A stretch of DNA of 64,000 nt, from contig NZ_AYTM02000002.1 of assembly GCF_000507185.2 (NCBI RefSeq), forward strand, positions 3,441,001-3,505,000. Direction: 5' to 3'. The notes beneath the pieces were generated by a model. That model was not told the origin of the DNA, did not search any database, and worked only from the letters and a program-made list of their open reading frames with translations. Shown piece by piece: positions 1 to 64,000 of this stretch. How positions within the stretch are numbered: the stretch's first letter is position 1; each line of letters opens with the position of its first letter. The position numbers and the translations under genes were made by a program. The stretch is from Pseudomonas syringae KCTC 12500 (GTDB lineage: Bacteria; Pseudomonadota; Gammaproteobacteria; Pseudomonadales; Pseudomonadaceae).

Positions 1-756
1 GCCGTCGCGAAATTTTTGAGATTTTTTGTAGGCCCGCTTAAATAAAAAAAAACCTGCAAACAATAAACCGACAATTATCAGCCACCATTCCTGAACAATG
101 TTTGATAGACCAATAACCATCAGAGTAAACGCAGGTAAGTCAGCACCAAAGCCAGCAAATACGGATTGGAACTGCGGTACCACCTTGATCAACAAAATAC
201 CTGACACAATAATCGCTACGATCAACACGGCGATTGGGTATGTCATGGCTTTTTTAATTTTGGCTTTTAGCTTTTCGGTCTTCTCCTTGTAGCTAGCGAC
301 CCGGTCCAGAAGACTTTCAAGTGCCCCCGCTTGCTCGCCGGCATCTACCAGATTGCAAAACAGGTCATCGAAATATTCCGGTTTCTGTCGCAACGCCGTC
401 GCAAAGCTGTTGCCTGCCGACACTTCCTGCTTTAACGAGCTCACAAGTGTACGCATGTTTGGGTTTTCAGCGCCCTCGCTGATGATGTCAAACGACTGCA
501 GCAACGGCACGCCAGCCTTCATCATCGTTGCCATCTGCCGAGAAAAAAACGCGATGTCCAATGGCTTGATCTTCTTGCCTTTGCCGAAGATCGATGCGGA
601 CTTCTTGCGTACCTTGGTGGGGTTGATGCCTTGTTTGCGCAATTGGGCTTTTACGAGTGCCATATTATGGCCGCTCAGTTCGCCACTGGCTTTAGTGCCC
701 TTCTTGTCCACACCTTCCCACGTGTAAACGATGACTTTGACTGCCTTGCTGGCCAT
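1..756 (-). CDS. pilC: type IV pilus inner-membrane platform protein PilC (3' part outside window)
   Basis: The reverse strand reads from an ATG at 756 through about 252 codons and leaves the window still open, so only the N-terminal part is present. It begins MASKAVKVIVYTWEG and contains the GspF/PilC signature around GHNMALVKAQLRKQGINP, followed by a helical cytoplasmic domain (FFSRQMATMMKAGVPLLQSF) and the first transmembrane segments. PilC is the polytopic platform that links the PilB/PilT motors to the growing pilus. It starts 3 bases after the pilB stop, so the two are one operon. The usual length is about 405 residues. The family call is very secure. Confidence 0.95.
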   Translation of the reverse strand, partial: MASKAVKVIVYTWEGVDKKGTKASGELSGHNMALVKAQLRKQGINPTKVRKKSASIFGKGKKIKPLDIAFFSRQMATMMKAGVPLLQSFDIISEGAENPNMRTLVSSLKQEVSAGNSFATALRQKPEYFDDLFCNLVDAGEQAGALESLLDRVASYKEKTEKLKAKIKKAMTYPIAVLIVAIIVSGILLIKVVPQFQSVFAGFGADLPAFTLMVIGLSNIVQEWWLIIVGLLFAGFFLFKRAYKKSQKFRDG

Positions 757-758
757 GC

Positions 759-2453
759 TTAATCCTTGGTCACGCGGTTGACTTCTTCAAGGCTGGTGAT
801 GCCCTGCATGGCTTTTGACAGGCCCGAGGTTCGCAGGTCATTGAAGCCGTCCTTGCGCATCTGCCTGGAAATCTCAAGTGAGTTACCTTCTTCCATGATA
901 ATGCGCTCCAGCTCCGCTGTTTTCTTGACCACCTCATAAATGCCGACTCGGCCTCTATAACCACCATTGCAATGCTCGCAGCCCATCGGCCCATAGATCT
1001 TGAACGTACCGATCTTCGCCTCTGGAAAGCCTTCTTTAATCAACGTCTCGCGAGGAATATCGAGTTCTTTCTTGCAATGGCTACACAGCTTGCGCGCCAG
1101 TCGCTGCGCAATAATCAGGTTTATTGCGGTGGCAATGTTGAACGCTGCAACGCCCATATGATGCAGTCGAGTCAATGTTTCTGCTGCGCTGTTGGTGTGC
1201 AGAGTTGAGAGCACCATGTGGCCGGTTTGCGACGCCTTAATAGCGATTTCGGCGGTTTCCAGGTCGCGAATCTCGCCGACCATGATTACGTCGGGATCTT
1301 GACGCAGGAAGGCGCGCAGTGCCTGAGAAAAGTCCAACCCTTGGCGCGGGTTGACGTTGACCTGATTGATACCTTCCAGGTTGATCTCTACCGGGTCTTC
1401 GGCTGTGGATATGTTGATGTCCACGGTATTGAGAATATTCAGGCCCGTATACAGCGAAACTGTCTTGCCGGAACCCGTGGGGCCGGTCACAAGAATCATG
1501 CCTTGCGGCTGTTTCAACGCCTCCAGATACAAAGCCTTTTGTTCTGGCTCATAGCCCAGCGCATCGATACCCATCTGAGCGCTGGTCGGGTCGAGGATCC
1601 GCATCACGATCTTTTCGCCCCACAGTGTGGGCAAGGTATTCATGCGAAAATCGATGGCCTTTGTTTTGGACACCCGCAACTTGACCCTTCCGTCCTGCGG
1701 TTTGCGTCGTTCCGAAATATCGAGGCTGGCCATGACCTTCAGACGCGCAGCAATACGGTTTGCCAAATGGATCGGCGGTCTGGCGACTTCGTGCAGGATG
1801 CCATCGGTACGCAAACGTACGCGGAAGATCTTTTCATAGGGCTCGAAGTGCAAGTCGGATGATCCTAGTCGGATGGCATCCATAAGCATCTTGTTGACGA
1901 AGCGCACCACCGGGGCATCGTCAGCGTCATTCTGTGTAGCTAGAGTGGTTTCCTTGCCATCCGCCGGTTCGATATCCAGGCCCAGATCGACATCCTCCAG
2001 ATTGCCCAGACCGCTATCGCTGTCAAAAAACCGGTCTATCGCAACAGTCAGCTTGTCATCTTCAACCAGAATCGCTTCGGTGTTCAGACCTGTGCTGAAC
2101 TGAATATCTGTCACTGCCTGATGATTAGTCGGGTCCGAGATTGCAATGAAAAGCTTATTGCCGCGTCGCCAAAGCGGCAGCGCATGATGCTGTCTAACCA
2201 GCTTTTCACTGACCAGCCCCTTAGGCTGGCTTTCCTTGTCCAAGCTGGCGAGGTCCATGAACGGCACGCCGAACTGATCGGAGGCCAATTCTGCCAGCGT
2301 CAGGCTTTTGACCAGTTTGTGCTGAACTAGATAGCTCACCAACGAAATCTTGTCGCGGCGCGCCTGCTGGTACGCTTGCTGCGCAACAGGTTCAGTAAGT
2401 AGCTCGGCTAGGACCAATTGTTTGGCCAAGCCAGTGAGGACAGCATCAGTCAT
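759..2453 (-). CDS. pilB: type IV pilus assembly ATPase PilB
   Basis: This 564-residue hexameric motor powers pilin polymerisation at the cytoplasmic face. Visible parts: an N-terminal MshEN-type domain (about 1-150), Walker A GPTGSGKT at about 324-331, the Asp/Walker B region around 388-400 (DPDVIMVGEIRD), the His box around 411-420 (GHMVLSTLHT), and a zinc tetracysteine with C457, C460, C492 and C495. The open frame extends 24 codons upstream, but the start at 2453 (MTDAVLTGL) matches the family N-terminus and length. It is divergent from pilA and co-directional with pilC. A retraction ATPase (PilT) is excluded by the N-terminal domain and the tetracysteine. Confidence 0.96.
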   Translation of the reverse strand: MTDAVLTGLAKQLVLAELLTEPVAQQAYQQARRDKISLVSYLVQHKLVKSLTLAELASDQFGVPFMDLASLDKESQPKGLVSEKLVRQHHALPLWRRGNKLFIAISDPTNHQAVTDIQFSTGLNTEAILVEDDKLTVAIDRFFDSDSGLGNLEDVDLGLDIEPADGKETTLATQNDADDAPVVRFVNKMLMDAIRLGSSDLHFEPYEKIFRVRLRTDGILHEVARPPIHLANRIAARLKVMASLDISERRKPQDGRVKLRVSKTKAIDFRMNTLPTLWGEKIVMRILDPTSAQMGIDALGYEPEQKALYLEALKQPQGMILVTGPTGSGKTVSLYTGLNILNTVDINISTAEDPVEINLEGINQVNVNPRQGLDFSQALRAFLRQDPDVIMVGEIRDLETAEIAIKASQTGHMVLSTLHTNSAAETLTRLHHMGVAAFNIATAINLIIAQRLARKLCSHCKKELDIPRETLIKEGFPEAKIGTFKIYGPMGCEHCNGGYRGRVGIYEVVKKTAELERIIMEEGNSLEISRQMRKDGFNDLRTSGLSKAMQGITSLEEVNRVTKD

Positions 2454-2615
2454 AAAACCACCAGACACGGACAATGGGTGGGTTATAGCGCAGTCGGGCG
2501 GTGCTGCCAAATGGCAGAGAGACATGTGACGAAAATTGTCAGTTTCTGCTGATTTCTGAGCCTTTCAGAGTCGTGTATTCGCATATTTTTGCTGCGATTA
2601 GGGTGGTGGTATTGT

Positions 2616-2631
2616 TGGCACGACCTATGCT
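2616..2631 (+). promoter_or_regulatory. sigma-54 promoter of pilA
   Basis: TGGCACGACCTATGCT matches the -24/-12 RpoN consensus with the GG and GC pairs at correct spacing, 48 bases before the pilA ATG. Pseudomonas pilA is known to be RpoN/PilR-dependent, so position and family knowledge agree. Enhancer (PilR) sites further upstream were not resolved. Confidence 0.85.
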
Positions 2632-2678
2632 TGCTCGTTTTTAAGGCACCACATAATTGACGCCTCGGAGAAGTAACA

Positions 2679-3113
2679 ATGAAAGCACAAAAAGGTTTTA
2701 CGTTAATCGAACTCATGATCGTAGTTGCGATCATCGGTATCCTGGCTGCCGTCGCAATCCCTTCATATAATACTTACACACTAAAGGCTAAGGTTTCTGA
2801 GGCCTCTGCAATTTCTGCTCCGGCGCAGCAAGCACTTGCGCTGGCTTTCAATGACGGTAGTCTATCGGCTGCAACAACAAATGCATCTTTAGGTTTGCCG
2901 GCTGCTGCTAGCATAACTAGTAAGTATGTTACTTCTGTCACTGCTGTTGGCACCTCGGCAACCGCAGGTACTGTTACAGTTGTAATGCAAGGTACCGGTA
3001 GCGCTGATGTAGATACAAAAAACGTTGTATATACAATGACATGTGTTGCGAGTGCTCAGTGCACATGGACTGTTGGTGGGACGGTTACAGCCGCTTATCT
3101 TCCTAAAACCTAA
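2679..3113 (+). CDS. pilA: type IVa major pilin PilA
   Basis: A 144-residue type IV prepilin. It has a short 6-residue leader (MKAQKG), cleavage before Phe, Glu at mature position 5, and the hydrophobic N-terminal helix [20 protein letters not shown]. The C-terminal disulfide loop is defined by C122 and C128. It is processed by PilD (outside the window) and assembled by PilB/PilC. A GGAG ribosome-binding site lies 9 bases before the ATG. The body is Ala/Thr/Val/Ser-rich with little aromatic content, and the DNA is clearly AT-richer than flanking genes (codons such as aca, gta, agt, act), which suggests exchange of pilin alleles. Being divergent from pilB is the normal Pseudomonas arrangement. 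Confidence 0.96.
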
Positions 3114-3145
3114 TGGTTGAATCCTCTTTTTAAAGGGGGTAGAGT

Positions 3146-3174
3146 TAGCCCGGTCGTCGACTGGGCTATTCTTT
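3146..3174 (+). terminator. rho-independent terminator of pilA
   Basis: A 10-bp stem (TAGCCCGGTC / GACTGGGCTA, one G-U pair, 3-base loop) followed by TTCTTT lies 33 bases after the pilA stop. Confidence 0.75.
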
Positions 3175-3413
3175 ATGTTCCGTTTGTGTGCTGTGAGTTT
3201 TTAAGTGCTCCGTCTTGCTAAAGCTATCCGTGATGGCTTACTGTATTTCGGTTGGTTATAAAGGTTTTCTGAGGTGGTATTAAATGTTGTAAATGGCTAT
3301 TTGCGGTACCTTGGTTTTGCTGTTGGCGTTTTCAGCTAGTGTAATGGTCTTCTTAATGCATATGTCACACTAACGCCAGTCACTGTGTCAACTGTGGTTT
3401 ACCTCCTGCCAAT

Positions 3414-3548
3414 TCAACCTATTTCATCCCTCCGCTCCAACCTAAGCCTATACCCAATCTCCGCAATCGCAGGCAGCAACTCCAGCCCCAACTCCGAAAG
3501 ACTGTACTCCGCAGAAGGCGGCGAAGTCGCAAGCACCGTCCTAATCAC
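3414..3548 (-). pseudogene. C-terminal remnant of an HxlR-family transcriptional regulator
   Basis: The reverse strand encodes about 44 residues, VIRTVLATSPPSAEYSLSEL followed by GLELLPAIAEIGYRLRL, ending at TGA. The segment SPPSAEYSLSELG is the conserved winged-helix C-terminal signature of HxlR regulators (typical form VPPRVEYSLTELG). An in-frame TAA directly precedes the fragment and no helix-turn-helix part is present, so most of the gene has been lost. The rest of the 660-base gap between pilA and the DUF433 gene shows only hairpins and no credible ORF. Confidence 0.72.
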
Positions 3549-3576
3549 ATGTTAGACTCACCTGTTGAAACGATAA

Positions 3577-3610
3577 CGCCCCCGGCGGATGTGCTTCGTT
3601 GGGGGCGCTT
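3577..3610 (+). terminator. possible hairpin terminator
   Basis: CGCCCCC and GGGGGCG form a 7-bp stem, extendable inward through G-U pairs, followed by CTTT. Read on the plus strand it is a weak terminator; no obvious gene ends here, so it may be a leftover of the degraded region. Confidence 0.35.
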
Positions 3611-3774
3611 TGATTCGATTGCTTGGTGTTATGCGATGGCATTGTAGGACATTTCAGCTTTTGCATTAGGTCACTTCCTGATTCACTTCGGTTACCGAAA
3701 CGTTCGTTGATTGATATCCGAATCAAGCCCAGAATTACCCACCCGATTACTCCACACATGAGAAGAGAGGGGCT

Positions 3775-4467
3775 ATGAACACCACCGCATTACCCAGTCG
3801 CCTCCTCGGTGTGGGCCTATACACCCCAGCAGAAGCGTCCTCATACACTGGCATTCCAGCAAAGGACATTCGTAGATGGATGTTTGGCTATAGCGCGGCA
3901 GGCGTCGATCACCCCGGCCTCTGGACGCCAGAGGTTGCATTTCTCGACGACAAGCTGCTCGGCTTCCACGACCTGCTGGAAATTCGTTTTGTTCATGCAT
4001 TTCGCCAGCACGGCGTCAGCTTCCAAGCGATCCGCAGCGCCTCGTTGCAAGCCAGAGAAATGTTCGGTCAGCTCTACCCGTTTACGTGCAGACGCTTTCA
4101 AACCGACGGTCGGGATATTTTCGCGACCGTCCTGGATGAAACGGGTGATGAGGCTCTGCTGGATCTGGTGAAGCGGCAATACGCGTTCAAGCAGGTCATT
4201 ACGCCCTCTCTGTACGAGGGCATTGATTACGCAGGTGAAGAGTCGGCAAAGCGCTGGTATCCGGTCAAGCGAAGCAAGGCAGTCGTTTTGGACCCCGCAA
4301 GGAATTTTGGCAAACCGGTGTTGGCAACAACGGGAATCGACACAGCAACGACCTATCATTCTTATCTAGCTGAAGGCCAGAACGCGAAGCGTGTGGCTTT
4401 ACTCTATGAGATTGCGCCTGTCGCAGTGAAAGCAGCCGTTAACTATGAGCGTAGCCACGCAGCTTAA
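3775..4467 (+). CDS. DUF433-type antitoxin-like protein with MerR-like HTH (orphan)
   Basis: A 230-residue protein. The N-terminus (LYTPAEASSYTGIPAKDIRRW) resembles a MerR-type helix-turn-helix that selects a DNA-binding surface. The C-terminus carries the DUF433 signature (VVLDPARNFGKPVLATTGID, then VALLYEI and AAVNYE). In homologous operons this protein is followed by a short PIN/DUF5615-type toxin. Here only 47 bases separate it from a convergent gene and no toxin frame is visible, so it is an orphan antitoxin or a stand-alone regulator. The function is inferred from architecture only. Confidence 0.7.
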   Translation: MNTTALPSRLLGVGLYTPAEASSYTGIPAKDIRRWMFGYSAAGVDHPGLWTPEVAFLDDKLLGFHDLLEIRFVHAFRQHGVSFQAIRSASLQAREMFGQLYPFTCRRFQTDGRDIFATVLDETGDEALLDLVKRQYAFKQVITPSLYEGIDYAGEESAKRWYPVKRSKAVVLDPARNFGKPVLATTGIDTATTYHSYLAEGQNAKRVALLYEIAPVAVKAAVNYERSHAA

Positions 4468-4514
4468 GATACGTGGCCAGGCAGTTACTGACTGCTCAGG
4501 TCAGGGATTGGCTT

Positions 4515-5060
4515 CTACCTCACCACCCCATCAACCCGCGCCCGCCCCTTAAACCTCCTCCTAACCCCAACCACAACCATCACCACCAACAACCCCACCA
4601 CCACAAAAAAGATCGTGTTAAAAACCGGAAACGGCTGATCACGACTCGTCACCGCTTCAACTTCGGTCACGTTGGGAAACATCGACAGGATGGTTATCCG
4701 CCAACCGTAGTAACGGATCAAAGCCAGTTGCTGGGAATCACGCGAGTAGCCTTGGGCTTTGGCCTGGATGTCGGCGGAGTCGAATTTGAAGTACCACGGG
4801 AAGCTCCAGCCGGTGTCTTCGTTGCGGTAGACCACGACTTTCTTGCTGTCCGGGTCTTCGGTGTTGATGAAGTACACGTCGCGGGTCGGGCCGTCTGCCG
4901 GGTTTTCGGCGTTGATGACGCCGTCGGCGTCCATTCTTTTGACTTCCACGCCGGTGATCATCACGACATCATGGCGCGGCAGGACGTAGTAGAGGCTTAA
5001 TGCGCCGATCCCCAGTGCAACGAATACCACAAGCCAAATCGACCTTCTCAGCCACTTCAT
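4515..5060 (-). CDS. DUF1523 family membrane protein
   Basis: A 181-residue protein with an N-terminal membrane helix (about 6-27, IWLVVFVALGIGALSLYYVL), a periplasmic middle domain (about 30-145, containing DVYFINTEDPDSKKVVVYRN) and a second helix near 148-166 followed by an Arg-rich tail. This layout is that of the DUF1523 family, whose biochemical role is not known. The start ATG at 5060 has AGAGG upstream. It is transcribed away from the Ter operon and towards the DUF433 gene, and seems to be monocistronic. The 119 bases before the Ter operon must hold promoters for both directions. Confidence 0.75.
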   Translation of the reverse strand: MKWLRRSIWLVVFVALGIGALSLYYVLPRHDVVMITGVEVKRMDADGVINAENPADGPTRDVYFINTEDPDSKKVVVYRNEDTGWSFPWYFKFDSADIQAKAQGYSRDSQQLALIRYYGWRITILSMFPNVTEVEAVTSRDQPFPVFNTIFFVVVGLLVVMVVVGVRRRFKGRARVDGVVR

Positions 5061-5179
5061 ACCAGCGTCCTCTGTTTAAAATTGCGTGACTTTGCCCTAA
5101 TCCGAACATTTCGAAGCAAAACAGTTATTACAAAATTCGACAAGGCCGTTGCTGACGGCGTTGTCTCCCGGAGATTGAC

Positions 5180-6178
5180 ATGATTTGGTTCCTTGAAGGG
5201 CAATCCAGCCAGCGTGAAGTGATCATGGGGGCGCGCGATGCGCTACCTGCGTCGGTGCAGATCATCGCTTCGCATCGCCAGCAGCGCTCCGAAATCACCG
5301 GGCAGGCCGATGTGGCGCTGCAAGAGCCGGTCGATAACGACGAGCGTATCGACTGGGTGCTGCACACCGCTCGCTCGCTGGGCGTCAAGATTATTGTCGC
5401 CGGCCGGATAGGCAGCTTTTACGAAGCGCAGCGTGCGCGTTTTGTCGCTGAAGGGTTGGACCTCGTCACCGGCGGAACGTCCCTGCAGACCTTCATGGAT
5501 GTCGATGACAAGAGTCGTTTCACGGCAGCGGCCGAGGCGGCGGGGCTGGCATGTATTCCGGGGATTGCCGTCAGCAATGCCGAGGAGTTGCAGGCGGCTT
5601 ACGATGCGTTGGCGGTGTCTGGCGAGGTGTGCATCAAGCCGGTGGTCGGGATTTACGGGCGCGGCTTTTGGCGCTTCAAGACCGACGTTGACGATTTTCG
5701 TTGTTTCGCCAACCCCGATGCGCGTGAAACGACCTTTCAGGCGTACCTTAATGCTTATCGTCAGGCTGATGACGTGCCGGCCATGCTGCTCATGCCGTAT
5801 ATGCCGGGCAGTGAGTGTTCGGTGGACATGGTCTGCGAGCACGGCAAGGCGGTTGCCGTCGTCGGGCGGCGCAAGGTGGGGCTCAATCAGACCTTCGAGC
5901 GTGACAGCGAAGCTGTACAGCTCGCGGTACGTGCGGCGGAGCATTTTGCCTGCGACGGGCTGATCAATGTGCAGACCCGCGACGACGCGGATGGCAAGCC
6001 GCGCTTGCTGGAGATCAACCCGCGTTATTCAGGCGGCATTGGCTACACCCGTGAAACCGGCATCAACCTGCCGGGTATTTTCGCGGCAAGGCGTCTCGGC
6101 TTGAAAGAACCGGAAACACATTGGCTCGAAGATATCCGCGTCAAGGCCATCACGGTCGCTGTACGGGCCTCGGTTTGA
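5180..6178 (+). CDS. ATP-grasp ligase of the Ter-associated biosynthetic cluster
   Basis: A 332-residue ATP-grasp enzyme of the carbamoyl-phosphate-synthase-like type. The N-terminal third is a Rossmann-like pre-ATP-grasp domain. The ATP-binding part includes CIKPVVGIYGRGFWRFK (about 151-167, a Lys/Gly-rich strand-loop) and the metal ligands in LLEINPRYSGGIGY (about 277-290). It should join a carboxylate to an amine or thiol using ATP; the substrate is unknown. It is the first gene of a 13-gene co-directional run, with GGAG 8 bases before the ATG. Comparative work on Ter systems places such ligases beside TerD-type proteins and phosphoribosyltransferases in a predicted nucleoside-like metabolite pathway. 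Confidence 0.8.
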   Translation: MIWFLEGQSSQREVIMGARDALPASVQIIASHRQQRSEITGQADVALQEPVDNDERIDWVLHTARSLGVKIIVAGRIGSFYEAQRARFVAEGLDLVTGGTSLQTFMDVDDKSRFTAAAEAAGLACIPGIAVSNAEELQAAYDALAVSGEVCIKPVVGIYGRGFWRFKTDVDDFRCFANPDARETTFQAYLNAYRQADDVPAMLLMPYMPGSECSVDMVCEHGKAVAVVGRRKVGLNQTFERDSEAVQLAVRAAEHFACDGLINVQTRDDADGKPRLLEINPRYSGGIGYTRETGINLPGIFAARRLGLKEPETHWLEDIRVKAITVAVRASV

Positions 6179-6232
6179 TCGTGATAATAGATTTTTGCTA
6201 TCACTAATCGCTCTTATCAGGGAGGATCGGGC

Positions 6233-7372
6233 ATGAAGCTTCTTGCGCCAGGTGCAAACACTGCTTTAGCTAACGCCCACTGCACCTGGAACCTGGAGAG
6301 CGGTAAGTCTTCGGTTTTTGGTGAGTACGCAGCGGTCGCCTTGCTGGCGGTCAACGACAAGCGCCAGCCGATGGGCGATCCAGCGCTGCTGCAACAGGAA
6401 CAAGGCTGGATGGAGTGGAGCGGCGGCCCTCAGGATGTTGGCTGCACGTTAAGGCTGGACAGGCTCCCGACGGGCAGTGATCGCGTGCTGCTGATGGTCT
6501 ACGTCTACGCAGCCATGGGGCCGATCCGCGATATTGCCAGCCTGCACCTCAAAGTGGATGGTGATATCGAGCACCGCCTGGACCTGCGCGATAACGGCGA
6601 AGCGGCGATCATCATCGGCGAGTTCTACAAACGCAATGAGCAATGGAAATTCCGCGCGCTGAGCGAAGGCTCGGCGTATGGACTGTCGGCGTTCGGGCGC
6701 AAGATCGGTCTGGACGTGGACGACCGTCATCCGCGCCGCCCGTCTGCGGGGTCGGGTGGCGGGCCACGGCATGAGTCGGCGACCGGCACGGCGTTCGTGG
6801 TCGGCCCGGCGCACGTCATGACCTGTGCGCATGTCATCGAAGACATGGGCGTGTTCTACATCACTTCACTGGAGGGCCGTTACAAGGCCGAGCCAGTGGT
6901 CATCGACCGTCGCAACGACATCGCGCTGCTGCGCGTGCAGGGCGCACCGCTGTTGTCTCCGGTTACATTCCGGGACGGGCAGGGCTGTGAGCCGGGTGAT
7001 ACCGTAGCGGTTTTGGGCTATCCACTGGCGTCCATTTCAGGTGGCGGGTTGCAGGTGACTCAGGGCGGGATCTCCGGTCTGTTCGGCCTGCACAACGATG
7101 CCAGCCTGTTTCAGTTCACGGCACCGATACAGCCGGGGTCCAGTGGCAGCCCGTTATTCGACAACGGGGGCGCGGTGATTGGCATGGTGACCTCAACCGT
7201 ACCGGACGGGCAAAACATGAACTTCGCCGTGAAGTCCGCACTGTTGCTGGCCTTTCTGCAGGCGTGCCGCATCGACGCTGCGCATGCCCGCCCGGAAAGG
7301 TCGTACACCACCACAGAAATCTCACGCACCGCTCAGTCGTCGTTATGGCTCGTTGAAGCCTCTCGCCAATGA
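6233..7372 (+). CDS. TerD-domain / trypsin-like serine protease fusion
   Basis: A 379-residue two-domain protein. Residues about 1-165 form a TerD/TerZ-type stress domain (LLAPGANT start, DGDIEHRLDLRDNGEAAIII, then EFYKRNEQWKFRA). After a Gly/Pro/Arg linker (about 166-182) comes a trypsin-like protease with the triad apparently intact: His200 in MTCAHVIED, Asp229 in RRNDIALL, Ser304 in QPGSSGSP. There is no signal peptide, so it should act in the cytoplasm. The TerD part may sense Ca2+ or envelope state and control proteolysis of a partner. GGAGG precedes the ATG; it lies 54 bases from the ATP-grasp gene. Domain identity is solid; the target is unknown. Confidence 0.85.
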   Translation: MKLLAPGANTALANAHCTWNLESGKSSVFGEYAAVALLAVNDKRQPMGDPALLQQEQGWMEWSGGPQDVGCTLRLDRLPTGSDRVLLMVYVYAAMGPIRDIASLHLKVDGDIEHRLDLRDNGEAAIIIGEFYKRNEQWKFRALSEGSAYGLSAFGRKIGLDVDDRHPRRPSAGSGGGPRHESATGTAFVVGPAHVMTCAHVIEDMGVFYITSLEGRYKAEPVVIDRRNDIALLRVQGAPLLSPVTFRDGQGCEPGDTVAVLGYPLASISGGGLQVTQGGISGLFGLHNDASLFQFTAPIQPGSSGSPLFDNGGAVIGMVTSTVPDGQNMNFAVKSALLLAFLQACRIDAAHARPERSYTTTEISRTAQSSLWLVEASRQ

Positions 7373-7438
7373 AGTCGGTGTTGCCTGGCTGGTCTGCAGG
7401 CGTCAGGGGCTGCGGCCCCGCTAATCAGGAATATATCG

Positions 7439-8572
7439 ATGGACAGCAGCGCAGCTTTTTCCAACCCTACAAAGCTTCGTGCTGATCTGCTTCGTGGTCG
7501 CCTCGATGTCAGCGTCGATTCGTCGACCATCGCTCCGGATTCACTGTTCGGCTTCGCCGAGCGGCGTAATCCCAAGCGCGCGTTTCTCTTCGTGTCCCGA
7601 GTGTTGGGACGCCACATCCCTGCGCGCCCGAGCGTGATGCTGAAAAGCTTTCAGGACCTGGCGCACAAGATCCCCGCAGACCTGCCCGGTCCGGTGCTGG
7701 TCATCGGCATGGCCGAAACCGCCGTGGGCCTCGGCGCCGGGGTACACCGTGCCTACAGCGCAACGCGCCCGGATGCCCTGTACATGGTCAGTACGCGCCA
7801 TCCGACCGGCAGCGCGCTGTTCGCCCGCTTTGAAGAAGAGCACAGCCACGCCAGCGCTCATCTGATCCACCTGCCCGTTGATCCGGCGTTACGCGAGATG
7901 ATGCTCGGTGCCCGTTCGCTGGTGCTGGTCGATGACGAGGCGTCGACGGGCAAGACCTTCATCAACCTGCATCAGGCGCTGGTCGACGCTGGCTTGAGCA
8001 AGCTCGAGCGGGTGGTGACCTGCGTGCTCACCGACTGGTCGGCGGGCGCGGTCAGTACCTCGATGGGCGCAGTGGCAGAACAGGTCTCGCTGCTGCAAGG
8101 CTCGTACTCCTTTGATGAAGACGTAAGCGCGCCGCTGCCGGAGATGCCGGAAGTCGGCACCGTTGCCATGGGTGACTGGCCGCTGGTCACTGCCAACGAC
8201 TGGGGGCGCATGGGTGTGCTGTCGGTGGCCGATACGCTGGCACCCGGCATTACCGTCAAAAAGGGCGAACGCATTCTGGTGGTTGGCACCAGTGAGTTCG
8301 TCTGGCGCCCGTTCCTGCTCGCTGAGCGTCTGGAGAAGGCCGGAGCCGACGTGCATTTCAGTTCCACCAGCCGTTCACCGATTGCACTCGGTCATGCCAT
8401 CGACCATGCGCTGTCGTTCTCCGACAACTATGGCCTGGGCATCCCCAACTTCCTCTACAACGTGCGGCCGGGTCAGTTCGACCGGGTGCTGATCTGTACC
8501 GAAACCCCAAGGCAGGCCGTGCCTGCCGAGTTGATCGAAGCACTGAATGCCGAGGTCATCTGCGATGAGTAA
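7439..8572 (+). CDS. phosphoribosyltransferase with C-terminal TRSP domain
   Basis: A 377-residue protein. The PRPP-binding loop of type I phosphoribosyltransferases is seen as LVLVDDEASTGKTF (about 161-174), preceded by a hood-like N-terminal part. The C-terminal roughly 130 residues (from about 245, ending in the PGQFDRVLICTETP segment) correspond to the TRSP domain found only in this Ter-linked family. It is expected to transfer a base or base-like group to or from phosphoribose. A GGGGC-TGCG-GCCCC hairpin at 7406-7419 sits before the start, without a U-tract. Its stop overlaps the next start (ATGAGTAA), which implies translational coupling with the HAD gene. Confidence 0.82.
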   Translation: MDSSAAFSNPTKLRADLLRGRLDVSVDSSTIAPDSLFGFAERRNPKRAFLFVSRVLGRHIPARPSVMLKSFQDLAHKIPADLPGPVLVIGMAETAVGLGAGVHRAYSATRPDALYMVSTRHPTGSALFARFEEEHSHASAHLIHLPVDPALREMMLGARSLVLVDDEASTGKTFINLHQALVDAGLSKLERVVTCVLTDWSAGAVSTSMGAVAEQVSLLQGSYSFDEDVSAPLPEMPEVGTVAMGDWPLVTANDWGRMGVLSVADTLAPGITVKKGERILVVGTSEFVWRPFLLAERLEKAGADVHFSSTSRSPIALGHAIDHALSFSDNYGLGIPNFLYNVRPGQFDRVLICTETPRQAVPAELIEALNAEVICDE

Positions 8573-9323
8573 CGACCGCCCGTTGATCTTCGTCGATCTG
8601 GACGACACGCTGTTCCAGACCGCGCGCAAAACCCCGGCTGGCATTGAAAAGCATGTCGCAACCCTGGACATCACGGGTAATGCCAACGGTTACATGACCA
8701 ACGTGCAGAAGTCGTTCGCGCACTGGCTGCTGGCGCATTCCGATGTGGTGCCGGTGACGGCGCGCAGTGTCGAGGCCTACAGCCGGGTCAAACTGCCGTT
8801 CACCGCAGGCGCGATCTGCTCCCATGGTGGGGTGATGCTCGATGTCATGGGGCGACTGGATCATGACTGGAACGAGCAGATGAAACAGACCCTGGCCAGC
8901 TACCAGTCGCGCCTGCATGAGCTGTCGGCGACGACACTGGCGATCGGTCAGGAGCTGGGGTTTTCACTGCGCGGCTGGGTGGTCGAAGAGGCGCAGCTGT
9001 TCCATTACGTGGTGACCAAGCATAACGAGAGCGATGACAGCATCCTCGGCAAAGTGCTGGCCGAAGTGCAGGCGCGGGGCTTGCTCGATGGCATGCACAT
9101 CCACGGCAACGGCAACAATCTGGCTTTCCTGCCCGAAGGGCTGGCCAAGCGTTACGCGGTCCAGGAGTGGCTGCGGCGCGACAAGGCGATCAATGGCGAA
9201 CGCCCGGTGCTCGGTTTTGGCGACAGCATTACCGATCTGGGTTTCATGGACGAGTGCCACTGGTGGGCGACACCTGCCCGCAGTCAGTTGGCGAAAATGT
9301 TTGTCGGAGCAGCGCATGAGTGA
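8565..9323 (+). CDS. HAD-superfamily phosphatase, Cof/sucrose-phosphatase-like (Ter cluster)
   Basis: A 252-residue HAD hydrolase. Motif I is FVDLDDTLFQT with the nucleophile and acid/base Asp pair at residues 11 and 13; motif IV is GFGDSITDLGFM near 219-230. The position and size of the cap fit the C2 (Cof/SPP-like) subclass. It probably dephosphorylates an intermediate made by the neighbouring phosphoribosyltransferases. The start at 8565 is preferred over an upstream in-frame ATG because it overlaps the preceding stop. The end overlaps the next gene by the same ATGAGTGA pattern. Confidence 0.82.
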   Translation: MSNDRPLIFVDLDDTLFQTARKTPAGIEKHVATLDITGNANGYMTNVQKSFAHWLLAHSDVVPVTARSVEAYSRVKLPFTAGAICSHGGVMLDVMGRLDHDWNEQMKQTLASYQSRLHELSATTLAIGQELGFSLRGWVVEEAQLFHYVVTKHNESDDSILGKVLAEVQARGLLDGMHIHGNGNNLAFLPEGLAKRYAVQEWLRRDKAINGERPVLGFGDSITDLGFMDECHWWATPARSQLAKMFVGAAHE

Positions 9324-10410
9324 TCCCGTTCACGGGCTCGATACGGTCGGCAGCGGCAGTTACCTGCACGATGATGTGCATTTTCTGTTGCGCGGCGTGG
9401 CGCTACAGACCACCAGCGTCGAGGAGAAGGAGCGCCTGATTCAGACGCGACAGAAGCACTATTCGGAAATGATCAGCGAGGAGTCAGCGCCTAGCGCCGC
9501 TCACAAGGCGCTGTATGAGCGGGCGCTCGAGCAGAACGGCGCGCGCATGGCCGACGATGTACAGGCCCTGGCCCAGGCGCTCGCCCGCGAGTGCGCAGGT
9601 GCTGAAATCATTCTGGTGTCGTTCGTGCGCGCCGGTCTGCCGCTGGGCGTGTTGTTGCGGCGGGCGCTGATCGATCTGGGCCGCGAAGCGCACCACTACG
9701 GCATCAGTATCGTCCGTGATCGCGGCATTGATACGGTGGCGCTTGAAGCCATCATTCAGGCCCACGGCGCGCAGAGCATCGTGTTCGTCGACGGCTGGAC
9801 CGGCAAGGGCGCGATTTCGGGGGAGATCCGTCGCAGCCTGGCGGGCGATACGCGCTTTCCGGATCAGCCACGGCTGGTGGTGCTGGCCGATCCGTGCGGC
9901 AGTGCCTGGCTGGCAGCGTCGGCAGAAGACTGGGTGATTCCGTCCGGCATTCTCGGTGCCACGGTGTCCGGTCTGGTGTCGCGCTCTATCTGGCCGGCGG
10001 ACGGCGGGCTGCACGGTTGCGTGGTGTACGAGCAGTTGCGGGACCACGACGTCACGCAGTCTTTTATTGAACAGATCGACAGCCAGCGTCGTCAAAACAG
10101 TTCTACGCTCACACTGACACCCTGGACGCTGGCTCAGCGAACCGAACTCAAGGCCGCCGCATCACAGGTGGTCGACCGTCTGGCCGAGCGCTTCAGGATC
10201 AATAACTTCAATCGCATCAAGCCGGGCATTGCCGAAGCCACCAGAGCGGTCATGCGCCGCGTGCCGGATCACGTACTGGTGCGCAACCTGGCTGACAGCG
10301 ACGTGCAATTGCTGTTGCACCTGACCGAAAAAGCGGGGATTCCCGTCGAAGAAGTGGGCGATCTCCTGGGGCCCTATCGGGCCGTGACCATCATTCGGAG
10401 TCTGAGCTAA
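9316..10410 (+). CDS. phosphoribosyltransferase with C-terminal PELOTA-type domain (StiP-like)
   Basis: A 364-residue protein. A phosphoribosyltransferase core has the PRPP loop SIVFVDGWTGKGAI (about 154-167), with an upstream SFVRAGLPLG segment typical of the family. The last 90 residues or so (MRRVPDHVLVRN then GIPVEEVGDLLGPYRAVTII) resemble the PELOTA/L7Ae-like RNA-binding fold described for these Ter-linked proteins. Some annotations call the family cysteine protease StiP, a name the visible PRTase motif does not support. The start at 9316 overlaps the HAD stop; its TAA shares a base with the next ATG (TAATG). Confidence 0.8.
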   Translation: MSDPVHGLDTVGSGSYLHDDVHFLLRGVALQTTSVEEKERLIQTRQKHYSEMISEESAPSAAHKALYERALEQNGARMADDVQALAQALARECAGAEIILVSFVRAGLPLGVLLRRALIDLGREAHHYGISIVRDRGIDTVALEAIIQAHGAQSIVFVDGWTGKGAISGEIRRSLAGDTRFPDQPRLVVLADPCGSAWLAASAEDWVIPSGILGATVSGLVSRSIWPADGGLHGCVVYEQLRDHDVTQSFIEQIDSQRRQNSSTLTLTPWTLAQRTELKAAASQVVDRLAERFRINNFNRIKPGIAEATRAVMRRVPDHVLVRNLADSDVQLLLHLTEKAGIPVEEVGDLLGPYRAVTIIRSLS

Positions 10411-11360
10411 TGGCCTTATTCTCGCCTTATGCGCTGGGGGCAACGCTGTATATGCCCGCGACCCGGGACGACATCGTCGATGTGGTGTTCGGTGAAAAGA
10501 TTCCCGAGCTGCGTTCGCTGGTTGTCTGTCTGGAAGACGCCGTGGCGCTGACCGATGTCGACACGGCGTTGCTCAATCTTCGTCAGGTACTCACCCGAAT
10601 CCGCGATCGTGGCGGTCGTCCGGCCAACGGTCCGCTGCTGTTCGTGCGTCCGAGGGACGCAGCGATGGCGCGCATTCTCAACGACTGGCCGCTGATGGCG
10701 CACGTCGACGGTTTCGTTGTGCCCAAGCTCTCGCTGAAAAGTCTGACGAGTTGGGAGCAGGCCGTCACCAATCCTTCGCTGGCGTTGATGCCTACACTGG
10801 AAACCCCCGAGGTGTTCAATCCGACCGCGATGGTCGAGTTGGGGGAAGCCTTGAAGGCCAGTCTGTACGAGCGGATCATTGCGCTGCGCATCGGGGGTAA
10901 TGACCTGATGGGCTGCCTGGGGCTGCGCCGCAATCCGGCCATGACCCTGTATTCGACGCCGATGGGGTATGTCATCCCCATGCTGGCGGGGGTCATGGGT
11001 GCGCAGGGCTTTTCGCTCACCGCACCGGTGTTCGAGCAACTGGCCACTCCGGACATTCTGCAGCATGAACTGGCGCTGGATATTACCAATGGATTGGTCG
11101 GTAAAACGGCAATTCACCCCTCGCAGGTCAATATCATTCAGAATGCGCTACGCGTCAGTCTGGAGGACATGAACTCCGCCCGGATGATTTTGAACTCTGT
11201 GGCCCCCGCAGTGTTCAAGTACAACGACGCGATGTGTGAACCGGCTACCCACTACAAATGGGCAGCCCACATCATGGAGCGCGCCAAATGGCATGGAGTG
11301 TTATCCGCACCCGCTTCGATCATGGATGCCAGCATTCGACTCGCTGAGGCAGTTAGCTAG
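10410..11360 (+). CDS. HpcH/HpaI aldolase / citrate-lyase-beta-like protein (Ter cluster)
   Basis: A 316-residue TIM-barrel C-C lyase of the CitE/HpcH type. Visible signatures: VVCLEDAVALTD (about 32-43), the phosphate/acyl-contacting LLFVRPRD (about 70-77), the LRIGGNDLMG segment with acidic metal ligands (about 158-167), and GKTAIHPSQVNIIQ (about 231-244). Such enzymes cleave or form bonds in malyl- or oxaloacetate-like substrates with Mg2+. Within this cluster it would add or remove a 2-3 carbon unit on the predicted nucleoside-like product. It is translationally coupled upstream and its stop TAG directly abuts the next ATG. Confidence 0.85.
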   Translation: MALFSPYALGATLYMPATRDDIVDVVFGEKIPELRSLVVCLEDAVALTDVDTALLNLRQVLTRIRDRGGRPANGPLLFVRPRDAAMARILNDWPLMAHVDGFVVPKLSLKSLTSWEQAVTNPSLALMPTLETPEVFNPTAMVELGEALKASLYERIIALRIGGNDLMGCLGLRRNPAMTLYSTPMGYVIPMLAGVMGAQGFSLTAPVFEQLATPDILQHELALDITNGLVGKTAIHPSQVNIIQNALRVSLEDMNSARMILNSVAPAVFKYNDAMCEPATHYKWAAHIMERAKWHGVLSAPASIMDASIRLAEAVS

Positions 11361-12107
11361 ATGATAGAACCTGACCTTGAAACCGCAGGACCTGATCTTG
11401 AGCCTGTAGGGCCCGACCTTGAAATCGAAGTGGAACAGCGCCTGCTGGCGGTTTTCGATTTCGACGGCACCATTACCCGCCACGACAGTTTTGTCCCGTT
11501 TCTCAAATTCGCCTTCGGGCAACGTGCCTTTTCGGTGCGCATGGCGCGGCTGGTGCTGCCCAGCATCGGCTACCTGGCCAAGCGCCTGACCCGCGACGAA
11601 CTCAAGGGCCGCCTGATCAAGGCCTTCCTCAGTGGCGTCGAAGTGCAATGGCTGCAGCAGAAGGCTGAAGCGTTCTGCCAGTCGCACTGGAAACGCCTGA
11701 TGCGTCCTGCTGCGCTGGAGTCCATCGCCGCTGAAATCGAGAAGGGCGCCATTGTCACGCTTTGTTCAGCATCGCCTGCTATGGTCCTGCAACCTTTCGC
11801 TGATCGCCTGAAAGTAGAGCTGATCGGTACGAATCTGGAAGTGATCGACGGCAAGTTGACCGGCTTGATCGAAGGCAGCAACTGCCGCTGCGACTCGAAA
11901 GTTGCACGGCTGGAGAGCGTCTATGGGCCGCTGACCCAGTTCCGGGTTCGCGCATGGGGCGACACCCGAGGCGACCACGAATTGCTCGCCGCTGCTCAGG
12001 ATGCGCACTGGCGTTTGTTCCATCCGACGTGGCGTCGAGGCCGTTATAAAGGCCCCGTTAACGCCAAGTTACACAATCCTGATGGCAAAGACGGGCCAAC
12101 ACGGTAA
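11361..12107 (+). CDS. HAD-IB family phosphatase (SerB-like) with N-terminal PDLE repeats
   Basis: A 248-residue HAD subfamily IB hydrolase. Motif I is VFDFDGTITRHDSF (Asp pair at about 32 and 34), motif II LCSASPAMV, and the C-terminal metal site is WGDTRGDHEL. The family includes phosphoserine phosphatases and similar enzymes; substrate unknown. The first 20 residues are three imperfect copies of a PDLE-containing repeat coded by a roughly 24-bp tandem DNA repeat (11370-11430). The core HAD fold begins only after it, so the repeat is an accessory tail or a misassigned start. No better internal start codon with a ribosome-binding site was seen. It lies between the lyase and terZ. Confidence 0.8.
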   Translation: MIEPDLETAGPDLEPVGPDLEIEVEQRLLAVFDFDGTITRHDSFVPFLKFAFGQRAFSVRMARLVLPSIGYLAKRLTRDELKGRLIKAFLSGVEVQWLQQKAEAFCQSHWKRLMRPAALESIAAEIEKGAIVTLCSASPAMVLQPFADRLKVELIGTNLEVIDGKLTGLIEGSNCRCDSKVARLESVYGPLTQFRVRAWGDTRGDHELLAAAQDAHWRLFHPTWRRGRYKGPVNAKLHNPDGKDGPTR

Positions 12108-12153
12108 GGCTGTAACACTTTTATCCGAAATCCAACGTCACATGGAGCGAAAA

Positions 12154-12747
12154 ATGGCACTCACTTTGGCAAAGAACCAGACGATCTCACTCGAGAAAAC
12201 TGCTGGTACAGGCCTCAAGAAAGTCAGCATGGGACTTGGATGGGACCCTGAAAAAGCCAGTGGTTTCTTCGGTAAATTGCTCGGTGGTGGCGGCGGCGAT
12301 ATCGACCTGGATGCCTCGTGCATCATGCTCGACGCCGATAAAAAGCCCCTCGACCTGGTCTGGTTCCGCCAGTTGCAATCGCGTGACGGTGCCATTCAGC
12401 ATTCGGGTGACAACCGTACCGGCGAAGGCGCGGGCGACGATGAAACCATCAGCGTCGATCTGGAAAAACTGCCTGCCGCCGTCAAATACCTGGTGTTCAC
12501 CGTCAATTCGTTCACCGGTCAGAATTTCGAAAAAGTCGCCAACGCCTACTGCCGTATTGTCGACTTGGGCAGCCGTAACGAACTGGGTCGCTTTGATCTG
12601 TCCGAAAAAGGTCAGCACACCGGCGTGGTGATGTCTTATCTGGCGCGCACGCCGTCGGGCTGGGACTTCACTGCAGTAGGCCAGGTCACCAACGGTCGCA
12701 CTGCTGATGATCTGGTCGAGCTGGCGATCGGGGCTGTACGGGTATGA
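12154..12747 (+). CDS. terZ: tellurium-resistance-type protein TerZ
   Basis: A 197-residue TerD-family protein. The order of motifs matches TerZ: LAKNQTISLEKTAG, then MGLGWDPEKASGFFGKLLGG with the Gly-rich insertion typical of TerZ, GDIDLDASCIMLD, HSGDNRTGEGAGDDETISV (acidic Ca2+-binding loop) and a C-terminal segment GRTADDLVELAI. The start 12154 is chosen because it has the family N-terminus and a GGAG 8 bases upstream; the frame is open further up. The last bases overlap the terA start (ATGA). TerD-family proteins bind Ca2+ and are linked to envelope stress, phage and colicin resistance and tellurite resistance. Confidence 0.9.
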   Translation: MALTLAKNQTISLEKTAGTGLKKVSMGLGWDPEKASGFFGKLLGGGGGDIDLDASCIMLDADKKPLDLVWFRQLQSRDGAIQHSGDNRTGEGAGDDETISVDLEKLPAAVKYLVFTVNSFTGQNFEKVANAYCRIVDLGSRNELGRFDLSEKGQHTGVVMSYLARTPSGWDFTAVGQVTNGRTADDLVELAIGAVRV

Positions 12748-13937
12748 CCCAACTCGTCCCGGGCGCCAACGCGCCGGTCGCTGCCGGCCCGCTGACGGTG
12801 GAAATCATCTACTCTCCGATCGCGGATGCGGATATCGACGTCTCCGCTTTTCTGCTGACCGCGTCCGGCAAGGTCCGTGGCGATCAGGACATGTGTTTCT
12901 ACGGCCAGAAAAGCGTGAACGGCGGTGCGCTGCAGCAGACGGAAGCGTCGGCCGGACGCGCGGTGTTCAGTCTTGACCCGAGCCGCCTGGACTCGGTCAT
13001 CGAGAAGGTTGCCCTGACGGCGACCATCTATGAGAACAAGGCCAGTTTTGGCAGCGTGTCACGCTTGGCCTTGAACATCACCGGCGGTATCGAAGCCGAT
13101 ATCCCGACCAGTGGCATGAAAGAAACCGCGCTGATTCTGGGCGAGTTCTACCTGCGTCAGGGTGCATGGAAATTCCGTTGCGTGGCCCAGGGTTTTGCCG
13201 GCGGCCTTGAGCCATTGGCGAAAAACTTCGGCGTTGAAGTCGCCGCGCCTCAGGATGAGCCTGCACCTGCACCTGCACCTGCACCTGCACCTGCACCTGT
13301 TCCAGCGCCTGCACCGAAGTCGACCGTCAGTCTGAGCAAGATTACGCTCGACAAGACCCGTGCTTCGATCAGCCTGGAAAAATCCAGTGCCGGTTTCGGT
13401 GAGATTCGGGTCAACCTGAACTGGAACCGTCGTAACGACAGCAAGGGCGGCGGCTTCTTCTCTATGAAGAAGAGCAATGCCATTGACCTTGATGTAGGCT
13501 GCCTCTTCGAAATGCAGGACGGTCTCAAAGGCGCTGTTCAGGCGCTGGGCAACTCGTTCGGTTCACTCAACACCGAGCCGTTCATCAAGTTGATGGGCGA
13601 TGACCGTACCGGCTCGATCAGCGACGGTGAGTGGCTGCATATCAATGGCGCACACTGGAGCAAGATCCGTCGCATTCTGGTCTACGCGTTCATCTATGAA
13701 GGTGCGCCGAACTGGAAGGAAACCGACGGGGTCGTCACCATTCACGCGCCTGGCCAGCCGCCCATCGAGGTTCGCCTCAATGAAGAGGGCGGTCGTCAGG
13801 GCATGTGTGCCATTGCCCTGCTGGAAAATGACAACGGTGCGGTCAAGGTGACGCGTCGTGTGGATTTCCACAACGGCCACAGCAACATGGACAAAGCCTA
13901 CGGCTGGGGCATGCGCTGGGCTGCCGGTTCCAAGTAA
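12744..13937 (+). CDS. terA: tellurium-resistance-type protein TerA (two TerD-like domains)
   Basis: A 397-residue protein built of an N-terminal TerD-like domain (about 1-165), a Pro-Ala linker (about 171-192) and a C-terminal TerA-type domain (about 195-397, with NLNWNRR and AIDLDVGCLFE, and LMGDDRTGSISDGE as the acidic loop). The linker is coded by a run of perfect hexanucleotide repeats (13258-13300). Its ATG overlaps the terZ stop. TerA is a core member of Ter clusters and is thought to form a membrane-proximal complex with TerB, TerC, TerD and TerE. Confidence 0.88.
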   Translation: MTQLVPGANAPVAAGPLTVEIIYSPIADADIDVSAFLLTASGKVRGDQDMCFYGQKSVNGGALQQTEASAGRAVFSLDPSRLDSVIEKVALTATIYENKASFGSVSRLALNITGGIEADIPTSGMKETALILGEFYLRQGAWKFRCVAQGFAGGLEPLAKNFGVEVAAPQDEPAPAPAPAPAPAPVPAPAPKSTVSLSKITLDKTRASISLEKSSAGFGEIRVNLNWNRRNDSKGGGFFSMKKSNAIDLDVGCLFEMQDGLKGAVQALGNSFGSLNTEPFIKLMGDDRTGSISDGEWLHINGAHWSKIRRILVYAFIYEGAPNWKETDGVVTIHAPGQPPIEVRLNEEGGRQGMCAIALLENDNGAVKVTRRVDFHNGHSNMDKAYGWGMRWAAGSK

Positions 13938-13988
13938 ACAATACCGTGGTATTTCTGGGCTGGCTGTGCCGCCTCATGGGAGATAGAC

Positions 13989-14438
13989 ATGCTGGACTGG
14001 TTGAAAACAAACGCAACAGCTGCTCGCGAAAAGCTGGCTTCGGAAGTCTCGAAGTTCAAGAATCGCGAATTCATGGAGGCTGTGGTTTCCGGCTGTGCTC
14101 TGGTATCGGCCGCTGACGGTGATATCAGCTCCAGTGAAAAGCAGAAAATGGCCGGCTTCATTCAGAACTCTCAGGAACTGAAAGTTTTCGACATGAAGGA
14201 CGTCATCCAGGGCTTCCAGGAAGCCTGCTCCAAGTTCGAGTTCGATTTTGAAATTGGTCGCGCCGAGGCCTTGAAAACCATCGGCAAGATCAAAAAGAAA
14301 GAAGATGCAGCCCGTTTGCTGGTGCGCGTCTGCTGTGCTATCGGTGGCGCCGATGGCAGCTTCGATGAGAAAGAGCGGGAAGTCTGCCGCACGATCTGTC
14401 GAGAGCTTGGCCTCAACCCGTCCGATTTCGACCTGTAA
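13989..14438 (+). CDS. terB: tellurium-resistance-type protein TerB
   Basis: A 149-residue all-helical TerB protein. Two internally similar acidic segments, SAADGDISSSEKQKMAGF (about 38-55) and GGADGSFDEKEREVC (about 118-132), are the metal-binding Asp/Glu motifs of the family. It is cytoplasmic and predicted to be the adaptor between TerD-type proteins and membrane TerC. GGGAG lies 8 bases before the ATG; spacing to terA is 51 bases and to terC 26 bases. Confidence 0.92.
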   Translation: MLDWLKTNATAAREKLASEVSKFKNREFMEAVVSGCALVSAADGDISSSEKQKMAGFIQNSQELKVFDMKDVIQGFQEACSKFEFDFEIGRAEALKTIGKIKKKEDAARLLVRVCCAIGGADGSFDEKEREVCRTICRELGLNPSDFDL

Positions 14439-14464
14439 TTTTTTACCCTAAGGAACGCAGTTAA

Positions 14465-15499
14465 ATGGAAAGCACCTCTCTAGGCTTCCCTCCACTCACG
14501 ATGGCGGTTTTCGTCGGTCTGGCCGTTACGGCCATGGCTATCGACATGTTCTCCCACCGGGGAAACAAGCCAATCACCCTCGCGCAAGCCTCGGCGTGGT
14601 CGATTTTCTGGGTCGCCATTTCGCTGGCCTTCGCGGGTTTTCTGTATGTCCAGCACGGCTCTGAAGTCGCCACGCTGTTCGTGACCGGTTACGCGCTGGA
14701 AAAAGTGCTGAGCGTCGACAACCTGTTCGTGTTCATGGCGTTGTTCTCCTGGTTCAAGATTCCGGATGGCCTGCGCCACCGCGTTCTGTACTGGGGCATC
14801 ATCGGCGCCATCGTCTTCCGCGGCATCTTCGTCGCCATCGGTACCGGCCTCCTGGCGCTGGGTCCATGGGTCGAAGTGGTGTTTGCGGTCATCGTTGCCT
14901 GGACAGCCATCATGATGCTCAGGGCGGGCGATGACGACGACGAAGAAGTCGACTACTCGCAACACATGGCTTATCGCTTCGCCAAGAAGCTGTTCCCGGT
15001 GTGGCCAAAACTGCACGGCAGCAACTTCTTCGTCAGCCGCTCGGTTCTGGAGCAGGAAGTCAAAAAGCCTGAAAACGCCGGTATCACGCTGGCGGCAAAA
15101 GGCGCTTTGTTCGCGACCCCGTTGTTCCTGTGTCTGGTTGTGGCGGAAATCTCCGACGTTCTGTTCGCATTCGACTCCGTGCCTGCAATCATTGCCGTGA
15201 GCCGCGAGCCGCTGATTGTGTTCTCGGCGATGCTGTTCGCGATTCTTGGTCTGCGTACCCTGTACTTCGTTCTGGAAGCCCTCAAGCGCTATCTGGTGCA
15301 CCTGGAGAAAGCGGTTATCGCCTTGCTGTTCTTCATTGCCTTGAAATTGGGCCTGAATGCTACCAACCACCTGTTCCATCACGGTTACGAGATCAGCGCC
15401 AATGCCAGCCTGCTGGTGGTAGTCGTCGTATTGATCATCGGTATCGTTGCAAGCCTGCTCTTCCCGGGCAAAGACGAATCCGCGGAAGAAAAAGCGTAA
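14465..15499 (+). CDS. terC: integral membrane protein TerC
   Basis: A 344-residue TerC-family protein with about nine hydrophobic segments. The signatures EKVLSVDNLFVFMALF (about 79-94) and VAEISDVLFAFDSVPAIIA (about 225-243) carry the acidic intramembrane residues thought to contact metal ions. A cytoplasmic acidic loop (DDDDEEVD, about 157-164) separates the two halves. TerC proteins are implicated in metal export and tellurite resistance, and act as the membrane anchor of Ter complexes. A long reverse-strand frame (14480-15862) over this gene is a GC-rich shadow. Confidence 0.93.
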   Translation: MESTSLGFPPLTMAVFVGLAVTAMAIDMFSHRGNKPITLAQASAWSIFWVAISLAFAGFLYVQHGSEVATLFVTGYALEKVLSVDNLFVFMALFSWFKIPDGLRHRVLYWGIIGAIVFRGIFVAIGTGLLALGPWVEVVFAVIVAWTAIMMLRAGDDDDEEVDYSQHMAYRFAKKLFPVWPKLHGSNFFVSRSVLEQEVKKPENAGITLAAKGALFATPLFLCLVVAEISDVLFAFDSVPAIIAVSREPLIVFSAMLFAILGLRTLYFVLEALKRYLVHLEKAVIALLFFIALKLGLNATNHLFHHGYEISANASLLVVVVVLIIGIVASLLFPGKDESAEEKA

Positions 15500-15526
15500 A
15501 CACTGGATAAAGGAGATAAACGAATC

Positions 15527-16102
15527 ATGGCTTTGACTCTGCAAAAAGGTGGCAACCTTTCGCTGTCGAAAACCGACCCTACCCTGACCAAAGTATTGAT
15601 CGGTCTGGGCTGGGATCCGCGAGCCACTGACGGACAGGGTTTCGACCTGGACGCCAGCGCATTCCTGTTGGCCGCCAATGGCAAGGTCCGCAGTGAAGCT
15701 GACTTCATTTTCTACAACCAGCTCAAGAGCGCCGACGGTTCTGTCGAGCACACCGGTGACAACCGTACCGGTGCTGGCGACGGCGATGACGAAGTGGTCA
15801 AGGTCGATCTGACCCGTGTGCCTGCTGATGTCGACAAGATCGCATTCGTGGTGACCATTCATGACGCAGAAAGTCGTGGCCAGAACTTTGGCCAGGTGAG
15901 CCGCTCTTTCATTCGCGTAGTGAATGAAGAGTCGGGCGCGGAAGTCGTCCGTTACGATCTTGCTGAAGACGCCTCTACCGAAACCGCAATGATCTTCGCT
16001 GAGTTGTACCGCAATAACGGCGAGTGGAAATTCCGCGCCGTTGGTAGCGGTTTCAAGGGGGGACTAAAAGCATTGGCCAACTCTTTCGGCATGAATTTCT
16101 GA
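15527..16102 (+). CDS. terD: tellurium-resistance-type Ca2+-binding protein TerD
   Basis: A 191-residue TerD. The full motif set is present: [45 protein letters not shown], the acidic loop [20 protein letters not shown] and [16 protein letters not shown] near the C-terminus. It is about 60 percent similar by eye to the next gene, so the two arose by tandem duplication. GGAG lies upstream of the ATG. The family forms beta-sandwich Ca2+ binders that attach to the inner face of the membrane in stress responses. Confidence 0.93.
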
Positions 16103-16139
16103 TTCACGCCCAACCACTTTTCTGGAAAGGATCAAGAAC

Positions 16140-16718
16140 ATGGCAGTAAGTCTGAGTAAAGGCGGCAACGTTTCCCTGTCCAAAGAGGCTCCTGGCCTGA
16201 CAGAAATCACCGTGGGCCTGGGCTGGGATCCGCGTGTGACCGATGGCACCGAGTTCGACCTGGATGCGTCGATCTTCATCGTTGGCGAAAATGGCAAAGT
16301 GCTGGACGATAACAGCTTCATTTTCTACAACAACAAGAAGTCGGCTGATGGCTCGGTCGAGCACCTGGGCGATAACCGTTCAGGCGCTGGCGAAGGCGAT
16401 GACGAGTCGGTAACGGTTAAGCTCACTGGCCTGGCAGCGGCAGTGAAGAAGCTGGTTTTCGCGGTCACCATCCATTCTGCCGAAGAGCGCAAGCAAAGCT
16501 TTGGCCAGGTTTCCAACGCTTACATCCGCGTTGTGAACAAGGCTGACGGCAAGGAAATCGCTCGTTACGACCTGTCGGAAGATGCATCGACCGAAACCGC
16601 GATGATCTTCGGCGAGCTGTATCGCAATGGCGAAGAGTTCAAGTTCAAGGCCATTGGCCAGGGCTTTGCCGGCGGTCTGAAGCCGTTGGCAGAAGCTCAC
16701 GGCGTGGCAATCGGCTAA
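16140..16718 (+). CDS. terE: tellurium-resistance-type Ca2+-binding protein TerE
   Basis: A 192-residue TerD paralogue and the last gene of the cluster. It has [62 protein letters not shown] and [19 protein letters not shown]. Order after terD and sequence suggest TerE, but TerD and TerE are hard to separate by eye. A perfect long-stem terminator begins 12 bases after its stop and closes the operon. Confidence 0.9.
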
Positions 16719-16730
16719 ACCCGAGCAGCG

Positions 16731-16775
16731 CCCAATAAAAACCCCCGCCAGCGATGGCGGGGTTTTTTTATTGGG
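16731..16775. terminator. strong bidirectional terminator after the Ter operon
   Basis: The ends CCCAATAAAAA and TTTTTATTGGG pair around CCCCGCCA / TGGCGGGG with a 4-base loop, giving a stem of nearly 20 bp with a T-run on the plus strand and an A-run that serves the opposite strand. Confidence 0.9.
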
Positions 16776-16786
16776 TGCTGATTACA

Positions 16787-16900
16787 GCTATCGTTCCTCA
16801 CGCTCTCCAGCGTGGGAATGCAGTTCACGACGCTCTGCGTCGCCAGAGGACGCTGAGCGTCCAGAAAGGCATGCGACGCAGAGCGCCGCACGATAGTCGC
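16787..16900. repeat. syringae-type interspersed repeat with inverted ends
   Basis: About 114 bp with ends related to GCTATCGT and ACGATAGT and inner arms such as ACGCTCTGCGTCG and CGACGCAGAGCG. Fragments of the same family recur at 34534-34572, 46660-46694, 47030-47083 and 47093-47127. No coding frame is credible inside it. Confidence 0.6.
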
Positions 16901-16943
16901 CAGTGCGCAGCACAGTCTCCGGTCTAATAACGTAGTGCTGAAG

Positions 16944-18020
16944 TCAGCGTTCGCTTCTGCCCACACCCGATGGCCCTGCGGCCAGCATGCGCCCGGCCAG
17001 TCGAGAGAAGGGCAGGCTTTGCAGCCATACCGTGCCAGGGCCGGTCAGTCTGGCGAAGAACACCCCTTCGCCGCCGAACAGCATCGACTTGATGCCGCCA
17101 CCGACCATTCGGATATCGTAATCGACTGTCTGGGTCATGGCTGCCAGGCAGCCGGTGTCCACATCCAGCGCTTCGCCCGCCGCCAGTTCGATCTTGCGCA
17201 CCGTGCCGCCCATGTGTACGAATACCCAGCCGTCGCCTTCCAGCTTTTGCAGGATGAAACCTTCGCCCCCGAACAGGCCGGTGAGGATTTTCTTCTGGAA
17301 CTGGATACCGATGGAGACGCCTTTGGCGCCGGCCAGGAAACTGTCTTTCTGACAGATCAGCTTGCCGCCGAAATCACGCAGGTTGAGCGGCAGTATCGTG
17401 CCCGGGTAGGGCGCTGCAAACGCCACGCGGCCCTTGCCCGAACCCTGTTGCGAAAACACCGTGGTGAACAGGCTCTCGCCGGTCAGCATGCGCTTGCCTG
17501 CACCGAACAGCGAACCCAGCAGCCCTGACGATTGATTGCTGCCGTCGCCGAAGATGGTTTCCATCTGCACGTCGCACGTCTTGTACATCATCGCCCCGGC
17601 TTCGGCGACGGCGCTTTCGCCAGGGTCAAGCTCCAGTTCGATGAACTGGGTTTCCGTGCCGTACAGCTTGAAGTCCACACCGTCGGTGGTCTGCGCCAGG
17701 CCATAGCCGCCCGAGGCGTTCGGGTCGTGCGTAAACGAAGGGCGTCTGGCGGGCACCGAGGCCGGCGCGGGTGTCGGGGCTGCCTGCGCTGGCAGCGCGG
17801 ACGGCTTGGGCTGAACCATGTCCGGCGTCGGATCAGGAAAAGGCGTCACACCGTCCTTCTTCATGGCGCGCACCTGCGGAACCTGATAGATCGGCTGCCA
17901 GTCCGGCATGCCTTGCTTCCAGCACCAGGCACCGGGCGACTCACGGGCAATCAGCCGCGCAGCATCCGCGTCCATCGGGCCGAGTTGCTTGCCTGCGTTC
18001 ATCACAAACCATTGTTCCAA
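16944..18020 (-). CDS. TIGR00266/AIM24 family protein with N-terminal GYF_2 domain
   Basis: A 358-residue protein. Residues about 3-48 (WFVMNAGKQLGPMDADAARL, then AWCWKQGMPDWQPIYQVP) form a GYF_2 domain. A Pro/Ala linker runs to about 115, and residues about 125-350 are an AIM24 beta-sandwich (ELDPGESAVAEAGAMMY, then GLFGGEGFILQKLEGDGWVF and MLFGGEGVFFARLTGPG). The frame starts with TTG at 18020, which has GGGAG 8 bases upstream; a later ATG at 18002 would cut into the GYF domain. The role is unknown; AIM24-type proteins are often envelope-stress-linked. It is convergent with the Ter operon rather than part of it. Confidence 0.82.
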   Translation of the reverse strand: MEQWFVMNAGKQLGPMDADAARLIARESPGAWCWKQGMPDWQPIYQVPQVRAMKKDGVTPFPDPTPDMVQPKPSALPAQAAPTPAPASVPARRPSFTHDPNASGGYGLAQTTDGVDFKLYGTETQFIELELDPGESAVAEAGAMMYKTCDVQMETIFGDGSNQSSGLLGSLFGAGKRMLTGESLFTTVFSQQGSGKGRVAFAAPYPGTILPLNLRDFGGKLICQKDSFLAGAKGVSIGIQFQKKILTGLFGGEGFILQKLEGDGWVFVHMGGTVRKIELAAGEALDVDTGCLAAMTQTVDYDIRMVGGGIKSMLFGGEGVFFARLTGPGTVWLQSLPFSRLAGRMLAAGPSGVGRSER

Positions 18021-18067
18021 GGCGTCTACTCCCGAGCGAATAGTGACAGTTGGCTATGCGCGATGCG

Positions 18068-18916
18068 TCAGAGGCTAAGGCGCATGGACAGGTCCACGGC
18101 TTTCACATCCTTGGTCATCGCACCGATGGAAATGTAATCGACACCCGTTTCGGCAATCACTCGAAGGGTATCGTCGTTGATGCCGCCGCTGGCTTCCAGA
18201 CTGGCACGGCCTGCGGTGAGGCGCACGGCCTCGCGCATGTCATCAAGGCTTAATTCATCGAGCATGATGATGTCGGTGCCTGCGTCCAGCGCCTGCTGGA
18301 GTTCACCCAGACTCTCCACCTCGACTTCCACAGGCTTGCCGGGTGCAATCCGGTGCGCCGCTTCTACTGCCTGGGCGATGCCACCACAGGCTGCGATGTG
18401 GTTTTCCTTGATCAGAAACGCATCGTAAAGCCCGATGCGGTGGTTATGACAGCCGCCGCAGGTGACCGCATATTTCTGCGCCATGCGCAGGCCCGGCAGG
18501 GTCTTGCGGGTATCCAGCAGTTTGACCTGAGTGCCCGCGACCATGTCCGCGAAGTACTGCGCACGCGTGGCCACTCCCGAGAGCATCTGCAGAAAATTGA
18601 GCGCGCTGCGTTCGCCGGTCAATAGGGAGCGGGCCGGGCCCTCAAGGTGAAACAGCGCCTGATTGGGGCTGACGCGGTCGCCATCGGTCACTTGCCAGTG
18701 CACGGCGACGCGCGGGTCCAGTTGCCGGAAGACTGCATCGACCCAGGCAGTACCCGCGATCACCGCTGCATCGCGGGAAATGATGGTGGCCTTGGCCAGT
18801 CGCTCTGCCGGAATCAATTGGGCGGTGATATCGCCGCTGCCGACATCCTCCAGCAATGCGCGACGCACATTGGCCTCGATCTCGGCGGTCAGGTCGGCAA
18901 TTCGTAAATTCGGCAT
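18068..18916 (-). CDS. nadC: nicotinate-nucleotide diphosphorylase (carboxylating) NadC
   Basis: A 282-residue quinolinate phosphoribosyltransferase, which converts quinolinate plus PRPP to nicotinate mononucleotide in de novo NAD synthesis. Family segments are [34 protein letters not shown] with the catalytic Lys/Arg set, [21 protein letters not shown], and [11 protein letters not shown]. The frame opens 24 codons upstream, but the start at 18916 (MPNLRIADL) gives the family length. It stands between the AIM24 gene and a divergent DUF1631 gene, as in other Pseudomonas. Confidence 0.95.
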
Positions 18917-19270
18917 GGCGGGCTCCAGTAGCAAAGTCGTTCGAGTATAAGGCACCGCATTCCGCTTACCCACCTGCGCCATTGCCAAGGTGTTACCCCA
19001 GGAGACGTGCAGTTGGTCGGTTTGGCAGATTCGTTTGCGATGGAACGCGAATATCGCGGTCTATCGCTGCACACGAATGCCTTGCCGGTTCTTTCGCGAG
19101 AGTGAAAGAAAAGTCTCACTGGCGTCGATGACAAGTTTTGAAAGATAATCCGACTTGTAATTGACGCCATGGGTTTGACGTTGTGCAAGGTCAAGAGGGT
19201 CGCTTCACAGTGCGGGGGTAGCAAGCCACGTTTGTGATGGGGTTCAGGTTGTTTCCTGTCAGGGGGTGTA
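18917..19270. other. intergenic region, no gene seen
   Basis: The 354 bases between nadC and the divergent DUF1631 gene contain no supportable ORF. A dyad ACAAGT-N16-ACTTGT around 19131-19159 could be a regulator site, but no family can be named. Confidence 0.4.
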
Positions 19271-21526
19271 ATGCCGAACGACGAAAAAGTAGTGCCGTTG
19301 AGCAAATCGTTCCCTTTGCAGGGGGCGGGTACTCCTTTGGCCCGATTACCTGTGGTGTTGTTGCAGGTTCGCGACAAGGCGGCCCAGCAGCTCAAGGATG
19401 CACTGCAGGCGTTGTTCGATAACGCTGACGATACGCTGTTCGAAATGGCTGACCGCGCCCGCAGCAACACTGAGCAGAACATCTTTTTTGAAGCCATGCG
19501 TGACCTGCGCCTCAAGCGCAAAAGCATAGAACGTGGTTTTCTCGACAAGTTTTACGAGTCTTTCCTGGTCCTGGGCCAGTATCAGATTCAGGAACCCGTG
19601 CTTCCGGCCGCTGTGTCTTTCGACAAGCTGTCGTTGGTGCACAACGATGATCTCGAGAAGACCGTGGCCGTGGACGCCATGGTCAGCAAAGTCATGAGCC
19701 GTGACGCCCTCGCTCTGGGCCAGCTCACTGCCCGCCTGAACGTCCTCATTCCTCAAGCCATTGCCGAAGACTCCAACCCTCTGGGGCCGGCGATGCTCTG
19801 CAGATTCTTTCTGGAGGCAGGGCGCAGCCTTGGCGTCGAGATCAAGGTCAAGCTGATCATTCTCAAACTGTTCGAGAAGTACGTCCTGGCCAATACGGAC
19901 GATCTGTACAGCGAAGCCAATCAGTTGCTGATTGCCACAGGTGTATTGCCGGACATGAAAGCGTTGCCGGCCCGTCGCTCATCCGACCGGGCGGCACCCA
20001 GAAGTCGCTCCGCCGAGATGTCCGACCCTGCCCTGAACGAAGCCGCCGACAAGCTCGACAAGGGTGTGCAGGAGGTGTTCTCGGCTTTGCAGGAACTGCT
20101 GCTGCACGTGCGCGGCCACCTCGCGCCGCGTCATGAGCCCAATGCCGAAGTGCGTCCGATTTCCAGCCGGGACCTGCTGCGCCTGCTGTCTCACCTGCAG
20201 CAATATGTGCCGTCGCAGGACACTTCAGACGATTTCGACCTGCGCAATCAGCTGGAACAACTGCTGACGCGCGTCAACGTCAAGACCGGAAAATCCAGAA
20301 TCGTCGGTGTCGGTGACGAAGATGTCATCAACCTGATCGCCATGCTCTTCGAGTTCATCCTCGATGACCGCAACCTGACGCCTTCATTGCGTGCTCTGAT
20401 CGGGCGCCTGCAGATTCCTATGCTCAAAGTGGCGGTCATCGACAAAAGTTTCTTTAGCCGCGGCAGTCATCCTGCCCGTCGCCTGCTCAACGAAATTGCC
20501 ACTGCCGCGCTGGGCTGGGGTGGCCGTGACGACTATCAGCGCGACTCGCTGTATCAGCGCGTCGAGCAGATCGTGCAGCGCCTGCTCAATGATTTTGTCG
20601 ATGACCCGGCAATCTTTTCCGAATTACTGGCGGATTTTCTGGCCTTCACCAGTGACGAGCGTCGCCGCAGCGAGCTGCTTGAGCAGCGTACCCGCGATGC
20701 CGAAGAGGGGCGCGCCCGTGCCGAACTGGCTCGGCAGCAGGTGCAGCACGAGCTGAATCAGCGCCTGCTGGGCAAAACCTTGCCCGAGGTTGTTGTGCGG
20801 CTGCTGCAGGAGGCCTGGAGCAAGGTACTGCTGCTGACTTGCCTCAAGCATGGCGAAGAGTCCAGCGAGTGGCAGGCCGGGCTGGAGACCATGGACGAGT
20901 TGATCTGGAGCGTCGAGCTGCACGACGACCCGCAGGCCTTGCAGCGCCTGCTGGAGCTGGTTCCGGGACTGCTCAAGTCGCTGCGTGACGGCTTGACCAG
21001 TGCCGCTTTCGACCCGTTTGCCACCAGCGAATTTTTCAGTCAGCTGGAGTCGCTGCACGTGAAAGCGTTCCAGCACTTCTCGCGCTTGCAGGAAAGTGAG
21101 GGCGACACTGCGCAAAGCGATGCCACGCAGGCAGACGGCCAGGCCGTAGAGGGCCCGCCGATGATGGAGGTGATCGAGGAAATCGTTCTGATTACCGCTG
21201 AAGAGCAGATGCTCAATGAGCCGGTGGTCCAGCTACCTGATGACGACGCAGGCCTGCAGATGGTCGACAAGCTGCGGGTCGGTTGCTGGGTCGAGATTCA
21301 GGAAGATGAAGAGCACAAACTGCGTTGCAAGTTGACCGCGATTGTCGAGCCGACCGGGCGTTATGTGTTCGTCAATCGGACCGGCATGAAGGTTCTGGAA
21401 AAGACCCGCACCGGTCTTGCCATAGAGTTTCGCCGCGGCGCGGTGCGTATTCTCGATGATGCGCTGCTCTTCGATCGGGCCCTGGAGTCCGTCATCAGCA
21501 ACCTGCGCAAGCTCAAGGGCGCCTGA
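19271..21526 (+). CDS. DUF1631 domain-containing protein
   Basis: A 751-residue cytoplasmic protein that fits the DUF1631 family in length and position (between nadC and ampD in Pseudomonas). It is mainly helical; the stretch near residues 460-500 (rich in E, R, A, Q: ERRRSELLEQRTRDAEEGRA) is a probable coiled coil. The C-terminal 90 residues or so (LRVGCWVEI, TGRYVFVNRTGMKVLEKTR) look like a PilZ-like or small beta-barrel domain. Two members of this family have been connected to c-di-GMP and surface behaviour, but no function can be read from the sequence. The start has GGGGG 7 bases upstream. Confidence 0.8.
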   Translation: MPNDEKVVPLSKSFPLQGAGTPLARLPVVLLQVRDKAAQQLKDALQALFDNADDTLFEMADRARSNTEQNIFFEAMRDLRLKRKSIERGFLDKFYESFLVLGQYQIQEPVLPAAVSFDKLSLVHNDDLEKTVAVDAMVSKVMSRDALALGQLTARLNVLIPQAIAEDSNPLGPAMLCRFFLEAGRSLGVEIKVKLIILKLFEKYVLANTDDLYSEANQLLIATGVLPDMKALPARRSSDRAAPRSRSAEMSDPALNEAADKLDKGVQEVFSALQELLLHVRGHLAPRHEPNAEVRPISSRDLLRLLSHLQQYVPSQDTSDDFDLRNQLEQLLTRVNVKTGKSRIVGVGDEDVINLIAMLFEFILDDRNLTPSLRALIGRLQIPMLKVAVIDKSFFSRGSHPARRLLNEIATAALGWGGRDDYQRDSLYQRVEQIVQRLLNDFVDDPAIFSELLADFLAFTSDERRRSELLEQRTRDAEEGRARAELARQQVQHELNQRLLGKTLPEVVVRLLQEAWSKVLLLTCLKHGEESSEWQAGLETMDELIWSVELHDDPQALQRLLELVPGLLKSLRDGLTSAAFDPFATSEFFSQLESLHVKAFQHFSRLQESEGDTAQSDATQADGQAVEGPPMMEVIEEIVLITAEEQMLNEPVVQLPDDDAGLQMVDKLRVGCWVEIQEDEEHKLRCKLTAIVEPTGRYVFVNRTGMKVLEKTRTGLAIEFRRGAVRILDDALLFDRALESVISNLRKLKGA

Positions 21527-21732
21527 CTGGCGGCGATGTTGTCTGTCGCCAGACGCACATTTGACTGCGGTGCCGACGCCCCGCGTCGGCCTGCAGTCCA
21601 CGCCGCGCCGCCACGGATCCTTGGTGTCTACAGCGCGTTTCCTACATCGCGAATCCGTACCCAAGCCCCCACATTAGCTTCTGTCACGGGCATAATCAGC
21701 GCTACTTATTTTCCCCCGTTCAAGGAGCATTC

Positions 21733-22281
21733 ATGCAACTGGACTCCGCAAGCGGCTGGTGCGACGGCGTGCAGCATTGCCCCTCGCCCAACTTCAATGC
21801 GCGACCCGAAGGCGAAATCTCGCTGCTGGTGATTCACAACATCAGCCTGCCCCCAGCACAGTTCAAGACCGGCAAGGTGCAGGCTTTCTTTCAGAACCAG
21901 CTCGACATCGACGAGCATCCCTACTTTGTGGGGATTGCCGATCTGCGCGTTTCAGCGCATTTTCTGATTGAACGTGATGGCGAGGTCGTTCAGTTCGTCT
22001 CTTGTCTTGATCGTGCGTGGCACGCCGGTGTTTCCAGTTTTCAGGGCCGGGAAGGGTGCAATGACTTTTCCGTCGGCATCGAACTGGAGGGGACGGATGA
22101 CCAGCCTTTCACCGATGCGCAATACGACACGCTGATCGACCTGGCGCGACAGTTGCGTCAGGCGTTCGAGGCGATCACCCCCGAGCGTATCTGTGGCCAC
22201 AGTGACGTGGCGCCGGGACGCAAGACTGATCCTGGGCCCTGTTTTGACTGGGCCAGGTTTCGAGCGGCTTTGCTGGATTGA
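21733..22281 (+). CDS. ampD: 1,6-anhydro-N-acetylmuramyl-L-alanine amidase AmpD
   Basis: A 182-residue zinc amidase that cleaves the stem peptide from anhydromuropeptides in cytoplasmic cell-wall recycling; its loss derepresses AmpC beta-lactamase. Visible parts: LLVIHNISLPP with the first zinc His (about 37), SAHFLIERDGEVVQFV, WHAGVSSFQGREGCNDFSVG and the C-terminal GHSDVAPGRKTDPGPCFDW with the second zinc His and the Asp ligand (His155, Asp165 region). GGAG lies 8 bases before the ATG, and ampE follows after 15 bases. Confidence 0.97.
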   Translation: MQLDSASGWCDGVQHCPSPNFNARPEGEISLLVIHNISLPPAQFKTGKVQAFFQNQLDIDEHPYFVGIADLRVSAHFLIERDGEVVQFVSCLDRAWHAGVSSFQGREGCNDFSVGIELEGTDDQPFTDAQYDTLIDLARQLRQAFEAITPERICGHSDVAPGRKTDPGPCFDWARFRAALLD

Positions 22282-22296
22282 TGTGAGGGACGAACA

Positions 22297-23133
22297 ATGA
22301 GTTTTCTGGTGTTACTGCTGGCCGTTCTTATCGAAAAGTTTTCTGCCCTGCGTCAGCGCGTTCAGCGTGACGGGCCGTGGCTGAAAGAACTGGCAAAACT
22401 CGAGGCCAGCCCGCGGACCTCGACACGTCCCTGGGTAATGCTGGCGCTGCTGGTGCTTGTGCCCGTGCTGATCCTGCAACTGGCGCTGACCATCATCGGC
22501 TCGGTGGCCTATGGCTGGCTGGTTCTGCCCATTCACCTGCTGGTGTTGATCTACAGCCTTGGCCGGGTTGACCTGATTGCGGTGCTCGGGCCGTTTCGCG
22601 ATGCCTGCCGACGTGGCGATGCGCAGGCTGCGGTGCACGTGGCCGAGCGCGACATGGGCGTGCAGGCGGACAACAGCGAGCAATTGCTGCAGGGTGTGCA
22701 GGGCTACCTGCTCTGGCAGGCGTTTCAGAGTTTCTTCGCCGTGATTTTCTGGTACTTCGTACTCGGCCCGGTGGCTGCGCTGGCCTACAGGCTATTGGCA
22801 CTTGCCGCCGAGCACGGCAAGACACCCGCACTGGTGGAGCGCGCAGGGCAGTTGCGCCATGCCTTCGACTGGGTACCGGTCAGGTTGCTCGCCGCCAGCT
22901 TCGCATTGGTCGGCAATTTTGTGGCGGTCACCCGGGTGATGCTGCATGAACTGCTGAACTGGAACATCAGTGCTGCACAACTGATTACGCGCGTTGGCTG
23001 CGCCGCCAGCGAGGTTCCGCCTCCGATGATGGGGGCGCAAGGCGTTACCGGCCTCGACATGCTCTGGGAGCTGCTGGTACGTGCCGCGGTAGTCTGGTAC
23101 GCAGGGTTCGCCCTGTGGACCCTTCTGCTCTGA
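22297..23133 (+). CDS. ampE: regulatory signalling membrane protein AmpE
   Basis: A 278-residue polytopic inner-membrane protein of the AmpE/CobD-like family, co-transcribed with ampD. It opens with SFLVLLLAVLIEKFSALRQR, has four main hydrophobic segments (near 45-70, 145-170, 195-215, 260-278), and carries VTRVMLHELLNWN. It has long been linked to beta-lactamase induction as a putative sensor, without a firm biochemical role. Confidence 0.93.
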   Translation: MSFLVLLLAVLIEKFSALRQRVQRDGPWLKELAKLEASPRTSTRPWVMLALLVLVPVLILQLALTIIGSVAYGWLVLPIHLLVLIYSLGRVDLIAVLGPFRDACRRGDAQAAVHVAERDMGVQADNSEQLLQGVQGYLLWQAFQSFFAVIFWYFVLGPVAALAYRLLALAAEHGKTPALVERAGQLRHAFDWVPVRLLAASFALVGNFVAVTRVMLHELLNWNISAAQLITRVGCAASEVPPPMMGAQGVTGLDMLWELLVRAAVVWYAGFALWTLLL

Positions 23134-23168
23134 TCCGATCCTGGCTGCGCAGGCTCAAGCATGTGCCA

Positions 23169-23969
23169 TCAGCTGTGTGACAGGCGAGGCCAGTCGAACA
23201 GTTCGCAGGCATTGTCCGTGCTCACCTCGGCCAGGCGCTCGGGGCTGATCTTCATCAGCCCCGCAAGGGCCTCGCAAATGTCGGGCAAGTGCTGCGGGCT
23301 GTTGCGCTGATAGGGATGCATGGCCGGCGCCATGTCCGGTGAGTCGGTTTCAAGCACCACACTGTCCAGCGGCAGTTCGGCGATGACCCGATGCATGCGC
23401 AGCGCCTGCGGCCAGGTTGCGGCTCCGCCCAGACCCAGTTTGAACCCCAGCCTGATGTACTCGCGCGCTTCTTCGCGGCTGCCGGCAAAGGCGTGAATGA
23501 TGCCGCTGCGCTTTGGCCTGTGGCGCTTGAGCGTAGCGATCACATCGGCATGGCTGCGGCGCACGTGCAGCAAGGCGGGCAGGTTGAAGTCGTTAGCCAA
23601 CTGCAATTGCGCGTCAAAGAGCGCCTGCTGACGCGCCCTGTCCGGCTGCTCGACGTAATAATCCAGACCGATCTCACCCACCGCACACAGCTGCGGATGG
23701 CCTTTCAGGCGAGTCAGCCAGTCGCCCAACTCGTTCAGGTGTGCAGTGCGGTGCTCATCGATGTACACCGGATGCATGCCGAACGCCGCGTACAGGGATG
23801 GGTTGGCTTCGGTCAGCTCCCATAGCCGCTGCCAGTTACGCTGATACACCCCGAGCACCACCATGCGCTGCACGCCGAGCGCCAGACAGTTGTCCAGCAC
23901 TTGAGCGCGGTCGGCATCGAAGTCCGCAAAGTCCAGGTGGGTATGGGTATCGATCAGCGTCACCTTCAC
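23169..23969 (-). CDS. TatD family metal-dependent hydrolase
   Basis: A 266-residue TIM-barrel hydrolase. It has the N-terminal metal motif IDTHTHLDF, VGEIGLDYY with the bridging Glu, HVRRSHADVI, IHAFAGSREEAREY, and the C-terminal Asp in LETDSPDM. TatD-type proteins act as 3'-5' DNA exonucleases or D-aminoacyl-tRNA-like hydrolases. The start is a GTG overlapping the cra stop by 4 bases (GTGA), so it is translated together with cra. Which paralogue (TatD, YcfH, YjjV) cannot be fixed by eye; YjjV seems closest because of the cra linkage. Confidence 0.85.
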   Translation of the reverse strand: MKVTLIDTHTHLDFADFDADRAQVLDNCLALGVQRMVVLGVYQRNWQRLWELTEANPSLYAAFGMHPVYIDEHRTAHLNELGDWLTRLKGHPQLCAVGEIGLDYYVEQPDRARQQALFDAQLQLANDFNLPALLHVRRSHADVIATLKRHRPKRSGIIHAFAGSREEAREYIRLGFKLGLGGAATWPQALRMHRVIAELPLDSVVLETDSPDMAPAMHPYQRNSPQHLPDICEALAGLMKISPERLAEVSTDNACELFDWPRLSHS

Positions 23970-24961
23970 GCCTCGTGAATACGTTGCTTGAAGGCCCTGG
24001 CAATAGCGTGCACGCCCGGCTGGTAATCATCCTTCTCGATAGCGGCCAGCGCCAGTTGCAGGGCCTTGTCGGCGATCAGCTGGTGTTGCTGGGCCATGGC
24101 GTTGACAGGCAGCGGCAGGAAATCCAGCAATTGCGTATCGCCGAAGGTACCCAGATGCAGTGGGGTCGATTGCAGTGCCTGACTTTGCAGCACATCGAAC
24201 ACGCCTTGCAGCAGTACGTAGGACGTGGTGATCAACGCGTCCGGAAAATGTCCCTGGCGCTGTAGCATCTCGGTCATCAAACGCTGACCACACTGGCGAC
24301 TGAACGCTTCGCCGTGCTCGACGATGGTGGCTCCGGTAAATCCGTCGAGTGCGTGTTCGAAGCCGGCGGCACGCGCGCGACTGATGCTCAGTTCAGGGCG
24401 TGCACCGATCAGGGCGATGTGGCGCGGTCGGGTTTGCAGGAGGCTGTGGGTCAGTTGCAGGCAGGCGTCATGGTCGTCGCTGACCACTGAGCAGAAAAAC
24501 TCGGGATTCATTTCCCGGTCGATGGCGATGATCGGCATGCCCTTGAGCTGCAATTCGCGGTAGCTGTCGTCACCGGGTGGCAGGCAGCTGGCGACCAGCA
24601 ATGCATCGCAACGGCGTGCGCGGAACAGCTGCAAAAGCTGCAGCTCGCTGGCGGGGTCGTCGTCGGAGCTGGCAATCAGCAGTTGATAGCCGAGGCTGCG
24701 CGCGCCTTGCTCGAGCAATTTGGCGATGCGCGCATAGCTGGGGTTTTCCAGGTCGGGCAGGATGAAGCCCAGTGTCTTGCTATGGCGGCTGCGCAGGCCC
24801 GCCGCTTGCGGGTTGGGTCGGAAGTCGTGCTGCTCGACCACGGCTTTGACACGCTCGACCGTTGCCGGGCTGATACGCTGTTTTTCGGCCTTGCCATTGA
24901 TGACGTAACTGGCTGTAGTGACAGAAACACCTGCCAGACGTGCGATATCGCTCAGTTTCAC
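23966..24961 (-). CDS. cra: catabolite repressor-activator Cra (FruR)
   Basis: A 331-residue LacI-family regulator. The helix-turn-helix is LSDIARLAGVSVTTASYVIN (about 3-22) with a hinge helix near 50-58, followed by a periplasmic-binding-like effector domain that binds fructose 1-phosphate. The start is GTG at 24961. It is divergent from fruBKA, which in Pseudomonas is its principal target, and a Cra half-site palindrome lies in the shared region. Confidence 0.93.
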   Translation of the reverse strand: MKLSDIARLAGVSVTTASYVINGKAEKQRISPATVERVKAVVEQHDFRPNPQAAGLRSRHSKTLGFILPDLENPSYARIAKLLEQGARSLGYQLLIASSDDDPASELQLLQLFRARRCDALLVASCLPPGDDSYRELQLKGMPIIAIDREMNPEFFCSVVSDDHDACLQLTHSLLQTRPRHIALIGARPELSISRARAAGFEHALDGFTGATIVEHGEAFSRQCGQRLMTEMLQRQGHFPDALITTSYVLLQGVFDVLQSQALQSTPLHLGTFGDTQLLDFLPLPVNAMAQQHQLIADKALQLALAAIEKDDYQPGVHAIARAFKQRIHEA

Positions 24962-25151
24962 CCCGGAGTTTCCTTTTATTAGGTACGCGGCTCAGGACAA
25001 TCGAATTATTTTTTTCATGGCGCTGATCTTTACACCAGACCGTAGGAAACTCCCAAGTACTTCACGTATTTTGGGAATTGTCCCACAGTGATCGCACCGT
25101 CCGGGCTTCAATGAATCCCCAGAATCGAGTAACGTGCCGGACAATTCTAGA

Positions 25152-25163
25152 TTAAACGATTCA
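25152..25163. promoter_or_regulatory. Cra (FruR) operator upstream of fruB
   Basis: TTAAACGATTCA is close to the Cra consensus palindrome TGAATCGATTCA and to the operator described for Pseudomonas putida fruB. It lies 153 bases before the fruB ATG in the 354-base cra-fruB spacer. The rest of that spacer holds no ORF; -10/-35 elements were not clear. Confidence 0.75.
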
Positions 25164-25315
25164 GCACGCCTGTTGTCTGCTGCAATCGAGATGAAAGTGA
25201 TGTCCGATACGATACTCGGACGAATATCACCTTCATCCCCCCAAGCTGTCGATCACACGATCGCCATTAAAACAAGAATCAGGTGGCGCCTCGGCGCTGC
25301 ACAGGAGTCAAGGCA

Positions 25316-28185
<2,870 letters not shown>

Positions 28186-28186
<1 letters not shown>

Positions 28187-29127
28187 TGGCGAAGATTCTT
28201 ACCCTGACTATGAACCCGGCGCTGGATCTGACTGTGCAGTTGGGGCAGTTGGAGCTGGGCCAGGTCAACCGCAGCACGGCGATGCTCACTCACGCTGCCG
28301 GCAAAGGCCTGAATGTGGCGCAGGTGCTGGCTGATCTGGGCCATGACCTGACCGTTGCCGGCTTTCTCGGCGTCGACAATCAGCAAGCGTTCGAAGCGTT
28401 GTTCGAGCGTCGTCAGTTCGTCGACGAATTTGTCCGGGTGCCGGGCGAAACGCGCAGCAATATCAAGCTGGCCGAAGGCAGTGGCCGTATCACCGACCTG
28501 AACGGCCCCGGGCCGCAGGTCAGTGAAGAGGCGCAGCACGCGCTGTTCACCCGCGTCGAACAGATCGCACAGGGTTTCGACGTGGTGGTCGTGGCGGGCA
28601 GCCTGCCGCGCGGTGTCACCCCGGAGTGGCTGCAAAAACTGCTGGTGATGCTCAAGGACCTCGGTCTGAAAGTGGCGCTGGACAGCAGTGGTCTGGCCTT
28701 GCGCGCCGGTCTTAAGGCCGGGCCCTGGCTGATCAAACCCAACACCGAAGAGCTGGCTGATGCGCTCGACGCACCGATCATCTCCATCGCTGCGCAAGCC
28801 GAGGCGGCTGCGCGTTTGCAGGCGCAGGGCATCGAGCATGTGGTGATCTCTCAAGGCTCCGAAGGCGTGCACTGGTTCAGCCCGAGCGTGGCGCTGCATT
28901 CGCTGCCGCCCAAGGTGACCGTGGCCAGTACGGTCGGTGCGGGTGACTCGCTGCTGGCAGGCATGGTGCACGGCTTGATCACCGGTCAAGAGCCGCACAA
29001 GACCCTGCGCACTGCCACAGCGATTGCCGCCATGGCGGTGACCCAGATCGGTTTCGGCATCACCGATGCCGCGCAACTCAAACGGCTTGAAGGCGGCGTC
29101 ACTGTACGCAGCCTTTCAGAACAATAA
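28186..29127 (+). CDS. fruK: 1-phosphofructokinase FruK
   Basis: A 313-residue PfkB/ribokinase-family kinase that converts fructose 1-phosphate to fructose 1,6-bisphosphate. It has TLTMNPALDLTV at the start, GKGLNVAQVLADLG, and the anion-hole/catalytic motif TVGAGDSLLAGMVHG near 250-264. Overlapped with fruB and 12 bases from fruA, it is the middle gene of the fructose operon. Its substrate is also the signal that releases Cra. Confidence 0.96.
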
Positions 29128-29139
29128 GAGAGGATCGTC

Positions 29140-30882
29140 ATGAAGTTAGCCATAGTTACGGCCTGCCCGAGCGGTAAGGTCAGCAGCGTACTCAGCGCAC
29201 GATTGCTCGAAGCGGCGGCCCTGCGCCAAGGCTGGGAAACCAGCGTCGAAATCATCGATCACAACAAGGCCGATCAACAGTTGTCCGCCCAGGACATCGA
29301 AGCCGCCGATCTCGTTCTGGTGGTCAATACCGGTCCTGTGGACTTGAGCCGCTTTGTCGGCAAGCGCCTGTTTCAGGATTCGCCTGCGCATGCCTTGCAG
29401 GATGTGGACAGCTTTCTGCAGCGCGCCGAGCGAGAAGCCCAGGTGCATGTGGCGTCCGAAGCAGCGGCGCCCCAGGCAAGCGGCGGCACCGGCGCGCAAC
29501 CGCGCATCGTTGCGATCACGGCCTGTCCGACCGGCGTAGCGCACACGTTCATGGCGGCCGAAGCGATCCAGCAGGCTGCCAAGCGTCTGAATTACGACCT
29601 GCAAGTCGAAACCCAGGGCTCGGTAGGCGCGCGCAACCCGCTCAGCGCCAAGGCCATCGCCGATGCCGACGTGGTGCTGCTGGCGGCGGATATCGAGGTC
29701 AACACCGACCGCTTTGCCGGCAAGAAGATCTACCGTTGCGGCACCGGGATCGCGCTCAAGCAGTCCGAAGCGACCCTGAAAAAAGCCCTGGCGGAAGGGC
29801 AGGTGGAGTCCGATGAGGCCGCCGCCAAGTCGCCGGCCAGACAAGAGAAGGCGGGCGTCTACAAGCACCTGCTGACCGGCGTGTCGTTCATGCTGCCGAT
29901 GGTCGTGGCGGGCGGGCTGTTGATCGCTCTTTCCTTCGTGTTCGGTATCACTGCGTTCAAAGAGCCGGGCACGCTGGCTGCGGCACTGATGCAGATCGGT
30001 GGGGAAGCGGCGTTCAAACTGATGGTGCCGTTGCTGGCCGGTTACATCGCCTATTCGATTGCTGACCGTCCGGGGCTGGCACCCGGCATGATCGGTGGCC
30101 TGTTGGCGAGTACGCTGGGTGCCGGGTTCATTGGCGGTATCGTTGCAGGCTTCCTGGCCGGTTACAGTGCTGCCGCGATTAACCGCTACGCACGTCTGCC
30201 GGCCAGCGTCGAAGCGCTCAAGCCGATTCTGATCATCCCGTTGCTGTCGAGCCTGTTCACCGGTCTGGTGATGATCTACGTGGTCGGCAAGCCGGTTGCC
30301 GGGATGCTCGAAGCGTTGACGCACTTCCTCGACAGCATGGGCACCACCAACGCGATCCTGTTGGGCGTGGTGCTGGGCGCAATGATGTGCGTCGACCTCG
30401 GTGGGCCGATCAACAAGGCGTCCTATGCGTTCTCGGTCGGTTTGCTAGCATCCCAGAGCTACGCGCCGATGGCCACTGCCATGGCTGCCGGTATGGTGCC
30501 GCCCATCGGTATGGGCATCGCCACGATCCTGGCTCGCCGCAAGTTCGCCCAGAGCGAGCGTGAGGCAGGCAAGGCGGCGTTCGTGCTGGGGCTGTGCTTC
30601 ATCTCGGAAGGTGCCATTCCCTTCGCTGCCAAGGACCCGTTGCGGGTGATTCCGGCCAGTGTTGTGGGTGGCGCGCTGACCGGTGCGTTGTCGATGTACT
30701 TCGGCTGCAAGCTGATGGCACCGCATGGCGGCCTGTTCGTGATGCTCATCCCCAACGCCATCAACCATGCGCTGCTTTATCTGCTGGCGATCATCGCCGG
30801 CAGCGTGCTGACCGGTGTGATCTACGCGCTGATCAAGCGTCCGGAGCCCGCTGACATGGAAGTGGCGCCCGCAGCCGCCTGA
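29140..30882 (+). CDS. fruA: PTS fructose transporter EIIBC FruA
   Basis: A 580-residue membrane permease. An N-terminal inactive EIIB-like domain (about 1-105), then a true EIIB with the phospho-Cys in VAITACPTGVAHTFMAAEAI (about 122-141), and a C-terminal EIIC with about eight to ten transmembrane segments from about 240 on (LLTGVSFMLPMVVAGGLLIA). It imports and phosphorylates fructose using phosphate from FruB. AGAGG precedes the ATG. A perfect hairpin terminator lies just after the stop. Confidence 0.96.
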   Translation: MKLAIVTACPSGKVSSVLSARLLEAAALRQGWETSVEIIDHNKADQQLSAQDIEAADLVLVVNTGPVDLSRFVGKRLFQDSPAHALQDVDSFLQRAEREAQVHVASEAAAPQASGGTGAQPRIVAITACPTGVAHTFMAAEAIQQAAKRLNYDLQVETQGSVGARNPLSAKAIADADVVLLAADIEVNTDRFAGKKIYRCGTGIALKQSEATLKKALAEGQVESDEAAAKSPARQEKAGVYKHLLTGVSFMLPMVVAGGLLIALSFVFGITAFKEPGTLAAALMQIGGEAAFKLMVPLLAGYIAYSIADRPGLAPGMIGGLLASTLGAGFIGGIVAGFLAGYSAAAINRYARLPASVEALKPILIIPLLSSLFTGLVMIYVVGKPVAGMLEALTHFLDSMGTTNAILLGVVLGAMMCVDLGGPINKASYAFSVGLLASQSYAPMATAMAAGMVPPIGMGIATILARRKFAQSEREAGKAAFVLGLCFISEGAIPFAAKDPLRVIPASVVGGALTGALSMYFGCKLMAPHGGLFVMLIPNAINHALLYLLAIIAGSVLTGVIYALIKRPEPADMEVAPAAA

Positions 30883-30888
30883 TGACGC

Positions 30889-30912
30889 AAGGCGCGGGCT
30901 GTCCCGCGCCTT
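30889..30912. terminator. bidirectional terminator between fruA and thiolase gene
   Basis: AAGGCGCGGG and CCCGCGCCTT form a perfect 10-bp stem with a CTGT loop; the right side continues CTTCC, and it serves two convergent genes. Confidence 0.75.
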
Positions 30913-30921
30913 CTTCCTGCT

Positions 30922-32100
30922 CTAGCGTTCGAGCGCCAGAGCAACCCCCTGACCACCACCGATGCACAGCGTGGCCAGACCCTTCTTCACATCGCGCCTG
31001 ATCATTTCGTGCAGCAGTGTCACCAGCACGCGGCAGCCCGACGCGCCAATCGGGTGACCAAGGGCGATAGCGCCACCATTCACGTTGAGCTTTTGCGGAT
31101 CCAGCCCCAACTCCTTGCCCACCGACAGGGACTGTGCGGCGAAGGCTTCGTTGGCTTCGATCAGGTCCAGTTCGGCCAGCGACCAGCCAGCCTTGTCCAG
31201 GCAGCGACGCGTGGCACTGACCGGTCCGATGCCCATGATGGCCGGGTCGACACCGGCGTTGGCATAGGCGGCGATGCGCGCCAGCACCGGCAGGCCCAGT
31301 TGCTCGGCCCTGGCAGCACTCATCAGCATCACGGCGGCAGCTCCATCGTTCAGCGATGAAGCATTGCCGGCAGTGACCGTGCCGTCCTTTTTGAAGGCAG
31401 GCTTGAGCTTGGCCAGGGTCTCGGCGGTGGTGCCGGCGCGGGGCTGCTCGTCTGTTGCAAAGGACAGCGGATCACCCTTGCGCTGCGGGATCAGGATCGG
31501 GGTGATCTCATCGACGAAGCGTCCGGCTTCAATCGCAGCCAGCGCCTTCTGCTGAGACAAGGCGGCGAACTCATCCTGGGCTTCACGGCTGATGTCGTAC
31601 TGCTGCGCGAGGTTCTCGGCAGTGATGCCCATGTGGTAATCATTGAATGCATCCCACAGGCCGTCAGTGATCATCGTATCGACCACGCTGGCGTGGCCCA
31701 TGCGCAATCCGGTGCGTGCGCCCGGCAGCACGTAGTTGGACAGGCTCATGTTTTCCTGACCGCCGGCGATGATGATCTCGGCGTCGCCGCAACGAATCGC
31801 CTGGGTCGCCAGGTGCAGGGCCTTGAGGCCAGAGCCGCAGACCTTGTTCAGGGTCATGGCTGGTACCGAGAAGGGCAGGCCGGCCTTGATGGCTGCCTGC
31901 CGCGCGGGGTTCTGACCAGCGCCCGCGGTCAGCACCTGACCCATGATGACTTCATCGACCTGCGCGCCGTCCACGCCGGTGCGGGCAAGCAGTTGACGAA
32001 TGACCGCTGCGCCGAGATCGACTGCGGCGACAGAGGCCAGTGAGCCCTGAAAACTGCCCACGGCGGTACGGGTGGCGGCGACGATAACGACGTCGTGCAT
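30922..32100 (-). CDS. acetyl-CoA acetyltransferase (thiolase)
   Basis: A 392-residue thiolase II. Catalytic Cys in [15 protein letters not shown] (about 88), the His in [13 protein letters not shown] (about 348) and the second Cys in [14 protein letters not shown] (about 378). It condenses two acetyl-CoA or cleaves acetoacetyl-CoA. The start 32100 ([12 protein letters not shown]) is preferred to an in-frame ATG five codons upstream because of the family N-terminus. It stands alone; atoB/phaA-like naming cannot be separated by sequence. It is convergent with fruA. Confidence 0.9.
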
Positions 32101-32207
32101 GGTGCTGATCCTCATTGTTATTGAGCGCTCATGGTGGCACAGATAGGCAGGCAGGTTCCAACCGTGAACCGCCCGGTCACGGTTTGCCGAAAACCGTCAT
32201 GCCTCGT

Positions 32208-33089
32208 TCAAATGTCCATGCGGCGTCTGGCACGTTGCGCCGATCCGTCGCGCACAGCCCAGCGCAGAATGGGCGCAGTACTGTTGACGCCCAGGCGGAT
32301 CATTCGGCGTTTGCAGGGGCTTTGCGTGACGTCGAGCATGTCGCTGGCCCAGTCCGGCAGCAGATCGATACCGGCGCGCATCATCAATACGCCAAACGGC
32401 TTGGCCAGCCAGTTGGGTGCAGGCGCATCGAGCAGCAGGCGCATTACTTCGCGGCTGCGCTGGTCACAGACCAGTTGGCCACGAATGTCTGCCAGATAGT
32501 CAGCAATGGCCTGACGCGAGCGCGGAACATTGCGTGCGCCGAGTCGCTCGGCAACCAGCGCCGTTTCAGCGCAGTAAGCGTCCTGTTCGGCGAGCGACAT
32601 GTCCGGGTTCAGATAGCGCACATGCGCTGCGAGAAAGCTGCTGACTTCGGCCACATGCACCCAGGTCAGCAAATCCGGATCGCTGGCGGCATATGGCCGG
32701 CCATCGGGCGCGGTGCCGACGATGTTCAGGTGAATGTTGCGGACCTTGTCGATCAGCCAGTTGGCATCTCGCGTGGAGCCTTAGGTGGTGCCGGACAGAA
32801 ACTGCCCGGTACGCCGCAGGCGGCCAAGCATGTCCTGACGAAAGTTGGAGTGGTCCCAGATGCCCGCCAGTGCCAGCGGGTGCAGAGTCTGCAGCATCAA
32901 TGCGCTGATGCCGCCGACCAGCATGCTGGTGAAATCGCCATGCACTTCCCAGCACACCGCCTGAGGGCCAAACAGACCCGGGTCGCCCTTGGGGTTTTCC
33001 AGATCCAGTTGACCCAGCGCCAGGCCGGTAAGGCTGATGACCTGGTTTTCGATGCGGGTGCGGATGAATTCCATGTCGTGCTCGGGCAT
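32208..33089 (-). pseudogene. DUF2236 (MpaB-like oxygenase family) gene broken by an in-frame stop
   Basis: One frame runs from an ATG at 33089 to the TAG-side end at 32208 (294 codons), interrupted once by TAA at 32781-32783. The first part (MEFIRTRIENQVISLTGL, then ALMLQTLHPLALAGIWDHS and LRRTGQFLSGTT) and the second part (GSTRDANWLIDKVRNIH, then LTWVHVAEVSSFLAAHVRY) read straight through in the same frame. Homologous proteins have TTYGST at this point, so TAA most simply replaces a Tyr codon. The REP array abuts the 5' end and no ribosome-binding site is seen, which supports decay. The family is related to latex-clearing/MpaB-type heme proteins. Confidence 0.8.
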
Positions 33090-33134
33090 CGGGGAGGGAA
33101 GTACGGCAAAGAGACTTTGTGGTAACGGACCGTG

Positions 33135-34533
33135 CGACCCTTCGCTTGCTTGCGAAAGGGCCGGTACATCCGCTAAAGATGTATCACTCGAAATAAAGCT
33201 TTCGCGAACAAGTTCGCTCCTACAAGGAGAGCGTACATCCGCTGAAGATGTACAGGGCTTCTGCCCGCAGGGCGTGGGAGCGAACTTGTTCGCGAAAGGG
33301 CCCTGTGCAGCCGCAGAAGTTTCTGCGTCTGACATAACGCCTTCGCGAACAAGGCGGATCGCCGCCCCGGTCGCTCCTACAAAAGCCCCGTTTCCCCTAC
33401 TCATCAAGACTCCCACAAGGAGAGCGTACATCCGCTGAAGATGTACAGGGCTTCTGCCCGCAGGGCGTGGGAGCGAACTTGTTCGCGAAAGTGCCTGTGC
33501 AGTCGCAGAAGTTTCTGCGTCTGACATAACGCCTTCGCGAACAGGTTCGCTCCTACAAAAGCCCGGTTTCCTCTACTCATCAAGACTCCTACAAGGAGAG
33601 CGTACATCCGCTGATGATGTACAGGGCTTCTGCCCGCAGGGCGTGGGAGCGAACTTGTTCGCGAAAGGGCCCTGTGCAGCCGCAGAAGTTTCTGCGTATG
33701 ACATAACGCCTTCGCGAACAAGGCGGATCGCCGCCCCGGTCGCTCCTACAAAAGCCCGGTTTCCTCTACTCATCTAGACTCCCACAAGGAGAGTGTACAT
33801 CCGCTGAAGATGTACAGGGCTTCTGCCCGCAGGGCGTGGGAGCGAACTTGTTCGCGAAAGGGCCCTGTGCAGCCGCAGAAGTTTCTGCGTCTGACATAAC
33901 GCCTTCGCGAACAAGGCGGATCGCCGCCCCGGTCGCTCCTACAAAAGCCCCGTTTCCCCTACTCATCAAGACTCCCACAAGGAGAGCGTACATCCGCTGA
34001 AGATGTACAGGGCTTCTGCCCGCAGGGCGTGGGAGCGAACTTGTTCGCGAAAGTGCCTGTGCAGTCGCAGAAGTTTCTGCGTCTGACATAACGCCTTCGC
34101 GAACAGGTTCGCTCCTACAAAAGCCCGGTTTCCTCTACTCATCAAGACTCCTACAAGGAGAGCGTACATCCGCTGATGATGTACAGGGCTTCTGCCCGCA
34201 GGGCGTGGGAGCGAACTTGTTCGCGAAAGGGCCCTGTGCAGCCGCAGAAGTTTCTGCGTATGACATAACGCCTTCGCGAACAAGGCGGATCGCCGCCCCG
34301 GTCGCTCCTACAAAAGCCCGGTTTCCTCTACTCATCTAGACTCCCACAAGGAGAGTGTACATCCGCTGAAGATGTACAGGGCTTCTGCCCGCAGGGCGTG
34401 GGAGCGAACTTGTTCGCGAAAGGGCCCTGTGCAGCCGCAGAAGTTTCTGCGTCTGACATAACGCCTTCGCGAACAAGGCGGATCGCCGCCCCGGTCGCTC
34501 CTACAAAAGCCCCGTTTCCCCTACTCATCAAGA
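33135..34533. repeat. REP/BIME array with 562-bp higher-order period
   Basis: About 1.4 kb of repeated Pseudomonas REP sequence. Seven monomers begin with an ACAAGGAGAG box at about 33222, 33415, 33591, 33784, 33977, 34153 and 34346, spaced 193, 176, 193, 193, 176 and 193 bases. Monomers 2-3-4 and 5-6-7 are near-identical copies of a 562-bp unit. Each monomer holds an inverted pair (GGAGCGAACTTGTTCGCGAA and TTCGCGAACAAGTTCGCTCC) plus GTACATC / GATGTAC arms. Reverse-strand frames here are translated repeats and not genes. Confidence 0.93.
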
Positions 34534-34572
34534 CTTCTGCGTAACGCTGAGCGCAGAGCGTGGGAACGAGAG
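34534..34572. repeat. fragment of interspersed repeat
   Basis: TGCGTAACGCTGAGCGCAGAGCGTGG-type sequence related to the element after the Ter operon; it lies between the REP array and pgi. Confidence 0.45.
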
Positions 34573-34579
34573 GGACAAA

Positions 34580-36244
34580 TCAGCCGCGGTGACGGCCGCG
34601 GAAGTAGTTGATCAGGCCTTGGGTCGATGCATCGTCAGCCGGCTCTTCGGTGCCGCCGGTCAGGCGCTGGTACACCGCTTTGCCCATTTCCTTGCCCAGC
34701 TCCACACCCCATTGGTCGAAGGCGTTGGTGCCCCAGATCACGCTCTGCACGAACACCTTGTGTTCATACATGGCCACCAGCGCGCCAAGACGACGCGGGC
34801 TGATGCGCTCGACCACCAGCGTGTTGCTCGGACGGTTGCCAGGGATGACCTTGTGCGGTGCCAGCTTCTGCACCTCTTGTTCGTCCATACCCTTCTCGCG
34901 CAGTTCTGCTTCGGCTTCTGCGTGGGTCTTGCCCATCATCAGTGCCTGGCTCTGCGACAGACAGTTGGCGTACAGCCACTGGTGGTGGTCGGCAACCGGG
35001 TTGAAGCTGACGATCGGCACAATGAAATCGGCCGGAATCATTTGCGTGCCCTGGTGCAGCAACTGGTGGTAAGCGTGCTGACCGTTGGCACCCACGCCGC
35101 CCCAGATCACCGGTCCGGTGTCGGTCGACGTCGGCGTACCGTCCTGACGGACGCTCTTGCCGTTGGATTCCATGTCCAGTTGTTGCAGGTGCTTGGTGAT
35201 GTTACGCAGGTAGTGATCGTACGGCAGGATCGCGTGGCTTTGTGCGCCCCAGAAATTGCCGTACCAGACGCCCAGCAAGCCCAGCAATACCGGCATGTTC
35301 TGCTCGAACGGCGCGCTCTGGAAATGCTGGTCCATGGTGTAGGCACCGGACAGCAGTTCCTTGAAGTTGGACATGCCGATGGCCAGCGCGATAGGCAGAC
35401 CGATGGCCGACCACAGCGAATAGCGCCCGCCGACCCAGTCCCACATCGGGAAGATGTTTTCTTCACGGATGCCGAAGGCCACGGCCGCAGCGTTGTTGCT
35501 GGACACCGCGATGAAGTGGCGATGCAGTTCGACTTCCGAGCCGCCTTGCGCCAAGTACCAGGCACGTGCCGCCTGTGCGTTTTTCAGGGTTTCCAGCGTG
35601 TTGAAGGATTTCGACGAGACGATGAACAGCGTGGTCTCGGCACGAATCTTCATCGACAGCTCATGGAATTCGCTGCCGTCGATGTTTGCCAGGTAATGGC
35701 AGCGGACACCTTTGTGCGCGTAGGCCACCAGCGCTTCGGAGACCAGCTCCGGGCCGAGGAACGAGCCGCCGATGCCGATGTTCACCACGTCGGTGATCGG
35801 TTTTTCGGTGTAACCGCGCCACAGGCCGTCATGGATGCGGCCGACCAGTTCGGTCATCTGATTGAGTACGCGGTGTACGTCCGGCATCACATCGACGCCG
35901 TTGACTTTCAACTTGTCGCCGACCGGGCGGCGCAGAGCGGTATGCAGGGCAGGGCGGCCTTCGGATGAGTTGACCAGCTCGCCATCATACTGAGCATTGA
36001 TCGCATCCTTGAGGCCCACTTCGCCCGCCAGGCTGACCAACAGGTCGCGGGTCTCGGTGGTGATCAGGTTTTTGGAGTAATCGAGAAACAGGCCAGCGCT
36101 GCTGAGAGTGAATTGGCTGAAGCGCTGCGGGTCGGTGTTGAACGCTTCGCGCATGCTGAAGTTCTGCATGGCCTGGCGGTGTTTGTTCAACGCTTGCCAG
36201 GCGGGCAGAGCGGTCACATCGGAAGGAGTGCGGTAGTACGCCAT
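34580..36244 (-). CDS. pgi: glucose-6-phosphate isomerase
   Basis: A 554-residue GPI that interconverts glucose 6-phosphate and fructose 6-phosphate. Signatures: [18 protein letters not shown] (about 156-173), the family motif around [24 protein letters not shown], and the C-terminal [20 protein letters not shown] precedes the ATG. It feeds the Entner-Doudoroff/gluconeogenic network typical of pseudomonads. It is followed downstream by the REP array. Confidence 0.97.
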
Positions 36245-36497
36245 CGCTGCGGGTTTCCTTTAACTGGTTCTGTCTTTGGATATTCTTGGAGCGAGGTCGC
36301 AAGCTTTCTCACGGGCTACACATCGCAGACTACCCTTCGCGTACCTGTTTGTCTGCGCCTCGCCTTACATGACCCCGGTACTTTTTCGCACACAGGCAAC
36401 CGGGGTTTGGTCTCGAATACTGTCGGTTGTGGTTCAGGCAACCTGTACCGGTATGGCATTACCGGTGTGTCTTAGTTCATTGCCAGCGCACATCCTG

Positions 36498-37349
36498 TCA
36501 GCTTCTGGTCAGGTGCAGGTTGTCGATCAAGCGGGTTTTGCCCATGAACGCCGCTGCGAGGATGACCAGGTCGCGATTGTCGGCAGTCGTCGCCCGCAGG
36601 TTGGTGGCATCGCGTATCTCCAGGTAGTCGATGCGAAAACCGGCAGCCTCCAGTTGCTGTTTCTTGCTCGCCAGCAGCGCGTCGAAATCCTGCTCGCCGA
36701 CCTTGATCGCGTCGGCGATCTGGCGGATCGCCTGATACAGCGCGGGTGCAGCGGCGCGCTGATCGTCGCTCAGATAACCGTTGCGCGAGGACAGCGCCAG
36801 GCCGTCGTCGGCGCGCACCGTCGGTTCGCCGATAATCTGGATCGGCATGTTCAGATCACGGACCATGGCCCGAATCACGGCCAGTTGCTGGAAGTCTTTT
36901 TCACCAAAGATCGCCAGGTCAGGCTGCACCATGTTGAACAGCTTGCTGACCACGGTCGCGACACCTTCGAAATGGCCGGGACGGCTGGCGCCACACAGGC
37001 CTTGCGACAGGTGCGGCACGCTGACCAGTGTCTGGTCGGCCATGCCGTGCGGGTAGATTTCTTCGACGCTTGGGGTGAACAGCAGGTTGCAACCGGCCTG
37101 CAGGAGTTTTTCCTGATCGGCAGCCAGCGTGCGAGGGTAGGTGGCCAGGTCTTCGTTGGGGCCGAACTGCAGCGGATTGACGAAAATAGTGGCGACCACG
37201 AAATCGGCACGCTGCGCCGCCTTGGTGACCAGCGCGGCGTGGCCGCTGTGCAGGTTGCCCATCGTCGGGGTCAGCGCGATCCGCTTGCCTTCGCTGCGTG
37301 CCCGCGCAACAGCGGCGCGCAGGTCCTGTACGGTTTTTACTGTGTTCAT
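36498..37349 (-). CDS. panC: pantoate-beta-alanine ligase PanC
   Basis: A 283-residue class I nucleotidyltransferase-fold ligase that joins pantoate and beta-alanine to pantothenate. It shows [16 protein letters not shown] with the HxGH-type ATP site (about 26-41), [29 protein letters not shown] and [13 protein letters not shown]. It overlaps the panB stop by 4 bases. In P. aeruginosa panD lies in this neighbourhood, but the 253-base gap between panC and pgi holds no PanD frame. Confidence 0.97.
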
Positions 37350-38146
37350 GCCGAGAATCCGTGTTCAGTGGCCGGAAAGCTGACGTCTTTGACTGCGGCT
37401 ACGTAGGCCCGTATAGCCGACTGGATATCGGGCTGACCGGTCATGAAATTTTTCACGAACTTGGGCACGCGTCCGGTGATGGACAGGCCGAGCATGTCGT
37501 GCAGCACCAGGACCTGCCCGTCGGTGGCGCTGCCCGCGCCAATACCGATGACCGGGACCTTCACCGCCTGGGTGATTTCCTCGGCCAGTTCGCTGGGCAC
37601 GCACTCCAGCAGAATCATCGCTGCGCCCGCCTGTTCCAGTGCGATTGCATCGGCGCGCATCTGCCGCGCCTGCGCCTCCAGCCGGCCCTGCACCTTGTAG
37701 CCACCCAACACGTTGACTGCCTGTGGGGTCAGACCCATGTGCGCGCACACCGGAATGCCGCGCTCGGCAAGCAAACGGATCGACTCGGCCAGCCAGGCAG
37801 CGCCTTCGACCTTGATCATGTGTGCGCCTGCCTGCATCAGCGTCGCGCTGTTGATCAGGGTCTGCTCCAGCGTCGCGTTGGCCATGAACGGCAGGTCGGC
37901 GAGAATCATCGCGCCCTGGTTGCCGCGTTTCACACACGCAACGTGGTACGCCGTTTCAGCCGTGGTAACAGGCAGGGTGCTGTCGTGCCCCTGCAGGACC
38001 ATGCCCAGCGAGTCGCCTATCAGCAGCACTTCGACACCCGCTTGAGAGGCCGTGTGGGCGAAGGTTGCGTCGTAGCAGGTCAGCATGGTGATTTTTTCAC
38101 CTTTCTGCTTCATGGCCAGCAGCGACGTAACGGTTATGTTCGGCAT
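37346..38146 (-). CDS. panB: 3-methyl-2-oxobutanoate hydroxymethyltransferase PanB
   Basis: A 266-residue TIM-barrel enzyme that adds a hydroxymethyl group from methylene-tetrahydrofolate to ketoisovalerate, giving ketopantoate. It has [40 protein letters not shown] with metal-binding Asp residues, [14 protein letters not shown], and [24 protein letters not shown] precedes the ATG. Translational overlap with panC marks a pantothenate operon whose substrate ketoisovalerate comes from the ilv pathway also present in this window. Confidence 0.97.
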
Positions 38147-38374
38147 GTAAAGTCCTCCATCAGGCGCTGTGAAGACGGGTGCTCAGCGCGTGAGAGTCAT
38201 CCTGGAAAAGCAGGCACACCGTCGTGTCGCGGTGTTTTGCAAAGGCCTGTTTCGCACCCGTTCGCCTGTGGTGTGGCGGCGGGAGGCCTATCTTCGTGAG
38301 GAGGGGGCGTGAAGTCAATTGAAGGTGTTACCTGTGCGTCCGACCGGTTACAACGGCGCGGTAACAGACAGGCT

Positions 38375-38881
38375 TCATGCCTCGGCGGGCAGACGTTCAA
38401 GGCCTGTGAACGGGCAATCATCGAGCAGACGATTCAGTAGGCGGCCGTCGGCCAGTGTCAGCCCTGGAGCCAGCTCTGCCAGCGGGTACAGCACGAAGGC
38501 CCTGGCCTGCATGTGGTAATGCGGCACTTTGAGGCGTGGCTCGTCGATCAGGCGGTCGCCGAACAGCAGGATATCGAGGTCCAGCGTGCGCGGCCCCCAG
38601 CGTTCGTGCCGTTCGCGGCCTTGATCCAGCTCGATGACCTGTAGCGCATCAAGCAGTGTCAGCGGCGCCATGCAGGTGTCGACTGCCGCGACGGCATTGG
38701 TGAAGCGCGGTTGACCGGGCAGTAGCGAGTCGCTGATATAGAACGACGATACGCCGCTCAACTGACAATCGGGCAATTGCGCAATGGCCTTGAGGGCGCT
38801 GCGCAATTGCTCGGCCGGGTCAGCCAGGTTGCTGCCCAGACCGATGTACACGCGTTCAGTGGCCAACAGCGGTTCATTCAC
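38375..38881 (-). CDS. folK: 2-amino-4-hydroxy-6-hydroxymethyldihydropteridine pyrophosphokinase FolK
   Basis: A 168-residue HPPK that transfers pyrophosphate from ATP to the pterin in folate synthesis. It shows VYIGLGSNLADPAEQLR, FTNAVAAVDT, and RHERWGPRTLDLDILLFGD with the two Mg-binding Asp residues. The only upstream ATG (38920) lies deep inside pcnB; the GTG at 38881 overlaps the pcnB stop and gives the family length, so it is chosen as start, implying coupling to pcnB. Confidence 0.94.
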   Translation of the reverse strand: MNEPLLATERVYIGLGSNLADPAEQLRSALKAIAQLPDCQLSGVSSFYISDSLLPGQPRFTNAVAAVDTCMAPLTLLDALQVIELDQGRERHERWGPRTLDLDILLFGDRLIDEPRLKVPHYHMQARAFVLYPLAELAPGLTLADGRLLNRLLDDCPFTGLERLPAEA

Positions 38882-40277
38882 CGCTTTGCGCCTCGCCCGT
38901 GGTGCGCTTGCGTTTGGCACCGCTGTTACGACGACGCTTGCGCGGGGCTGTGCCCGCCGCTTCAGGCTTGTTGCTCAGGTCGCGAATCATGTCGCGGCGT
39001 TCGCTGTCGTTGCAGTCCTGATAATCGGTCCACCACTGGCCCAGACCATCGGTCTGCTCGCCCGCAGTTTCACGCAACAGCAGGAAGTCGTAGCCGGCGC
39101 GGAACCGCGAGTTGTCGAGCAGCAGGTCGGCGCGCTTGCCCGAACGGCGCGGCAGGCGCTCCTGCATGTCCCAGATCTCGCGGATCGGCAGCGTGAAGCG
39201 CTTGGGAATGGCGATGCGCTGGCACTGCTCGATGATCAGTTCGTGAGCGGCTTCCTGCATGGCTGCGATCGGCGGCATGCCGCGTTCCTGAGCACGCAGC
39301 ACCTTGGCCGGCAGCGCAGGCCAGAGCAGGGCAGCGAATAGGAACGCCGGTGTGACCGGTTTGTTCTGCTTGATGCGCAGGTCGGTATTGATCAACGCAT
39401 TGCTGATCAGCGTATGGGTGTAGGTCGGGTTGTATTCCAGGGCCTTGGAGCTGGCTGGGAACAACGGTTCGAACAGTTCCAGGTCCACCAGCATTTCAAA
39501 GGTGGGGGCGGCGTGCCCGGAGAGGAACAGTTTGAGCACTTCCTCGAACAAGCGTGCCGATGGAATGTCACGCAGCATCGGCGCCAGTGCGCGGATCGGT
39601 TGAGCGCTGTGCTTCTCGATGCCGAAGTCCAGCTTGGCCGCGAAACGCACGGCACGCAGCATGCGCACCGGGTCTTCTTTATAACGCTGTTCCGGATCGC
39701 CGATCAGGCGGATCAGGCGGTTACGGATGTCATGGACGCCGTTGGCGTAATCCAGAACGCGCTCGCTGACCGGGTCGTAGTAAAGCGCGTTGATCGTGAA
39801 GTCACGACGCTGGGCGTCTTCTTCAAGCGTGCCGTATACGTTGTCACGCAGGATGCGTCCGCTTTCATTGCGCGAGGACTGGTTGCTGTCCTCTTCTTCG
39901 TCATCCTGAGGATGATTGGCGCGGAACGTCGCCACTTCGATGATTTCGCGACCGAAATGGATGTGCACCAGCTTGAACCGGCGGCCGATGATCCGCGCGT
40001 TGCGGAATTCGGCACGCACCTGTTCGGGCGTGGCACTGGTGGCGACGTCGAAATCCTTGGGCGTTATGTTGAGCATCATGTCGCGTACGCAACCACCGAC
40101 CAGATAGGCCTGGTAGCCGGCATTCTGCAGGCGCTCGACGATATTCACGGCATAGCGGCTGAACTGACTGCGTTGCAGCGAATGTTGGCTGCTGTTGAGC
40201 ACTTCAGGCGTGGTGCGCGTATGTTGCTGCGGTTTGCGCAGTGGGGAACGAAATGACTGGAACAACTTCTTCAGCAT
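38874..40277 (-). CDS. pcnB: poly(A) polymerase I PcnB
   Basis: A 467-residue nucleotidyltransferase that adds 3' poly(A) tails and promotes RNA decay. The catalytic region is AYLVGGCVRDMMLNITPKD (then FDVATSA, with the two Asp ligands), followed by RRFKLVHIHFGREIIEVATF and the RRDFTINALYYDP motif. The C-terminal tail is Arg/Lys-rich, as in bacterial PcnB. The start 40277 (MLKKLFQSFR) is chosen for the known N-terminus instead of an upstream ATG. crcZ lies directly upstream. Confidence 0.96.
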   Translation of the reverse strand: MLKKLFQSFRSPLRKPQQHTRTTPEVLNSSQHSLQRSQFSRYAVNIVERLQNAGYQAYLVGGCVRDMMLNITPKDFDVATSATPEQVRAEFRNARIIGRRFKLVHIHFGREIIEVATFRANHPQDDEEEDSNQSSRNESGRILRDNVYGTLEEDAQRRDFTINALYYDPVSERVLDYANGVHDIRNRLIRLIGDPEQRYKEDPVRMLRAVRFAAKLDFGIEKHSAQPIRALAPMLRDIPSARLFEEVLKLFLSGHAAPTFEMLVDLELFEPLFPASSKALEYNPTYTHTLISNALINTDLRIKQNKPVTPAFLFAALLWPALPAKVLRAQERGMPPIAAMQEAAHELIIEQCQRIAIPKRFTLPIREIWDMQERLPRRSGKRADLLLDNSRFRAGYDFLLLRETAGEQTDGLGQWWTDYQDCNDSERRDMIRDLSNKPEAAGTAPRKRRRNSGAKRKRTTGEAQSGE

Positions 40278-40421
40278 GGGATGCACTGTTTGAAGGAATA
40301 TTCGGCCAAAAACGTGGAATGACCGCATGATGGGCGGGGATTCTAGCATTTAGTCGAGTGATGGTGTAGGAAGCTGTCGCGCAAGGGTAAACGATGGCGC
40401 GGATCAAGGCGGGGAAGCTAC

Positions 40422-40780
40422 TGGGGGAGCCGAAGCTCCCCCAAAGTGTGTGCTCTTTATTATTGTTTTCTGCCTGGGCTTCTTGTTTTTGTTGAGTGCC
40501 CATTCACGAGACTTTCGTCTGTGAAACCTCCCAGTCGGGAGTCAAGAGCAAACGGATTGTTTTGGTCGCTGCGTTGCAATGATCATTCGATCCAACCAGT
40601 TCAGGCGCTACCTAAGGGTAGTTTTTGTTGTTCTCGGCCTGGTTGCGGGGCAAGCCCCAAATACAACTCCTCTCCAAAAGAATCAGTTAGCTGCGCCTCC
40701 GCCGTGTTGTTCTTGTTATGCGTGAGTCGATTCGTATTGTTTTTATTGTGGGTGTCGTACTGCTTGTTGTTCTTCTTGTA
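40422..40780 (-). ncRNA. crcZ: CrcZ small RNA (Hfq/Crc decoy)
   Basis: Between cbrB and pcnB, exactly where CrcZ lies in Pseudomonas, the reverse strand carries at least six CA-type Hfq motifs of the AAnAAnAA form (about 40457-40470, 40480-40495, 40620-40634, 40704-40719, 40733-40750, 40763-40779), for example AAGAAGAACAACAA. A sigma-54 promoter precedes it and a GGGGGAGC-TTCG-GCTCCCCC hairpin (40423-40442) ends it, giving about 360 nt. CrcZ titrates Hfq/Crc and relieves catabolite repression when CbrB is active. A plus-strand frame over this region is an artefact. The exact 5' end was estimated from the promoter. Confidence 0.9.
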
Positions 40781-40790
40781 CTAAGCATAT

Positions 40791-40806
40791 AGCAGAAGCT
40801 GTGCCA
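40791..40806 (-). promoter_or_regulatory. sigma-54 promoter of crcZ
   Basis: The reverse strand reads TGGCACAGCTTCTGCT, with the GG and GC dinucleotides at -24/-12 spacing. CbrB is the known NtrC-type activator of crcZ and is encoded next door. The transcription start should fall near 40780. Confidence 0.88.
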
Positions 40807-40815
40807 ACTTTTGCC

Positions 40816-40838
40816 AAGCCCCGTAAACCGGGGCTTTT
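40816..40838 (+). terminator. hairpin with T-run on plus strand
   Basis: AGCCCCG-TAAAC-CGGGGCT followed by TTT. It lies between the cbrB terminator and the crcZ promoter and may block read-through towards cbrB. Confidence 0.5.
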
Positions 40839-40865
40839 CGGGCAACAGGCCGGTTTTGCGCACAC

Positions 40866-40904
40866 AAAAAAGCCGGGCCTGCGTTACCGTAAGACCCGGC
40901 TTTT
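40866..40904 (-). terminator. terminator downstream of cbrB
   Basis: On the reverse strand GCCGGGTC and the matching CCCGGC arm pair around TTACGGTAACG and are followed by TTTTTT; the plus strand has a shorter TTTT, so it may work both ways. Confidence 0.8.
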
Positions 40905-40975
40905 GTTACGTGAAACGCTTGAGGTAACAGTTTGTACCCGCCCTGCGCACCGCGTGCCAGAGCCTTGGGCTGGTT

Positions 40976-42409
40976 TTATGTCTCGCTGGCCACGCCCTTG
41001 CGCCGTGGGATACCCAGACGTTGACGGCGTTCCCACAGACATTTGCGACTGACGCCCAGTTTGCGTGCCAGCTCGGTTTCAGTCATGTGGTCCTGATGCT
41101 CCAGAACGAAGTGCTGAAAATAGTCTTCGAGCGACAGGTCTTCGGCGGGCTCGTTGCCCGACGAACCGGAAGAGCCCGGTAACGGTGCCATGCCCATGTA
41201 CTCGTCGTCATCCAGCCCGTCGAGCTCAATGTCGATGCCCAGCAGGTCAGCGGTGATTTCCGGGTTCTCGCAGAGAATCACCGCGCGCTCCACCGCGTTT
41301 TCCAGCTCGCGCACGTTACCCGGCCAGCTGTAATGGCGGATCGCCTGTTCGGCGTCGTGTGCAAATTTGAGGTCGTCGCGTCCGACCTTGCTGCTCTGGC
41401 GGACCAGGAACGCACGAGCGATTTCCAGGATGTCGTTGCCACGTTCGCGCAGCGCCGGCAGTTTCAGGGCGATAACGTGCAGGCGATAGAACAGGTCTTC
41501 ACGAAACTCGCCATTTTTGGCCAGTGTTTTCAGGTCCCGGTGGGTCGCGGCAATCAGGCGTACGTCGACCTTTTGTGATTGCACCGAACCGACGCGACGA
41601 ATCTCGCCTTCCTGCAATACGCGCAGCAGGCGAGCCTGGGCTTCCAGGGGCAGTTCGCCGATTTCATCGAGAAACAGCGTGCCACCGTCAGCGGCCTCGA
41701 CCAGACCCGCGCGGCCTGCGCTGGCCCCGGTAAACGCGCCTTTCTCGTGACCGAACAGTTCGGACTCGATCAGCGATTCGGGAATGGCCGCACAGTTGAC
41801 GGAAATCATCGGTGCCTTGGCGCGGCGTGAGAGGTTGTGCAGGGCGCGGGCGACCAGTTCTTTACCGGTGCCTGACTCTCCTTGAATCAGTACGTTGGAA
41901 TCAGTCGGGGCGACTTTGCGGATCTTGCTGTAGAGATCCAGCATGGGCGGGCATGAGCCGATGATGCCGATCTCGCCGTTATGGTTCTGAGCCGGGCCTT
42001 TTTCAGCACTGCTGGTCCGGGCGGTGGCGCTGCGTTCGTCCTGAAGGTGCTTGACCGTCTGCCGATCACGCAGGATCCGCGAGACCGCCTGCAGCATTTC
42101 ATCGTGATCGAAGGGTTTGGCGATGTAGTCCACCGCGCCCAACTTCATCGAATCGACTGCCGAGCGCAGGCTCGCGTAGCTGGTCATGATCAGCACCGGT
42201 TTGCCTTCGCCGAGCTTGATCAGTTCGGTGCCGGGCGCGCCGGGCAGGCGCAGGTCGCTGACGATCAGATCGAACGACGGGATGCTGAAGCGTTCCTGAG
42301 CCTCTTGAACGGAGCCGGCTTCACTGACTTCATACTGGTTGCGTTCAAGCAGGCGACGCAGGGCTGAGCGGATAATCGTTTCGTCTTCGACGATCAAAAT
42401 ATGCGGCAT
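40976..42409 (-). CDS. cbrB: NtrC-family response regulator CbrB
   Basis: A 477-residue sigma-54 activator. The receiver domain has the phospho-acceptor Asp52 in [10 protein letters not shown]; the AAA+ domain has Walker [13 protein letters not shown] and the sigma-54-contact loop GAFTGASAG; the C-terminus has a Fis-type helix-turn-helix [20 protein letters not shown]. It responds to CbrA and activates crcZ to set carbon/nitrogen preference. The start 42409 ([10 protein letters not shown]) is chosen rather than an upstream ATG that reaches into cbrA. It is 22 bases after cbrA. Confidence 0.96.
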
Positions 42410-42431
42410 TGATTCAGTTCTCTCGACGGTC

Positions 42432-45380
42432 TCAGTTCGCGGTGGACGTCGCGTCGACATGGCGTGGCAAGGTCACCCGAATACGGGTTCCACGCTGCTG
42501 CTCGGGATCGGCCGGGCTGTCGATGGTGATCTGTCCATAATGCTCTTCAACGATGGAATAGACCAGCGCCAGGCCAAGTCCGGTTCCCTCGCCAGGATCC
42601 TTGGTGGTGAAGAACGGCTCGAACAATCGGTCCATGATTGCCTTTGAAATCCCACTGCCTTCGTCTTCGACGATCAAGTTCACAGTGTGCTCGGATACTT
42701 CGCTTCTGACCCTGACTGCGCTGCCTGCCGGGGAGGCATCACGGGCGTTGGAGAGCAGATTGATCAACACCTGCGCCAGCCGCTGCGAGTCGCCGACAGC
42801 CCAATGCTCGGGGTTGCACAGGTTGTAGAAGTGTACTTCGAAATTGCGCCGGTTCAGCGCCAGCAGACCAATAGCATCCTGGGCCACCACGGCCAGACAA
42901 ACGGCTTCGTCGCTATGCTGATGAGCGCCCGCGTGGGCAAAACTCATCAATGACTGGACGATGCGCGAGACGCGTTTGGTCTGTTCGAGGATCTGGCTGC
43001 TGATTTCCTTGAGTTCGCCGTCTTCTTCGCGTTCCTCGCGCAGGTTCTGGGCGAGACAGGCAATACCGGTAATCGGATTGCCGATCTCGTGCGCCACGCC
43101 GGCGGCCAGTCGGCCGATACTTGCCAGACGTTCTGAATGCACCAGTTTGTCTTCGAGCATCTGCGTGTCGGTCAGGTCTTCGACCAGCACCACCAGGCCG
43201 CTGTTGCCCGGCGCCAGAGGCTCGTTGATGGCCGCCTTGTGCAGATTGAGCCAGCGTGTCTGGCCGTCCAGACCGAGCTTCTGCTTATGTAAACGCTCAT
43301 CGGGCAGGCTGGTAAAACCGGTCAGCAGGCCCTTCCACGGCTCGGCAATGGTTTCCAGTCGTGAACCCACTACGCGCTGGGCGACGATTCCGGTCAATTC
43401 TTCCATGGCCCTGTTCCACATCAGGATCTCCTGATCTTCGGCCAGCGAGCAGACGCCCATCGGCAGTTCCTGAAGGGTCTGGCGGTGGTAGCGGCGCAAG
43501 GCATCGAGTTCGGCGGCAAGGCCGGTAAGGCGCGAGTGGTAGTCCTCAAGCCGGCTTTCAATAAAATGTATGTCTTCGGTGACGTATTTTTCGCTGCCTG
43601 ATTTGTACGGCAGAAAGGTTTCCACCATGTCCTGCGCAACGCTCGGCCCCATCAGCCCGGACAGGTTGGCCTCGATGCGGTCGCGCAGGCGGCGCAGGGC
43701 ATAAGGGCGGCGCTCGTCGAACGGCAGATAAAGATCGCGCAGCGCTTGCTCGACCTCCTTCTGCGCGGCTTTCGCGCCCAGCGGCTTGGCCAGTTGGGTG
43801 GCGAACTCCTGCGGCGACACCGCGTGCAGTTCCCGGCGTTGCGGGCGGCGCACGTTGTCGACTGCGCAGGCCTCGGCGGCCCCGGCTTCTTCAGGGCTGG
43901 CATTGGTGAACAGCGAGATCAGGGTGAACAGCAAGACGTTTGCGGCCAGCGAGGCGATGGCTGCCATGTGCCAACTGGTGTCGTCCAGCACATAAATCAT
44001 GTTCAGCCAGGGAATATAGAAGCCCTGCAGGTTGCCGATCAGCGGCAACAGCATGCTGACTGCCCAGACCGAAATGCCGGCCAGCAGCCCGGCGATGAAG
44101 CCGCGTCGGTTCGCGGTCGGCCAGTACAGTACCGACAGCACGCCCGGCAGGAATTGCAGGGTCGCAACGAAGGCGACGATGCCCAGATTGGCCAGGTCCT
44201 GCTGAGCGCCGAGCATCAGGTAGAAGCCGTAACCCAGCGCGATGATCGCCACGATCAGTCCGCGTCGTGTCCACTTCAGCCAGCGATAGATATTGCCCTC
44301 GGCGGGTGGCTGATACAGCGGCAGCACCAGGTGATTGAGTGCCATGCCGGACAACGCCAGTGTGGTGACGATGATCAGCCCGCTGGCCGCCGACAGCCCG
44401 CCGATATAGGCGAGCAGGGCCAGAGACTTGCTGTTGGCGGCGATGCCGATGCCGAGCGTGAAATATTCCGGGCTGGTGGTGGCGCCGAGCTTGAGCCCGG
44501 CCCAGAGGATCAAAGGTACTGCCAGGCTGATCAACAGCAGAAACAGCGGCAGACCCCAGCTGGCGCTGACCAGCGAGCGCGGGTTGAGGTTTTCCGTGAA
44601 GGTCATGTGATACATGTGCGGCATGACGATGGCCGAGGCGAAGAACACCAGCAGCAACGTGCGCCACGGGCCTTCCTGCAAAGGCGTATGCAGCGAGGCG
44701 AGGGCGGTCTGGTTCTGCAGCAGCCACAGTTCCAGTTGTTGCGGGCCGTCGAACACGCCATACAAGGCGTACAGCCCGACGCCGCCCAGGGCGATCAGCT
44801 TGATCAGCGATTCAAAGGCGATGGCGAACACCAGGCCCTCGTGTTTCTCACGGGTCGCGATGTGCCGTGAGCCGAAAAAAATCGTGAACAGGGTGATCAG
44901 TGCGCAGAACGCCACCGCGACCCGATCCTGCACCGGCTCGCGGGTCAGAATGCCAATGGAGTCGGCGACCGCCTGAATCTGCAAGGCCAGCAGTGGCAGC
45001 ACACCGATCAGCATGAATACGGTGGTCAGTGCACCGGCCCAAGTACTGCGAAAACGGAAGGCAAACAGATCGGCCAGTGATGACAGCTGGTAGGTGCGGG
45101 TAATTCTGAGGATGGGGTAGAGCAGCACCGGCGCGAGGAGGAAGGCCCCGGACACCCCCAGATAACTGGACAGAAAGCCGTAGCCATACTGATAGGCCAG
45201 ACCAACCGTGCCATAAATCGCCCAGGCGCTGGCGTAGACGCCCAGTGACAGGGTGTAGGTCAGCGGATGACGAATGATCCAGCGCGGAATCAGGCCATGT
45301 TCGCTGACCCAGGCTACGCCGAACAGCACCAACAGGTAGGCGGCGCTGACCAGCAGCATCTGCGTCAGACTAAAGCTCAT
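42432..45380 (-). CDS. cbrA: sensor histidine kinase CbrA with SLC5-type transporter domain
   Basis: A 982-residue hybrid of transporter and kinase. The N-terminal half (about 1-500) is a sodium/solute symporter-like (SSS/SLC5) domain of about 13 membrane segments. Then come a STAC-like linker, a PAS region (about 610-730, [16 protein letters not shown]) and the kinase: H-box [17 protein letters not shown]-box [13 protein letters not shown]-boxes DEGSGISK and [13 protein letters not shown]. In P. putida CbrA transports histidine as well as signalling. The start is given as 45380 (MSFSLTQM); an ATG two codons earlier is also possible. The upstream small gene overlaps it. Confidence 0.95.
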
Positions 45381-45546
45381 CGGCATCTCGCTGGCTCTGC
45401 AGAATGAACGTCACCACAATCAGGATCAGCCACAACATGTAGGGCCGATACCAGGCACCGGTGGCATCGATCCACCAGTCCATGATGGCTGGAGAGAACA
45501 GATAAATGCCGACCACCAGAAGCAAAACCAACCGGTATATGTACAT
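45370..45546 (-). CDS. small membrane protein gene overlapping cbrA (CbrX-like)
   Basis: A 58-residue frame, MYIYRLVLLLVVGIYLFSPA, then IMDWWIDATGAWYRPYM, then LWLILIVVTFILQSQ, ending DADEL. It has AGGGAGA 4-10 bases before the ATG and two membrane helices with a short WW-containing loop. Its stop lies 10 bases inside cbrA, the pattern of translational coupling. A small ORF in this position was described for P. putida as cbrX, from memory; function is unproven. It was missed by length-limited gene finding. Confidence 0.75.
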   Translation of the reverse strand: MYIYRLVLLLVVGIYLFSPAIMDWWIDATGAWYRPYMLWLILIVVTFILQSQRDADEL

Positions 45547-45644
45547 CTGGTCTCCCTGCGCTGGTAGATGAGGAGCGGCATGTTAACGGATGCCGGATAA
45601 CCTGCAAGTATCCTTGCGTCGCAGTTTGCGGCGACCGCTCTGGA

Positions 45645-46532
45645 TCAGTCTATCCGGGCTTCCTCAATATTGCGCAGTCGGGGTATCAGGTCAGCGTTCC
45701 AGTGACGTATGCCCCAGGCAAGCACTTCCTGCGCGGTGCCATCGGTCATGTGCGCATCGAGCGGCTGCCCCAATGCGCGCAAGGCCCGAAGCAGCAGCGG
45801 CGTCGCCTGATCGGCCGGCAGTGGCGGGGAGCGATAGGACTTGCCCAGCTTGTGACCATCGGGTTGGGTGATCAACGGTACATGCAGGTAGCGCGGTTGG
45901 GGCAGGCCCAGCAGTTCCTGCAGGTAAAGCTGGCGGGGTGTCGAGTCGAGCAGGTCGGCACCGCGAACGATATCGGTGACGCCTTGCCAGGCGTCGTCAA
46001 TGACCACGGCCAGTTGATAGGCATATAGCCCATCGCGCCGGCGGATTACAAAGTCACCGCTTTCGCGGCCCAAGTGCATTTTGAAGGTGCCCTGAACCCG
46101 GTCTTCGAAGCGATATTCCAGCTCCGGAACGCGAATGCGGATTGCGGCGTTGTCCGGCGAATGCCCGGCATTGCGGCAGAAACCCGGATAGACGCCCTGA
46201 AAGTCTTCGAGCTGTTTACGCGAGCAGGTGCAGGCGTAGGCCAGGCCATGATTGAACCAGCGCTGGAGGATCTCGGCGTAGGCGTCATGACGCTCGCTTT
46301 GCCGCACCATCTGGCCGTCCCATTCAAAACCGTAGCGCTCGAGTGTCTCGAGAATCCCCGCCTGCGCGCCGGCTACTTCACGCGGCGGGTCGAGATCCTC
46401 CATGCGCAACAGCCACTGACCGTCTGCCGCGCGCGCATCGAGATAGGAGGCGAGGGCTGCGACCAGCGAGCCAAAATGCAGGTAACCACTGGGAGTCGGC
46501 GCAAAGCGCCCGATATAGGCCGGTTTTTTCAT
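45645..46532 (-). CDS. gluQ: glutamyl-Q tRNA(Asp) synthetase GluQRS
   Basis: A 295-residue truncated glutamyl-tRNA-synthetase-like enzyme that glutamylates queuosine in tRNA-Asp. It has the HIGH-like motif FAPTPSGYLHFGSLVAAL, the zinc ligands in CTCSRKQLEDFQGVYPGFC, and the KLGKSYRSPPL motif in place of KMSKS. It lacks an anticodon-binding domain, as the family does. The start 46532 (MKKPAYIGRF) is chosen on the family N-terminus; the upstream extension comes from the repeat region. It lies between dksA and cbrA, the common arrangement. Confidence 0.95.
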   Translation of the reverse strand: MKKPAYIGRFAPTPSGYLHFGSLVAALASYLDARAADGQWLLRMEDLDPPREVAGAQAGILETLERYGFEWDGQMVRQSERHDAYAEILQRWFNHGLAYACTCSRKQLEDFQGVYPGFCRNAGHSPDNAAIRIRVPELEYRFEDRVQGTFKMHLGRESGDFVIRRRDGLYAYQLAVVIDDAWQGVTDIVRGADLLDSTPRQLYLQELLGLPQPRYLHVPLITQPDGHKLGKSYRSPPLPADQATPLLLRALRALGQPLDAHMTDGTAQEVLAWGIRHWNADLIPRLRNIEEARID

Positions 46533-46587
46533 GGGCGGGATGTTACGGGTGACGGGCTTGGGCGGGCAAGTGGAACGCAGGGGAGAG

Positions 46588-46694
46588 AAAAGGTGATCTG
46601 AGTCGTATCTCAATCCACCTGACAAAGAAAACCGCCGTGTGACGCATAGCCCCACGAACTGCATTCCCACGCGGAGCGTTGGAACGATGGTCAG
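46588..46694. repeat. direct repeat copy A
   Basis: 107 bp beginning AAAAGGTGATCTGAG and ending GATGGTCAG, about 80 percent identical by eye to copy B at 46976-47083. The two copies bracket the structured element between them. Confidence 0.8.
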
Positions 46695-46792
46695 AACAAT
46701 CTCATGCCTTATCTGCAGCTGCTGCCAACGAAGTGCTTTTTTGATCGCGATGGCATGAACGACGCAAATTGCGACGTTAGTGACGGCTGAGT

Positions 46793-46888
46793 CCTGGCGC
46801 TGATCCGGGGGTAACTCGGCAAGGATGCCGAGTTAGCCGCACCGGGCCATGGATGGCCCGTTGCGGCGACCCCCGGATCAGTGTCAGG
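46793..46888. repeat. three-way-junction structured element
   Basis: An outer stem pairs 46793-46812 with 46869-46888 (20 bp, including 13 perfect pairs CTGATCCGGGGGT / ACCCCCGGATCAG and two G-U pairs if read as plus-strand RNA). Inside are hairpin 1 at 46813-46834 (9-bp stem AACTCGGCA / TGCCGAGTT) and hairpin 2 at 46836-46867 (GCCGCA and CGGGCCAT with their complements). Further hairpins follow at 46898-46912 and 46938-46962 (GTTACTTTG / CAAAGTAAC). No credible ORF; it looks like a repeated non-coding element of P. syringae. Confidence 0.75.
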
Positions 46889-46975
46889 GCGAAGGGACCC
46901 GACGAAGTCGGGCCGGAAACAGGAGCGAGGGGGTTTGGTTACTTTGGCCCCATCAAAGTAACTCGCCGAGGGGCG

Positions 46976-47083
46976 AAAAGGTGACCTGAGTCGAACTCCA
47001 ATCCACCTGACATCACGGAACCGCTGTGTGACGCAGAGCGTCACGAACTGCATGCCAACGCGGAGCATTAGCACGATAGTCAG
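46976..47083. repeat. direct repeat copy B
   Basis: 108 bp beginning AAAAGGTGACCTGAG and ending GATAGTCAG; partner of copy A. A reverse-strand frame of 121 codons crossing it is composed only of translated repeat. Confidence 0.8.
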
Positions 47084-47188
47084 TTAGATTTGTGTATAAC
47101 ACCGAGCGCAGAGCGTGAGGAACAAGAAGTGTCCGGAGAAAAATTTCCCTTGGCATGCGTTGCGCAGAGTGACTTCCACAGGCACAAA

Positions 47189-47210
47189 AAAAGACGCCGA
47201 AGCGTCTTTT
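47189..47210 (-). terminator. terminator of dksA
   Basis: AAAAGACGC and GCGTCTTTT pair with a 4-base loop; on the reverse strand seven T residues follow. It is 21 bases after the dksA stop. Confidence 0.85.
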
Positions 47211-47230
47211 CAGTCAAAGGCGGCCCCAGG

Positions 47231-47671
47231 TCATTTACCGACCTGTTTTTCCTTGATTTCTGCAAGTGTCTTGCAGTCGACGCACTGGTCTGCAGTCGGG
47301 CGAGCCTCAAGACGGCGGATGCCGATCTCTACGCCGCAGGATTCACACCAGCCATATTCCTCGTCCTTGATCAGTTGCAGCGTCTTGTCGATCTTCTTGA
47401 TCAACTTGCGTTCGCGATCGCGGGCACGAAGTTCGAGGCTGAACTCTTCTTCCTGACTGGCACGGTCGGCCGGATCAGGGAAGTTGGCAGCTTCATCCTT
47501 CATATGGTCTACCGTTCGGTCGACCTCTTGCATCAAGTCCTGCTTCCACTTGTTCAGGATCTTGGTGAAGTGCGCGCGCATCGGCTCGCCCATGTACTCT
47601 TCACCCTTCGTTTGCACGTAGGGCTCAAAGCCGCTGATTAGATGGTTCTGTTGCTTTTCTGGGGTGGGCAT
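47231..47671 (-). CDS. dksA: RNA polymerase-binding transcription factor DksA
   Basis: A 146-residue DksA. It has a long coiled coil (about 30-105) whose tip keeps the acidic motif DPADRA, and a C4 zinc finger WCESCGVEIGIRRLEA with C-X2-C repeated in QCVDC. It binds in the polymerase secondary channel and mediates the ppGpp response. All four Cys are present, so it is the zinc-type DksA and not the C-less DksA2. The start 47671 (MPTPEKQQN) is preferred to an in-frame ATG six codons upstream. Confidence 0.96.
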   Translation of the reverse strand: MPTPEKQQNHLISGFEPYVQTKGEEYMGEPMRAHFTKILNKWKQDLMQEVDRTVDHMKDEAANFPDPADRASQEEEFSLELRARDRERKLIKKIDKTLQLIKDEEYGWCESCGVEIGIRRLEARPTADQCVDCKTLAEIKEKQVGK

Positions 47672-48019
47672 GTCTGGACCGCCTCTCACTCTTCTAATCT
47701 ATTGCGCAGGATTGTTCCATCACCGACACCCGTCGGCCCTGCAGCTGCAAGCGGGCGAACTTACCAGATCAAATCGGAGTGCGCTACTCCCGGTTGTCGA
47801 GCATGACGACGCCGTCTTCTTATGGAGATGGCCATTTCGCATCTGCCCTGCATCTAAATGAACTCTAGTCGCTGCGCACCGTCGTAGCTTTCTTTTATTC
47901 AGCGTTCGGGGACCGGGTTTTTCAGTCCGCAAACACACCGTCGGGCGGGTGGTTGGGTAGAATCATGGCGCGCCGTGATGACAATCATGTTTTAACACCC
48001 GCCCTCCAAAGGAATATCC
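47672..48019. other. intergenic region dksA / aminotransferase
   Basis: 348 bases that separate divergent genes. No ORF is supportable. A TAGAAT box near 47958 could be a -10 element for the aminotransferase; no regulator site was recognised. Confidence 0.35.
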
Positions 48020-49192
48020 ATGAGCCAGCCTTACAGTGCGCGCAGTCGCGCCATAGAACCTTTTCATGTCATGGCGCTACTGGCGCGTGCCAATGAATTG
48101 CAGGCGGCGGGTCATGATGTGATTCACCTTGAAATCGGCGAGCCCGATTTCACCACTGCGCAGCCCATCATTAAGGCTGGCCAGGCGGCACTGGCAGACG
48201 GCAAGACGCGTTACACCGCCGCGCGCGGCCTGCCGCAGCTGCGCGAGGCCATTGCTGGGTTTTACGCCCAGCGTTACGGCGTCGACATTGATCCTCAGCG
48301 CATTCTGGTCACGCCGGGTGGTTCAGGCGCGTTGTTGCTGACCAGCAGTCTACTGGTCGATCCGGGCAAGCACTGGTTGCTGGCCGACCCTGGCTACCCG
48401 TGCAATCGCCACTTTTTGCGTCTGATAGAAGGCGAGGCGCAGCTGGTGCCGGTAGGTCCCCAGGAGCGTTATCAACTGACCCCCGAGCTGGTGGCCAAGC
48501 ACTGGAACCAGAACAGTGTCGGCGCGCTGGTGGCATCGCCCGCCAACCCGACCGGCACTCTATTGAGTCGTGACGAACTGGCAGCCTTGTCTCAGGCATT
48601 GAAAGCCCGCAATGGCCACTTGGTGGTGGACGAGATCTATCACGGCCTGACCTACGGTGTGGACGCCAGCAGTGTGCTGGAGGTGGATAATGACGCTTTC
48701 GTCCTCAATAGCTTTTCAAAGTATTTCGGCATGACCGGGTGGCGTCTTGGCTGGCTGGTCGCGCCACAGGATGCGGTGGCCGATCTGGAAAAGCTGGCCC
48801 AGAACCTTTACATCAGCGCGCCGAGCATGGCACAACATGCTGCGCTCGCCTGCTTTGAGCCGCAGACGCTGGCCATACTCGAGCAACGGCGTGCCGAGTT
48901 CGGCCGCCGCCGTGACTTTCTGCTGCCAGCGCTGCGCGAACTGGGGTTCGGTATTGCCGTCGAGCCGGAAGGGGCCTTTTATTTGTATGCCGATATCTCC
49001 GCGTTTTGCGGTGATGCCTTTGCCTTTTGCCGGCACTTTCTGGAAACCGAGTACGTCGCCTTTACACCGGGGCTGGACTTTGGTCGTTTCCAGGCCGGGC
49101 ACCACGTGCGCTTTGCCTATACGCAAAGCCTGCCGCGCCTTGAACAGGCGGTCGAGCGAATCGCTCGCGGTTTGCGTAGCTGGGGCGTCTGA
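48020..49192 (+). CDS. pyridoxal-phosphate-dependent aminotransferase, class I/II
   Basis: A 390-residue fold-type I aminotransferase. It shows [17 protein letters not shown], the PLP-contact [24 protein letters not shown] with the PLP-binding Asp, and the Schiff-base Lys in [18 protein letters not shown] (about 235). The C-terminal Arg of the carboxylate site is in [10 protein letters not shown]. The substrate cannot be read; alanine or aspartate-like aminotransferases are the nearest. GGA precedes the ATG; the stop overlaps the sfsA ATG (TGATG). Confidence 0.92.
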
Positions 49193-49905
49193 TGCGTTTT
49201 TCTCCGCAGCTTGAACAGGGTCGTCTGCTGGTGCGTTATAAGCGTTTTCTCGCTGATATCGAAACCGATAGCGGTGAGTTGCTGACCATTCACTGCCCTA
49301 ACACCGGTTCGATGCTCAACTGCATGATGCCCGGCGGGCGCGTGTGGTTCAGTCGCTCGAATGACCCCAAGCGCAAACTGCCTGGCACTTGGGAAATCAG
49401 CGAAACCCCGCAGGGTCGCCTGGCCTGTATCAATACCGGACGGGCCAATACGCTCGTTGACGAGGCCTTGCGCGCCGGGGTCATCAGCGAATTGACGGGG
49501 TTCACGGCGCTCAAGCGCGAGGTGGCCTACGGACAGGAAAAAAGCCGTGTGGACTTTCGTCTGGAGTACCCGGATGGCTACCTGTACCTGGAAGTGAAAA
49601 GTGTCACTTTGGGGTTCGATGGTTCCAGCGTGGCGGCATTCCCCGATGCGGTGACCCAGCGTGGCGCGCGGCACCTGCGCGAACTGGCGACGCTGGCGCG
49701 CGAAGGCGTGCGCGCCGTGCTGCTGTATTGCGTCAATCTCACCGGTATCGACGCTGTGCGGCCTGCGCAGGAGATTGATCCTGCCTACGCGGCGGCGTTG
49801 CGTGAAGCTATTGATGCCGGTGTGCAAATTCTTGCCTACGGTGCGCAACTGACGTCGGAAGAGATTTTTATCGACCGTCGCCTGCAGGTGCACGGACTGG
49901 ATTGA
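49192..49905 (+). CDS. sfsA: DNA/RNA nuclease SfsA (sugar fermentation stimulation protein homologue)
   Basis: A 237-residue SfsA. Family segments: [75 protein letters not shown] (nuclease-like E-x-K) and [16 protein letters not shown]. SfsA binds and may cleave DNA/RNA; its role in sugar use in E. coli is indirect. Translationally coupled with the aminotransferase. Confidence 0.94.
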
Positions 49906-49935
49906 GGCATCTGGCTACAGGCGGTTCAGACTCCG

Positions 49936-50265
49936 TCATGCCTCCAGATGCAGCGACACCCAGATGCCCTCGGCGTCTTCACGGCTTTTGATGACGGTCA
50001 AGGACTGGCCTTCGCAAGGCCCGGCAACGCATTCGCCGTTCTCGATCAGAAACAACGCCCCGTGCGTAGCGCACTGGATCAGGCTCGCACTGCTGTCCAG
50101 AAACTCATCGGGTTGCCATTCCAGGGGAATGCCGCGATGCGGGCAGCGGTTTTTGTAGACGAACACTTGGCCTTGGCGGCGCACGGCAAATAGCGCATGT
50201 TCGCCCAGCGCGAAGCCTTTGCTGTGGGCTTCGGGCAGGTGGCTTGAAGTGCAAAGGAATATCAA
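49936..50265 (-). CDS. Rieske 2Fe-2S domain protein
   Basis: A 109-residue protein consisting of one Rieske domain. The cluster ligands are CPHRG (Cys-X-His, about 41-45) and CATHG (Cys-X2-His, about 64-68). There is no catalytic oxygenase domain, so it would be a stand-alone ferredoxin or a scavenging protein. The frame begins with TTG at 50265, with GGAGG only 4 bases upstream; no ATG alternative upstream of the domain exists. Confidence 0.82.
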   Translation of the reverse strand: MIFLCTSSHLPEAHSKGFALGEHALFAVRRQGQVFVYKNRCPHRGIPLEWQPDEFLDSSASLIQCATHGALFLIENGECVAGPCEGQSLTVIKSREDAEGIWVSLHLEA

Positions 50266-50506
50266 GAAGCCTCCATAGGCCAGTTGTTAGAGGGCCCGTT
50301 TTAGGGTGCCAGTTTTCAGGGGCGATGCCTGATCGGACAAGTCTGGCATTTTCTTCGGATTGATGCGCTGCGTTACGTTGAAGTCATTACAGGGTACGTC
50401 GGTTCTTTCCTGTCTTTCTGTAGCTTTCGTCTCTAAGCGCATCGCCTACGCCTGTAGGCCTTGCAGCCATATATCGTCCGCTCATGTCTTGCAGAGCGGA
50501 AATACT

Positions 50507-51292
50507 ATGAAAGAGATGACAGCAGATGATGAGCGACTGGCGCGTCAGGTCATCGGGCTGCTTGAGCTGTTCGCCCTCAACACAGACGACACGGAGCAGC
50601 GCATTGTCGGCATCTGTCGGCGTGCATGTACGCCTGTGGGGCCGGTTGCCGCGGTCAGCGTCCAGCAACGTTTCGTGTGTCTGGCACGCACCACGCTGGA
50701 TCGCCTACAGGCTCGTCATATCAAGGTCGTCGCCGTGGTCAATTTCCCTCATGGCAGCAGCAATGTTCAGTCAGTCATCGCCCAGGTACGCGCTGCGCTG
50801 ATGGCTGGCGCGGATGAGATCGACGTCGTGTATCCCTTTCGCGCGTTGCTCGGCGGAGATCGGCAGCCCGGCTTGGCGATGATTTCGGCGTGTTCGGCTT
50901 TGTGTGCCGGGCAGGTCAGGCTTACCGCTACCCTTGAAACCGGTGACTTGCGTGACTCGCAAATGATCCTCGATGCGTGTCGCGATGCGATTGTTTCGGG
51001 CGCTGACTTCATCAAGACCAGCACGGGCAAGGCCGCCACGCATGTCACGCCGCAGGCTGCACGGATCATGCTGGAGTCCATTGCTGACGTAGGCGGACAA
51101 GTGGGGCTCAAGGTTGCAGGCGGGATCCGTACGTTCGACGAGGCGCATGTTTACATGGCACTGGTCCGCGCGCGATTTGGTCTGCAATGGATCAGCGCCG
51201 GACGTTTACGGCTGGGAGGATCGAGCTTGCTGGACGATTTGCTGGCAAGGCTCGGCCTGCTCGAATCCCATGGTGGCGGCGCTGGCTTTTGA
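50507..51292 (+). CDS. deoC: deoxyribose-phosphate aldolase DeoC
   Basis: A 261-residue class I aldolase that splits deoxyribose 5-phosphate to glyceraldehyde 3-phosphate and acetaldehyde. It has VAVVNFPHGSSN, DEIDVVYPFRALL with the conserved Asp, TATLETGDL, the Schiff-base Lys in ADFIKTSTGKAATH (about 170) and GLKVAGGIRTFDEA. An open frame reaches 49 codons further upstream, but the start 50507 gives the family length and has GCGGAA just upstream. It is convergent with the PrrF-like sRNA, with which it may share a terminator. Confidence 0.9.
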   Translation: MKEMTADDERLARQVIGLLELFALNTDDTEQRIVGICRRACTPVGPVAAVSVQQRFVCLARTTLDRLQARHIKVVAVVNFPHGSSNVQSVIAQVRAALMAGADEIDVVYPFRALLGGDRQPGLAMISACSALCAGQVRLTATLETGDLRDSQMILDACRDAIVSGADFIKTSTGKAATHVTPQAARIMLESIADVGGQVGLKVAGGIRTFDEAHVYMALVRARFGLQWISAGRLRLGGSSLLDDLLARLGLLESHGGGAGF

Positions 51293-51316
51293 ATGACCGG
51301 TGGTTTTGTGCCGGGC

Positions 51317-51429
51317 AAAAAAAGACCCGGCAAAGAGCCGGGTCAAAAACCGTGATTAGCCTGATGAGGAGATAATCTGAAAGTCCGAACCAAGGTCTTT
51401 CAGGCTACCGTCCAGTCTCGCGACCGGAT
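51317..51429 (-). ncRNA. prrF: PrrF-type iron-responsive small RNA
   Basis: The reverse strand from about 51429 gives roughly 113 nt: GGTCGCGAGACTGGACGGTA at the 5' part, then the seed-like core AGATTATCTCCTCATCAGG, and a terminator hairpin GACCCGGC-TCTTT-GCCGGGTC ending in seven T. This matches the conserved features and size of Pseudomonas PrrF (functional analogue of RyhB), which represses iron-rich proteins such as SodB. A Fur-like operator overlaps its promoter. Only one copy is seen here, unlike the tandem PrrF1/PrrF2 of P. aeruginosa. Confidence 0.85.
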
Positions 51430-51430
51430 G

Positions 51431-51463
51431 TGATAATCATAACGATTCTCATTTGTAAGTCAA
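51431..51463 (-). promoter_or_regulatory. Fur-regulated sigma-70 promoter of the sRNA
   Basis: On the reverse strand TTGACT (51458-51463) and TATGAT (51436-51441) are separated by 16 bases. The spacer and -10 overlap GAATCGTTATGATTATC, a good match to the Fur box (GATAATGATAATCATTATC) in this orientation. Confidence 0.82.
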
Positions 51464-51648
51464 CATTTCTTTTGGTGGCCCGGACGCCGGTTCCTGTGCC
51501 TGATTCAGCACGCATATGTGAGGGCTAAAAAGTGCTGAGCACAGCGAAGACCGGGTTGCGCATGCAAGAGAAGGGGGGCATGAAAAGAGTGCGATACATC
51601 GCCAGCCCGCTATGCATCGCGCATGCAGGCTGCAACGTTTTTGCGGTA

Positions 51649-52008
51649 TCAGTGGGTACGGTAGCGCAGGCGCGTGCCGAAATTCACCGACATCAGGATC
51701 TCGTCAGCCGAGAGTTCGGCCGGGAAGAACACCCCTGAAATCTGTGCGTGAGCGATGCTCGCACCTTCCATCGGCGTATTGCGCAGGTCGAGGCCGCGAA
51801 GGTCGGCAGAGCGAAAATAGGCGTCGGTGAAGTCGATGCCGGCTGTGTCCAGCTCGCGCAGGTCCAGCCCTCTGAAGTCGCCCCCGACCATGTCGATGGT
51901 GCCGGTTCGTGGTTTCTCTTGATTGAAACCTTCGACGTCATCTTTGCGCAGCAGCATATAAAGCGGTGAGTCGATCTGTTTGGGGTGGCTCATGATGGCC
52001 TCGGACAT
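51649..52008 (-). CDS. pentapeptide-repeat protein
   Basis: A 119-residue protein. The middle (about 43-90) has five-residue repeats of the A(D/N)LXX type: GGDFRGLDLRELDTAGIDF, then DAYFRSADLRGLDLRNT. Such segments fold as a right-handed beta-helix. The N-terminus (SHPKQIDSPLYMLLRKDDVE) has a short unique region. Function unknown; some relatives act on gyrase. An in-frame ATG at 51993 is an alternative start. It is divergent from the sRNA promoter region; the 219 bases between hold no gene. Confidence 0.75.
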   Translation of the reverse strand: MSEAIMSHPKQIDSPLYMLLRKDDVEGFNQEKPRTGTIDMVGGDFRGLDLRELDTAGIDFTDAYFRSADLRGLDLRNTPMEGASIAHAQISGVFFPAELSADEILMSVNFGTRLRYRTH

Positions 52009-52093
52009 GTCGTTGCGTTGGAATTATGGCGCCAGTATATCGCCATCATCTTGAGGCCGTGAAGCATTAACCGCTCAACGGCCATGCGTCTGT

Positions 52094-53632
52094 TTAAAGG
52101 CCCGGCAGGCGCTGACGCAGGTTGTCGATAAGGCCGTCCAAGTCGCTGCTGACGTTGGTTGCAACCTGCTTGCTGCGCAGGATTTCGTCGGCGCCTAGCG
52201 GCTCGCGACTGGCCTGCTGCGCCTCGATGACTTCCAGTGTGGCGTCGGAGGGGTCGTTGTTCTGTGCCTGACGCTGCGCAAGCCAGCCAGCGATCACTGC
52301 CTGTGGTGCTTCGCAATCCAGAATCAGGAACGGCACACCGGTGTTTTCCGCAATCTTTGCCGCCGCATCGCGTTGCTCGCGCTTCAGGTAGGTCGCATCG
52401 ATTACCACCGAGAAGCCCGCGCGCAGGGTTGCGGAGGCCAGCTCATGCAGGCGGGCATAAGTTGCGCTGCTGGCTTGCGCGTCATACAGATCCTGGCCCT
52501 GGCCGGCAAACAAGCGCTTTCGCTCTACGTCCGAGCGCAGGCGGATGGCGCCCAGCGATTCCACCAGACGCATTGCTACGTGGCTTTTGCCGACGGCAGA
52601 GACACCATGGGTAATCGTCAGAAACGGCGAAGGGATAGCGCTGTAGCTCTCGGCCAGATTGGCATAATTGCGGTACTGACGAAGCGTCGCCGCGCGCTGC
52701 AAACCGTCGGCATTGGCCGGCTGGGTAAACAGTGCCACCTTGGCGCGTACCATTGCGCGATAAGCCTTGTAGAAGTTCAACAGCTCAAGGCCTGCGTAGT
52801 CGCCGGTGACTTCCAGATACTGACTGATCAAGCGCCGCGACAGCGATTTCAGGCCACGGTCCTCAAGGTCCATTGCCAGAAAGCCGATGTCGGCGTAGAC
52901 GTCGGTCTTGCGGAACGGCTCGTTGAACTCGATGCAGTCGAACAGTACGACCTTGCCGTCAATCACCGTTGCGTTGCCCAGATGGATGTCGCCATGGCAT
53001 TCACGGATGAACCCGTCGGCCTTGCGGTGAGCCAGCAGCGGCCTGAGTCGCGCAAAGCTCGACTCTGCCCACGCCTGCAGGGCATCAAGCTGTGCCAGGT
53101 CGGATTTTTCGCTGAGCAGCGGGCGAATCTGCTCGAAATTCTGTACCACCGGGGCCATCACGCTGTCAGGCGAGCCGAGTTCGCTTTCGGCCCCGACCTG
53201 CGGTGAGGTCAGGTGAAAGCCGGCAATCTGGCTCGCCAGTTCGTCGATGTGCGCAGTCGTCACTTCACCGTTGGCCTGCAGCGTGCTCAGCAGACCATCC
53301 TGCGAGAACTGCTTCATCTTCAGCGCGTACTCGATGGCTTCGCCGTCGCCGCCCAGTTGTGGCGCGTTCTCTGTGCCAGTGATCGGCAGGACTTCGATGT
53401 AGAGGTCGTCGGTCAGACGCTGATTCAGGCGCAACTCTTCTTCGCAGAAATGCTTGCGCAGGGCCAGCGTGGTGAAATCCAGAAAGCCGAAGTTCATCGG
53501 TTTTTTGAATTTGTAGGCATACGGACCCGTCAGCAGCACCCAGGAAATGTGCGTTTCGATGACCTGGAAACTCTCCACCGGATGGGGGAAGAGGGCAGGG
53601 TTCTGCAGGGCAGCAATCAAAGACTGGCTCAC
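52094..53632 (-). CDS. bifunctional kinase-like / P-loop NTPase fusion
   Basis: A 512-residue protein. The N-terminal part (about 1-330) is an aminoglycoside-phosphotransferase-like fold with Brenner-type motif ECHGDIHLGNATV and the metal-binding FDCIEFNEPFRKTDVYAD. The C-terminal part (about 335-512) is a P-loop kinase with Walker A HGVSAVGKSHVAMRL and IRLRSDVERKRLFAG, as in Pseudomonas proteins annotated as bifunctional AAA/APH. The frame opens 104 codons upstream, but GTG at 53632 has GAAGGA nearby and begins the conserved sequence SQSLIAALQN. It is divergent from mrcB. Confidence 0.82.
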   Translation of the reverse strand: MSQSLIAALQNPALFPHPVESFQVIETHISWVLLTGPYAYKFKKPMNFGFLDFTTLALRKHFCEEELRLNQRLTDDLYIEVLPITGTENAPQLGGDGEAIEYALKMKQFSQDGLLSTLQANGEVTTAHIDELASQIAGFHLTSPQVGAESELGSPDSVMAPVVQNFEQIRPLLSEKSDLAQLDALQAWAESSFARLRPLLAHRKADGFIRECHGDIHLGNATVIDGKVVLFDCIEFNEPFRKTDVYADIGFLAMDLEDRGLKSLSRRLISQYLEVTGDYAGLELLNFYKAYRAMVRAKVALFTQPANADGLQRAATLRQYRNYANLAESYSAIPSPFLTITHGVSAVGKSHVAMRLVESLGAIRLRSDVERKRLFAGQGQDLYDAQASSATYARLHELASATLRAGFSVVIDATYLKREQRDAAAKIAENTGVPFLILDCEAPQAVIAGWLAQRQAQNNDPSDATLEVIEAQQASREPLGADEILRSKQVATNVSSDLDGLIDNLRQRLPGL

Positions 53633-53762
53633 GGTCGATCCTTCAGGAATGTGTTCAAAATGTAAGTACACGATGCTGCCATTATGGCCGCTTGGCGCGA
53701 GGCTGCAAACCGCTGGCTCGGGCGTCTGTCGATCCTCGGTAAAGTGCGTATAATCCGCGCCC

Positions 53763-56084
53763 ATGACTCGATCCCGTACCTCTCGTTCTGCAAAAAAACA
53801 ACCTCCCCGCAGCCTTAACAAGTGGCTGGGCTGGGCGTTGAAGCTCGGTATTGTCGGCCTGGTTCTGCTCGGCGGCCTGGCCATATATCTCGATGCAATC
53901 GTCCAGGAAAAATTCTCCGGCAAGCGCTGGACCATCCCGGCCAAGGTCTATGCACGGCCGCTGGAGCTGTTCGTTGGACAGAAGCTGAGCCGTGATGACT
54001 TTCTCATCGAACTGGACGCCTTGGGCTATCGCCGCGAAAGCGTGGCGAACGGCCCCGGTGCCGCAGCGGTGAACGGCAATACCGTCGACCTCAACACGCG
54101 TGGTTTTCAGTTCTACGAAGGCACTGACGCAGCGCAGCAGGTGCGCGTGCGCTTTTCCGGTGACTACGTAGCTGACTTGTCTTCGGGCAATGGTGCAAAG
54201 CTTGCGGTGGCGCGGCTTGAGCCGTTGCTGATCGGCGGCCTGTACCCGAAGAACCTGGAAGACCGGATTCTGATCAAGCTGGATCAGGCGCCGCCCTATC
54301 TGCTCGACGGGCTGGTAGCGGTCGAGGACCGGGATTTCTATCACCACTTCGGCGTGTCGCCCAAGTCCATTGCCCGGGCGATCTGGGTCAATACCTCGCA
54401 GGGGCAGATGCGCCAGGGCGGCAGTACGCTGACCCAGCAGTTGGTCAAGAACTTCTACCTGACCAACGAACGCAGCCTGACCCGCAAGCTGACCGAAGCC
54501 ATGATGGCCGTTTTGCTGGAGATCCATTACAGCAAGCAGGAAATCCTCGAGGCCTATCTCAACGAAGTGTTCGTCGGGCAGGACGGCCAGCGTGCTGTTC
54601 ACGGTTTCGGTCTGGCCAGTCAGTATTTCTTCAGCCAGCCGCTGTCCGAACTGAAAATCCATCAGGTGGCGATGCTGGTCGGTCTGGTCAAAGGGCCGTC
54701 CTTCTACAACCCGCGGCGCAATCCGGAGCGTGCTCTGGAGCGTCGTAATCTGGTGCTCGACCTGTTCGAGCAGCAGGGCGTCGCCACGCCGGAAGTGGTT
54801 GCCGCTGCGAAGAAAATGCCACTGGGTGTGACCAAGACCGGGACCCTCGCCGACAGCTCGTTCCCGGCGTTCCTCGATCTGGTCAAGCGTCAGCTGCGCG
54901 AAGACTATCGCGACGAAGACTTGACCGAAGAAGGGCTGCGGATCTTTACCAGTTTCGATCCGATCCTGCAGATGAAGTCCCAGGCTGCCATGGACGATAC
55001 GTTCAAGAAGCTCGCCGGGCGCAAGGGTTCTGATGAGGTGGAGTCGGCCATGGTCGTCACCAACCCGGAAACCGGCGAAGTGCAGGCGTTGATCGGTGGG
55101 CGTGAGGCCGGGTTCTCGGGCTTCAACCGGGCGATCGACGCGGTTCGGCCGATCGGCTCGCTGGTCAAGCCGGCTATCTACCTGACGGCACTCGAACGGC
55201 CAAGCCAGTACACCTTGACCAGTTGGATCGCCGACGAACTGTTCCAGGTCAAGGGCGCCGATGGCCAGATCTGGAAACCGCAGAACTACGATCACAAGTC
55301 ACACGGCAATATCTTCCTGTATCAGGGGCTGGCGCATTCTTACAACTTGTCGACCGCCAAGCTGGGTCTTGAGCTGGGCATTCCAAACGTGTTCAAGACG
55401 CTGGCCAAGCTGGGTGTGACGCGCGAATGGCCGACCTATCCGTCGATGCTGCTGGGTGCGGGTGGCTTGAGTCCGATGGAAGTGGCCACCATGTATCAGA
55501 CCATCGCCAGCGGCGGGTTCAATACGCCGATGCGTGGTATTCGCAGCGTGCTCACCGCTGAAGGCGAGCCGCTCAAGCGTTATCCGTTCCAGATTGAACA
55601 GCGCTTCGATCCGGGTGCCATATACCTGGTGCAGAATGCGATGCAGCGGGTCATGCGCGAAGGTACGGGCAAATCTGTTTACAACGTGTTGCCGAGCTCG
55701 TTGAATCTGGCGGGCAAGACCGGCACCAGTAACGACTCGCGCGACAGCTGGTTTGCCGGGTTCAGTCAGGACCTGCTGGCCGTTGTGTGGATGGGGCGCG
55801 ACGACAACGGCAAGACACCGTTTACCGGTGCCACCGGTGCCCTGCAGGTCTGGACCAGTTTCATGCGCAAGGCTGGTCCGCTGCCGCTGGACATGGCGAT
55901 GCCGGACAACGTCGTTCAGGCGTGGGTCGATGCGCAGACCGGTCAGGGTTCGGATGCAAGCTGCCCGAATGCCGTGCAGATGCCGTATATTCGCGGCAGT
56001 GAGCCCCAGCCTGGCGCGACATGCGGCGGCGCTCCGGCACCTGCCACTGAGGTGATGGACTGGGTCAAGGGTTGGTTGAACTAG
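53763..56084 (+). CDS. mrcB: penicillin-binding protein 1B (bifunctional transglycosylase/transpeptidase)
   Basis: A 773-residue class A PBP, called PonB in Pseudomonas. A cytoplasmic Arg/Lys tail, one membrane helix (about 24-45), a UB2H-like region (about 55-140), a GT51 glycosyltransferase with VAVEDRDFYHHFGVSP and GGSTLTQQLVKNFYL, and a transpeptidase with the serine motif GSLVKPAIYLT, SYNLSTAKLG and KTGTSNDSRDSW. It polymerises and cross-links peptidoglycan. lpoP follows after 17 bases, in keeping with its activator role. Confidence 0.97.
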   Translation: MTRSRTSRSAKKQPPRSLNKWLGWALKLGIVGLVLLGGLAIYLDAIVQEKFSGKRWTIPAKVYARPLELFVGQKLSRDDFLIELDALGYRRESVANGPGAAAVNGNTVDLNTRGFQFYEGTDAAQQVRVRFSGDYVADLSSGNGAKLAVARLEPLLIGGLYPKNLEDRILIKLDQAPPYLLDGLVAVEDRDFYHHFGVSPKSIARAIWVNTSQGQMRQGGSTLTQQLVKNFYLTNERSLTRKLTEAMMAVLLEIHYSKQEILEAYLNEVFVGQDGQRAVHGFGLASQYFFSQPLSELKIHQVAMLVGLVKGPSFYNPRRNPERALERRNLVLDLFEQQGVATPEVVAAAKKMPLGVTKTGTLADSSFPAFLDLVKRQLREDYRDEDLTEEGLRIFTSFDPILQMKSQAAMDDTFKKLAGRKGSDEVESAMVVTNPETGEVQALIGGREAGFSGFNRAIDAVRPIGSLVKPAIYLTALERPSQYTLTSWIADELFQVKGADGQIWKPQNYDHKSHGNIFLYQGLAHSYNLSTAKLGLELGIPNVFKTLAKLGVTREWPTYPSMLLGAGGLSPMEVATMYQTIASGGFNTPMRGIRSVLTAEGEPLKRYPFQIEQRFDPGAIYLVQNAMQRVMREGTGKSVYNVLPSSLNLAGKTGTSNDSRDSWFAGFSQDLLAVVWMGRDDNGKTPFTGATGALQVWTSFMRKAGPLPLDMAMPDNVVQAWVDAQTGQGSDASCPNAVQMPYIRGSEPQPGATCGGAPAPATEVMDWVKGWLN

Positions 56085-56101
56085 GCAATCGAGGTTTTGA
56101 A

Positions 56102-56833
56102 GTGAATAAATGGTGGATTCCAGCTTTAACGGCACTGGCCTTGCTGAACGGCTGCGCCAGTGTGGAACGCGGCTCGATTCCGGTCGTGGATTCGAGCTCC
56201 AAGGTGTCCAACGGCGAACGTGCGGCAGCTTCGCGTCGCACCAACACCGCTCCGGTGCAACAGCAGCCGCAAGCTGTACCGCAGGACTCGGGCGTGGTGG
56301 TGATGGTGCCGGGCGCGGGTGGCGCCGATGCAGGACAGAGTTATTCTGCGCCCGCCAGTCAGGCACCGTTCAGTGTCAACACTCCGCCTGTCGATGCGGC
56401 CCCGGTTAACCAGGCCCCAGTCAGTCAGGCTCCCGCGAACAACAGTTACAGCATGCCGGCCGCCTCTGCCCCGACCGGAATTCCGTCCAGCGGTGGCGGT
56501 CTGTCAGAGGACGAGCAACTTGACGGGCCCGTACTGGCATTGCTGACCACTGCACAGCAACAGCAGACCAGTGGCGATCTCAACGGCGCGTCGTCCAGTC
56601 TCGAGCGTGCGCAGCGGGTTGCACCGCGCGAGCCGCAAGTGCTTTATCGTCTGGCTCAGGTGCGTCTGGCTCAGGGCGATGCAGCCCAGGCCGAGCAACT
56701 AGCACGTCGTGGTCTGACTTACGCCAACGGGCGCACCAGCCTTCAGGCCAGTCTGTGGGGATTGATCGCTCAGTCACGCGAAAAGCAAGGTGATGCGGCC
56801 GGTGCTGCCCTGGCTCGTCAAAAGGCTCGCTGA
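56102..56833 (+). CDS. lpoP: outer-membrane lipoprotein LpoP, putative PBP1b activator
   Basis: A 243-residue lipoprotein. The GTG start at 56102 has GAGG upstream and gives a signal peptide NKWWIPALTALALLNGC with lipobox LNGC; Ala follows the modified Cys. A long Pro/Ala/Gln/Ser spacer (about 40-145) leads to a C-terminal tetratricopeptide domain (LTTAQQQQTSGDLNGASSSL, then AQRVAPREPQVLYRLAQVRL). In P. aeruginosa a TPR lipoprotein next to ponB, LpoP, activates PBP1b. Position and architecture agree; the symbol is by synteny. Confidence 0.88.
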   Translation: MNKWWIPALTALALLNGCASVERGSIPVVDSSSKVSNGERAAASRRTNTAPVQQQPQAVPQDSGVVVMVPGAGGADAGQSYSAPASQAPFSVNTPPVDAAPVNQAPVSQAPANNSYSMPAASAPTGIPSSGGGLSEDEQLDGPVLALLTTAQQQQTSGDLNGASSSLERAQRVAPREPQVLYRLAQVRLAQGDAAQAEQLARRGLTYANGRTSLQASLWGLIAQSREKQGDAAGAALARQKAR

Positions 56834-57162
56834 TGGACGGACGTTTGCCTGAGGTTGCCGAGCAACTGTTGTTGATAGAGCGCGAGTTGCGCTTGCTGGG
56901 TTGGTGGGATGCGACACCGCCCAGCGAGCAGGCGCTCGCCAGTCAGGAACCGTTCAGCGTCGATACCCTGGAGTTCGCCCAGTGGCTGCAATGGATTTTC
57001 CTGCCGCGCATGAAGGTCATTCTTGAGCGCAACCTGCCATTGCCCAATGCCTCGGGCATTCTGGAAATGGCCGAGATGGTTTATGCCGGGTGCATGACTG
57101 AAACCCGGCAACTGCAAGCGCATCTGGCGCGGTTTGACCAGCTGATCACAGCAGCTCGCTGA
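56833..57162 (+). CDS. YqcC family protein
   Basis: A 109-residue cytoplasmic protein of the YqcC family (LPEVAEQLLLIERELRLLGWW at about 4-24, then TLEFAQWLQWIFLPRMK). All-helical; in E. coli it neighbours truC, but no function is established. Its ATG overlaps the lpoP stop (TGATGG), so the mrcB-lpoP-yqcC genes are co-translated. Confidence 0.86.
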   Translation: MDGRLPEVAEQLLLIERELRLLGWWDATPPSEQALASQEPFSVDTLEFAQWLQWIFLPRMKVILERNLPLPNASGILEMAEMVYAGCMTETRQLQAHLARFDQLITAAR

Positions 57163-57173
57163 TCGGCGCGCTT

Positions 57174-57590
57174 CTAGCGGCAGTATTCGCTGATAGCCCT
57201 GTTGGTTTCTTCGATACGCGTCTTGCGGTTCTCATCCGTAAGACGCTTTGATTCGCCTCCAACCTGCTCGCGCACGCGCGGATTGTTCTGCAACTGCGCA
57301 AGATTGGTGCGCAACGTCTCGCAATTTTCCGCGCGCTTGGCTTCCTGAGCCTTCACCTGGCTTTTGACTTTCTGGTCAATCTCGCGTTGCTGCGCAGCCC
57401 CATCGTCCGCTGGCATGCCCGGCGCGGCAGCGGGTGGCGGTGTCTGCACATTGATTTCCTGCACCGGCTGGCCAGTGGGCGGCTGGGCATCAAAGTGCGT
57501 CACGCCCTGGGCATCCACCCACTTGTAGATCGAAGCGGCCTGGCTGGTTGCGCTGATGGCCAGCGCGGCGGCGAGAATCATCCAATGCAT
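57174..57590 (-). CDS. DUF4124 domain-containing protein
   Basis: A 138-residue secreted protein. An N-terminal signal peptide (MHWMILAAALAISATSQAA) is followed by the DUF4124 motif SIYKWVDAQGVTHFDAQPP (about 20-38), a Pro/Ala-rich stretch and a C-terminal coiled-coil region rich in Glu, Arg and Gln. DUF4124 proteins are common in gammaproteobacteria and have no known activity. It is convergent with yqcC. Confidence 0.8.
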   Translation of the reverse strand: MHWMILAAALAISATSQAASIYKWVDAQGVTHFDAQPPTGQPVQEINVQTPPPAAAPGMPADDGAAQQREIDQKVKSQVKAQEAKRAENCETLRTNLAQLQNNPRVREQVGGESKRLTDENRKTRIEETNRAISEYCR

Positions 57591-57987
57591 GTCGGGTCCT
57601 TGAAAGTCTGTGCATGCAGAAAGCTACCATAACAGTGCATTTCAGTCCGAAACGGTGCGATTTCACTCATCGGGTGTCAAGAAAGCGCACGGATCGCTTG
57701 ACTTGAAGGGGGGGAATCACAACAATCCAAAGTTCGCTGTAGAAGGACTGCCAGAAGCAGACCCTCTCGGTAGATCATGAGGCGCACACCCGCGCCGACC
57801 TGTAACACCCGCAACGCGTTACCTCGCGCTGGGTGGGAATGTTCCGCAACACTCAGGGACCTCCCAATACTTGCTCAGTCAGTGCTGACGTAGTCGGCGA
57901 CCACCGTCGCTCATGCTCTGCTGGCAGTAAACCTATTAAGACCCGTCCCGGAGTGGGCGGTATTCTGGCGTTTTAGAGGTGAACAAC
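57591..57987 (+). other. long leader region of the ilv operon
   Basis: 397 bases between the DUF4124 gene and ilvI. A promoter candidate TTGACT-N17-AACAAT lies at 57698-57726, which would leave a leader of about 255 nt before ilvI. A 38-codon frame at 57777-57893 has few Ile/Leu/Val codons in a row, so it is not a convincing attenuator peptide. No riboswitch class was recognised. Confidence 0.5.
57698..57726 (+). promoter_or_regulatory. candidate sigma-70 promoter of ilvIHC
   Basis: TTGACT at 57698-57703 and AACAAT at 57721-57726 with a 17-base spacer. The -35 box is close to consensus, the -10 box is weak. Confidence 0.45.
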
Positions 57988-59712
57988 GTGGAGCTTTTAT
58001 CTGGCGCTGAAATGGTCGTCCGCTTTTTGCGTGACGAAGGCGTTGAGCATATCTATGGGTACCCCGGTGGTGCCCTCCTGCATGTCTACGATGCCCTGTT
58101 CAAAGAACCGGCGGTGAGCCACATCCTTGTTCGCCATGAGCAGGCTGCCACGCACATGGCCGATGGCTATGCTCGGGCTACCGGCAAGGCGGGCGTAGTG
58201 CTGGTGACTTCGGGTCCTGGTGCAACCAATGCCATTACCGGTATCGCCACGGCGTACATGGACTCCATTCCGATGGTGGTCCTCTCCGGTCAGGTAGCCA
58301 GTACGCTGGTGGGCACCGACGCGTTCCAGGAGACCGACATGATCGGTATCTCCCGGCCGATCGTGAAGCACAGCTTCATGATCAAGCACCCGTCGGAAAT
58401 CCCGGAAATCCTGAAAAAGGCTTTCTACCTGGCGCAGTCCGGTCGTCCGGGTCCGGTGGTCGTCGATATTCCGAAAGACATGACCAACCCGGCCGAAAAA
58501 TTCGAATACGTCTTCCCGAAAAAAGCCAAGCTGCGCTCCTACAGCCCGGCGGTTCGTGGCCATTCCGGTCAGATCCGCAAGGCCGTCGAGATGCTGCTGG
58601 CTGCCAAGCGCCCGATCGTCTACGCCGGTGGCGGGGTGATCATGGGCAATGCTTCGGCGCAACTGACCGAACTGGCGCAACTGCTCGATGCTCCGGTAAC
58701 CAACACCCTGATGGGGCTTGGTTGCTATCCGGGCACGGATCGTCAGTTCGTCGGCATGCTCGGGATGCACGGTAGCTATACCGCCAACCTCGCGATGCAC
58801 CATACCGATGTGATCCTGGCAGTCGGCGCGCGCTTTGATGACCGTGTCATCAACGGCGCCAGCAAGTTCTGCCCGAACGCCAAGATTATCCACATCGATA
58901 TCGACCCGGCTTCGATCTCCAAGACCATCAAGGCCGATGTGCCTATCGTCGGTCCTGTCGAAAGCGTGCTGACCGAAATGGTCGCCACCTTGAAAGAGAT
59001 CGGCGAGACACCCGACAAGGCATCCGTCGCCGCGTGGTGGAAGCAGATTGACGAGTGGCGCGGTACGGGTGATCTGTTCCCGTACAACCGTGGCGATGGC
59101 ACGGTCATCAAGCCGCAGGCCGTTATCGAAACGCTGTGCGAAGTTACCAAGGGCGACGCTTATGTCACCTCGGACGTCGGTCAGCATCAGATGTTCGCTG
59201 CGCAGTACTACCGCTTCAACAAGCCGAACCGCTGGATCAACTCGGGTGGTCTGGGCACCATGGGCTTTGGCTTCCCGGCGGCGATGGGCGTCAAGCTGAA
59301 CTTTCCGGATGCGCACGTCGCCTGCGTGACCGGTGAAGGCAGCATCCAGATGAACATCCAGGAACTGTCGACCTGCCTGCAGTACGGTCTGCCGGTGAAG
59401 ATCATTCTGCTCAACAACGGTGTGCTGGGCATGGTCCGCCAGTGGCAGGACATGAGCTACGGCGCGCGTCACTCGCACTCCTACATGGAGTCGCTGCCTG
59501 ATTTCGTCAAGCTGGTCGAGGCCTATGGCCACGTCGGCATGCGTGTCACGGACCTGAAGGATCTGAAGCCGAAGATGGAAGAAGCCTTTGCCATGACTGA
59601 CCGGCTGGTGTTCATGGATATTCAGGTCGATGTGACCGAGCACGTCTATCCGATGCAAATCAAGGACGGCTCCATGCGCGATATGTGGTTGAGCAAGACG
59701 GAGCGGACATAA
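57988..59712 (+). CDS. ilvI: acetolactate synthase 3 large subunit IlvI
   Basis: A 574-residue thiamine-diphosphate enzyme that makes acetolactate or acetohydroxybutyrate, the first step of branched-chain amino-acid synthesis. It has [14 protein letters not shown], the catalytic Glu region [18 protein letters not shown], the FAD-binding segment near [11 protein letters not shown], and the ThDP motif [14 protein letters not shown] with [17 protein letters not shown]. The GTG at 57988 (VELLSGAEM) has AGAGG 7 bases upstream and is preferred over the GTG at 57979. ilvH follows directly. Confidence 0.95.
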
Positions 59713-59714
59713 TC

Positions 59715-60206
59715 ATGCGCCATATCATTTCCCTGCTGCTGGAAAACGAACCGGGTGCACTGTCGCGCGTCGTTGGTCTGTTCTCCCAGCGTAATTACAA
59801 CATCGAAAGCCTGACGGTTGCGCCGACCGAAGACCCGACTCTGTCGCGTCTGACGCTCACCACCGTAGGTCATGATGAGGTGATCGAGCAGATCACCAAG
59901 AACCTCAACAAGCTCATCGAAGTGGTCAAGCTGGTCGACCTGTCGGAAAGCGCCCACATCGAGCGCGAACTGATGCTGGTCAAGGTCAAGGCCACCGGCG
60001 CGCAGCGTGCCGAGATCAAGCGCACCACGGATATTTTCCGCGGGCAGATCGTCGACGTCACCGCCAGCGTTTACACCGTGCAACTGAGCGGCACGAGCGA
60101 CAAACTGGACAGCTTCATTCAGGCCATCGGCACCGCCGCTATCCTGGAAACAGTACGCAGTGGCGTAACGGGCATTGCCCGTGGCGACAAAGTGCTGAGC
60201 ATTTAA
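59715..60206 (+). CDS. ilvH: acetolactate synthase small subunit IlvH
   Basis: A 163-residue regulatory subunit. The N-terminal ACT domain is HIISLLLENEPGALSRVVGL (about 3-22), then NYNIESLTVAPTED, and a C-terminal dimer region (VDVTASVYTVQLSGTSDKLD). It binds valine and sets feedback control of IlvI. The start 59715 is chosen by the family N-terminus and lies 2 bases after the ilvI stop. Confidence 0.96.
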   Translation: MRHIISLLLENEPGALSRVVGLFSQRNYNIESLTVAPTEDPTLSRLTLTTVGHDEVIEQITKNLNKLIEVVKLVDLSESAHIERELMLVKVKATGAQRAEIKRTTDIFRGQIVDVTASVYTVQLSGTSDKLDSFIQAIGTAAILETVRSGVTGIARGDKVLSI

Positions 60207-60241
60207 ATCAATTAAGCAAATGGCCTGCGTGGCCAAGATAA

Positions 60242-61270
<1,029 letters not shown>

Positions 61271-61283
61271 GCATTCAGCTTCA

Positions 61284-61318
61284 CAAAAAAAACGCGGCCC
61301 ATCGGTCGCGTTTTTTCG
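61284..61318. terminator. terminator of the ilv operon
   Basis: AAAAAACGCG and CGCGTTTTTT pair around a short loop, 13 bases after the ilvC stop, followed by CG. It works on the plus strand. Confidence 0.85.
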
Positions 61319-61417
61319 TTATGGGTCAGGCTCTGGTATAAAGCTGCAATTGTTTGCTGGCGAACCCTCGCTGCAGACCTGTGTCGAACCTTTTCATACC
61401 GCTGCAAGGTAATCTCC

Positions 61418-62263
61418 ATGAGCGAACGTCCTGAAGAGCCCATCAAGGCCTCTGACGCTGAAAGTCTGCTACCGATCGATGAACATGTAGAAGAAGGGCA
61501 TGATGCCGAAGGCCGGCAAGTCCGGCATCGCGGTATCTACCTGCTGCCCAACCTGTTTACCACTGCAAATCTGTTTGCGGGCTTCTATTCCATCATCAGC
61601 TCCATGAGCGCTCAAAGCGCGATGAGTGCAGGTGATACCGCCGGTGCGAGCAAGTATTTCGCATTCGCTGCGATTGCGATCTTCGTGGCCATGGTGCTCG
61701 ACGGCCTGGATGGTCGTGTGGCGCGCATGACCAATACGCAAAGCGCGTTTGGCGCCGAGTACGATTCGCTGTCCGACATGGTTGCCTTTGGTGTGGCCCC
61801 GGCGTTGCTGGCGTTCGGCTGGGCACTGGGCGAAATGGGCAAGGTCGGCTGGATGGTTGCCTTCATCTATGTAGCCGGCGCTGCATTGCGTCTGGCACGG
61901 TTCAATACTCAGGTCGGCAAGGCTGACAAACGCTACTTCATCGGCCTGGCCAGTCCGGCAGCGGCAGGTGTAGTGGCCGGCACGGTCTGGGCATTCAGCG
62001 ATTTCGGGATTCAGGGCTCCAAGCTGTCGTTTCTCGTTGCGTTGCTGGTCGCCGCCGCCGGTATGCTGATGGTCAGCAACATCAAGTACAACAGCTTCAA
62101 GGAACTGGACTTGAAGGGGCGTGTGCCTTTCGTTGCGATTCTGGCGGTGGTCTTGGTGTTTGCTGTCGTATTCAGCGACCCGCCGCGCATTTTGCTGCTG
62201 ATATTCCTCGCTTACGCTCTGTCCGGCCCCATTCAGTATCTATTACGTCGCCGCAAAGCCTAG
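61418..62263 (+). CDS. pssA: CDP-diacylglycerol-serine O-phosphatidyltransferase PssA
   Basis: A 281-residue integral membrane enzyme of the CDP-alcohol phosphotransferase family, which makes phosphatidylserine. The catalytic signature DGLDGRVARMTNTQSAFGAE (then YDSLSDMVAFG) has the expected D-G-X2-A-R-X8-G-X3-D-X3-D arrangement (about 90-118). Six to eight hydrophobic segments are seen. A 45-residue hydrophilic N-terminus precedes NLFTTANLFAGFYSII. It follows ilvC, as in other Pseudomonas, but is behind its own spacer. Confidence 0.95.
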   Translation: MSERPEEPIKASDAESLLPIDEHVEEGHDAEGRQVRHRGIYLLPNLFTTANLFAGFYSIISSMSAQSAMSAGDTAGASKYFAFAAIAIFVAMVLDGLDGRVARMTNTQSAFGAEYDSLSDMVAFGVAPALLAFGWALGEMGKVGWMVAFIYVAGAALRLARFNTQVGKADKRYFIGLASPAAAGVVAGTVWAFSDFGIQGSKLSFLVALLVAAAGMLMVSNIKYNSFKELDLKGRVPFVAILAVVLVFAVVFSDPPRILLLIFLAYALSGPIQYLLRRRKA

Positions 62264-62332
62264 TCAATGATCTAATTTCCACCATACTCCGTAGTCTATT
62301 GGTGCATCAGTTCCCTGGCCTGCGGAGTCATC

Positions 62333-63346
62333 ATGCTAATCAAACTTCCTTCTGCGTCCGACTCCAAAGAGTCGGACGTTACGCCTGAATCCATTTATCT
62401 CTCGCGACGCACACTGCTCGCCAGCTCGCTTGCAGGTCTTGCCGTCACGGCAATGCCGCGATGGGCCGGTGCCGCCGATGCTTCGCGGTATGCCGATGTC
62501 GAGCCAGGTACAGCGCCGGGCTGGTTCGCGGACAAACTGCCTGCGACGAAATGGCAGGCGGTCAACATCAAGGACGAGGCGATCACGCCGTTCAAGGACG
62601 CGACCCATTACAACAACTTCTATGAGTTCGGTACTGACAAGGGCGACCCGGCAAAGAATGCCGGCTCTCTGCAGACCGAGCCCTGGAGTGTCGTGATCGA
62701 TGGTGAAGTCGCCAAGCCTGGCCGCTATGCACTCGAAGACTTCATGAAGCCTTACCAACTGGAAGAGCGGATCTACCGGTTGCGTTGCGTCGAAGCCTGG
62801 TCGATGGTCATTCCGTGGATCGGCTTTCCTATATCTGCGTTGCTCAAGCAGGTAGAGCCGACCTCCAAAGCCAAGTACATCCGTTTCGAAACGCTGGAGG
62901 ACGCCAAGTCCATGCCGGGTCAGCGCTCTGATTTCGCACTGATCGACTGGCCTTATGTAGAAGGGCTGCGTCTGGACGAAGCGATGAACCCTCTGGCGAT
63001 TCTGGCGGTGGGCATGTACGGGCGTGAACTGCCTAACCAGAATGGCGCACCGTTACGCCTGGTGGTGCCATGGAAATATGGTTTCAAGAGTGTGAAGTCC
63101 ATCGTGCGTATCAGCCTGGTCAGTGAGCAGCCGAAGACTACCTGGCAAAGCATTGCGGCAAACGAGTATGGCTTCTATGCCAACGTCAACCCGACTGTCG
63201 ATCACCCGCGCTGGACGCAGGCCCGTGAGCGTCGCTTGCCGAGCGGCCTGTTCAGCCCGAATCTGCGCGACACGAAGATGTTCAATGGCTATGAAGAAGA
63301 GGTGGGTGCCTTGTACGCCGGCATGGATTTGCGGAAGGACTATTGA
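62333..63346 (+). CDS. msrP: protein-methionine-sulfoxide reductase catalytic subunit MsrP
   Basis: A 337-residue periplasmic molybdoenzyme (formerly YedY). A twin-arginine signal is present: [20 protein letters not shown] (about 23-42). The Mo-coordinating Cys lies in [20 protein letters not shown] (about 146). MsrP repairs oxidised Met in envelope proteins using electrons from MsrQ. GGAG is 7 bases before the ATG, and the stop overlaps the msrQ start (TGATG). Confidence 0.96.
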
Positions 63347-63978
63347 TGCGATATCCGTTTTTGCGTCTTGCTGTATTTCTTGCCGCTTGCATTGCGCCTG
63401 TGTGGTGGTTGTACCAGGCATGGATCTTTGCGCTCGGGCCTGACCCCGGCAAAGTCCTTGTGGAGAACTTCGGAGTGGCGACGCTGGTCATGCTGCTGAT
63501 CACGCTCTCCATGACACCGTTGCTGCGCCTTACCGGTTGGTCCGGGTGGATTGTGGTGCGTCGCCAGCTGGGCCTGTGGTGTTTTGCCTATGCGTTGCTC
63601 CACCTGGCCATGTATGCACTGTTCATTCTGGGGCTGGATTGGGGGCAGTTGGGTGTCGAGCTGGTCAAGCGTCCTTATATCATCGTCGGCGCGCTGGCGT
63701 TGCTGGGGCTGCTTGCGCTTGCGTTGACATCCAACCGTTATAGCCAGCGCCGTCTGGGAGCACGCTGGAAAAAGCTGCATCGGATCATCTACGTGATTCT
63801 GGGGCTGGGTTTGCTGCATATGTTCTGGATTGTCCGGGCCGATCTTAAAGAGTGGGCGTTGTATGCGGGGATAGGTGCATTCCTGTTACTGCTGCGGATT
63901 CCCGTGTTTGCTAGGCGAATCCCACGTCTGGGCGGCGCTGCGAAGGCCAGATCTGTAAAAGTTCAAAATAACGGTTGA
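63346..63978 (+). CDS. msrQ: protein-methionine-sulfoxide reductase heme-binding subunit MsrQ
   Basis: A 210-residue b-type-heme membrane protein (formerly YedZ) with about six hydrophobic segments. His residues in [20 protein letters not shown] and [20 protein letters not shown] are the likely heme ligands. It passes electrons from the quinone pool or a flavin reductase to MsrP. The ATG at 63346 shares a base with the msrP stop. The gene is complete, 22 bases before the window end. Confidence 0.95.
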
Positions 63979-64000
63979 CGCCCTCTGTCAGGTGTCTATA

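Follow-up and report, generated by a model that had tools for sequence, protein, structure and literature searches.

The chromosome of Pseudomonas syringae KCTC 12500 carries a set of predicted enzymes directly upstream of a terZABCDE core, which raises the question of whether both halves belong to one system and what such a system could make. The system is not new: Ter (tellurite/stress) systems have been described before, and this is one of a Pseudomonas type. To our knowledge nobody has shown what the enzymes of such clusters make. The locus is probably a chromosomal Pseudomonas-type Ter operon whose genes act as one unit and yield a phosphoribosyl-derived small molecule together with a membrane-linked TerZABCDE stress complex.

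Layout and gene content of the run

Within the window, the whole stretch of 64,000 nucleotides that was analysed, 13 open frames, all on the + strand, span positions 5180-16718 (Table 1) between genes of the - strand on both sides (4515-5060 and 16944-18020), and the 13-gene same-strand run of the preliminary description is thus real. Overlapping start and stop codons, described there for the whole run, are present at four of the 12 junctions (-8, -8, -1 and -4 nt) with one further pair abutting (0 nt), but the remaining seven are gaps of 26-66 nt, among them the 46 nt between the last enzyme gene and terZ. The expected terminator at the end of the run is recovered, and with its mirror it heads the list of 19 sites from the terminator-like scan, which by itself is weak since chance gives a mean of 11.6 (sd 3.5). 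The sigma-70-like promoter scan returned one site, under the chance mean of 3.2.

Table 1. Features of the thirteen-gene run, in window positions
Feature	Position	Strand	Basis
ATP-grasp ligase (ATPgrasp_Ter, PF15632), 332 aa	5180..6178	+	145.9 bits vs cut-off 29.1; NCBIfam matches under cut-off
TerD-like domain + trypsin-like serine protease (TerD-protease), 379 aa	6233..7372	+	Trypsin_2 91.7 bits; TerD 31.7 bits
PRTase_2 (PF15609) + C-terminal TRSP (PF12500), 377 aa	7439..8572	+	profile match; predicted fold
HAD1 phosphatase, 252 aa	8565..9323	+	start refined from sequence; 8-nt overlap with PRTase_2; PDB 6d3v similarity
StiP (PF11202) + PELOTA_1 (PF15608), 364 aa	9316..10410	+	profile match, model; 8-nt overlap with HAD1
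CitE-like C-C bond lyase (PF15617), 316 aa	10410..11360	+	345.4 bits; 1-nt overlap with StiP
HAD2, HAD-IB phosphatase-like, 248 aa	11361..12107	+	PF12710; NCBIfam TIGR01490 above cut-off
TerZ-like TerD-domain protein, 197 aa	12154..12747	+	163 bits; start from sequence
TerA, 397 aa	12744..13937	+	114 bits; 4-nt overlap with terZ
TerB, 149 aa	13989..14438	+	85.2 bits
TerC membrane protein, 344 aa	14465..15499	+	138.3 bits
TerD, 191 aa	15527..16102	+	292.3 bits; 301.3 bits to solved TerD 2kxt/2kxv
TerE, 192 aa	16140..16718	+	277.1 bits
Terminator-like GC-rich hairpin, then T run	16743..16762	+	terminator scan

Profile searches (Pfam for the proteins of the run, NCBIfam for the first nine) returned the families that had been named from the letters alone. 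ATPgrasp_Ter, PRTase_2-TRSP, StiP-PELOTA, C-C_Bond_Lyase and HAD proteins lie together as a biosynthetic module in one cluster with the TerD-trypsin fusion, and the core module comprises the TerD-domain proteins TerZ, TerD and TerE along with TerA, TerB and TerC, these names being given by gene order and similarity. The same searches do not place the enzymes in housekeeping nucleotide salvage, an origin rejected on their membership of families of their own (PF15632, PF15609, PF11202, PF15617) and on their accessory distribution. For the CitE-like lyase, the nearest solved relatives by profile search are the citrate lyase and malyl-CoA lyase families.

In the TerD-protease, H200, D229 and S306 are conserved in 24/24 aligned sequences (residue-conservation alignments of the run's proteins excluded matches covering less than 55% of the query), and from knowledge of the motif we take them to be a His-Asp-Ser triad. 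When the nine proteins from the ATP-grasp ligase to TerA were submitted to PADLOC, the TerD-protease was the sole match, via its trypsin domain (RT-Protease_XI, and more weakly PDC-M35A, LmuA and Avs1b), and a known anti-phage system was rejected among these nine on that account. A P. syringae protein of the same domain architecture, with TerD N-terminal to trypsin, had already appeared in a 2008 list as YP_273108.1 (PMC2605481), in passages that do not connect it with the other genes of the operon.

The cluster had been called complete, which does not hold, as TerF (TerD-vWA) is absent genome-wide, the five matches of the TerD-domain profile all lying inside the run. The nearest relatives carry terF directly after terE, and it is not universal, being matched in 9/17 Pseudomonas-titled loci. 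A Klebsiella TerX query matched solely TerD, TerE and TerZ of the window, and Klebsiella queries for vWA, TerY-C and CopG-type (labelled TerW-like) proteins had no match within it. TerD proteins bind Ca2+, and the acidic FDLDAS and GDDE stretches of the solved TerD, presumably its Ca2+-binding parts, are kept in TerD and TerE, with IDLDAS and GDDE in TerZ; Ca2+ binding by these three proteins is plausible judging from their sequences. The GDDE stretch is missing from the N-terminal domain of TerA and from the protease-fused TerD domain.

The phosphoribosyltransferase-fold proteins

Of the two different phosphoribosyltransferases claimed in the preliminary description, two distinct PRTase folds do appear in the predicted models, but one of the proteins, StiP, has no acidic residue at the second of the two positions where PRPP loops normally carry one. 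PRTase_2 has a predicted fold similar to APRT/PurR-type PRTases and a PRPP loop with D165, D166, E167, G171 and T173 in 34/34 sequences and T170 in 33/34, and it is modelled as a type I phosphoribosyltransferase by both fold and acidic loop. The StiP model combines a phosphoribosyltransferase fold with an L7Ae-like domain (PELOTA_1), a type of domain that binds RNA, and its type I PRTase fold is predicted from confident model matches to PRTases. The top Foldseek rows for StiP (mostly PLP enzymes) were discarded as spurious, with TM of at most 0.25 and rmsd of about 20, and the lower rows include HGPRTs and L7Ae-type proteins with E-values of at least 0.002. The usual PRPP loop motif has an acidic pair, which is absent from all 37 aligned StiP sequences: the loop D159-G165 reads D-G-W-T-G-K-G, with D159 in 37/37 followed by Gly in 36 and Ser in one. 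Because the second acidic residue is missing, StiP is described here by its fold and not as a catalytic PRTase, and with Gly or Ser at this position it may bind PRPP without catalysis.

Such proteins could be imagined as sensors of PRPP or nucleotides and not as enzymes, with StiP, like the mRNA-binding PyrR, serving as an RNA-binding regulator that reports the PRPP/nucleotide state to the Ter complex. We regard this as possible but unlikely, since PRTase_2 retains its D-D-E..T-G.T loop, the HAD phosphatase, C-C lyase and ATP-grasp protein of the same operon point to chemistry, and in the fold comparison of StiP the HGPRT rows score equal to PyrR.

Linkage of the enzymes to the Ter core

The 23/149 Pseudomonas genomes that have StiP are also the ones that have PRTase_2, and TerD occurs in these and in one more; the counts ignore phylogeny. 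In a phylum sample StiP is present in 9/299 genomes above cut-off (11 at E<=0.001), and it was matched in 2568/72,556 plasmid records. The same 13-gene order recurs in 20/25 fetched Pseudomonas loci (tblastn at E<=1e-4, best non-overlapping matches), and the five exceptions include one truncated contig. In a larger set of 80 StiP loci, the best 80 of 595 confirmed stretches, selected by StiP and hence not random, matches covering at least 50% were counted. PRTase_2, HAD1 and StiP follow one another directly in 75 of these and form the commonest core, the ATP-grasp protein (57/80), TerD-protease (35/80) and HAD2 (25/80) are dispensable parts, and at least one Ter core gene is in reach in 71, with none in the stretch for nine.

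In the named-locus gene table, matches below 30% of the query were dropped, StiP excepted, and some genomes occur both in this set and in the second fetched set. Alignments A3, A5 and A6 hold 36, 33 and 28 of 82 loci, and homologous proteins were taken as the best 120 of 5505 and the best 120 of 532. In the junction table, where missing genes are entered as 'None', L084 and L095 repeat L057 and L053; several outliers (among them TerD/TerE -579 in L067, HAD1/StiP 144 in L068, TerA/TerB 215 in L044, CitE/HAD2 -70 to -73 and HAD2/TerZ -20) depend on start-codon choice or missing genes.

The nucleoside-like product of Ter systems is, as stated earlier for this locus, a published comparative-genomics prediction, made in 2012 by Anantharaman, Iyer and Aravind according to the summaries in PMC7824862 and PMC8115787. 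With that system (a biosynthetic module plus terZABCDEF) the present locus shares the TerZ, A, B, C, D and E core as well as the PRTases and HAD phosphoesterases to which the predicted product was attributed. It differs in that all genes point the same way, those for the enzymes lying ahead of terZ, in having the TerD-protease after ATP-grasp and HAD2 at the junction of the two halves, and in lacking terF in the genome and any terX/terY-type match in the window. Klebsiella plasmid pKP22-4 has the same enzyme order (ATP-grasp, PRTase_2, HAD1, StiP, lyase), but on the strand opposite to the core. The Pseudomonas plasmids pZYPA192 and pNY11382-IMP, a P. aeruginosa plasmid being among such, have an identical 13-gene order and count with proteins 55-90% identical, the difference being that the cluster here is chromosomal. 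In the Acinetobacter jumbo phage vB_AbaM_ME3, PRTase_2, HAD1 and StiP are likewise consecutive and adjoin a TerD gene, although the matched proteins are 25-35% identical and 25 kb gave no ATP-grasp, lyase, TerA, TerB or TerC match at E 1e-4. The 10 relatives compared share nadC and the next gene, but just 1/10 matched the flank on the pilus side, which left no clean empty site to be shown.

The two halves could still be mere neighbours, with terZABCDE alone serving metal or oxidant tolerance and the enzymes being an unrelated pathway co-travelling on mobile DNA. Klebsiella terZ-F alone confers tellurite resistance on E. coli MG1655 (PMC8115787), and the enzymes are therefore unnecessary for that phenotype; Rhizobium p42d and two relatives have PRTase_2, StiP and HAD1 with no Ter core match within 8-12 kb on each side, and the relative orientation of the halves varies among lineages. 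This alternative is nevertheless doubtful, as both halves are carried by the same 23 Pseudomonas genomes, a Ter core gene accompanies most of the 80 StiP loci, a 2-nt junction is found in 13/32 loci, the divergence of enzymes and core is correlated, and the ME3 phage keeps the three-gene core beside a TerD gene. Shared genomes, tight spacing and correlated divergence lend good support to the view, proposed at the outset, of enzymes and Ter core as one genetic unit, and spacing and synteny favour their co-transcription, which we infer.

HAD1, the protease label of StiP and the proposed pathway

HAD1 is 72% identical (176/245) to the 'trehalose phosphatase' of P. aeruginosa in PDB 6d3v, an extrachromosomal TPP also solved as 6d3w and 6cj0, and shares with it all 24 residues invariant in alignment A2 as well as cysteines 85 and 231; the solved enzyme is itself 92% identical to the HAD1 within an identical Ter run. 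HAD phosphatases commonly act on more than one substrate in vitro. The P. aeruginosa enzyme is assayed as a trehalose-6-phosphate phosphatase (PMC6838324; reportedly also Cross 2018). That HAD1 is a true enzyme of this kind, and the run a sugar-phosphate or osmotic stress operon, is very unlikely. Profile searches found neither OtsA (PF00982) nor an OtsB-type TPP (PF02358) in the KCTC 12500 genome, and HAD1 has no Pfam match at all, hence none to Trehalose_PPase. OtsA occurs in 1/23 StiP-bearing Pseudomonas genomes versus 18/126 others above cut-off, a difference that is not significant (p 0.31), and so its plain absence from this genome alone is used as the argument that trehalose-6-phosphate is unlikely to be the natural substrate of HAD1. 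The P. aeruginosa enzyme was studied as a trehalose enzyme, whereas HAD1 is encoded here between two PRTase-fold proteins, an arrangement that recurs in the 75 loci noted above; a single search of the available papers found none that links the trehalose phosphatase to tellurite resistance in P. aeruginosa. The weakest reading, in which StiP is the cysteine protease of the PF11202 description and RefSeq product names and the operon, with its trypsin-like protease, is a two-protease proteolytic stress or defence system, is most improbable, as StiP has no invariant catalytic cysteine (C235 in 38/39 and 29/37 sequences and C194 in 33/39 and 20/37 of two alignments) and its confident model matches PRTases, the absence of a cysteine-protease fold among the listed fold rows proving nothing. 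Among the papers searched, one uses the protease phrase.

In the favoured reading of one biosynthetic and stress-complex unit, a single transcription unit would cover the enzymes and TerZABCDE. PRTase_2, APRT-like and with a full acidic PRPP loop, would join phosphoribose to a base or to some other acceptor nitrogen, and HAD1, usually encoded between both PRTase-fold proteins, would take the phosphate off the resulting sugar phosphate. StiP may use or bind PRPP too and act on, or be steered by, structured RNA via its L7Ae-like domain, with the CitE-like lyase and ATP-grasp ligase as putative tailoring steps. At the membrane, the product or an RNA event would be read by a complex of the TerD-domain proteins with TerB and TerC, raising tolerance to envelope or oxidant stress, and the TerD-protease may be a Ter-recruited protease arm. 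In the preliminary description the product was proposed to act as a stress or defence signal. More speculatively, and with little probability attached, StiP would be an RNA-directed phosphoribosyltransferase whose L7Ae-like domain docks on structured RNA (tRNA, rRNA or kink-turn RNA) and whose modified-loop PRTase domain attaches or exchanges a phosphoribosyl group or a nucleoside made by PRTase_2 and HAD1, the Ter 'metabolite' then being a mark on RNA, or a signal derived from it, that the TerD complex reads. Should this be true, the structure published for the trehalose phosphatase would show the phosphatase dedicated to this pathway.

Ter clusters with StiP are widespread among plasmids, and two misleadingly named enzymes may offer a handle on the small molecule that Ter systems are predicted to make: structures and assays of a HAD1-type enzyme already exist under a different name, and StiP, a protease according to Pfam and RefSeq, has a model that pairs a PRTase fold with an RNA-binding domain. 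The commonest core of PRTase_2, HAD1 and StiP singles out the three proteins to study first.

Organization of the probable ter operon and its counterparts

The reading frames and Pfam families of the window largely bear out a same-strand 13-gene run joining Ter enzymes and core, in the order ATP-grasp, TerD-protease, PRTase_2-TRSP, HAD1, StiP-PELOTA, CitE-like lyase, HAD2 and terZABCDE. The enzyme half matches ATPgrasp_Ter, TerD with Trypsin_2, PRTase_2 with TRSP, StiP with PELOTA_1, C-C_Bond_Lyase and HAD, and the core half TerD (four proteins besides the protease), TerB and TerC; HAD1 had no match in the Pfam search. Start codons refined by sequence lie at 8565 (HAD1), 9316 (StiP) and 12154 (TerZ). 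The overlapping start and stop codons of the preliminary description hold for four junctions (8, 8, 1 and 4 nt), with one further pair abutting, but were overstated for the other seven, which are gaps of 26-66 nt. A hairpin with a T run is present downstream of terE. The window sits on the 6.01-Mb contig of a two-contig, 6.15-Mb genome, and among the matches listed (best 120 of 5505 and of 532) the closest named proteins are from Pseudomonas syringae. In 10 Pseudomonas relatives the pilus side of the run is variable and the nadC side conserved.

Features of the window, including RNA elements outside the run
Feature	Position	Strand	Remark
Type IV pilin-like gene	2679-3113	+	upstream of run; assigned by reading its sequence
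HTH_66 protein	3775-4467	+	adjoins run; below-cut-off DUF433 match
DUF1523 gene	4515-5060	-	flanks run, upstream side
Enzymes and core	5180-16718	+	13 genes
AIM24 gene	16944-18020	-	flanks run, downstream side
CrcZ sRNA (Pseudomonas) match	40389-40779	-	363 bits; side by side with P36
P36 match	40874-40934	-	adjoins CrcZ
TwoAYGGAY RNA motif	46784-46897	+	54.8 bits against a cut-off of 43
PrrF iron-responsive sRNA	51316-51463	-	single match within window

The run is a standard gene arrangement, and probable operon, of Pseudomonas. Of 25 loci fetched from other genomes of the genus, 20 share its genes and gene order; the remaining five are a truncated contig (L050), a run lacking the TerD-protease (L056), one whose core is inverted with respect to the enzymes (L066, with short ATP-grasp and TerD-protease matches of 63 and 65 aa) and two missing several genes (L067, L068). 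This order also occurs on plasmids pZYPA192 and pNY11382-IMP and, within 80 named loci (best 80 of 595), in 14 of the 17 that carry a Pseudomonas title, a set overlapping the 25. In Klebsiella, by contrast, enzymes and terZ-F lie on opposite strands (also in the available part of PMC8115787), the Pseudomonas arrangement being a co-directional variant. Separately, a full run was observed in L160, an IMG/VR contig filed as viral and possibly a plasmid or provirus, and three Pseudomonas genomes carry two StiP genes each, both within full runs in G038 and G104 and one on a short contig in G030.

To call the cluster complete was an overstatement, since terF is missing: a genome-wide search of the host found no TerD-domain gene outside the run, and relatives have one. 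A TerD-vWA TerF gene lies just downstream of terE, on the opposite strand, in L080-L083 (P. caricapapayae, P. amygdali, P. graminis and P. tremae), and TerF occupies the same place in L086, L089, L095, L099 and L100. Alignment with L081 reveals about 1.35 kb with terF (L081 12547-13898) that is absent from the window, where its flanks are 4 nt apart (16897-16902). Because TerF recurs at this place in several relatives, its loss in this strain would be the simpler reading. Within the locus stretch compared, TerF was not matched in 8 of the 17 Pseudomonas-titled loci, which suggests that it is often dispensed with.

The TerD-protease is a TerD-trypsin fusion listed for P. syringae in 2008 (available text of PMC2605481); all 24 aligned sequences retain its His, Asp and Ser. 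Its TerD part matches just the C-terminal half of the Pfam TerD model and lacks the acidic stretches that TerZ, TerD and TerE retain. The fusion was not matched in L056 and L085, Pseudomonas runs otherwise similar, and is hence accessory; proteins related to most of the fusion were found in Burkholderia (63%), Thiothrix (40-42%) and Psychrobacter (31-36%).

Linkage of enzymes and core and the commonest gene set

Several observations support enzymes and core as one functional unit. Across 32 loci the median spacing between the last enzyme and terZ is 2.5 nt, with exactly 2 nt in 13 of them; in the window it is 46 nt. In a sample of 149 Pseudomonas genomes, by counts that ignore kinship, StiP occurs in 23, and these same genomes have PRTase_2 above cut-off and C-C lyase matches with E below 1e-90 (the lyase family cut-off is passed by 61, mostly with weak matches); TerD is present in all 23 and in one further genome. 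Across 23 loci, divergence among the enzymes correlates with divergence in the core (Mantel r 0.77).

Among the 80 named loci (best 80 of 595, chosen for having StiP), HAD1 was matched in 80 and PRTase_2 in 77; PRTase_2, HAD1 and StiP are consecutive in 75, and the lyase immediately follows StiP in 75, with ATP-grasp in 57, TerD-protease in 35 and HAD2 in 25. A Ter core gene is absent from the stretch compared in 9, some of them short contigs. The trio has another order in Rhizobium p42d, L134, L142 and one further relative, near which no other window gene was matched, and in Rhizobium/Mesorhizobium L078, L134 and L142 it is likewise rearranged, Ter, lyase and ATP-grasp genes not being matched near it. 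In jumbo phage ME3 the trio adjoins a TerD gene, as already published (PMC7824862, in the part available).

HAD1 and the function of the system

HAD1 is identical at 176 of 245 positions to the 'trehalose phosphatase' of PDB 6d3v/6d3w/6cj0, and HAD1 from the identical run of pZYPA192 matches that PDB chain at 230 of 251. The PDB chain and the HAD1 of the window each contain two cysteines, precisely the Cys85 and Cys231 quoted in 2019 for an extrachromosomal P. aeruginosa trehalose-6-phosphate phosphatase (TPP; accessible portion of PMC6838324). From these identities we infer that the characterised enzyme is probably a Ter-operon HAD1; a limited literature search found nothing tying it to the Ter operon. 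Trehalose-6-phosphate is an unlikely natural substrate, since a profile search of the host genome found neither OtsA, which makes it, nor an OtsB-type TPP, and OtsA had no match in 22 of the 23 StiP-bearing Pseudomonas genomes, being rare in the others as well (18 of 126; p 0.31).

The Pfam name ATPgrasp_Ter and the StiP description mention Ter or tellurite, so the system, one of a known kind, had been described previously, and a phosphoribose-based pathway tied to TerZABCDE is an already published hypothesis. In Klebsiella, according to the available parts of both sources, terZ-F alone is enough for tellurite resistance (PMC8115787) and terC work points toward envelope stress tolerance (PMC9933665); thus, the enzymes must have a different role or else modulate tolerance. 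PRTase_2, HAD1 and StiP would probably make a phosphoribosyl-derived metabolite, tailored by the lyase and ATP-grasp proteins and acting with TerZABCDE in stress tolerance; the main rival, that the phosphoribosyltransferase-fold proteins are sensors, is considered improbable. To the published hypothesis of a metabolite-making Ter system the analysis adds that HAD1 probably corresponds to an enzyme of solved structure, together with a predicted StiP fold, the absence of terF and a three-gene core.
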